Source of the DNA: Cliona cf. orientalis
Taxonomy: Eukaryota > Porifera > Demospongiae > Clionaida > Clionaidae
Direction: 5' to 3'
Length of the DNA stretch: 64,000 bases
Assembly (NCBI GenBank): GCA_963930775.1
Contig: OZ005702.1
Span: 3,038,001 to 3,102,000 of the forward strand
Shown here: positions 1 to 64,000 of the stretch, piece by piece
Position numbering within the stretch: position 1 is the first letter of the stretch
Layout of the letters: every line of letters starts with the position of its first letter
Made by a program: the position numbers and the translations under genes
The notes under the pieces: generated by a model
What the model was told of the DNA's origin: nothing
Seen by the model: the letters and a program-made list of their open reading frames with translations, nothing else
Databases searched by the model: none

Positions 1-178
1 GAGGAAGGTTGAGGCCCTCCTTCTGATAGAGGGCTAGAGTCAGGGGGTCCTTGTTCTTTACATGTAGAGGGGCCTTCTTGGATAGAGTCGGGGGGGATAG
101 AAATAGAGGGCCCTTCTTGGCTAGAGTCAGGGGGGATAGAGAGAGGGGGTCCTTCTTGGATAGAACCAGAGGTACATG
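1..178 (-). repeat. Exonic minisatellite in the PWWP gene
   Basis: Imperfect tandem units of roughly 40 bases (GGATAGAGTC, GGGGGGATAG, CCTTCTTGG on the plus strand) lie inside the open exon. On the minus strand they keep frame and encode repeated segments such as SIQEGPPLSIPPDS. Length variation between alleles would be expected. Confidence 0.7.
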
Positions 179-3114
179 TATCTTCTCCATCAATAGCCCA
201 TTCATCGTTGAAGTTTAGCTTCCTTGGGATAACTTCTTTACTGCTCACCCCTCCCCCTCCTCCGTTCTCTTCTTTCCCCTCAGGGGAGTGCTCTAACTCA
301 TCCTGAGTGCTAGTCTTCTGTCTCTTTATCTCAGTAGTTGTCCCCTCGTTCCCTTCAGTGTTAGATGAGTCTCTACTTCTCTTCCTCTTACTGCTCTCTA
401 GCTTCCTACCCTCACTTGAATGCTCAGGGTCATCAGCCAATATGGGACTGTTTGCTGTAGCATCAACCACACGGCCATTTTTTCCTTTCCTACTCGTAGA
501 CAAAGAAGCAGTGGTAGCGGATTTCGGTCGAGTTTTTGCAGCTTTCTTGCCAGTAGAGGAACACATACCAGATCTCGTCACGTGAGAATCATTATGAGGG
601 GTGTGCGACTTGTTTGAATGGTTAGGGGTGGCCTTCTTTTGACTCAGAGTGCTGACATCAGCATAGGGGTCGATGCCCAGAGAGAACTCAGGGTCACCGT
701 TCTTCTCTCTCGTGTACTCCACAGCCAGCTGCAGTGCCTCACAGTGGTCAGCATATATCGACTTCCCTGCATGTTTATGGCAGACAGGCAATCCACATAC
801 TGTACATGTACACATGTATATGTATATGTACATGCAAGTTTTTGTCACACAACGCAAGAAATGCACACGCATACACAGCAAAATAATAGTTATTATTATG
901 CACAAATGCACATAATGTACATGTACACTCAGATTTGATCTGAAAGATATGGACCTACTGCATTCAATCTTCTACTCATAAAAAATTGACGATACAATAC
1001 GTGGATGTTGCACCTGGGGGATCAGGGGGGCTATGACCCCCCCCCTCCCACTTTTCTTGACCAATCACACACATTTTTAGATTATGCCGTAGAATAAGCT
1101 GACCTTACCTGTCTACATGTACATGTACATGTACATGTATATGAACGTTTTTTGCCTGGAAACTACATGTAGACTGCTTTTATTGGTACTTGCGTTGCCA
1201 GCAGCTTCTGTCTGCCCTGCAATCATCCCCGCTGCTTTTGCTCGCTAAATTCAGTGCTGTTCATTTCCCATTAATTAGTGGGCATGGCTATAACCCTTGC
1301 CCCCTCACCTTCCTGTGCAATTTATTGAATGCTAGTCCATAGATAGTACAATATTATATACAGAGATTTTGTCTCTCCCTCCCCTAAGAGAGAGGGCTTG
1401 GGGATGAGGTTGGGGGACTGGGGAGAACTTAGGGAGACATTCCTTAGATTTCCTCTCTTTGATAACATGCCTTTGCACAGCAGTTACAATCTAACATGCA
1501 CATCACAGTGAAATAAACAAAGCACCTCGCTTCATTTTGCCCTGAGGATGACTGGAGCATCTAGTTGAAATGTTGGTAAGATTTACCAAACAGTCAAGTT
1601 GTCTGCAGAGAGTCTTCATTTATTTCATGCAGATAGTAACTGAGAACAATAATACTTCATATGTCACAGTGATGTACACAACTACACCCTTTAATTTATG
1701 TACATTACATTCAATAATATTTAAGATCCAGTGGGACATTTCAACATTTACATACTTTTGTAGCATGATTTCTTTGCTTTGATGACCAGGTCCTCCACAT
1801 CTTCGTGAATAAATGGCTTCAAGGAATTATGTGACTTGACTGATTCAGTCAACCTATACCTGTAAACAAAGGGCATGGAATTGACCTCTTAAAGAACATA
1901 CCCAGCTGCAAGCTTAGCACTCTACATGAACAGGATTATCAAGCTCCCTTCCCTCTCCAAAGTGTCATTTTGGCTCAAATATGTATATGCACACAATACA
2001 GCCGCTTGACAAGCAATGGGGTTGAGGGCAGAAATCCAACGAGGTCAAAGAATCAAAATGTAGACCCCAGTTCCAGTGATCGTAGAGCTGAGGTGACCTC
2101 CTCTCACCCTCTCTGATACATGTAATTAGCCCTGCACACGCGCAAGGGGTAAAGCAATCGGTCATGTTGTGAGCACAAAAATTATTGTATTATCTCAATA
2201 TCAAGGCATCTGAGTGACTCCTAAGCACAACGAATTAAACAAATTTGGCAAAAAATTGGCTTCTATTATGCTTCAAATCGATGGATACAATCCACGAGTG
2301 TCACAAACAGTGCCTTTTGTTGCCACGTCTATCGACAGTGCCTATTCAATGCATATATAATGCATGCAAGCCAGGTGCTTTCTGCTCATGTGCACAATTA
2401 ACTGGGCTAGTATATACATGTATACATGTATGCACTGGTACTCTACGGTTCAGCTGGACTGTGCTCACCCAGGTAAATCAATGTTCGCGTGTCCAAAAAT
2501 GATCGCAACTTCTTGGCCCAAAGTTATTCGTCCTTTCGCTGATGGTGACGATGTAGCTGTCAATTGGCCTACTCTTTGGCTTCATTGTTTTTTCCAAGAT
2601 AGACGACATAGTGGACCTTCTTTGTTTGTTAATACTGCAGCATACACTGTACTAGACATTGGGCAACCTGAGGGAGTTCCCTGCGAGCACATGTTCACTA
2701 CTGCGCATGCTCTCTGGAGCGGAGCGAGGAAGTCCCTGCACATTAGTGTATCTCTAGTATATTATATTATTCATATCCAACTCACACGTCTGCTGTCTTG
2801 AAGCATCGGATCACTATGGCACCCTCATCCTCTGAATCCACCACCTCCTCAACCTATGAACATGTATGTGTGTGTCAAAAGTGGGTAGGATTTTACCTAG
2901 ATAGGTCTCGATGTGACCTCTGTATTAAAATGCCCTATCCTTTGGATATTTAATATCAATCAATCATCCAATCAATCATGTGTGTGTAGCTACGTGTGTA
3001 CTATCAAAGACAAGGTTCCAGTACCAGTACCTTTGAGGGCCACCACGGCCATCCATGAAGCTTATACCATACGACGCAGCCAGCTGGGTACAGTTCGGAG
3101 ATCGCTGATGCCAT
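1..3114 (-). CDS. PWWP-domain nuclear protein, 5' part (3' end outside window)
   Basis: I read four spliced exons on the minus strand: 3114-3031, 2853-2786, 1859-1756 and 766-1, with junction phases 0, 2 and 1 that all agree. The start MASAISEL is followed by GCVVWYKLHGWPWWPSK, a clear PWWP signature (residues about 11-28). The beta-strand and helical rest of the domain follow (VIRCFKTADV, then SLKPFIHEDVEDLVIKAKK). PWWP domains bind methylated histone tails and DNA, so a chromatin role is expected. The last exon stays open to the window edge. It encodes a low-complexity tail with basic patches (KRKRSR, KRQK) typical of nuclear import signals, then a proline-rich repeat. The exon 3 donor GTATGT overlaps an apparent stop, which is intronic in this model. 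I cannot assign an orthologue. Confidence 0.82.
767..1755. other. Intron 3 of the PWWP gene
   Basis: Nothing else coding is seen here. It holds a TACATGTA microsatellite around 1110-1143, another around 800-840 just upstream of the exon 4 acceptor, and a short C-run near 1038. Confidence 0.6.
2169..2351 (-). repeat. Dispersed repeat copy 1
   Basis: This is the reverse-complement copy of a roughly 180-bp repeat also found near 12101-12285, 63536-63730 and 63823-64000. Shared landmarks are GAAGCCAGTTTTT, a GTGCTTA(C/G)GAGT block and a TTTTTGTGCTCACAAC end. It lies within intron 2 of the PWWP gene. I do not recognise the family. Confidence 0.6.
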
Positions 3115-5388
3115 GATACGTTTCTCGAAGACAGCATACACCACAGTCTGTATACAGCCGAAATTGGCGGGAGATCCTCTTCCTCTAGACCCCGCCCCCG
3201 AAAAGTAGGCTCCACCCACTACACTCAACGTTCTGACGACCATTTCCAATTTCCAACATTAGTAGCAACACTGCTATGAGCACGTTTTAGAATTGGGTTC
3301 TTCCGTTTAATAGGCATACACTCCCCATTGAGGAGTGCAATTAGTACATCCTGAGGGAGCTTTTTAGGGCCCGGGTGGGCACTGAAGTGAACTGAAACAC
3401 TGAGCCAAAGCCTGCTACAAAGGAAAGTTATACTTTAGAGCCAATGCCCATACACAGCACTGACAATCACCATCTCCCCCTCCCCCCCTCAACTTCACAT
3501 GAAACATTATGGGGGTTGGCATGATTACATTGATCGAGAAAAGAGCATTCTTGATAAGATGTCCTTGAGCCTTGAATTATAAGTACACCGGTATATAGCA
3601 GCTAAGCTAGCTGATGATAGCTATCTATTCTTCGATTGATCACACAATTAAAGATAAGTCTAGCTTAGTTTAAAACTTATCTAGTGTACACAGTATATGG
3701 CATAGTAAAAAGCTTAAATCAAGTAGCTATTGTCAGATCTTAGCAAAGAGCCACAAGAAATCCTGATAGAGCCACAATTGGCTCTTTGGCTCTCATTTGC
3801 CCACCACTGCTTTTTTGCACGTGAGTTTCTTGAGGGTCCTTTTGGCAATTTAATGGGGCTCTTTTGGCGTCTTTAATTTTCTACTAAAAAGCAGATTCCG
3901 GAGGGGTCAAGCAACCACTTATCAGTTTCCAGAGGGTAAGCTTATTTCAGATCAATTTAATTGATCCTAGGGGATTCGACTGTCCAAATTAATTATTCTT
4001 GAGGGGGCTAAACGAGTTAATTAGTTCCCGGGGGATCATTTCACAATTTGCTCCTCAATAGGGGGTAAATGGAAAAACCCAATATCTAAATTATTCGCAG
4101 TGCCCCCCTTGCTATCAGGGTTTCATCCAGGCTATAGCTATCAACAAAAGGTGGGGTGCTGGGATAAATGAATGGGCATATGTGTAGCACCATAGATGGA
4201 ATATATAATCTATGGTAGCACGCTGCCATGGCCAAGTTCCTTGGGACGTATGTTTTAGGAGACTTTCTTACTGAATATGAAGTTAGTAATGTTTGATAAT
4301 ATTATGCTAGTGGTTTGATTCTTTATGATAGCTAATGATTTAAATATGTATTTAAAATTTTAGCAGCGGGGGTAAAATAATTAGGGGTTGTGGGAGCAAT
4401 CAGTTACCCCTCTCCCTGTACTGGATGAAACCCTGGTTATAGGGTAGACAAAATGGATGAAGAGAGAATTTAGCTAGAAGAAGGCAAAAGTGAAAACTAA
4501 CAATGGACACATTATTGTATCTAATACGTGCATAAAAATTATACGTGCCTGTTAGAGTGATAATGTTTTAACACTGTATATATTTAACCATAACTTGTTT
4601 CTCTGAATGGAAGCTAGAACTATATACTGGGTATTATTATCAAGCAATACATGTACCAGGTCATCTGTTGTAATAGAGATGGGCTTTTCCAGTAGGTGTT
4701 ATTATCAAAAACTGCAAAAAATGTTTAATTTTCGTGTACGTAGCTGGTGGACCTATCCTTAGGAACTAATTCAAACCTGTGGCTACTTCACCACTCATGA
4801 TCACTGTCTTGGTGATGGTGGACATGAATAGTTACTGTGATAGCTACTGCATGCAGCTGAAGTTCCCAGTTGTGGCTGAAGCCCTCCTATAGCTATCCTT
4901 CAGTCGTGGCCTGACTGATGATGACAAAATTAATGATAAGGTCATAACTATGGTCTAATTCCCATGGCCATATGCCTGGTAGAGTGGGGTATTCTTTGTT
5001 CAGAATAGGCAAGAGAGAAGTGAGATTATGTATAGAATTCATGGCAGGACCTTCTCTGAATTCTAATCAAACACTCTTACCAACTGAGCTACTGGCCCTG
5101 GACAAAATCAAATCTAATTAAACATAACTGTTACAATGTGACGGTACTGGTACAAAAGAGGAGTAGAAGTCTAACTGATTTCTTTTTTCTAATTGCTTAA
5201 TATACTGATAATATTGATAGCATGACATTGTATACCGGTATATTTGTACATAAATTATTGGATTAGGACTTGTAGCAGTGCACAAGCTGATCTAGGCGGT
5301 ATCTGAATACACTGACTATGGATGAAGTCCATGACACTTGATGCCACAAGATCAAATTTCAATTCTTGCTCGTAGAAAAAAGCCTCCT
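3115..5388. other. Intergenic region with MITE-like sequence
   Basis: No supported gene. The stretch around 3900-4070 has G-rich tracts (GAGGGG, TAGGGG, GAGGGGG, AGGGGG) about every 25-45 bases in otherwise AT-rich DNA. The PWWP gene's promoter should lie just beyond 3114. Confidence 0.5.
4116..4435. mobile_element. MITE-like element with 15-bp inverted ends
   Basis: CAGGGTTTCATCCAG at 4116-4130 is exactly inverted at 4421-4435, bounding about 320 bp of non-coding AT-rich DNA. No clear target duplication was identified, so the exact boundaries are uncertain. Confidence 0.45.
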
Positions 5389-5806
5389 CTAACTGTAGAA
5401 AGGAACTATACAATTCCTAAAAGTTTTAAATTTTATATGCTTGCTTACATTGGCTATGCTGGTGACATAGTCTTCACAGACAAGGTCTACTGTTCCCCCT
5501 GTGAGTGGTGCCCGCAGGTACCACCTCTCTCCACCTTCACTCAGTAGATACAGTCTTACTCCAGTGTTAATGCTTCCTGCAAGGTCTTCTATGTACCACT
5601 GGTTTTCTGTTGAGTTAGTGTCAGCATTTACGATGCAGTCAGCGCCGGTGTTGAGCTCTGTTGCTCCATTGCCAACCATTGTGCCTGCATCGCTGAGTTC
5701 AGGGGCCAGAACACCAGGGGCTGGTTCACTTCTGACATTTGGTAGACTAATTTTGACTGAGGTGTCCATCAGCAGTTGAATATAGTTAGCAGTACCACTA
5801 CCAGTG
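5389..5806 (-). CDS. Unrecognised exon-like ORF, possibly extracellular
   Basis: A long minus-strand open frame follows a plausible acceptor (TTGATCAG before 5806). It reads STGSGTANYIQLLMD, later ENQWYIEDLAG and ERWYLRAPLTGGTVDL, ending at a stop at 5389. The composition looks like a folded, possibly extracellular beta domain. Two short upstream segments (near 5990-6030 and 6395-6435) share a YxDGSN motif and may be duplicated exons of the same gene. I could not join the exons with consistent phase, so this may be a decayed gene. No family recognised. Confidence 0.3.
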
Positions 5807-8054
5807 CTGATCAAGTGAAAATTATCTATGCAATAGAAAATTGGTAACATAAGCATTAGAATAATATTATATATACACACTCCTTCAATGAATTTAGTAC
5901 TCAAGGACAATAAAAACTGCATTTATGATGGCCAGATTGAGATGATGGTCATCTTCCTATATCATTTGACTGACCTAGGTGGAATTGAATGCCATGTGTG
6001 ACAACATTTGATCCATCATACATTAAGAATTCTTTAGTGATTACGTTCTGTATCAGAAGGACGATAGAAGTTGTAGCAAATGCTATGCTAGGCATAATAG
6101 ATGGTGAGCTTGCAGCTGATCTGATTGGTTGTCTGCTGAATCTGTGTTGATGACGTTGCCACCCTACTAGCTGGTGGATGCTTTTATAGACCAGAGAATT
6201 GTTGGTGTAATTTTTATAATGTAGCTACACCTGCTGGTGGCATACATTAGTGTTTTTATAGTCAGCTGTTCAGCTTGTGAAGCTGTGACTGCCATAAATA
6301 CCGTACACAGTGGTACAATGTCATGTTCATGTTGTATAGTGTGCTGCTGACTTCTGATGGTGCTGTGGAAATGACAGTAAATTACCTCCATGTGGCCTGG
6401 AAGTAAGCTTATGTTTGATCCATCACTATACATGCAGGTGTTAAGCAACACAATGTCATGGAAGTGAATCATTTAATTGGCTCCATAGTACTGAATTTAA
6501 TAAGTATATGGAGTATGATTGTGCATGTGTACAAGAGTGAATCAAATATTAATTATGATGTGCATACCGTTGCATTATCACTTCCACCCCAAAGAGCTCA
6601 CGATACCATTATAATTTGTTAACCGAACTAGACTAAACTGTCAATATTCTAGACTGGTATGTATGAACAGCAATAATCCTAGGGCGCTGTTGTCAAGTTT
6701 GGCAGTAAAAAATAATTATTACCATGACCACATGCAGCTAGCAAGGTGGGCAATTCTTCACTACACAAGTATTGTGCACAATTAACATTTCCACTCACGT
6801 CCACTTTATTGTCATGATCTTATTGCCGTTTGATTTGGTACAGGGACCACCTTTTCTTTTAGCTAGTGGGCCATATCCACACAGTTACACGACATTGTAC
6901 ATGACATTGTATATACCAGGCTGTGCATGGTATACCATTTGTGCATGCGACTATACATATTACTGGGTACATGTATCTTATAATGCATGCTGTTGCAGCT
7001 GTGTGCTAGCCAGAAAGAGATTAGCATACTGGTCTGTAGTGTTTACGTACAGTGTGTCAACTGAATGCATACATGCCATCTGGCACTGATACTGCATGCA
7101 TGAGCTTGGCATATAGTGCTGTGAGTATGCACAAAACTTAAAGTGATTTTGGAAGGTCTCTAAGAAGACTGGTGTAATAGGCAGTGCCTTCCCTAATTAA
7201 CATGCATGTACAATGTCATATAGCAAGTAGAACTTTCTTTATATTATTATAACTAATTCCCATTGCAATTCTGTAAATAAAGAATTATCCAGGCAACTAT
7301 ACCGACCAATTTCGTTACTAAGTATGCAATCTCCTAGAGAGTCACATCATCACCCTTCTTTCCTGGTTGCATCCTATAGCTATTTCCAGAATTCTAAATC
7401 ACTTGTGGGTTTTGTAAAACCAAAATTTCTCTATGCAGCCAAACTTAAGGCTCAATTAATCACCAACAATTATTCTATAAAGAAACAACCAGGCCTAAAC
7501 ATCCAAACCCAATTGGCAGGTAAGGAGTTTGCTGGTGAAATCACTGAAGCACAAAGCTCCATTCCTAGTGTTAGCATGAAGCTTCAAAGAGTTACTGTAG
7601 CTGCTAAAGTGTAACTGGTGTTATGCATGCATTCACATACATAATGTTATGTGTACACATCGATAATTTGGTTGGCTGAAGCCAATAAAATAATAATAGA
7701 AACTCACAACAGAGAGCTATAAATTATACACCTTATTTGCTAGCAAAATTAGCGATTTTTGCTCTATCTTTTTAAATAGCTAAATAGTAACCTAGTAAGC
7801 TTCAAAAGGCCACTATTATAGCCTAGGGCAACTCAGGCTATACATATATACTAGCAATGCAGTAATTCAGTATGGCTCATCATCAGCAGGTACCAGAACA
7901 AAGCCTAGTGGAAAGTGTTCTGGTACCTGCTCTGCTGCCCTGCCCTGGCAGCTCCATGATCCACTCATGCAGTTTAGTGTACATGTAGTCGCTAGTAGCT
8001 ACTATACACATATTTTTGCCAGGAGTGTCTCCACCTGTGCAGTGGAGTAGGAAT

Positions 8055-8073
8055 CCCCCCCCCCCCCCCCCCC
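8055..8073. repeat. Poly-C tract of 19
   Basis: An uninterrupted run of 19 cytosines, capable of G-quadruplex formation on the minus strand and prone to length error. Confidence 0.95.
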
Positions 8074-8275
8074 AATTATCAGGCTTGATACATGACCCTT
8101 GTGTATGCAATTCTTCCAATTTTCATCATGTATCACAGTGTATCAGACTTTCTTCGCAAAAATCTGGATTCACTAAAAGATGCCGGACCTCTACAAAAGA
8201 GTAACAGTAATCAAAGCCACCACAACCAGTATTGGTGGCCCCCGCAACATGGATTGCTTCCCACTCCACTGCTAG

Positions 8276-8330
8276 TCTCGTGCGCCAGCCCCTCCTACGC
8301 AAAGAGTGTAGGAGGGGCTGGCGCGCGAGA
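8276..8330. repeat. Hairpin of 23-bp arms, MITE-like
   Basis: TCTCGTGCGCCAGCCCC on the left is inverted on the right (GGGGCTGGCGCGCGAGA) with one mismatch over 23 bp and a 9-base loop. Diverged relatives of the left arm occur near 22352 and 38704, indicating a dispersed family. Confidence 0.75.
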
Positions 8331-8716
8331 ATACTCCACTGCTGTGGCATACACTCTATATTATTATTATTATGGTATTAGAGTTTGTATTTAATATGAG
8401 GAGGCTAGGTTATTTGTACATACTATAATATTAATACAACTGTTAATATTATCATCACACTGGGTCAGCACAAGTTTGAGGCGTACAAAATAGGTAGTGG
8501 TCGTCAAGATGTACACGTTCAAGTGTTTTGAGTACGTACTTTCTCCTATCTCACTCTGATATTTTCTTCTAACCACCACTTTTACCATGTCCATTTCATA
8601 TTGGCCATATCTACATGTACGTCTCCACGTCACGCAAACCGTAATTTGAACTCGATCGGTAATGGTCGTCACCACTTTAGCCGAACCGTATCGCTGACTC
8701 AGCAAATTTAGATAAG

Positions 8717-11700
8717 ATGGCGACTTCAAGTTGTAGTGTATTTCTAAAGCGTCCTCACGAAGCGGGAAGGACGGAACTTTGCATTGAGGATGTGCGCGAG
8801 TTAACAGTTCAAGAGCTAATGGATAAAGTGGCTGAAAAAATGAATGTACCTACAAAAGAATTTCGTGAGTCAGACCGACGTTTGAAATGGTTTGATATTT
8901 GATTCCCCTGGCGTCACTGTTGTAGGTCTAGTGTACGCTGGTCGAGTACTGAAGACGGGAAAGACAATTGAGCACTACAAGATACTCGGCGGGTGCACCA
9001 TCTATGTCCTCAAGACTCCACCCCCTAAACAAAAAGGTATAATTGAAGTCAGGTGGTTGAAAGAGGGGTCCTTTACCAAATTTGGTCCTGGTGACTAGCA
9101 GTTTTGGTGTACTGGCCTGACTTCGTCATAGTCAAAACTACAAGATACTCATGGCAACTGGACTCACCCAAAAAGCTAGTCCTTCACCTCGTGGTTGCCA
9201 TACTACATGTAAATCCAATGGCTACATGTACTTCCAATCAACCACTGCTACAGTTTATGTTTTTGAGTACAGTAAAGAGTGATCAGTACCTAGTCATCTT
9301 ATGGTAGGCAAGCATGTACCACATCGAGTCAATAATTCTCTGTTTTCACCAATGAAGCGGAAGTTTGGGGTTTTGAATGAAATTTCCAGTTAGCCCACAA
9401 GTTCTAAAGTTAGGGTAATTTACAATGTACGTATAAAAGCTTCATGCGTTTAAAATACCGTATTTTCCCACTATTAAGCGCATGCGCTTGCCACAGGAAG
9501 AAAACCTGCGCTTAATAGCGAAGTGCGCCTAATAGCGAGACGCGCCTAACAAAGAATAGCTACATCCAAGAATGCATGCGCGTTCACGGTATCGTTTATG
9601 GGCGTGGCCAATCGATCGATTGCTCGATCATTCGTGTTGTTGCATTCCGCCCAGCTCGAAATGGCGCTCATAGCTCGAAGAACCTGAGAATCGATAGTAG
9701 CCATCGTGATTTCGAGTAACTTGAAAAGGCTGGAACCCTGGGCTAGCAAGAAAGCGTGCAGATAATATCACATCGAGGTCAAGGGTCACACATGTGCTTA
9801 TACGCAAAATGCGCGTAACAGCGAGTACTTAGGTCAGGAAAATGGCATGCGCTTAATAACGAATATGCGCTTATAAGCGAGATGCGCCTAATAACGAGAA
9901 AATACGGTACTCTGAAAAACAGCTACATTGTAAAATCTGGGTCTGAAGTGTAATGAGCCGAATTTGAAGCAGAAAACATAAGGATCTGGCTGCATGGGAG
10001 TAGATAGGGACTGTACATGTATGTGTAGTTAGAGGTAATTCATGTAGCATGCTTGATTGCACATGGCTATATCGAGTGATGACAGACTGCATGTCATTGG
10101 CATGTCAGGTTCCAGTATCTGTGTACCACAATATTTACCAATGTCCATGTTCAAGTTGCAGTTACTGTATCAATTACACCATTGGACAATCTGTTAGTTG
10201 ACACAGCGCTGTGTCCTTAGATTGGACTGCTGTTGCAAAGTTTAAGTTATGAAATCAATTCTGCTTTGTTTTGACCTCCATAAAAATTAGCACCCCCGAA
10301 ATTACCCACCATAATAATATGGTACTCAAGTTTCACTGTATACACTGTACATGTATGTATGCTATAATGCACGGTATAAACTGAATGTTTCCACTGTGGT
10401 ACATGTACAGAAACTTCCATGTATATCTACAGGGAAGGTATCAGATGAGAGGAACAGGACTGGAGGGAGCTCACTGCTCAGCAACAGGAGAGTACTGAGG
10501 GCTGTAAGCATAGCCAATAATTATTATTATTGCCAATGTTTGCACATGTATTCCTGTCGACTACTCTACATTTAGTTCTTTCTCCTTCCCTCTGTCTTTT
10601 CTCTTCTCTTTCTATCTCTTTCTCTCTGTCCCTCTTCTTCCTCTCTATCATTCAGATCTGTCGCATCCTGAGTAATTCTAGTCTTCTCCGTTCCATGATA
10701 CAGGGCACACAACTAGCTAGCAATGAAGTACTCATCAGTAAGTTTTTCATCATACAATGTATTATTATATTTCTTTATTATATGTACATGTACATGTAAG
10801 TCTATCACCTTTGTTCATCTAGGAGCCCTGAGCAACCGGCAGTTGATTGCCGAACTCTCCAATCCGGACTCTCTGCAAGAGTAAATATACGTACATGTAC
10901 AGTGTACATACATGTACATGTACAATGTACATTAATTTTATACATTTGAAAGATCTGAGCTTTTATTAATAATGGCTGGTTCTCCAGGAGAGGGAATAAT
11001 TATGAAGTTGAAATACTTTAGGACTAAACTGCATTGTATGTAAATGTACATGTATTATGGCATCTACATGTACATTATATGCGCATGTACAGGTGTGCGT
11101 ACAGGTACATGTGTACACTAGGGTGATGAAACATTACATGTACACTGTATGTCCACCTGCAGGTACCTTGGTAGCTACCCGCAGATGGCAATGATGATGG
11201 AGAACATCATTCGTGTGTACGGTCTTCTCTATGGAGGACTGACGGGAGACACAGTTGAGGAGGAACAGGAAATCATTGACATGGTAGAGAGAAACTTTGA
11301 GGATGATCTAGAAGATGCTGATGAGGATAATGTCAGTAACCCTCTGGCTCAGGCTCAGGAACAGGTCAGCATCAGTGTGCCGTGCTGACTTGCAGTCTTT
11401 GTTGTACATATACATGTACTTATTGGTTGCCGTATAGTGAGAACTTTTCGTGGGGTCCAATAATCGCTGAAGGCCAATCTTTAAAGTTGTTGTACATGTA
11501 GTTAGAGAGTTTCACGGTCCCATGCAATCATGCCCATTATATACAGTATAGTAGTGATTTTTTGCATGGATAATAGCTTATCTGTGAAAAATGCGAAAAT
11601 TAGATTCACTTGAAAATTTTCTGCTATACAATAATGTCCATACTCCCTTACTGTACTTTGTAGCCTCATCCCCAAGCTAGGAATGGGTCCTGGAACAAGG

Positions 11701-14700
11701 CCATTCATATTAACTAGAACTCTGTAGAGCACACGCACATTGCGCAATATATAGATGAACTTTGTGTGTATGGTTAATGTGAATTAGTGGAAATTCTGGT
11801 GGGTCCCAGTGATCCATGGTCAGCCAAAATACCACTGATTCTCTCTCTGCACCAGTATAGACTAGGAGGATATGGACTGCTACTACCTACATGTACATTT
11901 ATTAATAGCTACATGTACATGTATCTTACATTCTGATTTGGTTCCATAGGGCTTCACATTTCAGTCTGTAGCTACATGTAGTAGCCAAACAGTATATCAT
12001 GAGCATTATTTAGAATATTTCGACGATCTTTACAAGTTCATTCTTGGTACTTAGTTGTGTGCATGAGCACAAAGTATAATATGCATTATGCATTGAGTGG
12101 GCACTGTCGATAGGCGTGGCTACGATGGCTTACAAAAAGGCACTATTTGTGATGCTTGTGGATCGTGTCCCTTGATTTGAAGCACACTGAAGCCAGTTTT
12201 TCACCAAATTTGACTGATTCATTGTGCTTACGAGTCGCTCAGGTGCCTAGGTCTCGAGATAGGTGATTTTTGTGCTCACAACGACAATAATAATGATACG
12301 ACTGATTACTTTACCTCCTTGCGCATGCACACAGGGTAATAATTACATGTACATAAAATACTAGAATAAGAAAGCTAGGGAAGACACTGAAAGAGGTAGG
12401 GAAAAAGAGAGGGGAGGCTGAGGGAGAGGGAGGGGGAGGGAGGTAGGGAGAGAGCATCTACAGTGTATTACTGTTCTTCTCCTATATATCAGATGTTTGA
12501 GCACTCCCAAGCTCTTCATGCCCACCAGCAGCAGAGGCAGAGTCACCCTGGCCATTCCGCACATGCAGGAGGTCCACAGCCTGGCTCTACCTCCTCCTCC
12601 TCTTCCCACCAACCCTCGGTCCAGAGGCTAACTGTGGCCCAAGAGTCCTCCTTCAATCCATCAGCCTCTCAGCGAGTGCCTGCTTACCAGCGTCAACACA
12701 GCGCTGGGGGAGCCATCACCCAACAGCAGCTGGTCTCGGCACTGGCTGGTGCTATGGGCACTGTGCAACCATCTCATCTTTCTGCTGTAGATTTCTCTAC
12801 TGCTCGGGCATCCAGGTACATGTACATGTATGCCTTCCTCGTCTCCAGCCTCCCTCAGTTGTGTATGTATCATTCAAAAACTGAGAGCGTCGGGATGGGG
12901 CTGTAGGCGTCCATAATATTAGCATGCAGCCCTCAATTACCAATATCCTGAACACCATGATAAAAAATGTTCACTACAATATCTGATAGTTCATTTTGCA
13001 TGCAGTGACTTGTATCAGCAACATCTTGACATACATGTACATGTAGTGATGTGACTACCCTGAGATGACATTAATTTTCCTGTGTAATTCCCAGTCCTTC
13101 CCATTCCCTCCTTTTCCTCATTGTCATTAATTCACTTCACTTTCCCCTGCTGTACCCAGTTTCGTTATTGTCATTGATTACACCATCATGTAATTAAATT
13201 GCTGCTGGGATGTACTTGTAATTAGTGTCCCAGGAGTACTGCTGTAATTTTATGTATAAACTCTCCATCCTGTCTACAGTGCCCCATCCAGTCTGACTTC
13301 TGATCAGATCCTTCGGCCACCTCAGTCAACAGCAGGCTCCTCCCACAGGTCACGCCCACCTGTTCCTCCCACCCCTACCTCTGCTAACAGAGCTGGCAGT
13401 AGTTCAAGGAGGACACAGCCTGGCAGGTCCACTGCTAGTGGGCGTGGCAGTTCCCATGGACAAGCCACGGGGGGTGTCACTGGAGATGCCCTTCAACAAG
13501 CCTTGGCTAATGCATTTAGCACGATACAGACGCCATCACAGGTTAACCATCATTGTAATGTTTGCTAACTCTGTAAAAATCTCAGTCATTGTTGATATCA
13601 TATTATGTATGATGTGTAAATGTAAGGCATCAGGAACCGGATTCCCCCAGAACAGAATCCAAACGGGCCGGTGCTTAATGATATTCATAGGCTGTTATAC
13701 CTTTAAACTCCACCCATTTCTTTAATGTTTGTCTAATTAGCCCAAAGTCAAACCGGGTGGCCCACCCTGATCCAGGTATCCTGGGCGAAATACTGATAAT
13801 ATTATGGTTTACCCAGCTGGTGCCGTGGCCTGGCCATTCTGTATCTATAGTAGGCCTTCAGCTGAGTTTAAGTCTTACAGTGATGATAAGCAAGAGTACA
13901 GTAGATGCTGTGCAATGCTTTTCTTGTGGTTGCTGTGCTCTAGTTTTATTTATTATTATGCATCCTGCAAGCACTTGGTCACAATTGTGCTAAGGGTTTT
14001 GCACAATGGGCCTTCATTAAATTTTGTACAATACTTTAGAAAGTGTTAAATAGAATAAGGGCACGTTTATATGCCAGCCTGCCCACATAATTATAATTAC
14101 ATTGTATACAGGCAGCAGCCATTGCATTGATGCCTTATCCTCCCTTTCATAATAGGACTCAGAAGATGGTCTTACTCCAAGGCAGAGATATGCTGCTCAT
14201 GTAAGTCTAAGTGCATCAGTTTTATAATGATACCGTATTTTCCCGCTATTAAGCGCATGCGCTTATATCTCCACAGGAAGAAAACCTGCTCTTAATAGCG
14301 AAGTGCGCCTAATAACGAGATGCGCCTAACAAAGAATAGCTGCATCCAAGAACACATGCGCGTTCGCGGTATCATTTAGGGGCGTGGCCAATCGATCGAT
14401 CGATCCCACAGTCATTCGTGTTGCTGCATTCCGCCCAGCTCGAAATGGCGCTCATAGCTCGAAGAATCTGATAATCGATAGTAGCCATTATGATTTCGAG
14501 TAACTTGAAACGGCTGGAATCTTGGGCTAGTAAAGAAAGCATGCAGATATCGAGGTCAAGGGTCACATATGCGCTTATAAGCAAAATGCACCTAACAACG
14601 AGTACTTAGGTCAGGAAAATGGCATGCGCTTAATAATGAATATGCGCTTATATATATAAGCGAGATGTGCCTAATAACGAGAAAATACGGCATGTACCTT

Positions 14701-14859
14701 CAATGAAAATTCTTCACCCTATTTGTACTATGTCATGCTTTCCCTCAGTTGATTCAGCTTCATTCCATGGGTATCAGTGATGATTCAGCTTGTCTCCAAG
14801 CTCTGGAGGCTACAGGAGGAGACTTAGAGGCTGCTCTTGAAATACTTTACTCCAAATAA
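8717..14859 (+). CDS. UBL7: UBL7 orthologue, ubiquitin-like/UBA protein
   Basis: The model has ten exons: 8717-8864, 8926-9036, 10433-10503, 10656-10737, 10823-10880, 11163-11364, 12493-12815, 13280-13541, 14156-14200 and 14749-14859. They total 1413 nt, encoding 470 residues with all phases consistent. The N-terminal ubiquitin-like domain (about residues 1-86) includes RLVYAGRVLKTGKTIEHY, whose codons are joined by splicing out a 61-bp intron. A helical middle region (RILSNSSLL, RALSNRQLIAELSNPDSL, YLGSYPQM) is followed by an acidic stretch and a long Ser/Gln/Pro-rich linker with the conserved ITQQQLVSALAGA. The UBA domain ends the protein (LHSMGISDDSACLQALEAT, GGDLEAALEILYSK). Domain order and these motifs match animal UBL7, a ubiquitin-binding shuttle-type protein. 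It is longer than human UBL7 (about 380 residues), mainly in the linker. Confidence 0.95.
9458..9907. mobile_element. TA-flanked MITE, copy 1 (UBL7 intron 2)
   Basis: The ends CCGTATTTTC and GAAAATACGG are inverted and flanked by TA on both sides, as in Tc1/mariner-type insertions. Internal subterminal repeats of TTAATAGCGA/GCGCTTAATA type recur near both ends. About 450 bp, strongly similar to the copy at 14233-14690. A short minus-strand ORF containing AMSAISSWAEC is shared by both copies but is not clearly a transposase. Confidence 0.85.
10881..11162. repeat. TACATGTA-rich intron 5 of UBL7
   Basis: The intron contains many TACATGTACATG palindromic repeats, also seen at 10778-10798, 11400-11420, 11886-11925 and 12814-12832. 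These 4-bp-core palindromes are a general compositional feature of this part of the window. Confidence 0.7.
12101..12285 (+). repeat. Dispersed repeat copy 2 (UBL7 intron 6)
   Basis: The plus-orientation copy contains GAAGCCAGTTTTTCACC, GTGCTTACGAGTCGCTCAGG and TTTTTGTGCTCACAACGA. It matches the minus copy at 2169-2351 and the two at the right edge of the window. Confidence 0.65.
14233..14690. mobile_element. TA-flanked MITE, copy 2 (UBL7 intron 9)
   Basis: Same family as 9458-9907: it begins CCGTATTTTC after TA and ends GAAAATACGG. The right flanking dinucleotide reads CA, probably a decayed TA. Two copies of one family lie in introns of one gene in the same orientation. Confidence 0.85.
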
Positions 14860-14860
14860 A
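14855..14860 (+). terminator. Polyadenylation signal overlapping the UBL7 stop codon
   Basis: AATAAA at 14855-14860 contains the stop codon TAA (14857-14859). If used, the 3' UTR would be only about 10-30 bases. Confidence 0.6.
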
Positions 14861-17800
14861 GTGTTCCAACAGTGTATTATACAGATATATTATTATCATT
14901 CTGTTAGTCTGCAGCTGCCTTGACACTTTCACATAATATTATTATAGAGTGGGCTGGGTATACCATATGGCAGGTAATTTTCGTGGAAAGTCTGAAAAAG
15001 CCTATAAGATTAATTTTCGTGGTTTTAAATTTCGTGATAGGGGTGTGGTACTGCTGCATAAGCGATGATGTATTAATCGATACACGTGCTCTCAGTCTTC
15101 TTTGTTACTACGCCATACCTACAGAGACTTGGACAAATAGCATGAGATAGAAGTAGCGATTACGGACCTCCAAATTTCACCAGTTTTTCCGCGGAACCTC
15201 TCCCAGTGGGATATCAGTGTTTGAGTATCAGAAGGTAGCTCTCCACGAGCTCTATCCAACGAGGTAAAACCGTTACGAAGCCACGCCCACCTAAACTTTC
15301 CCCATAGAAACTTACATGTAATACAAGGAAAAATGAAGCTAGCGGTGATTCCACGCAACCGATTTGCAAGGTTAAGGCCTCGGTAGATAGCTTTTTCATT
15401 GAGCTATCTGCTACAATTTGTTTCATGAGAGTACTCCTAGCCAGAGCCAAGATATTCACAATCTACTGCAGGCCCTTGGAGGTCCATAATTGCTAATAGA
15501 AGAATATTAGTGTCAAAGACCCCTCGAAAATTACCCACCATACATTATACTATAAATCACGAATATTTCAATGTTAAAGTATTTTTGGACAGCATTATAT
15601 TATAGCTTGTGCATGATTAAACACATGTGCAATATTAATGACAATGCGGTACAGGGTCGTTTGTCCGAAAATTATTTAATTATCACATGAAATATTTTAG
15701 ACACAAAGTATTCACGATTTATGGTATGATATATGGGTAATAATATTATTACTGAAGATTGTGATAATTTGATCTGTAATAATCATCATCCTGGTTATCA
15801 ATAATTGAAACTTGCTTGTAATACTATATTATGTATATTATTTCCTTGAAGCATAAAATCTTAAACCAAACTTCACAAAAAATTCTTAAATTGGGCATGG
15901 CTGTTGACATCTCTAGTGCCTTTGAACTTTATTGTAACCATAAACTCTGAATCCTTTTCTTTCACAGTTATGATGACATTGTTGAACACATACAAATAAT
16001 TATTATTATTATACTATATATCTTAGGATGTCAAGTCTGAGAATATTCATAAAAAATTTTAATTAATACTCGTGCATGTCTACACCAGAGATACTTAATG
16101 CAAACTATCACCCTTTTTTCTCCAAACTGCCTTAAACTTAAGTCTACTCCATTTTAAACACACTGAAGTTTTATTGTACAGCAGTATGCTCACATTAATT
16201 TTATTATGCAGCCATTAATAATTAAGTAGCTATGTAACAACATCTCCACTTGTGTCCAGTAGAGGTTAGTGGATATGTCAATTTCCATATCAGTTTGTAC
16301 CTGTATAGCAGTAGATCTAGACTTGCCTAGCTACTGTGATCCCAAATGTTAACTGCGCCCATAATAATATTGAATCATGGAGAAGTCTAAAGAGCTGAAA
16401 ATCATAACTGATTTGCTTTAATTATATTCTCCTAACAGATCAAGCTTCCACCAAATACCCAGACATTTGACCCATCACATGCTGCTGGGATATGCTATCA
16501 TATAGCTAAAGTACCTGTTCAGTGATTTATGTGATAGTCTTGACAGGAGTGCCTCTCAATGATATGGCTTCAGTTTTGCCTCAGAATCCAGCTTCATAAT
16601 ATTATTGTTATTATTGCTGAAGTATTCTTCTGTATATATAGTCCATGGTCCACCAGCTAGTGGATATTGTTGGGTAGTGAGGATTTGTCGAAACTGCTCA
16701 TTTTGCATAATTTTAGTGTTAACAATCATATCTGTAGCATGAACAGCAAGTCAAGCAGATCACGTATGATGGGATGCTGTAGAGTCAGCATTTAATATGG
16801 AGCATTATCAGTAACTGTTAGCAATCAGTAGGTCTGGGCCAATAATACTGCTTCCAAAGGCGCTACCATCACGTTTTGCAAGGGAATCATTTTTATCTGA
16901 GGAAGTCATTTATTCCTGGATGAAATACATGCATTGTCATTTATTCCACTGAGTGTCATATATATACTCCATCTCATACAATATCAAGTAGCTGTGTGTC
17001 AGCATGTGCATAATATTATTACGCAGAGCACTAGAGGCTTGAATATGCCATTGGGTTTGTTTATTATTAATAACTTACAGAGTAATCAATGTATGTCTAG
17101 GTAGTTATCAAGCTTTAATTTTAAATACAGCTGTCTGTCAATGTACATCTTAGGCTAACTGTGTAATTATTATATTATATAGTCCATGACATAACTAGGC
17201 TAGTAATAAGTAATAGTATTCTGTGGCTATAGGGATATACACGTGCAATACGTAGCTTACTGATATAATACTACTGCTACTGTGGTTGTTATGCATAATA
17301 GTGACATAAGAGGCCCGGAAGGTAGCACCAATTCTCATCAAGTAGCTAGACAAGGTTGCAGTGCACACCTATATGCACTATCCATGTAATAACGAATGTC
17401 AAAACAATGTGACTAGTCTAGCACCTGCTAAGTAATTATCACTTTAACTTCACGTAAGTCAGGACTAATTGCATGTACACCGTAAGAAGGTAGTGCAACA
17501 CCTGCAAAGCAATTAAGTCTGTATCTGTGCAACTGTCTACATAATTCACTATGGCATAGTAACATATTGTGATTCAGGTGGAGTTAATCAGTCCTTCCCA
17601 GAAAGAAGTTAAGACAACAATTAATACACTGAATGGATTGGGAAATAATGGCATACGCATCAACTGTGATACTGATTCAGTGCATACATGTACAGGTGTG
17701 ACTGTGAACTGTTATGCATTACACTATGCTAGCTTCCTTCTCTATGATTCTAATGCTGCTACACGATGTACATGTAATCATTTCTCGCTTGCAAGTAGTT

Positions 17801-17903
17801 AAGCAATAATTACAAAACAGGTGCTAGAGTCAGTAATGGATGTACATGCATGTGTATCAAAATTAATCATAAAGAAGCATATTATTGTTATGTATACTCT
17901 GAT
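14861..17903. other. Intergenic region between UBL7 and gene A
   Basis: AT-rich with many AATATT/TAATAAT runs. No coding exon is supported. It includes the MITE-like element at 15164-15485. Confidence 0.55.
15164..15485. mobile_element. MITE-like element with GGACCTCCAA ends
   Basis: GGACCTCCAA at 15164-15173 is exactly inverted at 15476-15485, bounding 322 bp that is more GC-rich than its surroundings. Overlapping minus-strand ORFs inside look non-coding. A target duplication is not clear. Confidence 0.5.
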
Positions 17904-17910
17904 TATAAAA
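17904..17910 (+). promoter_or_regulatory. TATA box of gene A
   Basis: TATAAAAGG lies 80 bp upstream of the ATG at 17984. Gene C has the same TATAAAAG at a similar distance, supporting a shared core promoter type. Confidence 0.7.
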
Positions 17911-17983
17911 GGCAACAAGCCAGCAAGAACCTAGCTTTCAGGCAGACAAATTTTCAGTCTGCATAATTTCAGTGAAGGTGAAG

Positions 17984-20900
17984 ATGGAAAAGGCTATTGC
18001 AAATAGCCTGATTGCTCTCTGTGTTGTGTTTGCTGTAGGCAATCCAACTGCAAATGCTGTCCCAATGACCTCATATCATCAGCAAAGGATCTACATCCAG
18101 CAAGGCAGTGTCCTCGATGATATAACTGAAGCCTTGAGTGTGAGTGAATACCGTATCTCTGTAGCTATGTACATATTGCATTGCAACAATCATTCAGCTG
18201 CAAAATATGATTTTTTTTATTTATACAGGATGCATTAAATGACATACTTACTGAAGCAAAAAATGATATTGTAACGGACTTAAAGTCTGCTTTGTTTGAC
18301 ATTCTGCGTGAACAGATAAACAATTTCGTTTCAGTTGGAGAAATAGACTTTGACGAAAATCACATTCAGTTCACGGCCGATCCATCTTCTAACGTAGACC
18401 TATTTCAGTTGCTCCCGTTCAGCTCTCAACTCCCTTTGCCCAGCATTGCAGTTGATCAAGTGTCATATACATTTGCTACAAGTGAACTGGCTATTTCTAC
18501 TCGTGGCTACGGTTCTCAGACCATCATTCCTGAGGTGCTCAACCTACAAAATGTTGCTCTTTCCATTGATGTCATGCTTCAAAATGTGGACACCCTGGTG
18601 GTAACATTCTCTGGAGAGTTTGTTCTTGGAGGAGCAACTATCCCAGTGGAGGCCGTCTATACTCATGCTTCCAGAGATGTTAGTGTTACAGCTGAAGTGC
18701 CTAGCATTACTATCAACTTCCAGGATGCTGCAAGTGAGCTAGTTGATCTCGATCTTCCAAGAGCTCTGCATGGATCAGTTACTATCCCAGCCTTTGCCAT
18801 TTCTGGAATGGTAACATCATCAGGTGAGAGAAAATTGATCATCAGCGCAACAGGAGGTGATATACATGTCTACATCATCTATAAGAAAACAGACCAGGCA
18901 AGGAAGGCAATAGCAGTTGAAATGTCTAATATTGAACTTGCGTCTGTTCTCAGTGATGTGACTGGACTAGACATTAGTGGTATTCCTTACTTTGGTACTA
19001 CTGTCCTGCCAACCATTGCACTGACATATGCCACGGACAGCATTGATGATCTCCCTGATGATGTTTTTGCCAACAGCCCACTCTTAAGTGGTGTAGGAAG
19101 TAGCATTGAAGAAGATTTCACCGCTTTGATATTATTTGACTTTTCAGATGATCCTATCCGTTTGCGCTACAGTGGTGGACTGCCTTCATTTCAACCAGCA
19201 TCTCCCGGTAGCCTCAGTATCAATAGCCTCATTTCTGCTATTCCCAGTGTTGATCTCGGCAGCATCCCACTTCCACCTGGAGTTAGTGGAGTTCTAGACT
19301 TGAGCATTGATGAATTTGTCCTAAACATTCAAGACAGATCGATTAAAATTGCTGCAAGTTATCCTGGCTCGCTCACATTCTTTGACGGGTTTCTGACAGT
19401 TGACAATCCTATGATAGTTGTTGAAGCGTCCACTCAAGGAGTGACCATAGATGTTGATGGCGACCTAAGCATTTCTGGAAGTGATTTTGATGTGAGTATC
19501 GAACGAGATGAAGCATCGGGAGATTATGTTCTATCGGCTCAAGCTACCGAGTTGCCAATCACAAGCCTTATCAGTCAGTTCCAGAGCGAGGTGCTTCCAT
19601 CTGAACTAAACTCTCTCCTTAGCAGCCTACCATTCTTCAGCTTCTCTATTGAAGATCCCAGTATCTCGTTCCCTCTCTCCTCCTCTCCACTTCAGATTCA
19701 GCTGGGAGGTACTCCAGTTATTAGCGGATACAGCACGGTTCATATGGCCTCGGTGATCATCAGGCAGGGAGGAAAGACTCTCCTCGTACAAGGATTTGAT
19801 CTCGGAGCTGTTAACCTCGCTAGCTTCTTGCAGGGTATCACTGGATTCAACTTTAACACCATTCCTATTCTGAATCAGGATTTGGAAGCGGCAATTTTGA
19901 TTTCCCCAGTGACTCTACCAAACGTGCAGCTAACTGGAGACAAGCTTAGCGGATTCTCTGTCACAAAAGGATTGTCAGTCCAAGCTACCATGCAGTTCCC
20001 ACCCGACTGCTCTGCAGATGCATTCTGTGCTGTGGCTGCATTCCTACTCGGACCAGATGCTCAATTAAACATTCAGGGTACTATTGCTTCAGCTACTGAT
20101 TTCTCTCTCATTGCTGGTGTCTCCAATATCAACTTGGGCAGCGGAATTATCATGTCTGAAGCTGGATTGGAGATCAAAGGAGGGTTGGAGAATAGTGTTG
20201 GAATTTTTGGGGCTATTGATTTGGGTGATCCTGACATCACTCTGACTGGCCGAGTGTTCCTCAGTACCAGTGGTGTCGTCTTGGAGATGACCATGAGTGG
20301 TTGCTGGGAGAATGCCTTTGGTGCCAGCTGGTTGGACATCTGCAGCATTCAGGCTTCCGTGGCCATGATTCCTGGAATCACACTGACTGGTCTTTCTCTT
20401 GGTGCACAAGTCCGTATTGGAGATGATTCTTGTGGTACTCCTCTTACTGCTACTGGCTTTGTGGGTATAGACATTCTTACACCTACAAGGAACTACTACT
20501 ATGTTAACCTTGAGGGATCCGCAACTGTCGGTTCAATATTGGAAGCCTTGTGTATTGACATCAGTATCCCAGCACCACTTGCTGAGAGCGGTTTTCCTAA
20601 TGGATTCCTTTCGTCCTTTTCTCTATTTGGAGTTGAGCTGCCTCATGTGCCCCTCAGTATTCCACAGGGCTACAGATTCAAAGGAACCCTCAACATTCTT
20701 GGCCTAGAAGCATCTGCTGATGTAAACATAGGTTTCCCTGATGGAATCTACTTCGCTGTTGCTCTGCCACCAATAAATGTGGGTGGCCTCCTTCGAATGT
20801 CTGCCTCTCAGTCTGATACGTCTAATGGGCCTTTCCTGACAGCTGACATTGACTTCTTACCAACTCCTAATGTTGACATTCAAGCGAGTGGTTATCTCTC

Positions 20901-21995
20901 TGTTCTTGGCATTTCTCTCGAAACCACCCTGACTATCACAAACACTCAGTTCATATTTAACATACAGGGGAGTTTTCTTGGCTTGTTTGAGGCCTCACTA
21001 CACATCTATGCCTCTTATGGAAGTATTCAAACTGCAGCCTTCCGAGTACAGGGTTCATTCACCAACAACCTCTACAGCACTCTCGAGAATCAGATCAAAA
21101 ATGTGCTCAATGCAGCTGGAGAAGAGGCTACTAAGGCATTTGATGCTGTTCAACGAGAACTAGATAGTGCAAGGAACAGCCTCAACAGTGCACAAGACAC
21201 TTTAGATGCTGCACGTAGAGAAGTGGATTCAGCACAAAGTGCATTTGATGATGCTGTTGACGAGGTAGCAAGTCTAAGGAGAGATGTCGACAGTATTTGC
21301 AGTACACGTAGCTGCAGCTCTGGTAAGTTAAAATGGACATTGATATGCATATACACTCAATAATAGCCGGTAGTAGTCATCCTAAATCAATTGTACCTTT
21401 AATATGCATGCTAACTGTTCTATTTCCAGTCTGCATTGGTTGCCCCGATGGCTTCACTTGCTGTGGCACTGTATGGGGAGTTTGTGTCTGCACTCATCCC
21501 ACCTGGGACAGCTGCTGCACAAGGATACCTGATCCAATCTGTGAAGCGGAGAATGTTGCCTGTCTTGCACTCAAAGAGCCCATCAAGTTAGCACTGAGGG
21601 CAGCTGAGGAAATTGTGGATTCTTCTCGAGTCACACTTGAAGCTGCTAAAGCTGCTCTCGCCATACCAGAAGCAGGTCTCATAGTTGCAGAGGAAGGAGT
21701 AGGTATTGCTGAGAAGGCTGTTGAGGGAGTTGAAGCTGCTTTTGCTGCAGGACTGAAAGCTGCTGAATTCATTGCAAAGCTTGGTCTTAATGGTCTGATC
21801 AGCATCCGAGAGATCAGTTTTGATGTCAGTCTTGGTTCAGCTTCTGGTGGATCATTCTCTGGCTCGGTGACAGCGGTGTTTGGAGGAGCTTCTGAGGTGA
21901 CCATATCCTTCAACATCAACCTCTATGACATCACTTCAATGGTGAAACAGCTGGTTGATGAAATTGGAGATGGACTGTCATCCCTTTTTGGTTAA
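17984..21995 (+). CDS. Gene A: large secreted beta-rich protein with coiled coils and Cys-rich knot
   Basis: Three exons, 17984-18139, 18229-21322 and 21430-21995, give 1271 residues with consistent phases. Exon 1 is a signal peptide (hydrophobic IALCVVFAV, likely cleavage after ANA). Exon 2 (about 1030 residues) is Gly/Ser/Ile/Val-rich and predicted beta. It contains GGTPVISGYSTVHMASVIIR and MTMSGCWENAFGASWLDIC, followed by a coiled coil rich in AQ/DAA heptads (about residues 1000-1075). Exon 3 gives a Cys-rich module (CIGCPDGFTCCGTVWGVCVC, then SCC) that vaguely recalls granulin spacing. A second Ala-rich helix and a beta segment (NGLISIREISFDVSLGS) follow. There is no transmembrane segment, so it is probably secreted and possibly oligomeric. 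I do not recognise a named family. The ATG at 17984 is chosen because the in-frame GTG at 17972 is not a plausible start. Confidence 0.93.
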
Positions 21996-24770
21996 GAATT
22001 GAACAAATTGTATCAAAAATTGCAAGCTTAGTGCTATACATGCATGTAGCATCTAGGTGTATTATATGCATGTGTTATAGAGTTTACATAGCTAGCTACA
22101 GCCACAACATTAGGTTTAGAAATGTAGTCGTATATTTCCTTCTGAATGCTTAGAGATATACATCACACAAACACTTGTTCAGCATAACAAAATTAATGTA
22201 ATACAGTGGAACATACCTCATGCCCCATGCATGGGCCAAAAATCAGTGGAAAAGAGGAGTACAGGTAAATTTTAGATGCCAATAACTCTGTATGTTGGCC
22301 CAGGATATTATATAGCTCGAATGAGCAACCTACACCTTGAGCCTGAGCACTAGTCTCGTGCCCAGCCTCTTTATAGCACGCCGATAAGAGTCCATAATAG
22401 TACTATAATAATAGCACCTTGCTATTAGATAGTTATAATATTATGGTCTTAGAACTGAGGTCGTGCTATTTTGCTATTTAATAAAGTTTTGTAGTTAGTG
22501 TTAGGAGGTGTACTAGTTTGCTATTTTGCTACCTTTAAGTTAGTTAATCTTAGGAGGCGTGCTATTTTGCTATTTTGCTACATAGCTATTTTAGTTAGTC
22601 TTAGAATTTTACTGCCACTTTGTGTCAATAGGAGGTAACTAAGTAGCTTAGTTCCTTGTAGGTTTTACTTAGTTACTTGTAAAATTAATGTTACTTGTAA
22701 ATTTGGCCAATAGGATCCATGATATTATGAGAGCTTCAAGGCAAATAGCTGTACTACTATAGCAACAGTTGTAAAACTCTAAATATTAAACTTAGCTCAC
22801 CTCGGCCAATGGGATCCACAGTATTTAGCATCCCTCTGTCCCCTTAGTAACACCCTCACTACACTTGGGTGTCACAGCTCAGGGCCATCGGGATGCTAAA
22901 TCACTGTAGATCCCTTGTCTTCAGTGTCTAACTATTATTTAGAAGCTGTGCTATTTTGCTATTTTAGTTAGTCTTAGAAGCCGTGCTATTTGCTATTAAG
23001 TTTGTGCTATTTTGCTACTTTCAATAGCAAAATAGCAACAATACTAGCAAAATAGCAACAATACTATTGTTGCTATTTTGCTATTAGGTAATAACTAGAT
23101 GGTTTTGTTGCTATTTTGCTGTTGAAAGTAGCAAAATAGCATAAAATAGCAAATAGCATGGCTTCTAAGACTAACTAAAATAGCAAAATAGCACTGAGCA
23201 AAATAGCACACTAGATAGGCGAAATGGTATCAATAGCAAAATAGCAATAATAGTATAATAGCAGCAAAACCTAACATGGGTGCATACCCGGGAGTGGGAG
23301 CTGACTTGCAAATTATTATATTGTACTATGATGCCACAAACCAGATATTTGGGAGTGCTTTCCACAATACTATATATAGGGTGTATTTTATGGAACTTGA
23401 GTTATATCCCTGGTAAGCGTCCATGCGCGCAGCAAGTATAGGTGCCCATGGGCACTCATCCAGACACTATGGTATATACTCAGGGTACAACTTGACATCC
23501 ATACACCTTAGAAAACCATATAGCAACATAAGTTTCAACCCCAATTTGTGGGATAGTTAGAGGTGGTAGAGGGTCATTAGTATGTTAGCAGGTCAATAGT
23601 GACTGCTACCAAAATACATAGTTAGATGTTGGTTTCGTAATTCTGCTCATGGCTTGCCACTTCATAGAGTATGCAAAATCAATGAGTTCAAACAAAATGC
23701 TGTCACAATTAAGGTTGAATTGGCTGATCATGAACAGATGTTGAGTCCGGGCCAAGGCTAATGAGTCGAAAGGAGACTTGAATACAACCATTGAACATAA
23801 TTTTCCCAAGGAACCAGCCTGTGCATGTACACACTCATATATGGCAACAGTCCCACTGCAGAGGAGCTCTATGAAGCCTGCCCTATATATACTCTCTGCT
23901 CTATACCTATTCAGACGCCATCATTAATTTTAGCAAAAGTGGACTGAACAAATTTTCCCATGATCCATCCTAAGCACACATCCAAGCAACCATCCAATTA
24001 GAGGAGTTTTGTAAAGTTATGTCATTAAGGTTACGGGTACCGGGTGACAGTTTGCATCTGGAAATTTTCGCGAGTAACAAGCTATTTGTATCTCCACAAG
24101 GGAAGCAGCTATGAAGCTGAAATAAAAACGAAATTATAGCTAACATGATGATAGAGACAGCTGTCTCAACATTGGACCTTCCCGTCGTGAAAGTCAGGCA
24201 ATGGCCGCCATTGTCACGAACTCTTGCGTCAAGTTTTACCTAGACAGAGGAGTCTAGTCTACTATCTACAGCTTATTTATGAAGTACTTAACTTACTCCA
24301 GTGCTGGAGTTGGTTCCCAAGTTCATAGAGCCTCCACAAAGGGAAAGCTACACAAAAGAAGGTAATTTACGCCAAGCGTAATGGCGGACCAGGTCCGGCG
24401 TCAACACGGCTGTCTAGCTGCTTTCTGACAGGTGGCCTTCAAATTTACACCAACTCCAGCTCTGCCCACATGTCTGAGTAATAAGATAAACACTTCCTTA
24501 CGGTCAAAAGAGAAGCCATCTACACTAAACTTGACGCAGAGTTTTCATTTGCGGTTCGCCTTGGTATGCTCCATTACTCACTATGGGAAATGCCCGTGCG
24601 TGGGCGAACTGTCACCCGTAACCTTTATAGCTACCCTCCACTCTCCTATTCAGATGCTATCATATTCAGCAAATTGAAGTTCGCTTGATGGGTGGTTATA
24701 ATTGGCACTAGGGGCCACCAGGTACATAAATTGAACTGTAAGCATTGACTGGTGCTACCCTTATTCCCAT
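21996..24770. other. Intergenic region between gene A and the giant element
   Basis: No supported gene. It contains the GCTATTTTGCTATTT repeat field (22420-23260). Short ORFs near 23171, 23606 and 24432 lack coding features. Confidence 0.5.
22420..23260. repeat. GCTATTTTGCTATT repeat field with inverted copies
   Basis: The unit TGCTATTTTGCTATT, often followed by AGTTAGTCTTAGAAG, recurs many times. From about 23020 it also appears in inverted form (AATAGCAAAATAGCA), so long hairpins can form. It is not a regular tandem array. Confidence 0.7.
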
Positions 24771-24775
24771 GCACC
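24771..24775. repeat. Left target site duplication GCACC
   Basis: GCACC abuts the left terminal inverted repeat and is repeated directly after the right one at 38892-38896. Confidence 0.75.
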
Positions 24776-24811
24776 TGTAGTGTCGTGGTTAGTGAACGTC
24801 GCCGTTAGTGA
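24776..24811 (+). repeat. Left terminal inverted repeat of the giant element
   Basis: 36 bp, identical to the reverse complement of 38856-38891. It contains GGTTAGTGAAC and a second GTTAGTGA, echoing the array monomer motif GGTTAGTGGAAAC. Confidence 0.9.
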
Positions 24812-24994
24812 AATGACAATTATGCGCATGCGCACGTGCGGCCAACGCGGGTGCAATATTAACCCTATTAAAACTCCAAAGTCCGTATGTACGCGCTAGC
24901 AACCCGAATTCCCTGCGAGGGCGTGGTCTGGGGACTATACCAGTATCGCCGAGTATCGCGCCTATGTTTCTGAGTAAATCTAAGGATGGGCGCC

Positions 24995-25001
24995 TATAAA
25001 A
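24995..25001 (+). promoter_or_regulatory. TATA-like box at the left end of the giant element
   Basis: TATAAAAGG facing the array, about 220 bp inside the left end. It could drive rightward transcription through the satellite, but no coding exon follows it directly. Confidence 0.35.
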
Positions 25002-25204
25002 GGCTCAGCTCAGAGTAAGCGTACTACCCCCAGGTTAGTCTCGAACTCAGACTCTGAGCGTGGGTTCGAGGCTACCCCCTGATAGGCCCTGCATGCATGA
25101 AGTTTTTGTATAACTGTAATGCATAATCATTAATGCATAGCAGCAATAGTTACTCATCCGGCTCAAACGTATACAGATTAGGTGGTCAACTATCAAGTTC
25201 CCTA

Positions 25205-28200
25205 TAAGCCATTTATTGATGTTCACTAACTGCAGCAGCTTCAACAAAGGGGCTGTGGTTATATTAGTGGAAACATTGATGAGACAAGCATAATCAGATG
25301 CAATGCTCGCTAGATAGGTGGTCGGCTATACATTATACATTTTAATGTTCACTAACATAGGCGTAGGAACCATGGGGGCTCCGGGGGCTGGTGCCCCCCT
25401 ATGTTTCTGATAGTTACATAGCTAGGCTCAATTTTATACACACTGATCATAGTCCCCTTGCGTATAGATCTATAGAGCCCCCCTTTACCAAACCATCTTC
25501 CTACGCCTCTGACTAACTGCAGCAGCTTCAACGAAGGGGCTGTGGTTATTGGAAACATTTACGAGACAAGTATATTCATATGCAATGCTCATCAGGTCAA
25601 TTGCATATATTAGATTAGGTGGTCACCTATGCACTATGAGCCATTTTGTTGATGTTCACTAACTGCGGCAGCTTCAACGAAGGGGCTGTGGTTAGTGGAA
25701 ACATTGACGAGACAAGTATATTCATATGCAATGCTCATCAGGTCAATTGCATATATTAGATTAGGTGGTCACCTATGCACTATGAGCCATTTTGTTGATG
25801 TTCACTAACTGCGGCAGCTTCAACGAAGGGGCTGTGGTTAGTGGAAACATTGACGAGACAAGTATAAGCAGATGCAATGCTAATCAGGTCAATAGCATAC
25901 AGATTAGATTAGGTGGTCACCTATGCACTATGAGCCATTTTGTTGATGTTCACTAACTGCGGCAGCTTCAACGAAGGGGCTGTGGTTAGTGGAAACATTG
26001 ATGAGACAAGTATAAGCAGATGCAATGCTCATCAGGTCAATAGCATACAGATTAGGTGGTCACCTATGCACTATGAGCCATTTTGTTGATGTTCACTAAC
26101 TGCGGCAGCTTCAACGAAGGGGCTGTGGTTAGTGGAAACATTGACGAGACAAGTATAAGCAGATGCAATGCTCATCAGGTCAATAGCATACAGATTAGGT
26201 GGTCACCTATGCACTATGAGCCATTTTGTTGATGCTCACTAACTGCGGCAGCTTCAACGAAGGGGCTGTGATTAGTGGAAACATTGACTAGACAAGTATA
26301 AGCAGATGCAATGCTCATCAGGTCAATTGCATACAGATTAGGTGGTCACCTATGCACTATGAGCCATTATAATATTATTGATGAGCACTAACTGCGGCAG
26401 CTTCAACGAAGGGGCTGTGGTTAGTGGAAACATTAACGAGACAAGTATAAGCAGATGCAATGCTCATCAGGTCAATAGCATACAGATTAGATTAGGTGGT
26501 CACCTATGCACTATGAGCCATTTTGTTGATGTTCACTAACTGCGGCAGCTTCAACGAAGGGGCTGTGGTTAGTGGAAACATTGACGAGACAAGTATAAGC
26601 AGATGCAATGCTCATCAGGTCAATAGCATACAGATTAGGTGGTCACCTATGCACTATGAGCCATTTTGTTGATGTTCACTAACTGCGGCAGCTTCAACGA
26701 AGGGGCTGTGATTAGTGGAAACATTGACTAGACAAGTATAAGCAGATGCAATGCTCATCAGGTCAATAGCATACAGATTAGGTGGTCACCTATGCACTAT
26801 GAGCCATTTTGTTGATGTTCACTAACTGCGGCAGCTTCAACAAAGGGGCTGTGATTAGTGGAAACATTGACTAGACAAGTATAAGCAGATGCAATGCTCA
26901 TCAGGTCAATTGCATACAGATTAGGTGGTCACCTATGCACTATGAGCCATTATAATATTTATGAGCACTAACTGCGGCAGCTTCAACGAAGGGGCTGTGG
27001 TTAGTGGAAACATTGACGAGACAAGTATAAGCAGATGCAATGCTCATCAGGTCAATTGCATGTAGATTAGATGGTCACCTATGCACTATGAGCCATTTTG
27101 TTGATGTTCACGAACTGCGGCAGCTTCAACGAAGGGGCTGTGGTTAGTGGAAACATTGATGAGACAAGTATAATCAGATGCAATACTCATCAGGCTCAAA
27201 TGCATACAGATTAGGTGGTCAACTATGCACTATGAGTCATTAACTTATTGATGTTCACTAACTGCGGCAGCTTCAACGAAGGGGCTGTGGTTAGTGGAAA
27301 CACTGATGAGACAAGTATAATCAGATGCAATGCTCATCAGGTTCAATGGCATACAGATTAGGTGGTCACCTATGCACTATGAGCCATTTCATTGATGTTC
27401 ACTAACTGCGGCAGCTTCAACGAAGGGGCTGTGGTTAGTGGAAACACTGATGAATCAAGCATAATCAGATGCAGTACTCATTAGATGCAAAGTTGTAACT
27501 GATTAGGTGGTCAGCTATGCATTATGAGCCATTTTATTGACGTTCACTAACTGCAACAGCTTTATTGAAGGGGCCGTGGTTAGTGGAAACACTGATGAGA
27601 CAAGCATAACTAGATGCAGCACTCATTGGATGCAAAAGTTGTAACAGATTAGGTGATCAGCTATGCAAAATGAGCCATTTCATTGATGTTCACTAACTGC
27701 CGCAGCTTCAACGAAGGGGCTGTGGTTAGTGGAAACACTGATGAGACAAGCATAATCAGATGCAGTACTCACTACTATTAGGTCCAAAGTTGTAACAGAT
27801 TAGCTAGGTGGCCAGCTATACAGTATGAGCCATTAATTTTTATTGATGTTCACTAACTGCGCCAGCTTCAACGAAGGGGCTGTGGTTAGTGGAAACACTG
27901 ATGAGACAAGCATAATCAGATGCAGTACTCACTACTATTAGGTCCAAAGTTGTAACAGATTAGCTAGGTGGCCAGCTATACAGTATGAGCCATTAATTTT
28001 TATTGATGTTCACTAACTGCGCCAGCTTCAACGAAGGGGCTGTGGTTAGTGGAAACACTGATGAGACAAGCATAATCAGATGCAGTACTCACTACTAGTA
28101 GGTCCAAAGTTGTAACAGATTAGCTAGGTGGCCAGCTATGCAGTATGAGCCATTAATTTTTATTGATGTTCACTAACTGCGGCAGCTTCAACGAAGGGGC

Positions 28201-28830
28201 TGTGGTTAGTGGAACACTGATGAGACAAGTATAATCAGATGCAATGCTCATCAGGTTCAATGGCATACAGATTAGGTGGTCACCTACGCACTATGAGCCA
28301 TTTCATTGATGTTCACTAACTGCGGCAGCTTCAACGAAGGGGCTGTGGTTAGTGGAAACACTGATGAGTCAAGCATAATCAGATGCAGTACTCACTAGAT
28401 GCAAAGTTGTAACAGATTAGGTGGTCAGCTATGCATTATGAGACATTTTATTGATGTTCACTAACTGCAACAGCTTTATTGAAGGGGCCGTGGTTAGTGG
28501 AAACACTGATGAGACAAGCATAACTAGATGCAGCACTCATTGGATGCAAAAGTTGTAACAGATTAGGTGGTCAGCTATGCAAAATGAGCCATATTATTAT
28601 TGATGTTCACTAACTGCCGCAGCTTCAACGAAGGGGCTGTGGTTAGTGGAAACACTGATGAGACAAGCATAATCAGATGCAGTACTCACTACTAGTAGGT
28701 CCAAAGTTGTAACAGATTAGCTAGGTGGCCAGCTATACAGTATGAGCCATTAATTTTTATTGATGTTCACTTAATGCCGCAGCTTCAACGAAGGGGCCGT
28801 GGTTAGTGGAAACACTGATAGATTCCTAGC
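25205..28830 (+). repeat. Left satellite array, about 24 monomers of about 145 bp
   Basis: Each monomer has a strongly conserved core of about 50 bp starting GTTCACTAAC and ending GGTTAGTGGAAAC, with GCAGCTTCAACGAAGGGGC between. The core's outer parts are themselves inverted (GTT..CACTAAC versus GTTAGTG..AAC). Variable spacers of about 95-110 bp follow. Two sub-families differ in the spacer (ATGCTCATCAGGTCAAT versus ACTCACTACTATTAGGTCC), the latter with units of about 160 bp near 27700-28180. Confidence 0.93.
25357..25511. mobile_element. 155-bp MITE nested in a satellite monomer
   Basis: Sequence with inverted ends (AGGCGTAGGAA and TTCCTACGCCT) interrupts the core of one monomer. The satellite motif ACTAAC is duplicated on both sides (25351-25356 and 25512-25517), consistent with a 6-bp target duplication. 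Confidence 0.8.
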
Positions 28831-29542
28831 ATCAGAACGATTGATTTTGACCAAAAATAGTATAGTTACATCCCCAGTATAAATTTACCTTTTTGCGGTT
28901 ATTAGGTAATTATGTTGTAATTATGATGTAACCTATGTCGTCATAGCGCTAAAATTCAGAGCCTTTACAGAACACTTCTGAGACCTGAAAATCCACAGAA
29001 TCATATATTAACTTACATACATATCCAGCGAATACATTAAAAGCTGAGTGCTACTTTCTCCGACAAGTAATGCCGGCCGAACTTCACGCGTTCTCTTGGC
29101 TGACGTAATCCTGTGGATAAATAAAGCTAGCCTTGCGCTATTTATAGCACGCGGTCATGCCACGACCGATCTGAAGTTCGGAAGCTGTACTGTGCTGTCG
29201 AATTCATCTCCTTTGATTGAAGCATCGAAACTCGAAGTCGAAAGTTGATCTTAGACTCCATCTCTGCGATTGAGGTCCCGGCATCGAGGTGTGTATTGAC
29301 GACCTTTACCACATGCACCATTAGAACTATCCAGCCACTGGGGATGTGGTCAAGGGTTCATATTATTATTATCATAGCTAACAAACTTGAAAATAAACGT
29401 CCAAAAAATTAATAATAATAATGTGTGATCAATAATAATATTATTCTGCATTAAGTATAACTATGCTTTCTCTAAAATATGCGTGTATAATAATGAGGTA
29501 ATAGAAAAATAATCTTTATACAAAAATAAACAATTTTGCAGC
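28831..29542. other. Unique segment between left array and protease gene
   Basis: No supported coding exon. The part around 29040-29330 is more GC-rich than the rest of the element. It would hold the 3' UTR of the minus-strand gene ending at 29543; no canonical AATAAA was seen close to the stop. Confidence 0.45.
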
Positions 29543-32500
29543 CTAGGACTCTAATATAGGATACTTCTTCTGTTCATGGCAAGTAATAGCATCTTCGTAT
29601 CTAATGTTATACTTCTTCATTAATAAACTTATCATTGCCTATATTCACAACAACAGTATTAAAAGATTAGTATAGGAAGCATTATGATTAAAATTACCTC
29701 ATTAAAAAGCACATCCTCTGCCATTTTTATCCCAAATACCACCCTCCCTGGAAGATGGAGTTGTGCCAGTCCACGAAAATAGTGAGTAACTTCTATGACC
29801 TATAATGTAATGATGGAATTTATTCAGATTGGAATTTAAGTATTATAATTTTATTAGTACCATATCTGGTAAACAACAGTCCAGTGGCCATTTGTTGATT
29901 AATACATCCTTTACTTTATGGCGTCCTCTATTGTGCTCAATTAGCCTTTGATAGTAAAAGGATTGAACTTGACGATCTTCATCTTTCATAAGGGCAATCC
30001 ATTTGGACTATAATTAAGGAATTTACAAAGAATGCTAGATTTTAAACGATGTGCAATACCTCTGATTCCTTAATGGTTTTGCGTACAAATGTCCTCTGAA
30101 ATGGAGTTTCACTACAAAAGTTTAAATACGAATTCTGTATGATTATAATACAGTAACTACGTAGTGAATTTTACAACTACTAATGATACATACTCACAAA
30201 CATTGCATTGGTAAGTCAAAGTACCTAACTCACCCTGATGCATATTATTATCATGATAATATCATGCAGACTCCAACAAAGCTACCATTCTCTCTGAGGT
30301 ACATCCAGAATTCTTGCTCCTCTATAATATGTTGTACTAAATATAGCAATCCATGCATTGCTCTGTCTGCTCTCTTTGCTTGACATAATATTGCAATTAT
30401 TGTATCCAATAGCATATTAAGGCATAATTTATCCAATCTTCTAAAATTAATGCTGAATGAGCTACAAAGCTGGCAGATTTTATTAATACTAATAATTATT
30501 ACATAAAGCCCTATAACCTGCAAGTTAGTTGATGGTGCATGTTCATTGACAACTAAATTTTGTATAGAGATTAACTTATTCACATAATTATCGTATAATA
30601 TTATAACATTGAAGTCTAACCTGTCATTTGGAATATTTTTTATGCTCCAAGCTAATTTAATTCCTTCGGCTTTCCATGCTTCTTCTGTGATACCAAAACT
30701 ATAAATGTCCTCACATTGAGCACCTCTGCTCGAAAACTCAGGGAATAATTCAAATGGGGATTTTATGTCGTCAGAACCATATTCTTCCTCTTCTGGTATT
30801 ATAGCAAACATTTGAATATTCAGTTCCAGCTATATACTAGCAATATTTTGTGTACCTGAATCACTACAAGGTTCACTAATTGCACCAATGTTGTCAATGG
30901 CCAGCTGATTTATCTTAAGCTCGGGTAGATCATCACTATCATAAAAGTTAATATATTATTATAGTGATATATATAACAAGTGAGAGGTATTACTGCGTAA
31001 TATGTACTGTACTTGACCTAGTAGTTATTAATAGTAGACTGTGTGCATGCATCATAAATCGATTCAATGCAAGGCAGCTTACCAATTAAGGAGTATACGA
31101 ATGACCCGCTCTCTTAAGTTAATTACTGATGTCTACATAATCAATAGAATATGATATATAAATCTTAGCATTAATAAAATAAATACCTTCAAGACAGGTT
31201 GCCTCTTGCGGATGACGCACTCCATGAACTATTGATTAAGATTCAGAATCTAATTAATAAACTTAGTCTAATCATTGGATAAGAATACCTTCCAAATCAG
31301 AATTCCGCTGTCATCGGGTTTAAAACAGCTTTTGTCCCACTGTATAACAAGAATTACACACAGTAATACTTTTAGAATACATATACATGAACACCTTTGT
31401 GAAGGTTAATTTCCAAATTGGTCCATCTGGAGGACACTTTTCACTGTTTGGATCAAATGCAAGTTACAATATAAATGCTGTAAAAAATTTTAATGTTGAT
31501 TAATCCTCACACAAAATTATGACTATTGTAGCAGTTGCTGTGGTATCAACTGCTACTTTAATATCTTGTATGAAGATCACATGACAGTTATGAGCAGAAC
31601 CATACCATAAACTGTTGATGGAGCATCTTAGACTACTACTTGAAGGAGCTTGAGATAGTGGCTGGAATAATTCCAAGCGTTTCACCTTTTTGTATGCCAC
31701 CTGCATTAGCTGGCTGTAATACTCAGCAACTATCACATGCATGAACCATGACTTACCAAGAGATGCCAAATTGAAGAGTGGTTGAGTGGGAAAAATTTTA
31801 TGTCAAAATCATCTGTTAAAAGCTGAATGTATGCAAAAACAGATTAACGATTAATTTCAAGTGCACATTCAAGACAGATTGTGAATTATAGTTATGTACC
31901 TCTGAATTAATCTTGGAAATATCTACCTCTGAACCTGATTCATTGTTTAACCACACTATCTGGATGATTGGATCCTGTATCTTGCAAATGATACCTCTTC
32001 TGTACTTCAACTTTATTAAGATTGATAGAAACTGCAGTGTCTATGAGTCCAAAATATTTGGAGATTGATATCGCGATAGACAACGTATTTAATTTATGGT
32101 AATAATATTTATACCCGGTGATCTAAATCCTTAATTCTGGCTATGTCCCTGAGTCCTCCAGCACTTAATTCATAACCCTTCTCTGGATAGCTCAGTAAAG
32201 TTTCTGTGCAATAGATCATTAAATTTTGAATACACAGAATTACTTACCATCTTCCTTAATTGTTGCTAGACACAGTCCCAGATCCCTTTCGATATCTGAA
32301 CTCACATAATAAATATTAGTGTTACAGTTGTGGATACAATTACCAGATGCTAGCTTTGGTTCATTGTGGTCTATATCAGGTGCTGTGATTCTGCTACCAT
32401 ATATCTCACGTGCCTTCAACACAACTGATGTATAATTTTCATAATTGATTTCGTAGTGATCAAGACTAAATGGACTGTTTGCATTATAAATTAACTGGAT

Positions 32501-33676
32501 TGCATTTAAAGATGATCTGATTCAGTATTATATACCTTGTTAGCACAAAATTTGCCAACCATGAACGAAGTACAATCGTGTCACCCTACATAATAATTAT
32601 GGCTCTGAATAACTTCTCAGCTAGCATACAAACCATAGCTTACATCAAATATGAGAGGGTTATTCTTTACTACACACTCTGCAATCTTTATTTTATGCAT
32701 AGAAATATTTAAAGTATATGTACATCAATTATTAAACTTGCCTTGCATACAAATATACCACAGTCAACTTGGTTCTTTTGACAAGTAAAATCCTAAGCAG
32801 GATCCCCCAGGTAAAGAATACACTATGTTATCATCATTTACTTACCGTAGCTCCAACAATTTTCCAGTGCTTTGATGAATATTTGGCTTCTTGAGGAAGC
32901 TTGAACTGGAATAAGCATTCCACAAATTTTCTGGGGCGAAATTCAAACAGTATAATAATACAATAGAATAACAGTGACAATTATTATAATACCTTAAATT
33001 TTCACATACACTTGTATGGATAGCACCACAACTCAGTGAATCATAACATATTACGGTGGAGGATTCGAAGTTCAAAACCTGATTGTAATATTCTGCATGC
33101 AATGCTTGTATGGGTATATGCAATTATGATATCCATACACAAAGGATCCAGTGGGTATCTTTGATATTCACAGGAATTAATAGTAGAGTCAGATCATGTG
33201 GATCATCCTACCATATTATATCAGTGATTCAATTGAATAATTAATCTCATTCTTGATAATAATATTATTCTTACAATCTTTATCCAATTGCATGGATGAC
33301 TTCGCTTGTTTGCATAGCATGAAGGATTGCTCAGATTTCGCATCCAGGCAGTGTAAAAGTGAGTAGAAATGGCCAATATCGAGGTATTACCCTGCAGAAT
33401 ACATGAAAATTCACTGTAACAGTCCAATTAAGAAAGATATTGCTCCTAGTACCTCCTTTTGTTTCTCTGACCATAATAGTTCCATCATGAAAGATATCAA
33501 CTATATTATATCAAAGTTTGTGAACTATGAATCAACTGGATTCTTACCACCACATTATATATTGATATATAATACCTCATCATCCACTTCATCATGTGCA
33601 AGCAGTCTGTTCATGCTGTTAATTTTCAGAGTCACGTTGTTGACTTTAGTAATCCATTCTGGAACTGAATTGCTTT
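29543..33676 (-). CDS. Ulp1/SENP-like (C48) protease gene of the giant element, 5' end unresolved
   Basis: At least 24 exons run from 33676 to a TAG at 29545-29543: 33676-33576, 33500-33453, 33391-33275, 33207-33139, 33078-32993, 32930-32846, 32792-32742, 32685-32644, 32585-32536, 32516-32248, 32203-32115, 32031-31900, 31700-31606, 31443-31395, 31339-31289, 31228-31187, 31132-31083, 30935-30856, 30792-30621, 30440 to about 30278, 30095-30060, 30007-29861, 29799-29698 and 29638-29543. All phases agree, giving about 740 residues. The first nine exons form a C48 domain: NRLLAHDEVDDE, LLLIPVNIKDTHWILC (catalytic His), VICYDSL (Asp) and CQKNQVDCGIFVCK (Gln and Cys). C48 enzymes cleave SUMO-like modifiers. 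The remaining roughly 490 residues (for example KYRRGIICKIQDPIIQIVWL and FYYQRLIEHNRGRHKVKDVL) are unrecognised; no DDE triad is evident. Exon 7 uses a GC donor (AAG/GCAAGT). The start codon was not found. Confidence 0.85.
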
Positions 33677-33919
33677 CTGCATAGATTCACTAGGCTAATT
33701 GTATATCATTCCAGCCACAGAGGCTGGTTGAGCATGCATGTCCACAAAATTTACTCAGTGATCCTTAAAATTTAGGTTGCGGACATGGTATAATGCGTAC
33801 TATAATATTATGCTCTTAGACTAACTTTCCTCTCTAATAATGAGTAGAGCAAACTACCATAATTATTCATAATATTTTCAAACCGTTATTATGATTGTAG
33901 GAAATATGGAGATTAATTT
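33677..33919. other. Unique segment between the protease gene and right array
   Basis: Upstream exon(s) and the promoter of the protease gene should lie here or beyond the right array. No convincing initiator exon or TATA box was found. Confidence 0.4.
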
Positions 33920-36900
33920 TGTCATAAAATGGCTCATAATGCATAGCTGCCCACCTAATCTGTTGCCACTTTGCATCTAGTGAGTACTACATCTAATTAT
34001 GTTGGTCTCATCAGTGTTTTCACTAACCACAGCCCCCTCGTTGAAGCTGCAGCAGTTAGTGAACATCAATAAAATGGCTCATAATGCATAGCTGATCACA
34101 TAATCTGTTACAACTTTGCATCTAGTGCGTACTGCATATAATTATGCTTGTCTCATCAGTGTTTCCACTAACCACAGCCCCCTCGTTGAAGCTGCGGCAG
34201 TTAGTGAACATCAATAAAATGGCTCATAATGCATAGCTGACCACATAATCTGTTACAACTTTGCATCTAGTGAGTACTAAATCTAATTATGTTGGTCTCA
34301 TCAGTGTTTCCACTAACCACAGCCCCCTCGTTGAAGCTGCGGCAGTTAGTGAACATCAATAAAATGTCTCATAATGCATAGCTGACCACCTAATCTGTTA
34401 CAACTTTGCATCTAGTGCGTACTGCATCTAATTATGCTTGTCTCATCAGTGTTTCCACTAACCACAGCCCCCTCGTTGAAGCTGCGGCAGTTAGTGAACA
34501 TCAATGAAATGGCTCATAATGCATAGCTGACAACCTAATCTGTTACAATTTTACATCTAGTGAGTACTGCGTCTAAATAATAATATTATACTTGTCTCAT
34601 CAGTGTTTCCACTAACCACAGCCCCTTTGTTGAAGCTGCGGCAGTTAGTGAACATCAATAAAATGGCTCACAATGCATAGCTGACCACCTAATCTGTTAC
34701 CACTTTGCATCTAGTGAGTACTGCATCTAATTTTGCTTGTCTCATCAATGTTTCCACTAACCACAGCCCCTTCGTTGAAGCTGCGGCAGTTAGTGACCAC
34801 CTAATCTGTTACAACTTTGCATCTAGTGCGTACTGCATCTAATTATGCTTGTCTCATCAGTGTTTCCACTAACCACAGCCCCCTCGTTGAAGCTGCGGCA
34901 GTTAGTGAACATCAATGAAATGGCTCATAATGCATAGCTGACAACCTAATCTGTTACAATTTTACATCTAGTGAGTACTGCGTCTAAATAATAATATTAT
35001 ACTTGTCTCATCAGTGTTTCCACTAACCACAGCCCCTTTGTTGAAGCTGCGGCAGTTAGTGAACATCAATAAAATGGCTCATAATGTATAGCTGACAACC
35101 TAATCTGTTACAACTTTGCATCTAGTGAGTAGTGCATCCGATTATATTTGTCTTATCAGTGTTTCCACTAACCACAGCCCCCTCGTTGAAGCTGCAGCAG
35201 TTAGTGAACATCAATAAAATGTCTCATAATGCATAGCTGACCACCTATTCTGTTACAATTTTGCATCTAGTGAGTTCTGCATCGGATTATACTTGTCTTA
35301 TCAGTGTTCCCACTAACCACAGCCCCTTCATTGAAGCTGCGGCAGTTAGTGAACATCAACAAAATGTCTGATAATGTATAGCTGCCAACCTAATCTGTTA
35401 CAACTTTGCATCTAGTGAATACTGCATCCAATTATGCTTGTCTCATCAGTGTTTCCACTAACCACAGCCCCTTCGTTGAAGCTGCGGCAGTTAGTGAACA
35501 TCAACAAAATGGCTCATAATGCATAGCTGCCCACATAATCTGTTGCCACTTTGCATCTAGTGAGTACTGCATCTAATTTTGCTTGTCTCATCAGTGTTTC
35601 CACTAACCACAGCCCCCTCGTTGAAGCTGCGGCAGTTAGTGAACATCAACAAAATGGCTCATAATGCATAGCTGCCCACCTAATCTGTTACAACTTTGCA
35701 TCTAGTGAATACTGCATCTAATTATGCTTGTCTTATCCCCACCTAATCTGTTGCCACTTTCGTTGAAGCTGCGGCAGTTAGTGAACATCAACAAAATGGC
35801 TCATAATGCATAGCTGCCCACCTAATCTGTTGCCACTTTTGCATCTAGTGAATACTGCATCCAATTATGCTTGTCTCATCAGTGTTTCCACTAACCACAG
35901 CCCCCTCGTTGAAGCTGCGGCAGTTAGTGAACATCAATAAAATGTCTGATAATGCATAGCTGACCACCTAATCTGTTACAACTTTGAATCTAGTGAATAC
36001 TGCATCCAATTATGCTTGTCTCATCAGTGTTTCCACTAACCACAGCCCCTTCGTTGAAGCTGCGGCAGTTAGTGAACATCAATGAAATGGCTCATAATGC
36101 ATAGCTGACAACCTAATCTGTTACAATTTTACATCTAGTGAGTACTGCGTCTAAATAATAATATTATGCTTGTCTCATCAGTGTTTCCACTAACCACAGC
36201 CCCTTTGTTGAAGCTGCGGCAGTTAGTGAACATCAATAAAATGGCTCATAATGTATAGCTGACCACCTATTCTGTTACAATTTTGCATCTAGTGAGTTCT
36301 GCATCGGATTATACCTGTCTTATCAGTGTTCCCACTAACCACAGCCCCTTCATTGAAGCTGCGGCAGTTAGTGAACATCAACAAAATGTCTGATAATGTA
36401 TAGCTGCCAACCTAATCTGTTACAACTTTGCATCTAGTGAATACTGCATCCAATTATGCTTGTCTCATCAGTGTTTCCACTAACCACAGCCCCTTCGTTG
36501 AAGCTGCGGCAGTTAGTGAACATCAACAAAATGGCTCATAATGCATAGCTGCCCACCTAATCTGTTGCCACTTTGCATCTAGTGAGTACTGCATCTAATT
36601 TTGCTTGTCTCATCAGTGTTTCCACTAACCACAGCCCCCTCGATGAAGCTGCGGCAGTTAGTGAACATCAACAAAATGGCTCATATTGCATATATAGCTG
36701 CCCACCTAATCTGTTACAACTTTGCATCTAGTGAATACTGCATCCAATTATGCTTGTCTCATCAGTGTTTCCACTAACCACAGCCCCTTCGTTGAAGCTG
36801 TGGCAGTTAGTGAACATCAACAAAATGGCTCATAATGCATAGCTGCCCACCTAATCTGTTGCCACTTTGCATCTAGTGAGTACTGCATCGAATTTTGCTT

Positions 36901-37962
36901 GTCTCATCAGTGTTTCCACTAACCACAGCCCCCTCGTTGAAGCTGCGGCAGTTAGTGAACATCAACAAAATGGCTCATAATGCATAGCTGCCCACCTAAT
37001 CTGTTGCCACTTTGCATCTAGTGAGTACTGCATCTAATTTTGCTTGTCTCATCAGTGTTTCCACTAACCACAGCCCCTTCGTTGAAGCTGCGGCAGTTAG
37101 TGAACATCAACAAAATGGCTCATAATGCATAGCTGCCCACCTAATCTGTTGCCACTTTCGTTGAAGCTGCGGCAGTTAGTGAACATCAACAAAATGGCTC
37201 ATAATGCATAGCTGCCCACCTAATCTGTTGCCACTTTTGCATCTAGTGAATACTGCATCCAATTATGCTTGTCTCATCAGTGTTTTCCACTAACCACAGC
37301 CCCTTCGTTGAAGCTGCGGCAGTTAGTGAACATCAACAAAATGGCTCATAATGCATAGCTGCCCACCTAATCTGTTGCCACTTTGCATCTAGTGAGTACT
37401 GCATCTAATTATGTTTGTCTCATCAGTGTTTCCACTAACCACAGACCCTCGTTGAAGCTGCGGCAGTTAGTGAACATCAATAAAATGTCTCATAATGCAT
37501 AGCTGACAACCTAGCCTCTGTTACAATTTTACATCTAGTGAGTACTGCGTCTAAATAATAATAATATACTTGTCTCATCAGTGTTTCCACTAACCACAGC
37601 CCCTTCGTTGAAGCTGCGGCAGTTAGTGAACATCAATAAAATGGCTCATAATGCATAGCTGACCACCTAATCTGTTACAACTTTGCATCTAGTGAGTAGT
37701 GCATCCGATTATACTTGTCTTATCAGTGTTTCCACTAACCACAGCCCCTTCTTTGAAGCTGCGGCAGTTAGTGAACATCAATAAAATGCCTGATAATGCA
37801 TAGCTGACCACCTAATCTGTTACATCCTTGCACCTAGTGAGTATTGCATCTGATTATGCTTGTCTCATCAGTGTTTCCACTAACCATAGCCCCTTCGTCG
37901 AAGCTGCGGCAGTTAGTGAACATCAATAAAATGTATAGCTGACCACCTAATCTGTTATGCCT
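33920..37962 (-). repeat. Right satellite array, inverted, about 28 monomers
   Basis: Same satellite as the left array in reverse orientation (GTTTCCACTAACCACAGCCCC, then TTGAAGCTGCGGCAGTTAGTGAAC). Several monomers are truncated at the same spot (35750-35770 and 37150-37165). Multi-monomer blocks recur, for example a spacer with GCGTCTAAATAATAATATTA near 34568, 34981, 36147 and 37547, showing higher-order amplification. Confidence 0.93.
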
Positions 37963-38855
37963 AATAATTATTTACAGATACTTTCAATGGTGGAGTGTTA
38001 TATGCATCTATTAAATTTATGCGACAGACAGCTGTTAGTAAAGTGTGATAAAGCCATAATGTGTATACTGGCAGAATTCTGTAGCTTACTAACAGTTACT
38101 AATGTGTATGAATATTATTATTAATAGATGACCGCTAAGCTAGTGAAGATAATAATTATTGTTCAACTTTTTTAATATGGCTGTTATAATATTATTATCA
38201 ATATTGCACTGGAATAGTTTCATATCCCTCCACTAATTAATCACACTCCCTCTCCAACATTAATTTTCATAGCTGACTGCCTATTGTAATGAATATTAAG
38301 CATTCATCCAGGACTTATTAATGCCAGATATCGATTCTATGCAACAATAATAATTAGCTATCATAATTATAATAGCTATGAATGCACATAATGATAATAA
38401 TATCACTTTGCAGGTATTAAGCCCTTCCTCTACACTCTCCCGATAACACATTCTTCTTGGAACTCAGCTGTACTTGTGACTAGCTCTGGTGGATTAATCC
38501 TGTAGCTATATGACAGCAAAATATAGCGGTAAAAATACATTCAATCAAAAACTATCCACGTTCATCCTAGGCCTACTCAGAGAATCGGAGGACTGCGCGT
38601 GCTGGGCAGTATCTAGCTAGAACGATGGCCACATGTAGTGTACTTCATTTCATACTTCCTGGCCCCCTTGTCCTTGTTTGTTTCAGCGGTAGACCTGACT
38701 TATTAGTCTAGCGTGCCAGCCCCATACAGGCAAAGCGTAGCAGGATCAGACTCTTTAGTTCTCAGCGAGCACGCGCACGCAGGAAGCACACTTACGCGTT
38801 TTAAACTTCCCGCCTGATGGCGAGCAGCGGCCCGCTCTTGTCATTATTCATTAGC
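37963..38855. other. Right unique end of the giant element
   Basis: No supported gene. A diverged copy of the GTGCCAGCCCC hairpin family is near 38704-38740. GC content rises sharply in the last 150 bp, as at the left end. Confidence 0.45.
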
Positions 38856-38891
38856 TCACTAACGGCGACGTTCACTAACCACGACACTACA
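38856..38891 (-). repeat. Right terminal inverted repeat of the giant element
   Basis: Exact inverse of 24776-24811 over 36 bp, ending CACTACA. Confidence 0.9.
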
Positions 38892-38896
38892 GCACC
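38892..38896. repeat. Right target site duplication GCACC
   Basis: Direct repeat of 24771-24775, immediately outside the right terminal repeat. Confidence 0.75.
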
Positions 38897-39025
38897 CAAA
38901 CGTCTAATGGGAACAGAAAAGGGTGGTTACAGAATATGAATGCATTTTCTGTGTAAGGCTACTTAAAGGAGCCTACATGTCTAAGCTGCTACCATTCTGA
39001 GTGTTTGCACAAGGAAGAAACGATA

Positions 39026-42000
39026 ATGGAAGGCAGTAGAGGAAATCTTTGCTTGGTTCTTTGCTTCATCCTTGCTACAGGCATTTCAATCGTGAATGCG
39101 TTCCCAATGGCTCCTTACTATCAAACAGCATTCTTTCAGCAAAGCAGTGCCATAAATACTATCACTGAAGCTATAATGGTAAGATAATATAATATTATTG
39201 TGCACATAATCTATTGATATTATGTGCATTTTGCAATAGGATGCAGTTACAAAGGCAGTTGGAGATGCTCAATAAAACATAAAAACTGACCTAAAGTCTG
39301 CCTTGACAGATTTGTTGTATGATAAGATCAACAGTCTCAACCCTTATGGAGAAATCAGTCTGGACGATAGCCATATATATTGAGTTCAATGTGCACCCTT
39401 TGTCAACAGTTAACTTGTTTCAGTTGCTACCGCTCAGCTCTGCAATTGCTTTACCCTCAATATCACTTGAGCGAGTTTACTACACATTTGAAACGAGCAA
39501 TCTTGTTGTTGCTACCCATGATTATTGCTCACAAAGTATTATTCCACGTATACTAGAGCTTCAAAACATAGCCTTATCATTCAGTGTTGGCCTTCAAAAC
39601 TTGAGCACACTAGCAATTAGCTAACTTTGATGGAAATTTTGTGCTTGGAGGTGTGGTCATTCCAGTAGAGGCTATTTACACACATGCCTCCAGGAATATC
39701 AACATCAGCGCAAAAGTTTCTGGACTATTTATCAACTTTCAATCAGTTGCAACAGAACTAGTAGGCCTCAATTTACCTGGTGCATTGCGGCAACCAATTT
39801 CTAGCTCTATCCCAACCTTTATAATGTCTGGAAAGGTAACAATGGAAGAGAGTGAGCTGATTGTCAGTGCAACAGGAGGCAACATTCATGCCAACATCAT
39901 CTACAAGGAGACTGGCAAGTCAAGAAAAGCAATAGCATTTGAAATGTCAAATATTGAATTTGCATCTGTTCTTAATGACGTTGTTGGACTGGACATCTTT
40001 GGCATTCCTTACTTTGGTACTACCGTTTTACCAGCTATAGCATTAACTTTTGCTATGGATAATACTTCTGGTCTTCCAGATGATACTTTTGCCCACAGCC
40101 CACTCTTGAATACTCTTGGAAATATTGTGAACAAAGATCTTACTGTTCTAATTGATTCTAAAAGTGCCATCAAATTGCGCTATAGTGGAAATGGGTTTCC
40201 TACATTTAGCCCAGCAACTCCAGGAAGTATAAATCTTCACAGCTTAATCTCTGCCATCCCAAGCTTCAATCTAAACAGTATTCCTCTTCCTCCTGGGATT
40301 AGTGGTCTGCTTAACTTGGGCATTGATGAATTCATCCCTGATTTAAGCAAAAAAAACAGTGATAATTACTGTTAGGTATCCTGGATCTCTGACATTTTTC
40401 GATGGATTATTGAGTGTCGACAATCCAATGATAAAAGTAGTGGGACCAACTGGACGCATCAAGATCGACGTTGATGGAGATTTGAACATTTCAGGAAGTG
40501 ATTTCAATGTCAGCATTGATCGAGATGAGCAGTCTGGGAAGTATATCTTGCATGCTCAAGCAAAAGTCCTTCCAATCACAAGTCTCATTAGCCAGTTTGA
40601 GAGTGAAGTAGTTCCATCTGACCTAAATTCTCTCCTTCTTCAGCTTCTCTATTGAAGATCCCATGCAGTATCTCATTCCCTCTCTCCTCCTCTCCACTTC
40701 AGATTCAGCTAGAAGGTACTCCAGTCATTCGTGGATACAACGTGGTTCATATGGCATCGGTGATTATTAGGCAGGGAGGAAAGACTCTCCTCATACAAGG
40801 ATTTTAACTCGGATCTCTCAATCTTGCTAGTTTCTTGAAGAGCATCACTGGATTCAACTTCAACAGCATTGTGATCCTCAACCTTGACTTAGAAGCTGCC
40901 ATTTTAATTTCCCCTGTGTCTCTGCCTAATGTTCATTTAGCTGGAGAGAAATTAAGCGAATTTTCAATCACAAAAGGCTTATCAGTCCAAGCGAACATGA
41001 AGTTTCCACCTGGCTGTTCCTCAGATGCTTTCTGTGCAGTGGCCCAGTTCCTTCTTGGAGAAGATGCTCAGTTAAACCTCCAGGGTACTATTGCATCAGC
41101 TACTTCCTTTACTCTGTTTGCTGGTATCTCAAATATCAATATAGGAAGTGGTATTGTTATGTCTGAAGCTGGAGTGGAGATCAAAGGAGGAACAACAAAC
41201 AGCATTGGAATAGTCGGAGCAGTTGATTTGAGTGACCTTGACATCACCCTAGCTGCGAGGGTGTTCCTCAGTACCAGTGGAGTTGTCTTGGAGATGACCA
41301 TGAGTGGGTGCTGGGAGAATGCCTTTGGTGCTAGCTGGCTGGACATATGCAGCCTCCAGTCCTCTGTGGCCATGATTCCTGGAGTAACACTGACTGGTCT
41401 TGCTCTTGGTGGAGAGGTTCACATTGGAGAAGAGTCCTGTGGTACTCCCCTTGTCGCAACCGGCTTTGTAGGTATTGACGCCATCACTCCTACAAATAAC
41501 TACTACTATGTTAACATTCAGGGATCTACTATGGTTAGCACAGTCTTGGATGCCTTCTGTATTAATATTAACGTTCCAGCACCACTGGCTCAGAGTGGGT
41601 TCCCTCGTGGTTTTATATCCTCTTTCTCCCTCACTGGAGTTGAGCTGCCTCATGTGCCCCTTAGTATTCCTCAGGGTTACAGACTGAATGGAACTCTCAA
41701 CATTCTTGGTCTGGAAGCATCTGCTGATATCACCATTGGCCTGCCTAATGGTATTGATTTTGCTGTTGCTCTGCCACCAATAAATGTGGGAGGTCTGCTT
41801 CGAATGTCTGCATCCAGCTCAGATCACTCCCAAGGACCATCCTTAAGTGCTGTGATCACACTTTTGCCCACTCCTAGCGTAAACATCGAAGCAAGAGGCT
41901 ATCTGTCTGTTCTTGGCATCAGTCTAGAAACGACATTGACCATAACAAATACCCAATACGTCTTCAACATCCAAGGAAAAATATTCGACCTTTTTGAGGC

Positions 42001-42934
42001 TAACCTTTATAACACAGCATCATATGGAAATCTTCATCAAGCAACATTCCAAGTGCAAGGGTCATTCACCAACACTTTGTACGACACTCTTGAAAATCTC
42101 ATCAAAAACACTCTTAGTTCAGCAGGTGAAACCGCTTCATCTCACCTTGAAGCTGCCCAGAGAGAACTAGATCGAGTAAGAGGTGCTTTCAATAGTGCAG
42201 AAAGGGCACTCAAGGCTGGTCAAGATAGAGTGAATAATGCACAAAGTGCTTATGATGCCGCTGAGGCAGAGATGAAAAGACTCAAGAATGAAGTGAATAG
42301 TGTCTGCAGTACCAGGAGTTGTGGGACTGGTAAGGATGCTTGAATATTAGCATTAAAATACCCTCCTTATTATATTTTGTTGTATTATTCCACAGTTGAA
42401 GTCTGTGTTTCCTGTCCTAAAGGCACTACCTGCTGTGGTAGTGTCTGGGGAAAATGTGTTTGTTGGCGTCCAGTGATTGGCAGCTGCTGCACTCACCCAC
42501 CAGACCCAGTATGTGAGGCAGCTAATGCTGCTTGCATTGCTCTTAAAAAACCTATTGAAGCGGCACTGGAAGCTGCTAAAGCAACATTGAACACAGCGCG
42601 AAGAGCATTGGATGCTGCAAAAGCAGCTCTTATTCCATTACAAGCAGCTGTCACTGCTGCTCAAGCAACAGTGGATGGTGCAGAACAAGCTTTGGAGGAT
42701 GTAAATGCAGCATTTGCCGTTGGACTGCAAGCTGCTAACTCCATTGCTAATGTTGGTCTCAATGGGCTCGTTAGTATCCGTGAGATCAGCTTCAATGCTA
42801 ACCTTGATGTTGCTGCTGGTGGATCATTCTCTGGTTCTGTGAGGGCAGTCTTTGCAGGAGCTGCTGAGACAACTGTATCAATGGCAAAGTAGCTTGCTGA
42901 CCATATCAGAAATGGATTCTCTTCATTATTCTAA
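39026..42934 (+). pseudogene. Gene B: inactivated paralogue of genes A and C
   Basis: The exon plan matches A and C: exon 1 39026-39178 (intact signal peptide ending VNA), exon 2 39240-42329 and exon 3 from 42396. Exon 2 has an in-frame TAA (39273-39275) and TGA (39381-39383). It also has frameshifts before about 39400, near 39618 and at an A8 run near 40350, a small deletion near 40640 and a TAA near 40806. The 3' half (about 40835-42329) is open and nearly identical to C over long stretches. Exon 3 has lost about 30 bp relative to C and then has a premature TAG (42890-42892). The TATA position reads CTTAAAGG, so the promoter also looks decayed. The long 3' reading frame reflects conservation by recent common origin or gene conversion, not function. 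Confidence 0.92.
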
Positions 42935-43030
42935 ACAGATCAATGCTGTTTTAAGTACCCGGGCATGCTGATTGTTGATAGCTGAATTTATGCTGCATAG
43001 CTAAGCTATATATACTTCTCTCACATCATA

Positions 43031-43036
43031 AATAAA
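43031..43036 (+). terminator. Possible polyadenylation signal of pseudogene B
   Basis: AATAAA about 100 bp downstream of the ancestral stop position of gene B. Confidence 0.35.
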
Positions 43037-43743
43037 ATGTTAGAATGCAATATTTTAATGTGCATGCTAATAATGCTCGTGAGCACTATTGGCATTATCA
43101 AAATCACATTAATTTTAGTTATTCTGTTGACTACTGTGGTGAAGTCTGGAAATGTTGATGACAAAAGCTTAGTTTTTGCCAACCTCAAAGTTGACCCTGA
43201 GGTAATCAATGTTCCCACTACAGTTGATGGATTAGTGCTAAGGGGGCTTGTCCAAAGTCCTTATGAAAAATTAACGTCATTATGACGTTAGGGGGGGGAA
43301 GGGATCTTGGACCATGACGTTTTACAACTGCATTGTCAGCAAATGTTAGGTTAGTTGTGATTATGCATTCTTGTGGTTGAACAAGTCTAGACACACCTCC
43401 AGCAGTGTCAAAATTTGCATTTTTGTGACAGCTGTATCAAGCACTACGTGGCTAAAAGTGTGCACGTAGCATAAAGAAGCACAGGTATGCCATGAATCCA
43501 TGAAGACATAGCACTACAGAAGGGTCCGCAAGGTGAAAACTTGACCTCCGAATTTCGGATAAATTATAATTGGCGCAACAAGAGCTCATCGGTACTTAAT
43601 CAACTGCACCCCAAATCCCCTCCTTACATCTTCCTTTGAGGGAGAATTGCGTGATTTGCCGCCGATCTGAGAATAAAGTGGGCGTGGTCACGAGACAACG
43701 CACCACAAATTGGTTCTAATTAAGCGAGCACCTATCCTAGGTA

Positions 43744-44556
43744 GAGTAGGGTTGGCATATTTCGGACAGCTAAGAAAAGACAGCGTTATATCACAGACAA
43801 ACGAGCAGCACTAGATCGCGACTATGCAACCACAGATAGGCCCAAACACCACCTACTAAACGAGCCCTTAACCATGGCCCCACCTACTTCCGTTCGTGCA
43901 GGGCGTGTGCAAAAAGTACCGCTGGTTCTGGAGGTAGAGAGCGGACAGTGTCGACCATTACCGGACAAAGGTGAAAGAAAATACATAAAAAATCGCGGCT
44001 GCGGTTATCAATATATGACACATAAATGGCATCAAATGCATCACGAACAACATCCTTCTTACATCCTGCCTTTAGATTTGAAGATTCATCCAAAAATTGT
44101 GAAATAATTCATGAATACATAAAGTAATGCATTGTCCAGAAACTACCTCTGAAAGTTCTTTACAAAAAAAATCTGGTTTATGCTTACAATAAGGTCAAAA
44201 AATTCCGGAAAAAATTCTAAAAATTCTCCATACATTCTAGTATGCACATACCAAATGAAAAAAATAATTCATCAAAAATTGATGCCGCTGTACCATAGTA
44301 ATAATATTCATAAATCTTAGCTACCATGAAAAACCAGCTTCTTGAAAAAAATACGAAAAAGTTGCAACTGTTTAGAGCAGCATTGTGCAGCTTCTGTGTG
44401 GATGCACACCACAAGAAATGAGATATAGGTAGTACTTACATGGCCCCTACCTCATGGCAAATGGTGAACGATTACGTAATACCGTTGGCCGCATAAACGC
44501 AATTATGTGCGAGGCGTCCAGTAACTGCCCCCGTCCGATAATACCCTACCCTACTC
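43744..44556. mobile_element. Nested element with TA target duplication (813 bp)
   Basis: GAGTAGGG and CCCTACTC ends are inverted and flanked by TA. The opposite arm of the foldback element near 46435 reads continuously through this site with a single TA, giving an empty-site control. The inner ends share a TTCGGAC/ATCGGAC block. Tc1/mariner-like by target site only. Confidence 0.82.
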
Positions 44557-44666
44557 TACTAGCGCTACGAATGCGCCCCCCAAAGCCCTTCGTTTTCGGT
44601 GCTGGCAGGGCTGTTTTATCTGTAGGTAAAGTGGGAAATGGAGAGATCTGGGGGCGTTGCGGTTAA

Positions 44667-45668
44667 GGTACCATTTAATTGCGTGGGCGTGAGCGTCAGG
44701 AATGGCTAATTCAATTAGCGAATCGTGAAGGGGCGTGGCCGAAGAGGCCATACGAGTGCTTTTGGTCGAAGGTGGGCGTGTCCAGAATCGGCCAGGGATG
44801 ATTATGCGCGTGTAATTAGCGACCGGAAGTGGCCCCTGAAGAAAAGGCCGGTAATTGCCCACATCAAAGCAAGATCAAAGCATTCTTTCTTAACTATTAA
44901 CCGCAACGACTTAAAAAAAAAAAAAGCTTATTAGGCCTAATTAAGCATGTGGGCGTGTTCCTGGCGCTGTGTGGAGTGTGTGCGTGTGCGTTAATGCAGG
45001 TTTTATTGCTTCCGATTGGGCGTGGCTTCACGGGCCAGTGCTTGGACATCGGCGCCTGGGACTTGGCCTCGGCGATAGGTGGGCGTGTCCCGGAAGCGGT
45101 GGTGACCTTTGAACCCCGCGAGGAGGCTTTGGGGGCGTGGCAGGAGGTCAAAGGTGAGGCCATGTCCGTTAATGAGGCACTGTACGGCGGTGCGATCGAG
45201 GGGCCCGTACGGCTGGACGGAAGCTGACGATGGTTTGAAGCGGATGTGGTTGCGATGACGTGTTGTTGCCCCGCCCACACAGGAAATGAGGTGAGCTCTT
45301 GCGTGGGCGGTGTGGCAGAACGGCCTCCAAGTGTTTGTGTGTGTTTTGGCCTTGAGGAAGCTGTGTGTTTTAATTGGGATTGATTGTGGGCTTCCGGTGG
45401 ACATCCGGTGGTTAGTAGGCACTTGATTGAGAATGGTGGTCCTTGGGGAACAGGGTGGGGCTGTTTTGGGCGTGGCCTGGCCCCTCCCTTCCGGCTCGGC
45501 TTCCGGTCCATGGAGGATATTAAATGAACACTTCCGGCTCTAGCAGCCACACCCCTGAGACCTGTGCAATTAAAAGGGCGTGGTTACACAACATGCACCT
45601 CACTAATGACTTTGATGTGGTTTAGGTGTCATATCCCCCACCTCACGCCCACGCAATTAAATGGTACC
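44667..45668. mobile_element. Nested element with TTAA target duplication (1002 bp)
   Basis: The perfect inverted ends start GGTACCATTTAATTGCGTGG and are flanked by TTAA (44663-44666 and 45669-45672). The opposite foldback arm near 46313 has a single TTAA, the empty site. TTAA duplication is typical of piggyBac and Kolobok superfamilies. The interior is GC-rich with many GGGCGTGG motifs and overlapping ORFs in several frames (for example 44897-45550 minus) that look non-coding. Confidence 0.85.
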
Positions 45669-46833
45669 TTAAATGGGTGTGGTGTTTCGATCCCTACCAC
45701 TTGCGTTTTGCGTTTTATGGCCCGGATATGGTCCACATATTGCATGTAGCAGATGAGATGAGATTCGGTGAACCCTTGCCATCTGGCTGGGAGCACTATA
45801 CTTCTGTCTATTGATAGCGATGTCTAACCAACATTGAAACCTTAGAAATGCACTCACTCACATCTCACAGAATCGAAAATTTCTGCAGATCATTTTGGTG
45901 AAAGTTTCATCTCCATATCTTCTTCTTGAGTGAAGTTATGATGCAAAGTTTACAATGAAATCTCCGGGAATTTTATCACGGAACACCAACAGCAGGGACT
46001 CCTATAAAGAATTGACAAGGCCAGTTATGAGACTTCAACACATACTTCACATCATAACTTCACTCAGGAACAAGATATAAAGATGAAACTTTCACCAAAA
46101 TGATCTGCAGAAATTTTCGGTTCTGTGAGATGCAAGAGTGAAATGTATTTCTAAGGTTTCAATGTTGGTTTGACATCGCTTTCAATAGACAGAACTTGAG
46201 TACTCCCAGCCAGATGGCAATGGTTCACTGAATCTCATTTCATCCACTACATGCAATGTGTGGACCATATCCCATAAAACGCAAGTGGTAGGGATCGCAA
46301 GGTCACACCCATTTAACCACAATGCCCCCAGAGCTCTCCATTTCTCACTTACCTGCAGATAAAACAGCCCTACCAGCACCAGAAACGAAGGGCTTTGCTG
46401 GTACACAGGAGCACATTTGCAGCGCTAGTACCTAGGCTAGCTGCTGGTTTAATTAGAATAAATGTGTGTTGCGCCGTCCCATGACCATGCCCACTTCAAT
46501 CTCGGATCGGTGGCAAATCGTGCAATTCTCCCGCAAAGGAAGCACTAAGGACGGGAATTGGGGTGCGGTTGATTAAGTACCGGTGAGCTCTTGATGCACC
46601 GGTTGTAATTTGTCCGAAATTCAGAGGTCGAATTTTCACTTTGCGGACCCTAGAGCCTAGTATCAATTGAAACCGACTGGGATCTTACCCTCATTGACAA
46701 TTGAAACTTATCACCATGTAGACAATGATGTGAACCATATACATAGCTATAATTAATGGTAGGGATAATTAGCTACTTGTGTCTATGGGTGACTGGAACA
46801 CTGCATGACAAAGATTGGAATACTGCATGACGA

Positions 46834-46975
46834 AAATTTCCATTACAAGAGGTTTATCAGTCCATGCCAACATGATATTATCACCTGGCTGTTCTGTGGA
46901 TGCTTTTTGTGCTATGATCCAGTTCTTTCTTGGAACAAAATTAATGCTCTCAATCAATTAAACTTTAGGGTCAGA
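46834..46975 (+). pseudogene. Relic D: fragment of a fourth A/B/C paralogue
   Basis: The DNA resembles gene B around 40960-41090 (TTATCAGTCCA..GCCAACATGA, CACCTGGCTGTTC, GATGCTTT(C/T)TGTGC, CAGTTC(C/T)TTCTTGGA). This corresponds to the protein segment around ITKGLSVQANM and CSSDAFCAVAQFLLG. It is frame-broken, with nothing recognisable on either side. Confidence 0.75.
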
Positions 46976-48371
46976 GGCATGCATGGCAGCATGTGCTAGT
47001 GCTCAAGAGTCAAACACCTCCCCAAGCAAGACAACATACAGATTACAATAGACTTGGATGAACAGACAGCTTTAATAAGCTTTCTATATATTCGCTTCCT
47101 TAGGTAAGTAATCTTGATCTGATGTAATTTTAAAATTCATGTGCACCTTTTGTGTGATTACTCTCCTCTCACTTGAGTTCTTGGATCTGCCATTTCTTCA
47201 GCTACATATTTTATTTCAGTCAGATGCTGTCTCAGCTATCAATTTTTATAATAGTGGAATTATTACGGTTTCAACTTTACGTAGAAGGGAACAAAATAGA
47301 AAGGTGTGTGTCTGCAACACAATGAGCTGCAGTGGTTCTGATAAGTGTGAACAGTGCTGCAATTGTCTGCTAATATATGCAGGATTAGCTATATCTGGCC
47401 AAAAAATTGTGTAAGGGAGGGAGGGAGAGCTGGACAAATGGTCTACCTTGGGTGGGGGCGGGAAGCTAAAGCATAGATTGATCAGTGTTCCCAAAAACCT
47501 CCTAAGTAACACTTCAGAGCTTTTTTTGGTATAGTCCTTATCCTGGCCACAGCAGAGGCCATATTGATGGAATAGCTGTGGCTACAATATAGCCAGGTAA
47601 GATGTGGGTGTCATAGTATGCCCGTCTCATATTATCATAGAGGCATTAATCCAATCACCAGTTTAAACTGTTTTGCATGGCAAGGTTGTGGCAGTGGTCA
47701 CTTTCTCTAGAGAGTTGGGACAGTATATAGCCCAGTATTTCAGTCAAGATAATTTTACACATGCAAATTAATGGCTGGGTGAAGCACCTACCAAGATGCT
47801 TATCTACCAACAGGCAGCCATCATTACTACAAGCACTGGCGTCACATGGAGTCAAACTTGGTAGGGCCACACAGGCTCGAGTTGGCCGGCAGACCTTAAA
47901 TTATTCCAACTAATTGTTTTAAAGATGATTTAGTTAAAAGTAGGGTAGGGGTAGGGTCACCTGGCTACAAAGTTGGTAGGGCCAAGGCCCCACTGGACCC
48001 CCTCAAATGACTCCTTTGACTACAAGTGACATCATAGGTGATGCAGAGAGTCATTAGTGGTGAGGATCACCAGTGGGAGAGACACAAGGAAACCCATTAT
48101 CTACACCACTATACTACAAGAATGTGACAAACAACCACCAGTGAAAGTAGACTACAAGGAAACTGTTGACCTTTGCACAACCTCCACATACCACACTAAG
48201 CACTATGCAAAGTGAAGGAGGAAATACTCATTACTACACATTCCAAGCGTAACGGGGGGGGGGGGGGGGGGGGGGGGGGGAGTTACTATGCTACAAGTAT
48301 CTATGCTAATATAAACCAGGAAACTGTAATTGACCTTCGACCTGGCCCAGCTCCACCCTCTTCTGCAATTG
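46976..48371. other. Intergenic region upstream of gene C
   Basis: No supported gene. Short ORFs at 47139-47414 and 47246-47512 overlap on opposite strands and lack coding features. It includes the poly-G run. Confidence 0.5.
48254..48280. repeat. Poly-G tract of 27
   Basis: Uninterrupted G27 about 90 bp upstream of the gene C TATA box. Strong G-quadruplex potential; length may be imprecise in the assembly. Confidence 0.95.
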
Positions 48372-48378
48372 TATAAAA
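48372..48378 (+). promoter_or_regulatory. TATA box of gene C
   Basis: TATAAAAGC lies 101 bp upstream of the ATG at 48473, comparable with gene A. Confidence 0.7.
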
Positions 48379-48472
48379 GCAGCGGGTGCAAGCACTGAGC
48401 ATCGTAGAAGACGAGCAGCAACAGCAAGGAGAGAAGTGTGCTTTTGGATCAACAGCAATCATCCTTTAAGCC

Positions 48473-51400
48473 ATGCAATTCCATGCAATGGATAAAGCAA
48501 TGGCTAGCATCCTACTATTGCTCGTTATGCTGTTTAATGCAGTAAATGGAGCACCGGCAGGCTCTCAGCAGCAAGAAACCCTATCTACCAACATTGTTAC
48601 AGATGCAATAAACGTGAGCTATGCATGGCTATAGAGAAAATGAATCATTTTTAATTTTTTTGCTTTTGATACTGCAGGCAGCTGTGGATCAACTGGTCTC
48701 TAATGCTCAGATCTATGTTCAACTATCTGCACAACAACCAAGAAGGGCACTAAGAGAGTATATGCAAATGAAGCTCAATGCTTTGAGTGACACCGGTTAC
48801 ATCAATGTCACTGAGGACTGCATTCAATTGATGGTGGATCCAGCTGCATCCCTAAGCCTAGTCGATTTCTTGAGTGGTGGTACCGTATCTCCATCAATAA
48901 CAATTGATCACGCAAGTTACAATTTTGACTCTTCCATGCTCACCCTCACTACTCGTGGATATGGTTCTCAAACAATAATACCAGATACTTTACAACTTCA
49001 GAATACTTTCCTTTCCTTAAGGGTCAACCTTCGGAATGCCAGTACCCTTGAAATAGATTACACTGGAGATTGGGTGATTGACACAACGACCATTTCTTTG
49101 CAAATAGTCTACCATCGTCAGTCGGGAATTGTAAACTTCACTGCTCAGGTTTCAAGTTTCAGCATCAACCTCCAAAACGTAGTTAACGGTATTGTTGGTA
49201 TCACTCTTCCGAGTGCCCTCTCTGGAAGTGTTTCAATTTCTAATTATGTCGTATCAGGAAGTGTAACATCAAGTCTTGGAGTCCGCCTCTATGTTACAGC
49301 GACAAGTGGAAGCACAACAGTTTATATTATCTACCAAAAGGATGCCAATTCTCCCCCTAAAAAAGCAGTGGCAGTGGAAATGTCAAACATTCAGTTCAGC
49401 TCAATCTTGCAAGATACAACAGGATTGGACATTACACAAATTCCTTATTTTGGATCCATTAGCGTTAACATTGGTCTATCAATTGCTACAACTCGCATTA
49501 AAAATCTGCCAAGTAATTTTTTTACTACAGGATCTCTTCTCAGCAAAATGGGAAATAGAATAAAGGAAAATGTTACAGCAATTATCCGCTTTGGATTCTC
49601 TCCCATTGCAATTAAATTCTGCTACTGCAGTGGTCTTTCACTATTTCAACCGGAGATCCCTGGAGGCATCAGCATCAACGATTTGCTTTCAGCCATTCCA
49701 GATGTTGGTATTGGCAGTATTCCTCTTCCTCCTGGCATTGGTAGCTTTCCTCAACTTCGAATAGACACCTTTGCTTTAGACCTACAGCTAGGGACAATAA
49801 TGGTCAATATCAATTATCCTAACTCACTCAATTTTTTTGACAGCATTCTGAGAATCAACAATCCAATCCCCACTTTGACCATATCGAACTTGGGAGTGAA
49901 TCTAAACATCATCGGGAATCTGACTATTTCAGGAATTGATTTGAGAACAAGCATCTCTTTGGACACTGCATTGAACAAGTACTGCTTAACAGCTGAAGTT
50001 GGTGCCTTGCCCATTAGCAGTCTAATCTCTCAAATGAACCTTGAGCTACTTCCATCAGAACTCAATTCTCTTACTAGTGCACTGCCTTTTTTCAGCTTCT
50101 CCATAAGAGATGCAAGTCTTAGGTACTGCTTTCCCACTTCATTACTCCAGATTCAGCTGGGAGGTACTCCAGTCATCAGTGGATACAGCACAGTTCACAT
50201 GGCCTCGGTGATCATCAGGCAGAGAGGAAAGACTCTCCTTGTACAAGGATTTGAACTTGGATCTGTTAATCTTGCAAGGTTCTTAAGAACAATCACTGGA
50301 TTCAACTACAACAACATCGCTATCCTAAATCAGAATTTAGAAGTGGCACTTTTAGCTTCTCCAGTGACTCTGCCTAATGTGCAGCTAATTGGAGACAGGC
50401 TGAGTGAATTTTCTATCACCAAAGGGCTAACAATTGAAGCCATGATGCAGTTCCCACCAACTTGTTCTTCAGACACATTCTGTGCTGTGGCCCAGTCTCT
50501 TCTCGGAGAAAATGCTCAACTAAATCTACAGGGAACGATTTCCTCAACAACTTCATATACCTTATTTGCTGGAGTCTCTAACATCAACCTAGGCAGAGGA
50601 ATTATCATCTCTGAAGCCGGATTTGAGATTCATGGAGGAACCAATAACAGGGTTGGAATTGTTGGAGCAGTTGACTTGAGTGATCCTGACATCACCCTAG
50701 CTGCGAGAGTGTTCCTCAGTACCAGTGGAGTTGTCTTGGAGATGACCATGAGTGGTTGCTGGGAGAATGCCTTTGGTGCTAGCTGGTTGGATATCTGCAG
50801 TCTCCAGTCCTCTGTGGCCATGATTCCTGGAGTAACACTGACTGGTCTTGCTCTTGGTGGAGAGGTTCACATTGGAGAAGAGTCCTGTGGCACTCCCCTT
50901 GTTGCAGCCGGCTTTGTAGGTATCGATGCCATCACTCCTACAAACAACTATTATTATGTTAACATTCAGGGATCTACTACAGTTAGCACAATCTTGGATG
51001 CCTTCTGTATTAATATTAATGTCCCAGCACCACTGGCTCAGAGTGGGTTCCCTCGTGGTTTTATATCCTCTTTCTCCCTCACTGGAGTTGAGCTGCCTCA
51101 TGTGCCCCTTAGTATTCCTCAGGGTTACAGACTGAATGGAACTCTCAACATTCTTGGTCTGGAAACATCTGCTGATGTCACCATTGGTCTGCCTAATGGT
51201 ATTGATTTTGCTATTGCTCTGCCACCAATAAATGTAGGAGGTCTGCTTCGAATGTCTGCATCCAGCTCAGATCACTCCCAAGGACCATCCTTAATTGCGG
51301 TGATCACACTGTTGCCCACTCCTAGCGTAAACATCGAAGCAAGAGGCTACTTGTCTGTTCTTGGCATTGGTCTAGAAACACAATTAATTATAACAAATAC

Positions 51401-52402
51401 CCAGTACATCTTTAACATCCAAGGAAACATGCTCAACCTTTTTGAGGCTAACCTGCACATCACAGCATCATATGGGGATATTCATCAAGCGGCATTCCAA
51501 GTGCAAGGGTCATTCACCAACACTTTGTACGACACTCTTGAAAATCTCATCAAAAACACTCTTAGTTCAGCAGGTGAAATCGCTTCATCTCACCTTGAAG
51601 CTGCCCAGAATGAGTTGAATCGAGTTAGAGGAGTTCTCAATGGTGCAGAGAGTGCGCTTGGGGCTGGTCAGGACAGGTTGAATGATGCACAGGGTGGATT
51701 TGACTCAGCTGTTGCAGAGGTTAACAGACTAAGGAATGAAATCAATAGTATCTGCAGTACCAGGAGCTGTGGAACAAGTGAGGATTATTGTAAATTATTG
51801 TATTATAAAGTAATCCATGAATATTTTATACAGTTAATGCCTGCGTTCCTTGTCTTCAAGGCACTACCTGCTGTGGTACAGTCTGGGGAAGATGTGTTTG
51901 CTGGCGCCCAAAGTTTGGTAGCTGCTGTACGAGAGTGCCTGATGCAGCATGTGAATCTCAAAATGCAGCTTGCATTGCCCTCAAAGCGCCCCTCGAAGCA
52001 GCACTAAATGGAGCTGAGGTGGCTGTCAATACAGCACGAGGAACACTGGATGCAGCAAGTGCTGCTCTCATTCCATTACAAGCAGCAGTCACTGCTGCTC
52101 AAGCAACAGTGGATGGCGCAGAACAAGCTTTGGAGGAAGTAAATGCAGCATTTGCCGTTGGACTGCAAGCTGCTAACTCCATTGCTAATGTTGGTCTCAA
52201 TGGACTCGTTAGCATCCGTGAGATCAGCTTCAATGCTAACCTTGATGTTGCTGCTGGTGGATCATTCTCTGGTTCAGTGAGAGCAGTCTTTGCAGGAGCT
52301 GCTGAGGCAACTGTCTCTATTAACATCAACCTGCATGATATTACATCAATGGCAAGGCAGCTTGCCGACCACATTGGAAATGCATTTTCATCATTGTTCT
52401 AA
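48473..52402 (+). CDS. Gene C: intact paralogue of gene A
   Basis: Three exons, 48473-48613, 48678-51777 and 51834-52402, total 3810 nt, giving 1269 residues with the same intron positions and phases as A. The signal peptide core is SILLLLVMLF with likely cleavage after VNG. The N-terminal half is diverged from A. From about 50150 onward the DNA is close to B and shares GGTPVISGYSTVHMASVIIR and MTMSGCWENAFGASWLDIC with A. The coiled coil precedes CSTRSCGT. Exon 3 gives the Cys-rich knot (CLQGTTCCGTVWGRCVCW), the Ala-rich helix and NGLVSIREISFNANLD. Reading on through the 56-bp second intron would give a false C-terminus. Probably secreted; function unknown. Confidence 0.93.
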
Positions 52403-54161
52403 GTAACTCTTAGCCATGACCATGAAATTACGGACATAAAGACTATTCGATAGTTACAGTAGTAGATGATAGCTGAACATTTCTACAAGTTCATGCATGA
52501 TAGTTAGTGTTTGAAGTTAGTACACATGTCTTTCATCATAATAATTATTTTGTTGGCAGATACAATTTAATGGGGGTCCTATTACAATAATGTCAATTGC
52601 ACAACTGTGAAATTGGGGAATGTTGGTATTAGCATTTTACTGCTCAGCTCACTAAACTTATTGTTCATCACGCAGTAGTCAAGTTTCGGCAGGTGTGTTA
52701 TACTAAGCTAGTACCCTTGTTCACTAGCCTAACGACTTGGTTCACTAATAGGCTAAGCAACACAGCTGTGTGTGGTCATTCGTGCATATAGAACCCTCAC
52801 CATCAAACAGTTTGATGACACTTATAATATTATATTATATCATCTATGTAGACCCAAACTGGACCCATAACTATTGACACACATGCATAAATGCAAGTAT
52901 ACCAAGCTTACACTTTGTGCACAGCCAGTTCAATAGTCTGGGGTACGTACCAGCCCCTTTGTAAAAGAGAGGAAGGGCCTGGTAATATCGCTACACCTGC
53001 GTTGTGCTCATGTCTGGAATGTGGACATAACCCATCAGATCATAGTCACTGTGTAATCTAGCGCGCCACCAACATCTTCATCATGTGTAGTACTTGCTCG
53101 CACAATGCGTGATGAATCATGCCAGTATGTAGTGTTATGATCATCAATTGGCACATATGTAATGATCTTGGTTAGCAGCCACTTGAGTTGCGGTCCACAA
53201 CATAGTGAAAAATTACATTCACAACATTCGACTTGCACAAGAGTGGTATAGCGATGTTACCAGACCCTTTCTCTCTCTTGTGAAGGGGCTGGTACCCCAT
53301 GGCCAGAGTTTAGATGGCAAGAGGCTTCAGGCCTATGCTACAGTTGATGCTTGAGTGGAGCATGCAATGCCATGCTGGAATAGATCTAAAGTCTCACATG
53401 CTATTAGATACTTCAAGTATCTAGGCTGGAAGTAATCATCCTAAAGCGGTGTAGCACTCGATATGTAAAGTGCAGGGCCACTGCATTGCATACTGGCTAT
53501 GGCTACTAGCTATCATGGCATTATGGGCATGGTCATTTATAGGCACAACAAAAGTATGAGTCAGTCTAAATAACTAGCTGACATAACTGAAAAAATAATA
53601 TAATACTGAACAAGCCAAAATGTGTGCTTTCACCAGTTACCACAGAACACCAATCTATTGCATGTGGTGGCATGGGCGGACAACTGGAGCAATTTTTTTA
53701 CGGGGACAATATACGGAGGCTGCATACCTTTGCCATTAATTTTGTTTGTATGCATGCAGGCATCAATTCTTCCAGTATGTTACACTAATGACAGGCTGAG
53801 CCTGCTTCAAGATAATAATATAACGTTTCTATATTGGTTGGTGTCCAGGTACAATGACTGAGTAATAGGTACATGTACCTGGTCCACTTAGCATTTGCTT
53901 GTAGAAGTTTATGCAGATGCTTATGGAGGTTTTCACAGAATTTTTTTTCTTGTATGCTCAATGTGTGTATGTACCACAAATCCAGAAATTTTCATGGCCA
54001 ATGAGGCATTTATAGACTATGCCATGGGAACATTATAACCAAATTCTGGTGCTAGGTGCACCACTTCATATTCACTTCTTGAATATACAAAATGTGAAGT
54101 AGGTAGATATGAGTGCTGTTGGCAGTATTACACCTGAGGTTGAGCTGATGACACGAGTAAT

Positions 54162-54283
54162 AGGTTTACTCACCTGGCAGTGCTTGCTATAACCTACTAT
54201 GCTGCAGTATGAGAACCAAATCAGTAATATTGCATGTAAGCATCAACTACCACAGCATCGACATGTAAATAATGAGCCACAGG
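54162..54283 (+). repeat. 122-bp direct repeat, copy 1
   Basis: Begins AGGTTTACTCACCTGGCAGT and matches 54867-54988 with a few substitutions and no indels. Confidence 0.85.
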
Positions 54284-54585
54284 AACAGGCTATATTGAAA
54301 CAGGAACAAAGTAAACGTTGAATTCATGTTCTGCCATGAGCGCTTACCCGGGACATTACGGTAATGGGAATGCATCCTTATAAGATTCTCTATTCCTGTT
54401 TGTTTTGACAATGTCCGTCAAGTGGAATTTCTAAAATTATATCGTCAGAACTGAAGAATAAGTTGGCATTCAAGTGCATGTTCATACACTGAATGAGTGG
54501 TCAAGGTTGTACATAGTATATACCATAATTAATAGTAATTTGTGTTTAATAGTAATTTGTGTTTAATAGTAATTTGTTTAATAGT

Positions 54586-54628
54586 AATTTGTGTTTAAGC
54601 ACCCATGATGGGTGCTTAAACACAAATT
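54586..54628. repeat. Perfect 43-bp palindrome
   Basis: Two 21-base arms around a single central G (core AAGCACCCATGATGGGTGCTT minus its outer flanks). It is preceded by four units of TTTAATAGTAATTTGTG type and followed by a second partial copy of the stem near 54638-54655. Confidence 0.9.
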
Positions 54629-54866
54629 GCACTTTCACCCATGATGGGTGCTTAAACATAAATCGCACTTTTGGCCTATAGGACACTGACCTGGGGATAT
54701 AACTTCCATACGTTTGTATAGATGCTGCCACATTGAAAGCTTGAAATGAGGTACATGGGTGCTTACCGAGGAGTGGGCGCTTGCCTGGGATACTACAGTA
54801 TTACCTTGGATATATTATTGCAAAACGTATGTAATTTGTTGTGGACGACAAATTTACTAGCAATTA

Positions 54867-54988
54867 AGGTTTACTCACCTGGCAGTGCTTGCTATAACCT
54901 ACTATGCTGCAGTATGAGAACCAAATCAGTAATATTGCATGTAAGCATCCACTACCATAGCATCGATATGTAGATAATGAGGCACAGG
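54867..54988 (+). repeat. 122-bp direct repeat, copy 2
   Basis: Second copy of 54162-54283, 705 bp downstream, same orientation. Confidence 0.85.
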
Positions 54989-55292
54989 TAGACTCTACTT
55001 TACAAAAACATTACATAATAAGTCAGAGCAAATACATTTAACTAATCAAGCCCCGGGCCCAAACATCCAATCAGGCATGCCTGAACAAGTTATGTACAGA
55101 AATCAGTGCTATTTTTTTTATCATCTCAAGACTGCCTTGATCTCTCACCTTAGTTTGAATAATATAATTCCACTCTAGTATTTCGAAGCATGCACATCTG
55201 TTTTGAGTTATCATGACAGGTATTTCGTGGGTTTATACAGCCAAGCTAGCATTCTCAGGTCTGGGAACTAGCTACCCTTATATATATCTCAT

Positions 55293-55498
55293 GGCGCTGA
55301 TCCGGGGGGGGGGGGGGGGGGGGGGGATAAGGTGGCTAGCCACCCCCATTCACCCCAGTTCTTTTATGCAATGTAGTATTGGGGGCATCCACCATTATCA
55401 ATCAGCTCCCCACCCCCCCCCCCCCTTGCACCAGTATAGTTAACTATGGGTAGCCACCTTATCAGCCACCTTCCGTGCAAAATATCTGGATCAGCACT
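55293..55498. mobile_element. Fold-back MITE-like segment with G23 and C-rich tract
   Basis: Left GCTGATCC, G23 (55304-55326) and GATAAGGTGGCTA are mirrored on the right by TAGCCACCTTATC and GGATCAGC. A C-rich tract near 55411-55425 lies between. Boundaries are approximate. Confidence 0.55.
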
Positions 55499-57971
55499 TG
55501 TTATCTTTCCAATTTTGCGTTCCTGGGAATCCAGAGATAACCCAGAGTCTGAGAGAGCCTGAGCCTGGTCCAGTTAGCATGTGCACACATGCGAGGAGAG
55601 TGTGACATGCAAGTCTATTGATTACGACACCAGATGGTGCTTAAAACTTATCTTATGTACAGTATATTATAATCATGAGCATAGTAGAAAGTTTAAAACT
55701 TATCCTTTTTGTACAGTATTATGAGCATAGTAGAAAGCATAACAGCATATATAATCCATCGTGGACAGAATCAAAGCCAGAGTCACCACACAAGACTAAT
55801 GGTATGATAATTTAAGGTTTTTGCAAGATATATTGAATTAACTCTAGATCTGGAGATGGTGTTCAAAATGCATAGTTGAATTTCTGGCATGGTATGCCAT
55901 GAACTTATTATATTATCATACTACGTAATCTTTCCTAATTTGCCAAATTAATGCAACTGGAAGCTAAATAATAATTATTATCCCTGCCATGGCCTAATAT
56001 GCACATAATTCACTCTGTGTAAATTTGGACAATTTACTTATTCAACTAAGACCTCAATTGCAAGCGGCTCCCAAATGGTACCAGTAATTGTGGGAATAAA
56101 TTGGATTATTATTCAAGCAAGTGATCTCCTGACGAATGCATGCATGGTATAGTATGCTTGATTATTGGCTACAGAATTATAAAGAACAGTTGACCTGGAA
56201 AGAAATTACGTACAAGAGTATTAACTTGCATATCAGATATTGAAAAATTTAATATCTATAAAACTGGTGCGTCATATACATATGTACTGTCACTAATTTA
56301 AGCCACAAAAGGTACTATAATACAATGTCATACAAGTACTTATATGTCTTACTATTAACTCATGAAGTTAATTGTCACAGACGTCAGTCGCCAGTGTTCT
56401 ACAACCTAGCTAGTCTATTTCTTCCAATTGAATAGTTGATGACGACCTGCAGCTCAAGAGTACGTAGTCAAAGGATTTGGTCTAGTATGTGTACCTGTTT
56501 CAGGAGCTATCTAGCTTCATAATTGTATGAGAGCTAATTGTATACAAGTGCTCATCGAAGTTCTTATTCCCCTTTGTCCATGTACATATACTTTCTATAT
56601 TATGTAACTGCAACACATGTAGGTCTCTTCTGTATTTACTACCCATGCTTAAAGATACAGACTAGCTTACAAACAATTGTAGCGCCTCCAGCAAATTAAA
56701 AACACTTGAGGCACGTAATTTCTGTATGACATTGTGTGTACACGTATATTCTGTATTGTGAGGAAATGTGGTGCGCAATAAATTAAAATTATAAACTCTA
56801 TATTTCACCAAATTCTACTGAACCTAGCCAAATTTCCCTGCTGCCAGCATGTCAGATTACATAGTTCTTCAATGATGTAATATTGTTATAATTATTATAC
56901 ACAGATATCTGCTTTTTTGTTGCAGATTGAAAACAGCTAGGTCTCAAGGAATCTTCATGACTATAATATTTGTAGGAAGTGCAGGCAAGTTGAAAATTGC
57001 AGACACTGCATGAATGTATTGTATGCAAGTGTATGATATGAGATAATAATAATTATTATATTATTATATATTATGGTCCACTGGCGCTGTTTGTTTCTGA
57101 TAATATACGTTTATTGTTCATGACTGGATTCATTGTCAATTTATGTCTATATGGGCATATGCATGTGTGTGCACATTTATTTTATTACTAGGGGGTACAG
57201 TCAGCTAGGCTTATTCAAGTAACAGATACAAGTCAAGTGATCAGAGTATAACGTTCATAGCTACATGTATAATAATATTATAGTCCTATTGAGATGTGCG
57301 TGTGCATTTGTGTGTCCAGAATAAGCAATAATATTATTATTGTAACACAGTTCAGAACTTCTCATGAGCCAGTTTTTCTTCCAGTGTATGAATGTTCTTC
57401 AGTTCCCCAACTGACAACCATTATGTACCTATTATGCTGGAAAGATGACCCACTGTCAGCAGCCATATAGCTAATATGTACAGCAATCATTCTACATGTA
57501 CATGTGTATAAGCACTCTTAGACTAAGACACTAAAACAGACAGCGACAATTCTTAGAATTTCACACACATAACAAAAATAGTTACAGGTCGAATCTGTAC
57601 ATGCATCATGCGAAAGCACTAAATTATAACACGCCAATTCAGTTGTGCCGCAAAATCAAAAATACAGATTGATCCTGCCGGCAATACAATGTCATTATTC
57701 TACCCACAAAAGAACGAAGAGTGACAAAACAAAGATATTTCTGCAACTTTAGAAATAGATGTGAAAGTGATAAGTAGACTCTAGTTATGTGACACCTAAT
57801 TAACTCTATTAACACAGCTTAATTAAAGTCATGGTTACAATATAGATACATAATACAATCATAATATCATCAATACATGAACAATTATTACACTGCTAAG
57901 AATAATAATAGTCATGCACATATAATTACTGATATAATAGAAATTTGCACTAGAATTACCGGTATTTGCAT

Positions 57972-60900
57972 TCATTTTTTGCGTATTGATTTTCTTACAC
58001 CACTGGTTCTATCCTTCACCGACATATGAATGGAGGCTAGAGGAACCCTTTTACCATCTTTACCTTTTCTAAATTTCTGTTTGTTTGTTCCATCCAATAA
58101 TCAAAAAAGATTTTTTATATGCAATGATCTAGGGGTCAACCTTCCATCACTATTATAGTGTAGATCCAAGTGTGCTTGAATGGTTGAATTAATTTTCCCA
58201 TCACCCCAGCTTACATTGAGTGGTGAATTGTTGAGAAGTGTTTTCAGTGTTTTCCTGTCTTTAGCTACAGCTTTGCCATCCTTAAGTTTTTTCACAATTG
58301 AAGTTGCTAATTTGACACATTCCTCGTATTGTTTTCTCTCATTTGGTTTCCTTAATCTACCCAACATTGCTTCTTTTCCTGGACTGTCATACTTGGCTCT
58401 TTTATAATCATAAGCTGATTTTCCTCTTTCAATTTCCTTGGGTGTTGGTAGCATTAATGTAGCAACTGGACTAATTACAGTATTGACTTTGGATTTGTCT
58501 AAGTGTATATACAACTTTGTCTATTCCTGCCTCTGCAAATCGGTGACAACGGTGTTTACCCTTTTTGGACCTTTTCCCAGCCTTTTATATTCATCATCAA
58601 CAACATCTTTTAGAAATTTATTAAATTTGCCCTTTTTACCAGCTCCAATCAGCCCAATCTCAACATATAGTTGTGAGCTACACCACTTCTAATGAAGTGA
58701 TGACAAGGGTGGCCAGAATCAAGGCAAGCTTTGGCAATATCTCTTCTGACATCTGCAGCTGAATATTCAGATGTGCTTTTACCAGCTCCTGCCATTACTG
58801 CATGAATCAAGCAGTTGTTTCCATCATTTCCACTCAAAGAGAATTCTTGTCCATTGACAAAGAAATGTCCTGGCTGGTCTCCACTTGCAGGAGTAAATTT
58901 TACATCTACTGGATCACGTCTGGGGCATTTTTGCTGCACATTGAGTAACTGCTCTCCATTTTCACTAACAATGTTTATGGGGCAACCAAGCATTTTCTTC
59001 AGTGCTGGGATTGCAAATGCTGGACCAAGTAATGCATCATGATCCTCAATCATTCTTGCAAAAATCTTGGGATTGCGGGTACGTGATATCAATCAATACA
59101 TCTTTGTTTCATATTTGGCAATCATAGAGTGATCCCTATCTGTTTTGGCCCCAGAGAGTTTCTATTCATAACGTTTGAGCTGTGCCATGTCTAAATGTGC
59201 CTTGGCCTTGTGAAGTACAACTTCCTTTCCATAAGCAGTTGTACGTTGTCGCAACTCTTGACCTACAATTTGCAGACCTGATGATACAATGCTTTTTGCT
59301 CGCTGACTCACCTGTTGACTTAGGTAATCTTTCACGCCTTTAAATGAATCTCTCTTTTCTTTATAACTTTGATCATTTTTTTCACCAAGAGATTGTTCAG
59401 TGTGTTCAGCAATGTGATGCTCATCTAATTCCTGTTTGAGTTCTTCCTTTAATTGCTTCATCTTTTCTTTTATCAGTCCTATCTTAACAGACTCTGTAAT
59501 GAAGGGTGCAAAGCGACTAACATATCCTATACTTCTCATAACACCTTTTCCCTTGAGCTTTTTGTTGCACATTTGTAGATATTTGGTGGCATTTGCGTGT
59601 GCTTGAGTACCAATATTTGCTACACTATAAACTTTGCTTTTAATTTGATCCCAAATTTCCAAAAATGATTTTCGATGACACACTCGGTTAAAGATTTCAT
59701 GCAAATATCTTTCGGCCTTTTCTGGATGCTCTCTTCTCAAGAAATCACTCATTTTGTCCTGCAAATCTTTGTCTTGACTCATATCATCAAAACTATTAAC
59801 GTTAACAATACATTCACTAATACAGTCTACTGCTTGTGACATTTGATCCACTATTTCTTCACATGCAAGATTGATTCCTGCATCTGCAACTGCACCGACT
59901 ACCTTTTTGGTGATCTTTTTAGAAACCTGTTTTGCCATTACTTTACCGAAACTTTTTCCTGTTTATTTGGCTGTTGACTTGGCTATTTGCTAACTAGCTA
60001 GCTTGCATTACCAAATGCTTTGAATGCAAATCTAGAGGCTACTTTTCCACCAGCTAAATAAGCACCAACACCAGCAGTAGCTACAGTTAGTAGTACACTC
60101 ATTACTTTGTGTTCCAAATATTGTGACCAGTTGCAATGTCCTCTAACCAATCCTTCAATTCCAAATATCATATCAGATATATACACCCTCACTGATGAGG
60201 CCATTGCAAAAGAATGATGCAGTTCCACCAGATGCTAATAGTAGTACAGCTCCTAGTGCTATCTGCGCCACTCCAAGAGCAATTACAGACACAGCTGTAA
60301 ATATAGTCTTCCATGACCACTTCTGTTCAGCTAGATCAATGATAAGGTCACAGTGATTGTCAGAGAACCACTCTGTAACATCACCTTTGTCTTGGATGCT
60401 GACTTCAAATACATCAACTAGTTGTCTCAGAGTGATCTCAGGAGTATCCATTTCTAGGATCGTACTTGTTTGGCTCTTTAATGTAGAAATAATAAACTCT
60501 TCATTGTCTCTTAACTTGAGCATCAAGTGTACAAAGTTTTTCACTCCGTTCGTTCTAAACCAAAAACTATTCTTATACACTCTTTGACCAGTCTTTACCA
60601 GGCTTTCTGTAGGAAATTAGATGATCAATTGTTGATGGCTTTGACAAAATCAATTGTTGATGGCTTTGACAAAATTTTTTTCAAGTTTTGCTGTTGGTAA
60701 GAGTTTAATTGCTTGATTTTGTGTAGTTTCAGATAATAATTAAGTATATCACGGTCAAAACAAAAGGGAATTATTCCAGCAACTCTCCGTACTCTATCTG
60801 TAATCTTGTATGAATCACTGATGCGTAATTTTCTGCAGGTACTTTCAATATCTTTTCCTTTTTTCTTTATCTTGATCTCTTTAATTACTGCATACTTGCA

Positions 60901-63170
60901 TAAATCATCATAAAGTACACTATGCTGATTGGTTGGCAACTGTCTGTCTGAGTTACTGAGGGTTCTGAAATCAATTTCATGTTTCTGTCTTAAGAACCTG
61001 AGCATATGACCTTTCTCTCTCTCAGATATTGATCTTTCTAAAGCAAATATCAACTCAATCTTTTCAATTGGTTTGCAAACTAGTTTTGTAGCTTCCGTTT
61101 CTTTCTGCAACAACTCTCATGTCTCTCAATTGATGTAATTGATGCATAGTTAGTTTGAATACTTCATCTTCTAAACCTTGTATTTCTTTATCACTTGTTG
61201 TCTGTTCATAGCTAGCATCAATCATTGCTGTATGGTGAACAATGGCTACATAGTGATTCCCTTGCTGCCATATAACAACATGTTCTCCTTGTGGATATGG
61301 TTTGTCACATGTACCTCCATAAATTATGGGACCTTCACTTGAAGCAATAACTGCAGATACCGTGCCTAATTTGGAGGAGCAGGTATCATTTATGAGTTTC
61401 AGAATCTCTCCAGCAGTTTGGTCATCACAGTGTAGCATTCCAGCTGAGCTTGGGTGACTTTGAACTTTCCTTCGTATTGTTTCAGCTTGTTTGAAACTTG
61501 GAGTGAAGTAATCATGTTTAGCATGCTGAAGCATTGCATTAATCATGCAGTTAAGTCCACCGCCTGACACAAAAGTGGCTCTCAAATTATTCTGTGCTAA
61601 TTGTTTCATAAACTGATGATTCATTGTTGCACTAGGAAAGTGGTTTTCAAGTGTGGGGATATTTTCTGAAGCATGTGAACTCATTTGATAGTCACTAGAT
61701 TCTACTTGAATATGCTCATTTCCGTGAGATAAATGTACATTTGCTTTTGGGTTCATTGAACGGAGTATATCAACAACCGAAGCAGTTTGAGTTTGTGATG
61801 TTGGTGCTACTGTTACACTATCACTATAATCAGTGATATCTTCAAGATCAATTTCTCCAGACTCACTCAAGTGATAAAGTACAAAATGATATATGGCATA
61901 GTTCCATAGAGACTCCTTAATGAGTTTGTAGTATGGAGAAAAGAAATCAGGAAAGTTCAATGGTTTTGCTAGATCAAAATCAATGAGTTGACCACTGGAA
62001 TTTAAAATCTGGTTCTTCTCTAATTTCTCTTCCATCAATCCAATCAAATGATTCTTCAGTTATTCGATCCCATTTTTCTAATTTTACATTCTTTACATAG
62101 AATGATGGATTCCAATAAGCTATTTTCTCTTCTTTCGGAGCATTTTCGACTTCTCTGTATACAAATTCTTTGTAATTAGATGATGTTTCTTCAGCAGGTT
62201 CCAAAATTCCTGTTTATCGGGAAAGATTCCAACAAATTCATATCTTGTTACTTCATGTGATTTACGAGTTAATAAAAAATTCACTTTTGCTGTTATCTTT
62301 GATCTGTAAACACAGTAAGAAGGATTACATTCCAACATCCATTCCAGTCTTTATTGCTAATTATGCATATGATTAGCAATTCGGCACTTCTTAGAGAATC
62401 CTTTCTTAACAATCTCAAATATCACTTGAGCACCTTCTTCTCCCCAATCTGGATTGTCAAATACACTGTGGGTGACATTTTTACCAACAATATCCTCCAT
62501 TGTTGAAAGAAACTGGTTATAAACTTTCATCTCATGTTGCTTTTGTTCCTGAAAATATTGTACACCTCCAGTAACTGATTGGTCTTGATGTCTGTTTGTG
62601 ATCTGAAGCATTGTAATTTGAGTCTGGCACAGTGAAATCTTGTCTCAAAATAGAAGAATAATTTCATAAAAAGCTTATTTTAAATCACTTCTGTATTGTT
62701 CACCATTGCCTAAAACATTTTCCAAGTTAACAACATTAAATGAATGATTCAAGTTAACAGCAGCTAAATAGTATCTGGAAAATGTATCTCTTGGATTTTG
62801 CTCTGCTACTTTCTTATAAGCAGCAATGGATTCAGTGTAATTTCTTGTGTTTCCAGCATCTTTAAAATTTTCACCAATCTTGATTGCTTGTTTCATAAAA
62901 TTAATGTATGCCCTAACTGCAATAAACGGCCAGAAGAAAGTGTCGCCTTATTTATTCCACAATTTAATTCTTGATCAAAAGCCCTAAGAATCTCGATCCT
63001 TTCATTTGCTGCTTCTTGAACTGATTTTTTGGGGATTGATTCAATCCTATGTGTGTAACGATCCAAAAAAATGTCCAGCAGTCCAAGCAGTGGTCTAAAA
63101 TAGGCCTTCTCATTTCAGGCTGCTTATCCTTGTATTCAGATCTTATCCTATCATACAAAGTCTTGAACAT
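57972..63170 (-). pseudogene. Degraded OTU/TPR-type large gene
   Basis: Collinear minus-strand reading segments in different frames form one ancestral gene that seems intronless. N to C they show a helical start (FKTLYDRIRSEYKDKQPEMR) and a TPR-like unit (NYTESIAAYKKVAEQNP, 62896-62675). A first OTU-like module (GGLNCMINAML, later NHYVAIVHH, about 61560-61240) follows. Next is a Gly/Ala-rich hydrophobic segment (IALGVAQIALGAVLLLASGG) continuing after a frameshift as SDMIFGIEGLVRG. Then come a charged helical region (59938-59162), a second OTU-like module (NDGNNCLIHAV, about 58840) and a basic C-terminus (GRLTPRSL, then GTNKQKFRKG after a stop). OTU domains are ubiquitin-directed cysteine proteases. 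I count at least eight frameshifts or stops (for example near 63060, 62200, 62030, 61100, 60190, 58650 and 58101). Confidence 0.75.
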
Positions 63171-63535
63171 GTCAAACAGTTCTTCCTGAAAATTAATATT
63201 TAGTCTAATTCTATGTCACTAACACGATGTGCTTCACTCAAGTCCCTTTTACGAACGGCATAATTAAAGTCACCATCTTTGTCATAGAATATCATCTTGC
63301 ATGCAGCTTCCAGGATCACCACTGCGTGCTGCCCGTCCATATGCCTGTAACTCAACACGAACATTACGTAGTAAATAGGACAAACACACATGTAAACCAC
63401 CTTCATCAACTAGAACTCTGTAGAGCACATACCGCGCGCTCTGCAATACTCTGCCGCATAGCTGTTTTATGATTTGACGACCCTTTCCAACACTGAGCTT
63501 GAGCATGCGCAGTTGCATCAGCATACTAAAAGAGT

Positions 63536-63730
63536 GGGTGTGGTCGATAAACCACAGGCATGCTGAACAGAAAATGCACGATTTGTAGCACTAATAAGCC
63601 TTTTTGAGCAATTCAGTGAATTCGAAGCGCATACAAACCAGTTTTTCACCGACATCTACCGATTGGTTGTGCTTACAGCACGCACAGACGCCTAGAACTC
63701 GAGATCTGGCGATTTTCGTGCCGACGACAA
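63536..63730 (+). repeat. Dispersed repeat copy 3
   Basis: Contains TTCGAAGCGCATACAAACCA, CAGTTTTTCACC, TTGTGCTTACAG and a CGAGATCTGGCGATTTTCGTG end, diverged from copies at 2169-2351 and 12101-12285. Confidence 0.55.
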
Positions 63731-63822
63731 CAACAACTAGAGCTCTCGCGCGCTGCAGTGTCGACGACCTTTACCTACATATTGTGCCAGATCGTACACA
63801 TGAGCAGAAAGCACATGGTGGG

Positions 63823-64000
63823 TAGTGTCCATAGGCGTGGCCAACTTGCAAAATGCAGTATTTGCGATGCTTGTGGACCTTACCAAACGATTCGAAGCAT
63901 AATGAAGCCAGTTTTTCGACGATATCGACGGATATACTGTACTTACGAGTCGCTCAGATGCCTAGATCTCCAGATCCGGCGATTTTTGTGCTAACAACGG
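63823..64000 (+). repeat. Dispersed repeat copy 4, cut by window end
   Basis: Contains GAAGCCAGTTTTTCGACG, CTTACGAGTCGCTCAGATGC and TTTTTGTGCTAACAACG, tandem with copy 3. Confidence 0.65.

Follow-up and report, generated by a model that had tools for sequence, protein, structure and literature searches.

Structural Organization of the Element

The locus examined here raises the question of how a 14-kb DNA element with perfect inverted ends is moved when no transposase was recognised in it. The element (14.1 kb) occupies positions 24776–38891 of the window, which is the whole stretch of 64,000 nucleotides that was analysed, and it is bounded by a perfect 36-bp terminal inverted repeat (TIR; TGTAGTG...CACTACA), the ends of the family being written as TGTAGTGTCGTGG. 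Its features are as follows:

24771..24775: left target-site duplication GCACC, directly outside the left end
24776..24811, plus strand: left 36-bp TIR, containing GTTAGTGA as two direct copies with a spacing of 16 bases
24812..25152, plus strand: left subterminal region, common to other copies
25153..25356, plus strand: outlying array units
25512..28820, plus strand: left tandem array, unit of ~143 bp
28821..33923: core of 5.1 kb between the arrays
28867..29360: repeat of ~494 bp within the core, present in the window copy and absent from copies C6a and C1c
29846..33686, minus strand: gene of several exons, their limits approximate, coding for a Ulp1/Peptidase_C48 domain
32742..33391, minus strand: exons behind the Peptidase_C48 match
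33142..33153, 33037..33048 and 32757..32771, minus strand: Peptidase_C48 motifs HW, CYDS and QVDCG, in this order
33924..37960, minus strand: right tandem array, unit of ~145 bp, inverted relative to the left array
37961..38855: right subterminal region, common to other copies
38856..38891, minus strand: right 36-bp TIR
38892..38896: right target-site duplication GCACC, directly outside the right end

The structure given in the preliminary description was borne out, as the inverted ends starting with TGTAG pair at 36/36 bases (24776–24811 against 38856–38891), GCACC abuts both ends as an exact 5-bp duplication, the satellite arrays at 25512–28820 and 33924–37960 mirror each other in opposite orientation, and the core holds one clear protease-bearing gene, on the minus strand. 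A second count of the inverted repeat gave 37, owing to a chance pairing of the neighbouring C and G, which belong to the two GCACC copies. The stretch of ~494 bp at 28867–29360 was recognised as a repeat, which corrects the earlier description of the window. Zero matches were returned by an Rfam search of the window and by comparison of the left end with phages.

Long inverted arms of tandem repeats surround a variable middle, as in foldback-type elements, and nothing else about the element is as informative as these foldback-like arms, which the preliminary description called simply mirrored satellite arrays. The motif GTTAGTG is found in two copies per TIR end. Across the element it was counted 99 times, 49 of them forward and 50 reverse, as against 8 (6 and 2, respectively) in the remaining 49.9 kb of the window. 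The TIR columns vary less than the next 264 columns in 20 of the 24 ends detected in the genome, all of which were picked by their TIR, and over all 24 ends 7 of the 36 TIR columns are variable. A search of the genome with the array unit yielded 557 matches in 39 candidate regions; among the roughly 150 matches listed, all except C6:6202350 lie in or near mapped copies, and the array was accordingly not regarded as an independent genomic satellite. The mapped copies include the array-unit matches at C11:4035–4046 kb, where the 36-bp end was not found.

Family Copies and Recent Mobility

The genome (217 Mb) contains 24 TIR ends at no more than 3 mismatches, whereas a reversed-pattern control returned 0, which excludes chance. 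Nineteen of these ends are exact and start with TGTAG; the other five comprise TGTGG, TATAG, TCAAG and two TGTAG ends with inner changes. The inner 27 bp of the TIR, also at up to 3 mismatches, gave 25 matches, one of them absent from the first end list. Seven facing pairs were observed and 10 of the 24 ends are unpaired. The target duplication is exact over 5 bp in five of the seven pairs, alike at four of five bases in one and absent in one (C1b), and the duplicated targets are GCACC, TAAGC, ACATG, TATGG, GCTTG and CGGGG/CGGGC. Of the 6 copies with a duplication, 4 have a counterpart in related sequence in which the site is unoccupied and the target is present once; a genome search with the joined flanks of the window insertion itself recovered no such site. 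Inverted ends, a target duplication of fixed length and single-target unoccupied sites are the properties of cut-and-paste TIR transposons, and the element inserts as one unit between its 36-bp ends, duplicating 5 bp of target.

The preliminary description had proposed a search for other loci with the 36-bp ends and 5-bp duplications, and for empty sites, and both were recovered. It had also named two outcomes that would speak against a transposon: other 36-bp ends, whose absence was the first, are present (24), and, as to a wrong joining of arrays or ends, several contigs show the array-core-array layout, so that one mis-join is not the explanation.

Copy lengths in the family range from 2.4 to 16.2 kb, and the core of C4 and C1a lies in the orientation opposite to that of C5, C2a and C6b. 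The core stretch at 29400–33900 of the window is near-identical in C6:5616547–5621048 and C13:2938362–2942863, and the window and C6a cores are separated by only 17 substitutions and 5 indels over 4.56 kb, indicating that the copies are recent. The family is small, real and has been mobile recently.

Search for a Transposase

In agreement with the preliminary description, no transposase assignable to the family was found among the core frames examined, and the family therefore probably borrows its moving enzyme. The element is most probably a non-autonomous foldback-like DNA transposon moved in trans, perhaps by an integrase-type transposase. Of the two origins offered earlier, the large derivative mobilised in trans thus best fits a mobile family whose transposase was not found, while the new or very divergent transposon group stays unsupported for the same reason. 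Against the preferred reading stand the lack of a duplication in C1b, the unpaired ends (10/24) and the lack of an unoccupied site for the window flanks. As none was found, the class of the transposase is a guess, and an integrase-type (Ginger-like) enzyme is put forward only as a tentative first candidate.

It is possible, if doubtful, that the element is itself a divergent Ginger-type transposon, whose ancestral integrase-like transposase carried a Ulp1 domain and whose integrase part has been lost or has decayed. The TGTAG ends fit TGTNR, a Ulp1 gene is present, and Ginger-like integrase exons occur elsewhere in the genome, with copy C3 bordering one; however, the duplications are of 5 bp and not CCGG/CCGT, and tblastx of the window core against eight Ginger-like loci gave zero matches. 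Ginger-like loci of the genome include C6:3433219, C9:5468374, C10:8282650 and C19:4038985. An integrase with H2C2, a DDE core and a GPY/F motif is absent from the window core frames examined, and the family copies yielded no H2C2-DDE gene. The full-length relatives with an integrase or DDE protein that the preliminary description had proposed to look for did not emerge; the sister cores contain only a degraded integrase C-terminal piece. This piece also speaks for a Ginger-type origin, but the piece and the Ulp1 gene are on opposite strands, and the best matches of the piece outside the family (117 matches in total) are open frames with 40–51% identity, many above 1,400 aa, as against 24–33% for the Ginger-like loci over alignments of at least 70 residues. 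These frames were taken as Gypsy because of their length, and the piece was rejected as the family's own transposase. Judging from its similarity to them, we lean towards a captured Gypsy remnant; this is a leaning and not proof, since of two frames whose Gypsy nature was shown by Pfam, L049 matched the piece at just 27% and L045 (a 660-aa partial frame) gave no match.

Other candidates were set aside. Copy C3 consists of a left end and array followed by a Ginger-like H2C2 and a partial rve, with no right end within 3 mismatches, and is taken as a chimeric or nested locus rather than an autonomous element. A KDZ-type gene (CxC5, E=4.6e-8) lies 6.6 kb past the array of the truncated copy C2b, and the next 9.9 kb beyond it contains no right end or array, so it was not assigned to the family. 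A Ulp1 domain that seemed likely by eye in the Ginger-like locus L056 was not confirmed by a Pfam search. Mutator-type duplications measure ~8–10 bp and Mutator-like elements with ULP genes are known as 'Kaonashi'; no Mutator-type gene was seen in the family.

An undescribed TIR lineage, with TGT...ACA ends, 5-bp duplications, arms acting as putative transposase-site arrays and either the Ulp1-bearing protein or an integrase-type enzyme as transposase, is considered unlikely. Less probable again is that the Ulp1-bearing core gene is the transposase, with a catalytic domain too divergent to be recognised, which would make the window, C6a and C13 copies autonomous. It is the sole clear gene of the core, it is conserved to at least 99% in these three copies, and for most of its exons no known family gave a match; yet the only domain recognised is the protease (PF02902, Peptidase_C48; 64.7 bits and E=1.4e-17 for the spliced exon peptides, the cut-off being 20.7 bits), and copies C5 and C2a, which lack the gene, resemble one another just as closely as do the copies with it. 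A simple gene-finding script produced a partial model of this gene. In the protein database, the Ulp1 peptides returned one weak match (30% identity across 30% of the query) and the 192-aa exon one protein 99% identical, from ENA; the AlphaFold model of that exon, with a mean pLDDT of 39.7, was not informative.

Finally, an assembly artefact of the mirrored arrays is highly improbable, for although long similar arrays mis-assemble easily and many ends are unpaired, independent 5-bp duplications occur at unrelated places, every listed array-unit match except one falls within or close to a mapped copy, and the single-target unoccupied sites already contradict it.

Proposed Mechanism and Comparison with Known Transposons

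For a non-autonomous element moved in trans, a DDE-type transposase supplied from elsewhere would bind GTTAGTGA in the ends and probably also in the arrays; it would excise the element and insert it into the target at a 5-bp stagger, and recombination between the inverted arrays would flip and delete the core. On this reading the Ulp1 protease would be an accessory or passenger gene. Near-identical copies at distinct sites, with cores both ways round, offer a handle on array growth and flipping within a transposon, and on whether the array motifs act as transposase sites, while the transposase, if found, would reveal an enzyme class capable of mobilising foldback elements as long as 16 kb.

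Ginger1 elements are described with TGTNR ends, 4-bp CCGG/CCGT duplications, lengths of ~2.6–7 kb and a full integrase, with a Ulp1 or OTU domain possible at the transposase C-terminus (PMC2836005). The present family shares the TGTNR 5' end and Ulp1, but differs in its varied 5-bp duplications, none of them CCGG/CCGT, its range of 2.4–16.2 kb and the lack of any integrase gene found; its Ulp1 domain is present without being joined to an integrase. The earlier Ginger lead thus survives in the ends, the Ulp1 gene and the Ginger-like exons of the genome, and membership in Ginger1 fails because of the target duplication. Ginger2/TDD elements also have TGTNR ends, with 4-bp duplications at RTATAY in animal Ginger2 and 5-bp duplications in TDD (PMC2836005, PMC10045372); as far as these accounts go, the 5-bp length fits TDD only, and one of the six targets is AT-rich (TATGG within GTATATGG; compare RTATAY). 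Polinton/Maverick elements duplicate 6 bp (PMC10045372), as against 5 bp here. The reported Mutator-like elements carrying ULP genes resemble the family as transposons with a Ulp1-like gene (PMC2836005).

The arms find their precedents in Drosophila. Tetris of Drosophila virilis is described as foldback-type and apparently non-autonomous, with ~220-bp repeats, 8–10-bp duplications and no apparent protein-coding capacity (PMC4079207); both families appear non-autonomous and have long inverted arms of tandem repeats, a variable middle and rearranged copies, whereas the units here are ~145 bp long, the duplications measure 5 bp and a Ulp1 gene is present. Galileo, of the P superfamily, likewise has long, internally repetitive inverted arms; its arm repeats contain transposase-binding sites, which are only putative in the present arrays, and its transposase, of the P type, includes a THAP domain, whereas no such enzyme was found here (PMC3688188). 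The reading as a non-autonomous foldback-like element draws support from both, from Tetris as an earlier example of such an element and from Galileo for binding sites located within the repeats of the arms (PMC4079207, PMC3688188). This family combines features that the accounts cited here describe separately, namely retrovirus-like ends flanked by 5-bp duplications, arrays in the foldback style and a Ulp1 gene.

Terminal repeats, target duplications and family size

The element at window 24776-38891 belongs to a foldback-like family of transposons that is real and has moved recently, and for which no transposase has been recognised. In the host genome the window corresponds to C14:3038001-3102000. 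The 36-bp inverted ends, the GCACC duplication and the mirrored arrays claimed in the preliminary description were all borne out, and the element comprises the following features:

24776-24811, left terminal inverted repeat (TIR), 36/36 bases as inverted repeat with the right TIR
25512-28820, left tandem array, orientation opposite to the right array
~33686 to 29846, minus strand, Ulp1 gene with short introns
33924-37960, right tandem array, orientation opposite to the left array
38856-38891, right TIR, inverted match to the left TIR, 36/36 bases
GCACC, target duplication, flush outside both element ends

Other loci with the 36-bp end and 5-bp duplications, sought genome-wide as had been proposed, were recovered: the end occurs at 24 sites of the 217-Mb host genome with at most three mismatches (19 of 24 exact), and a reversed-pattern control gave 0 matches. 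Seven facing pairs were formed, window copy included, and exact 5-bp duplications were observed at five of them (TAAGC, ACATG, TATGG, GCTTG and, for the window, GCACC); C6a is flanked by CGGGG/CGGGC, with four of five bases alike, and no target duplication was found at the borders of C1b. Ten of the 24 ends found at this threshold are unpaired, and with the 295-bp right end as query a further related end, lacking the TIR part, was detected at C11:4034369.

Sister copies of the family in the host genome
C1a, pair, C1:1889231-1897253
C1b, pair, C1:10069098-10071490
C2a, pair, C2:14487059-14498297
C4, pair, C4:6500291-6509242
C5, pair, C5:8225537-8238009
C6a, pair, C6:5611398-5627627
C1c, unpaired end, C1:36195758
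C1d, unpaired end, C1:11052095
C2b, unpaired end, C2:8356151
C4x, unpaired end, C4:9573825
C6b, unpaired end, C6:5886458
C13a, unpaired end, C13:2972034
C13b, unpaired end, C13:3157937
C3, C11x and C14x, unpaired ends

Unoccupied sites, age and constraint

The joined flanks of the six duplication-bearing copies were searched in the family loci and the window, and genome-wide for the window site only. C4 lies within a 44-bp tandem repeat, and the units adjacent to it on either side carry TATGG once; the joined flanks of C2a aligned over 200/200 positions at 97.5% identity, adjoining C1a; those of C6a matched at 94.5% upstream of C5; and those of C5 matched at 85.8% downstream of C6a, with an unbroken junction and an 11-base gap after it. 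Four of the six copies thus have a related unoccupied site with a single target copy, so the empty sites suggested as a check were obtained in part: C1a showed no match across its junction among the family loci compared, and the window flanks matched only their own locus in the whole genome. A repeat of ~494 bp is nested in the window core (28867-29360), and related sequence forms the insertion place of C6a and also lies upstream of C5.

Between the window and C6a, the core shows 17 substitutions and 5 indels over 4563 bases. C2a and C5, which have different duplications, share core sequence at 99.9% identity over 1632 bases and at 99.4% over 924. Among ends that had been found by their TIR, with C1d, C4x, C11x and C14x left out, variable columns numbered 0/36 in the TIR against 124/264 next inward for right ends (n = 9, p = 1.3e-9) and 1/36 against 53/264 for left ends (n = 11, p = 0.009); with all 24 ends together, 7/36 TIR columns vary.

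Foldback arms and core

Among array units cut out at 120-170 bases, others being dropped by length, identity was 86% within the left array (n = 16), 94% within the right (n = 7) and 80% between them. The element contains 49 forward and 50 reverse copies of the motif GTTAGTG, compared with 6 and 2 for the other 49.9 kb of the window; each 36-bp end carries two direct copies 16 bases apart, and most array units carry one per orientation, judged from the spacing of listed positions. The array unit has 557 genomic matches and, among about 150 listed, all except C6:6202350 lie in or near mapped copies. The C4 and C1a cores run in the opposite direction to those of C5, C2a and C6b, and the copies also differ in what their cores contain; recombination between the inverted arrays would yield both core inversion and differing content.

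The 5.1-kb core between the arrays contains the Ulp1 gene, drawn with nine introns (five GT-AG, one GC-AG, three with uncertain limits), whose spliced exon peptides match Peptidase_C48 (E = 1.4e-17) and bear the motifs HW, CYDS and QVDCG in that order; none of its remaining scanned peptides reaches the Pfam cut-off. The core is found at ≥99% in three places, C14 (window), C13:2938362-2942863 and C6:5616547-5621048, and only these copies retain an intact 192-aa exon; decayed partial relatives occur at C14:5984526 (85%) and C1:10565991 (70%), and further matches are short or at core edges. Beside its Ulp1 gene, C6a has an additional ~1.6 kb homologous to the C5, C2a, C4, C1a, C6b and C1d cores, which means that the fuller core is only partly present in the window copy. 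The left subterminal region of C6a also holds ~1 kb (L033 558-1579) that is absent from the window copy, has a poly-A-like run at one end and, by eye, looks like a LINE 3' end.

Elsewhere in the window, a ~1-kb unit at 44663-45672 has 31-bp inverted ends starting and finishing in TTAA (TTAAGGTACC...GGTACCTTAA) and a 217-aa frame inside, and looks like a small TTAA-target transposon. More perfect inverted repeats of 22-39 bp occur at 22948-23194 and, nested, at 45688-46297; the long frames at 18292-21363 (1023 aa) and 48621-52007 (1128 aa) match no Pfam family at E ≤ 0.001.

Transposase search

No transposase assignable to the family was found among frames of at least 110 aa, read by eye in 20 stretches and by Pfam for selected frames, a partial reading in which short exons could escape the threshold. 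Intact Gypsy frames in the C13a and C4x stretches are read as separate insertions. The C5, C2a, C6b and C1d cores carry the C-terminal piece of an integrase in degraded form; relative to the Ulp1 gene of C6a it lies on the other strand, and C6a too has it in a more decayed form. By sequence the piece leans towards Gypsy, with 40-51% identity to many long frames and 24-33% to Ginger-like loci (alignments of at least 70 residues), although one Pfam-verified Gypsy frame gave only 27%. Against eight Ginger-like loci, tblastx returned no match at E 0.01 for the C5 core, for the extra part of C6a or for the window core.

Ginger-like integrase exons (H2C2, weak rve) occur at several host loci (L053-L060), the label denoting integrase exons with no reverse transcriptase seen in 3-kb stretches. 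H2C2 exceeded the Pfam cut-off in stretches L048, L056 and L058, rve appeared only below it (L048 and L054), and the C3 piece as query gave 92 matches, many within long Gypsy-sized frames. Beyond the unpaired end of C1c lies what by eye is a fibronectin-type frame; the end of C2b is followed by LINE and CxC5 frames, and that of C3 by a Ginger-like fragment. Near a truncated family copy, the frame at L043 8981-9631 (C2:8364931-8365581) carries a KDZ-transposase cysteine cluster of the CxC5 type (E = 4.6e-8).

Comparison with known systems

Of the two readings in the preliminary description, a new or very divergent group and a large derivative mobilised in trans, the second has the best support, no transposase having been found to assign. 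A keyword search of open-licence papers on Ginger, foldback, sponge and Ulp1 transposons turned up none recognised as describing the present element, which, given that coverage, is weak evidence of novelty.

According to PMC2836005, Ginger1 elements have termini of the form TGTNR, 40-270-bp TIRs and 4-bp targets (CCGG/CCGT), and they carry Ulp1 or OTU domains; in animal Ginger2 the duplications are 4 bp long and the targets are RTATAY, and TDD-4/5 have 5-bp duplications. PMC10045372 gives duplications of 4 bp for Ginger1, 4 or 5 for Ginger2 and 6 for Polinton. Tetris, a foldback element that is apparently non-autonomous, has arm repeats of ~220 bp and duplications of 8-10 bp (PMC4079207), and Galileo has additional THAP-domain binding sites within its arm repeats (PMC3688188). 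The present family is nearest Tetris and Galileo in its mode of working and nearest Ginger in its ends, and it is placed with neither.
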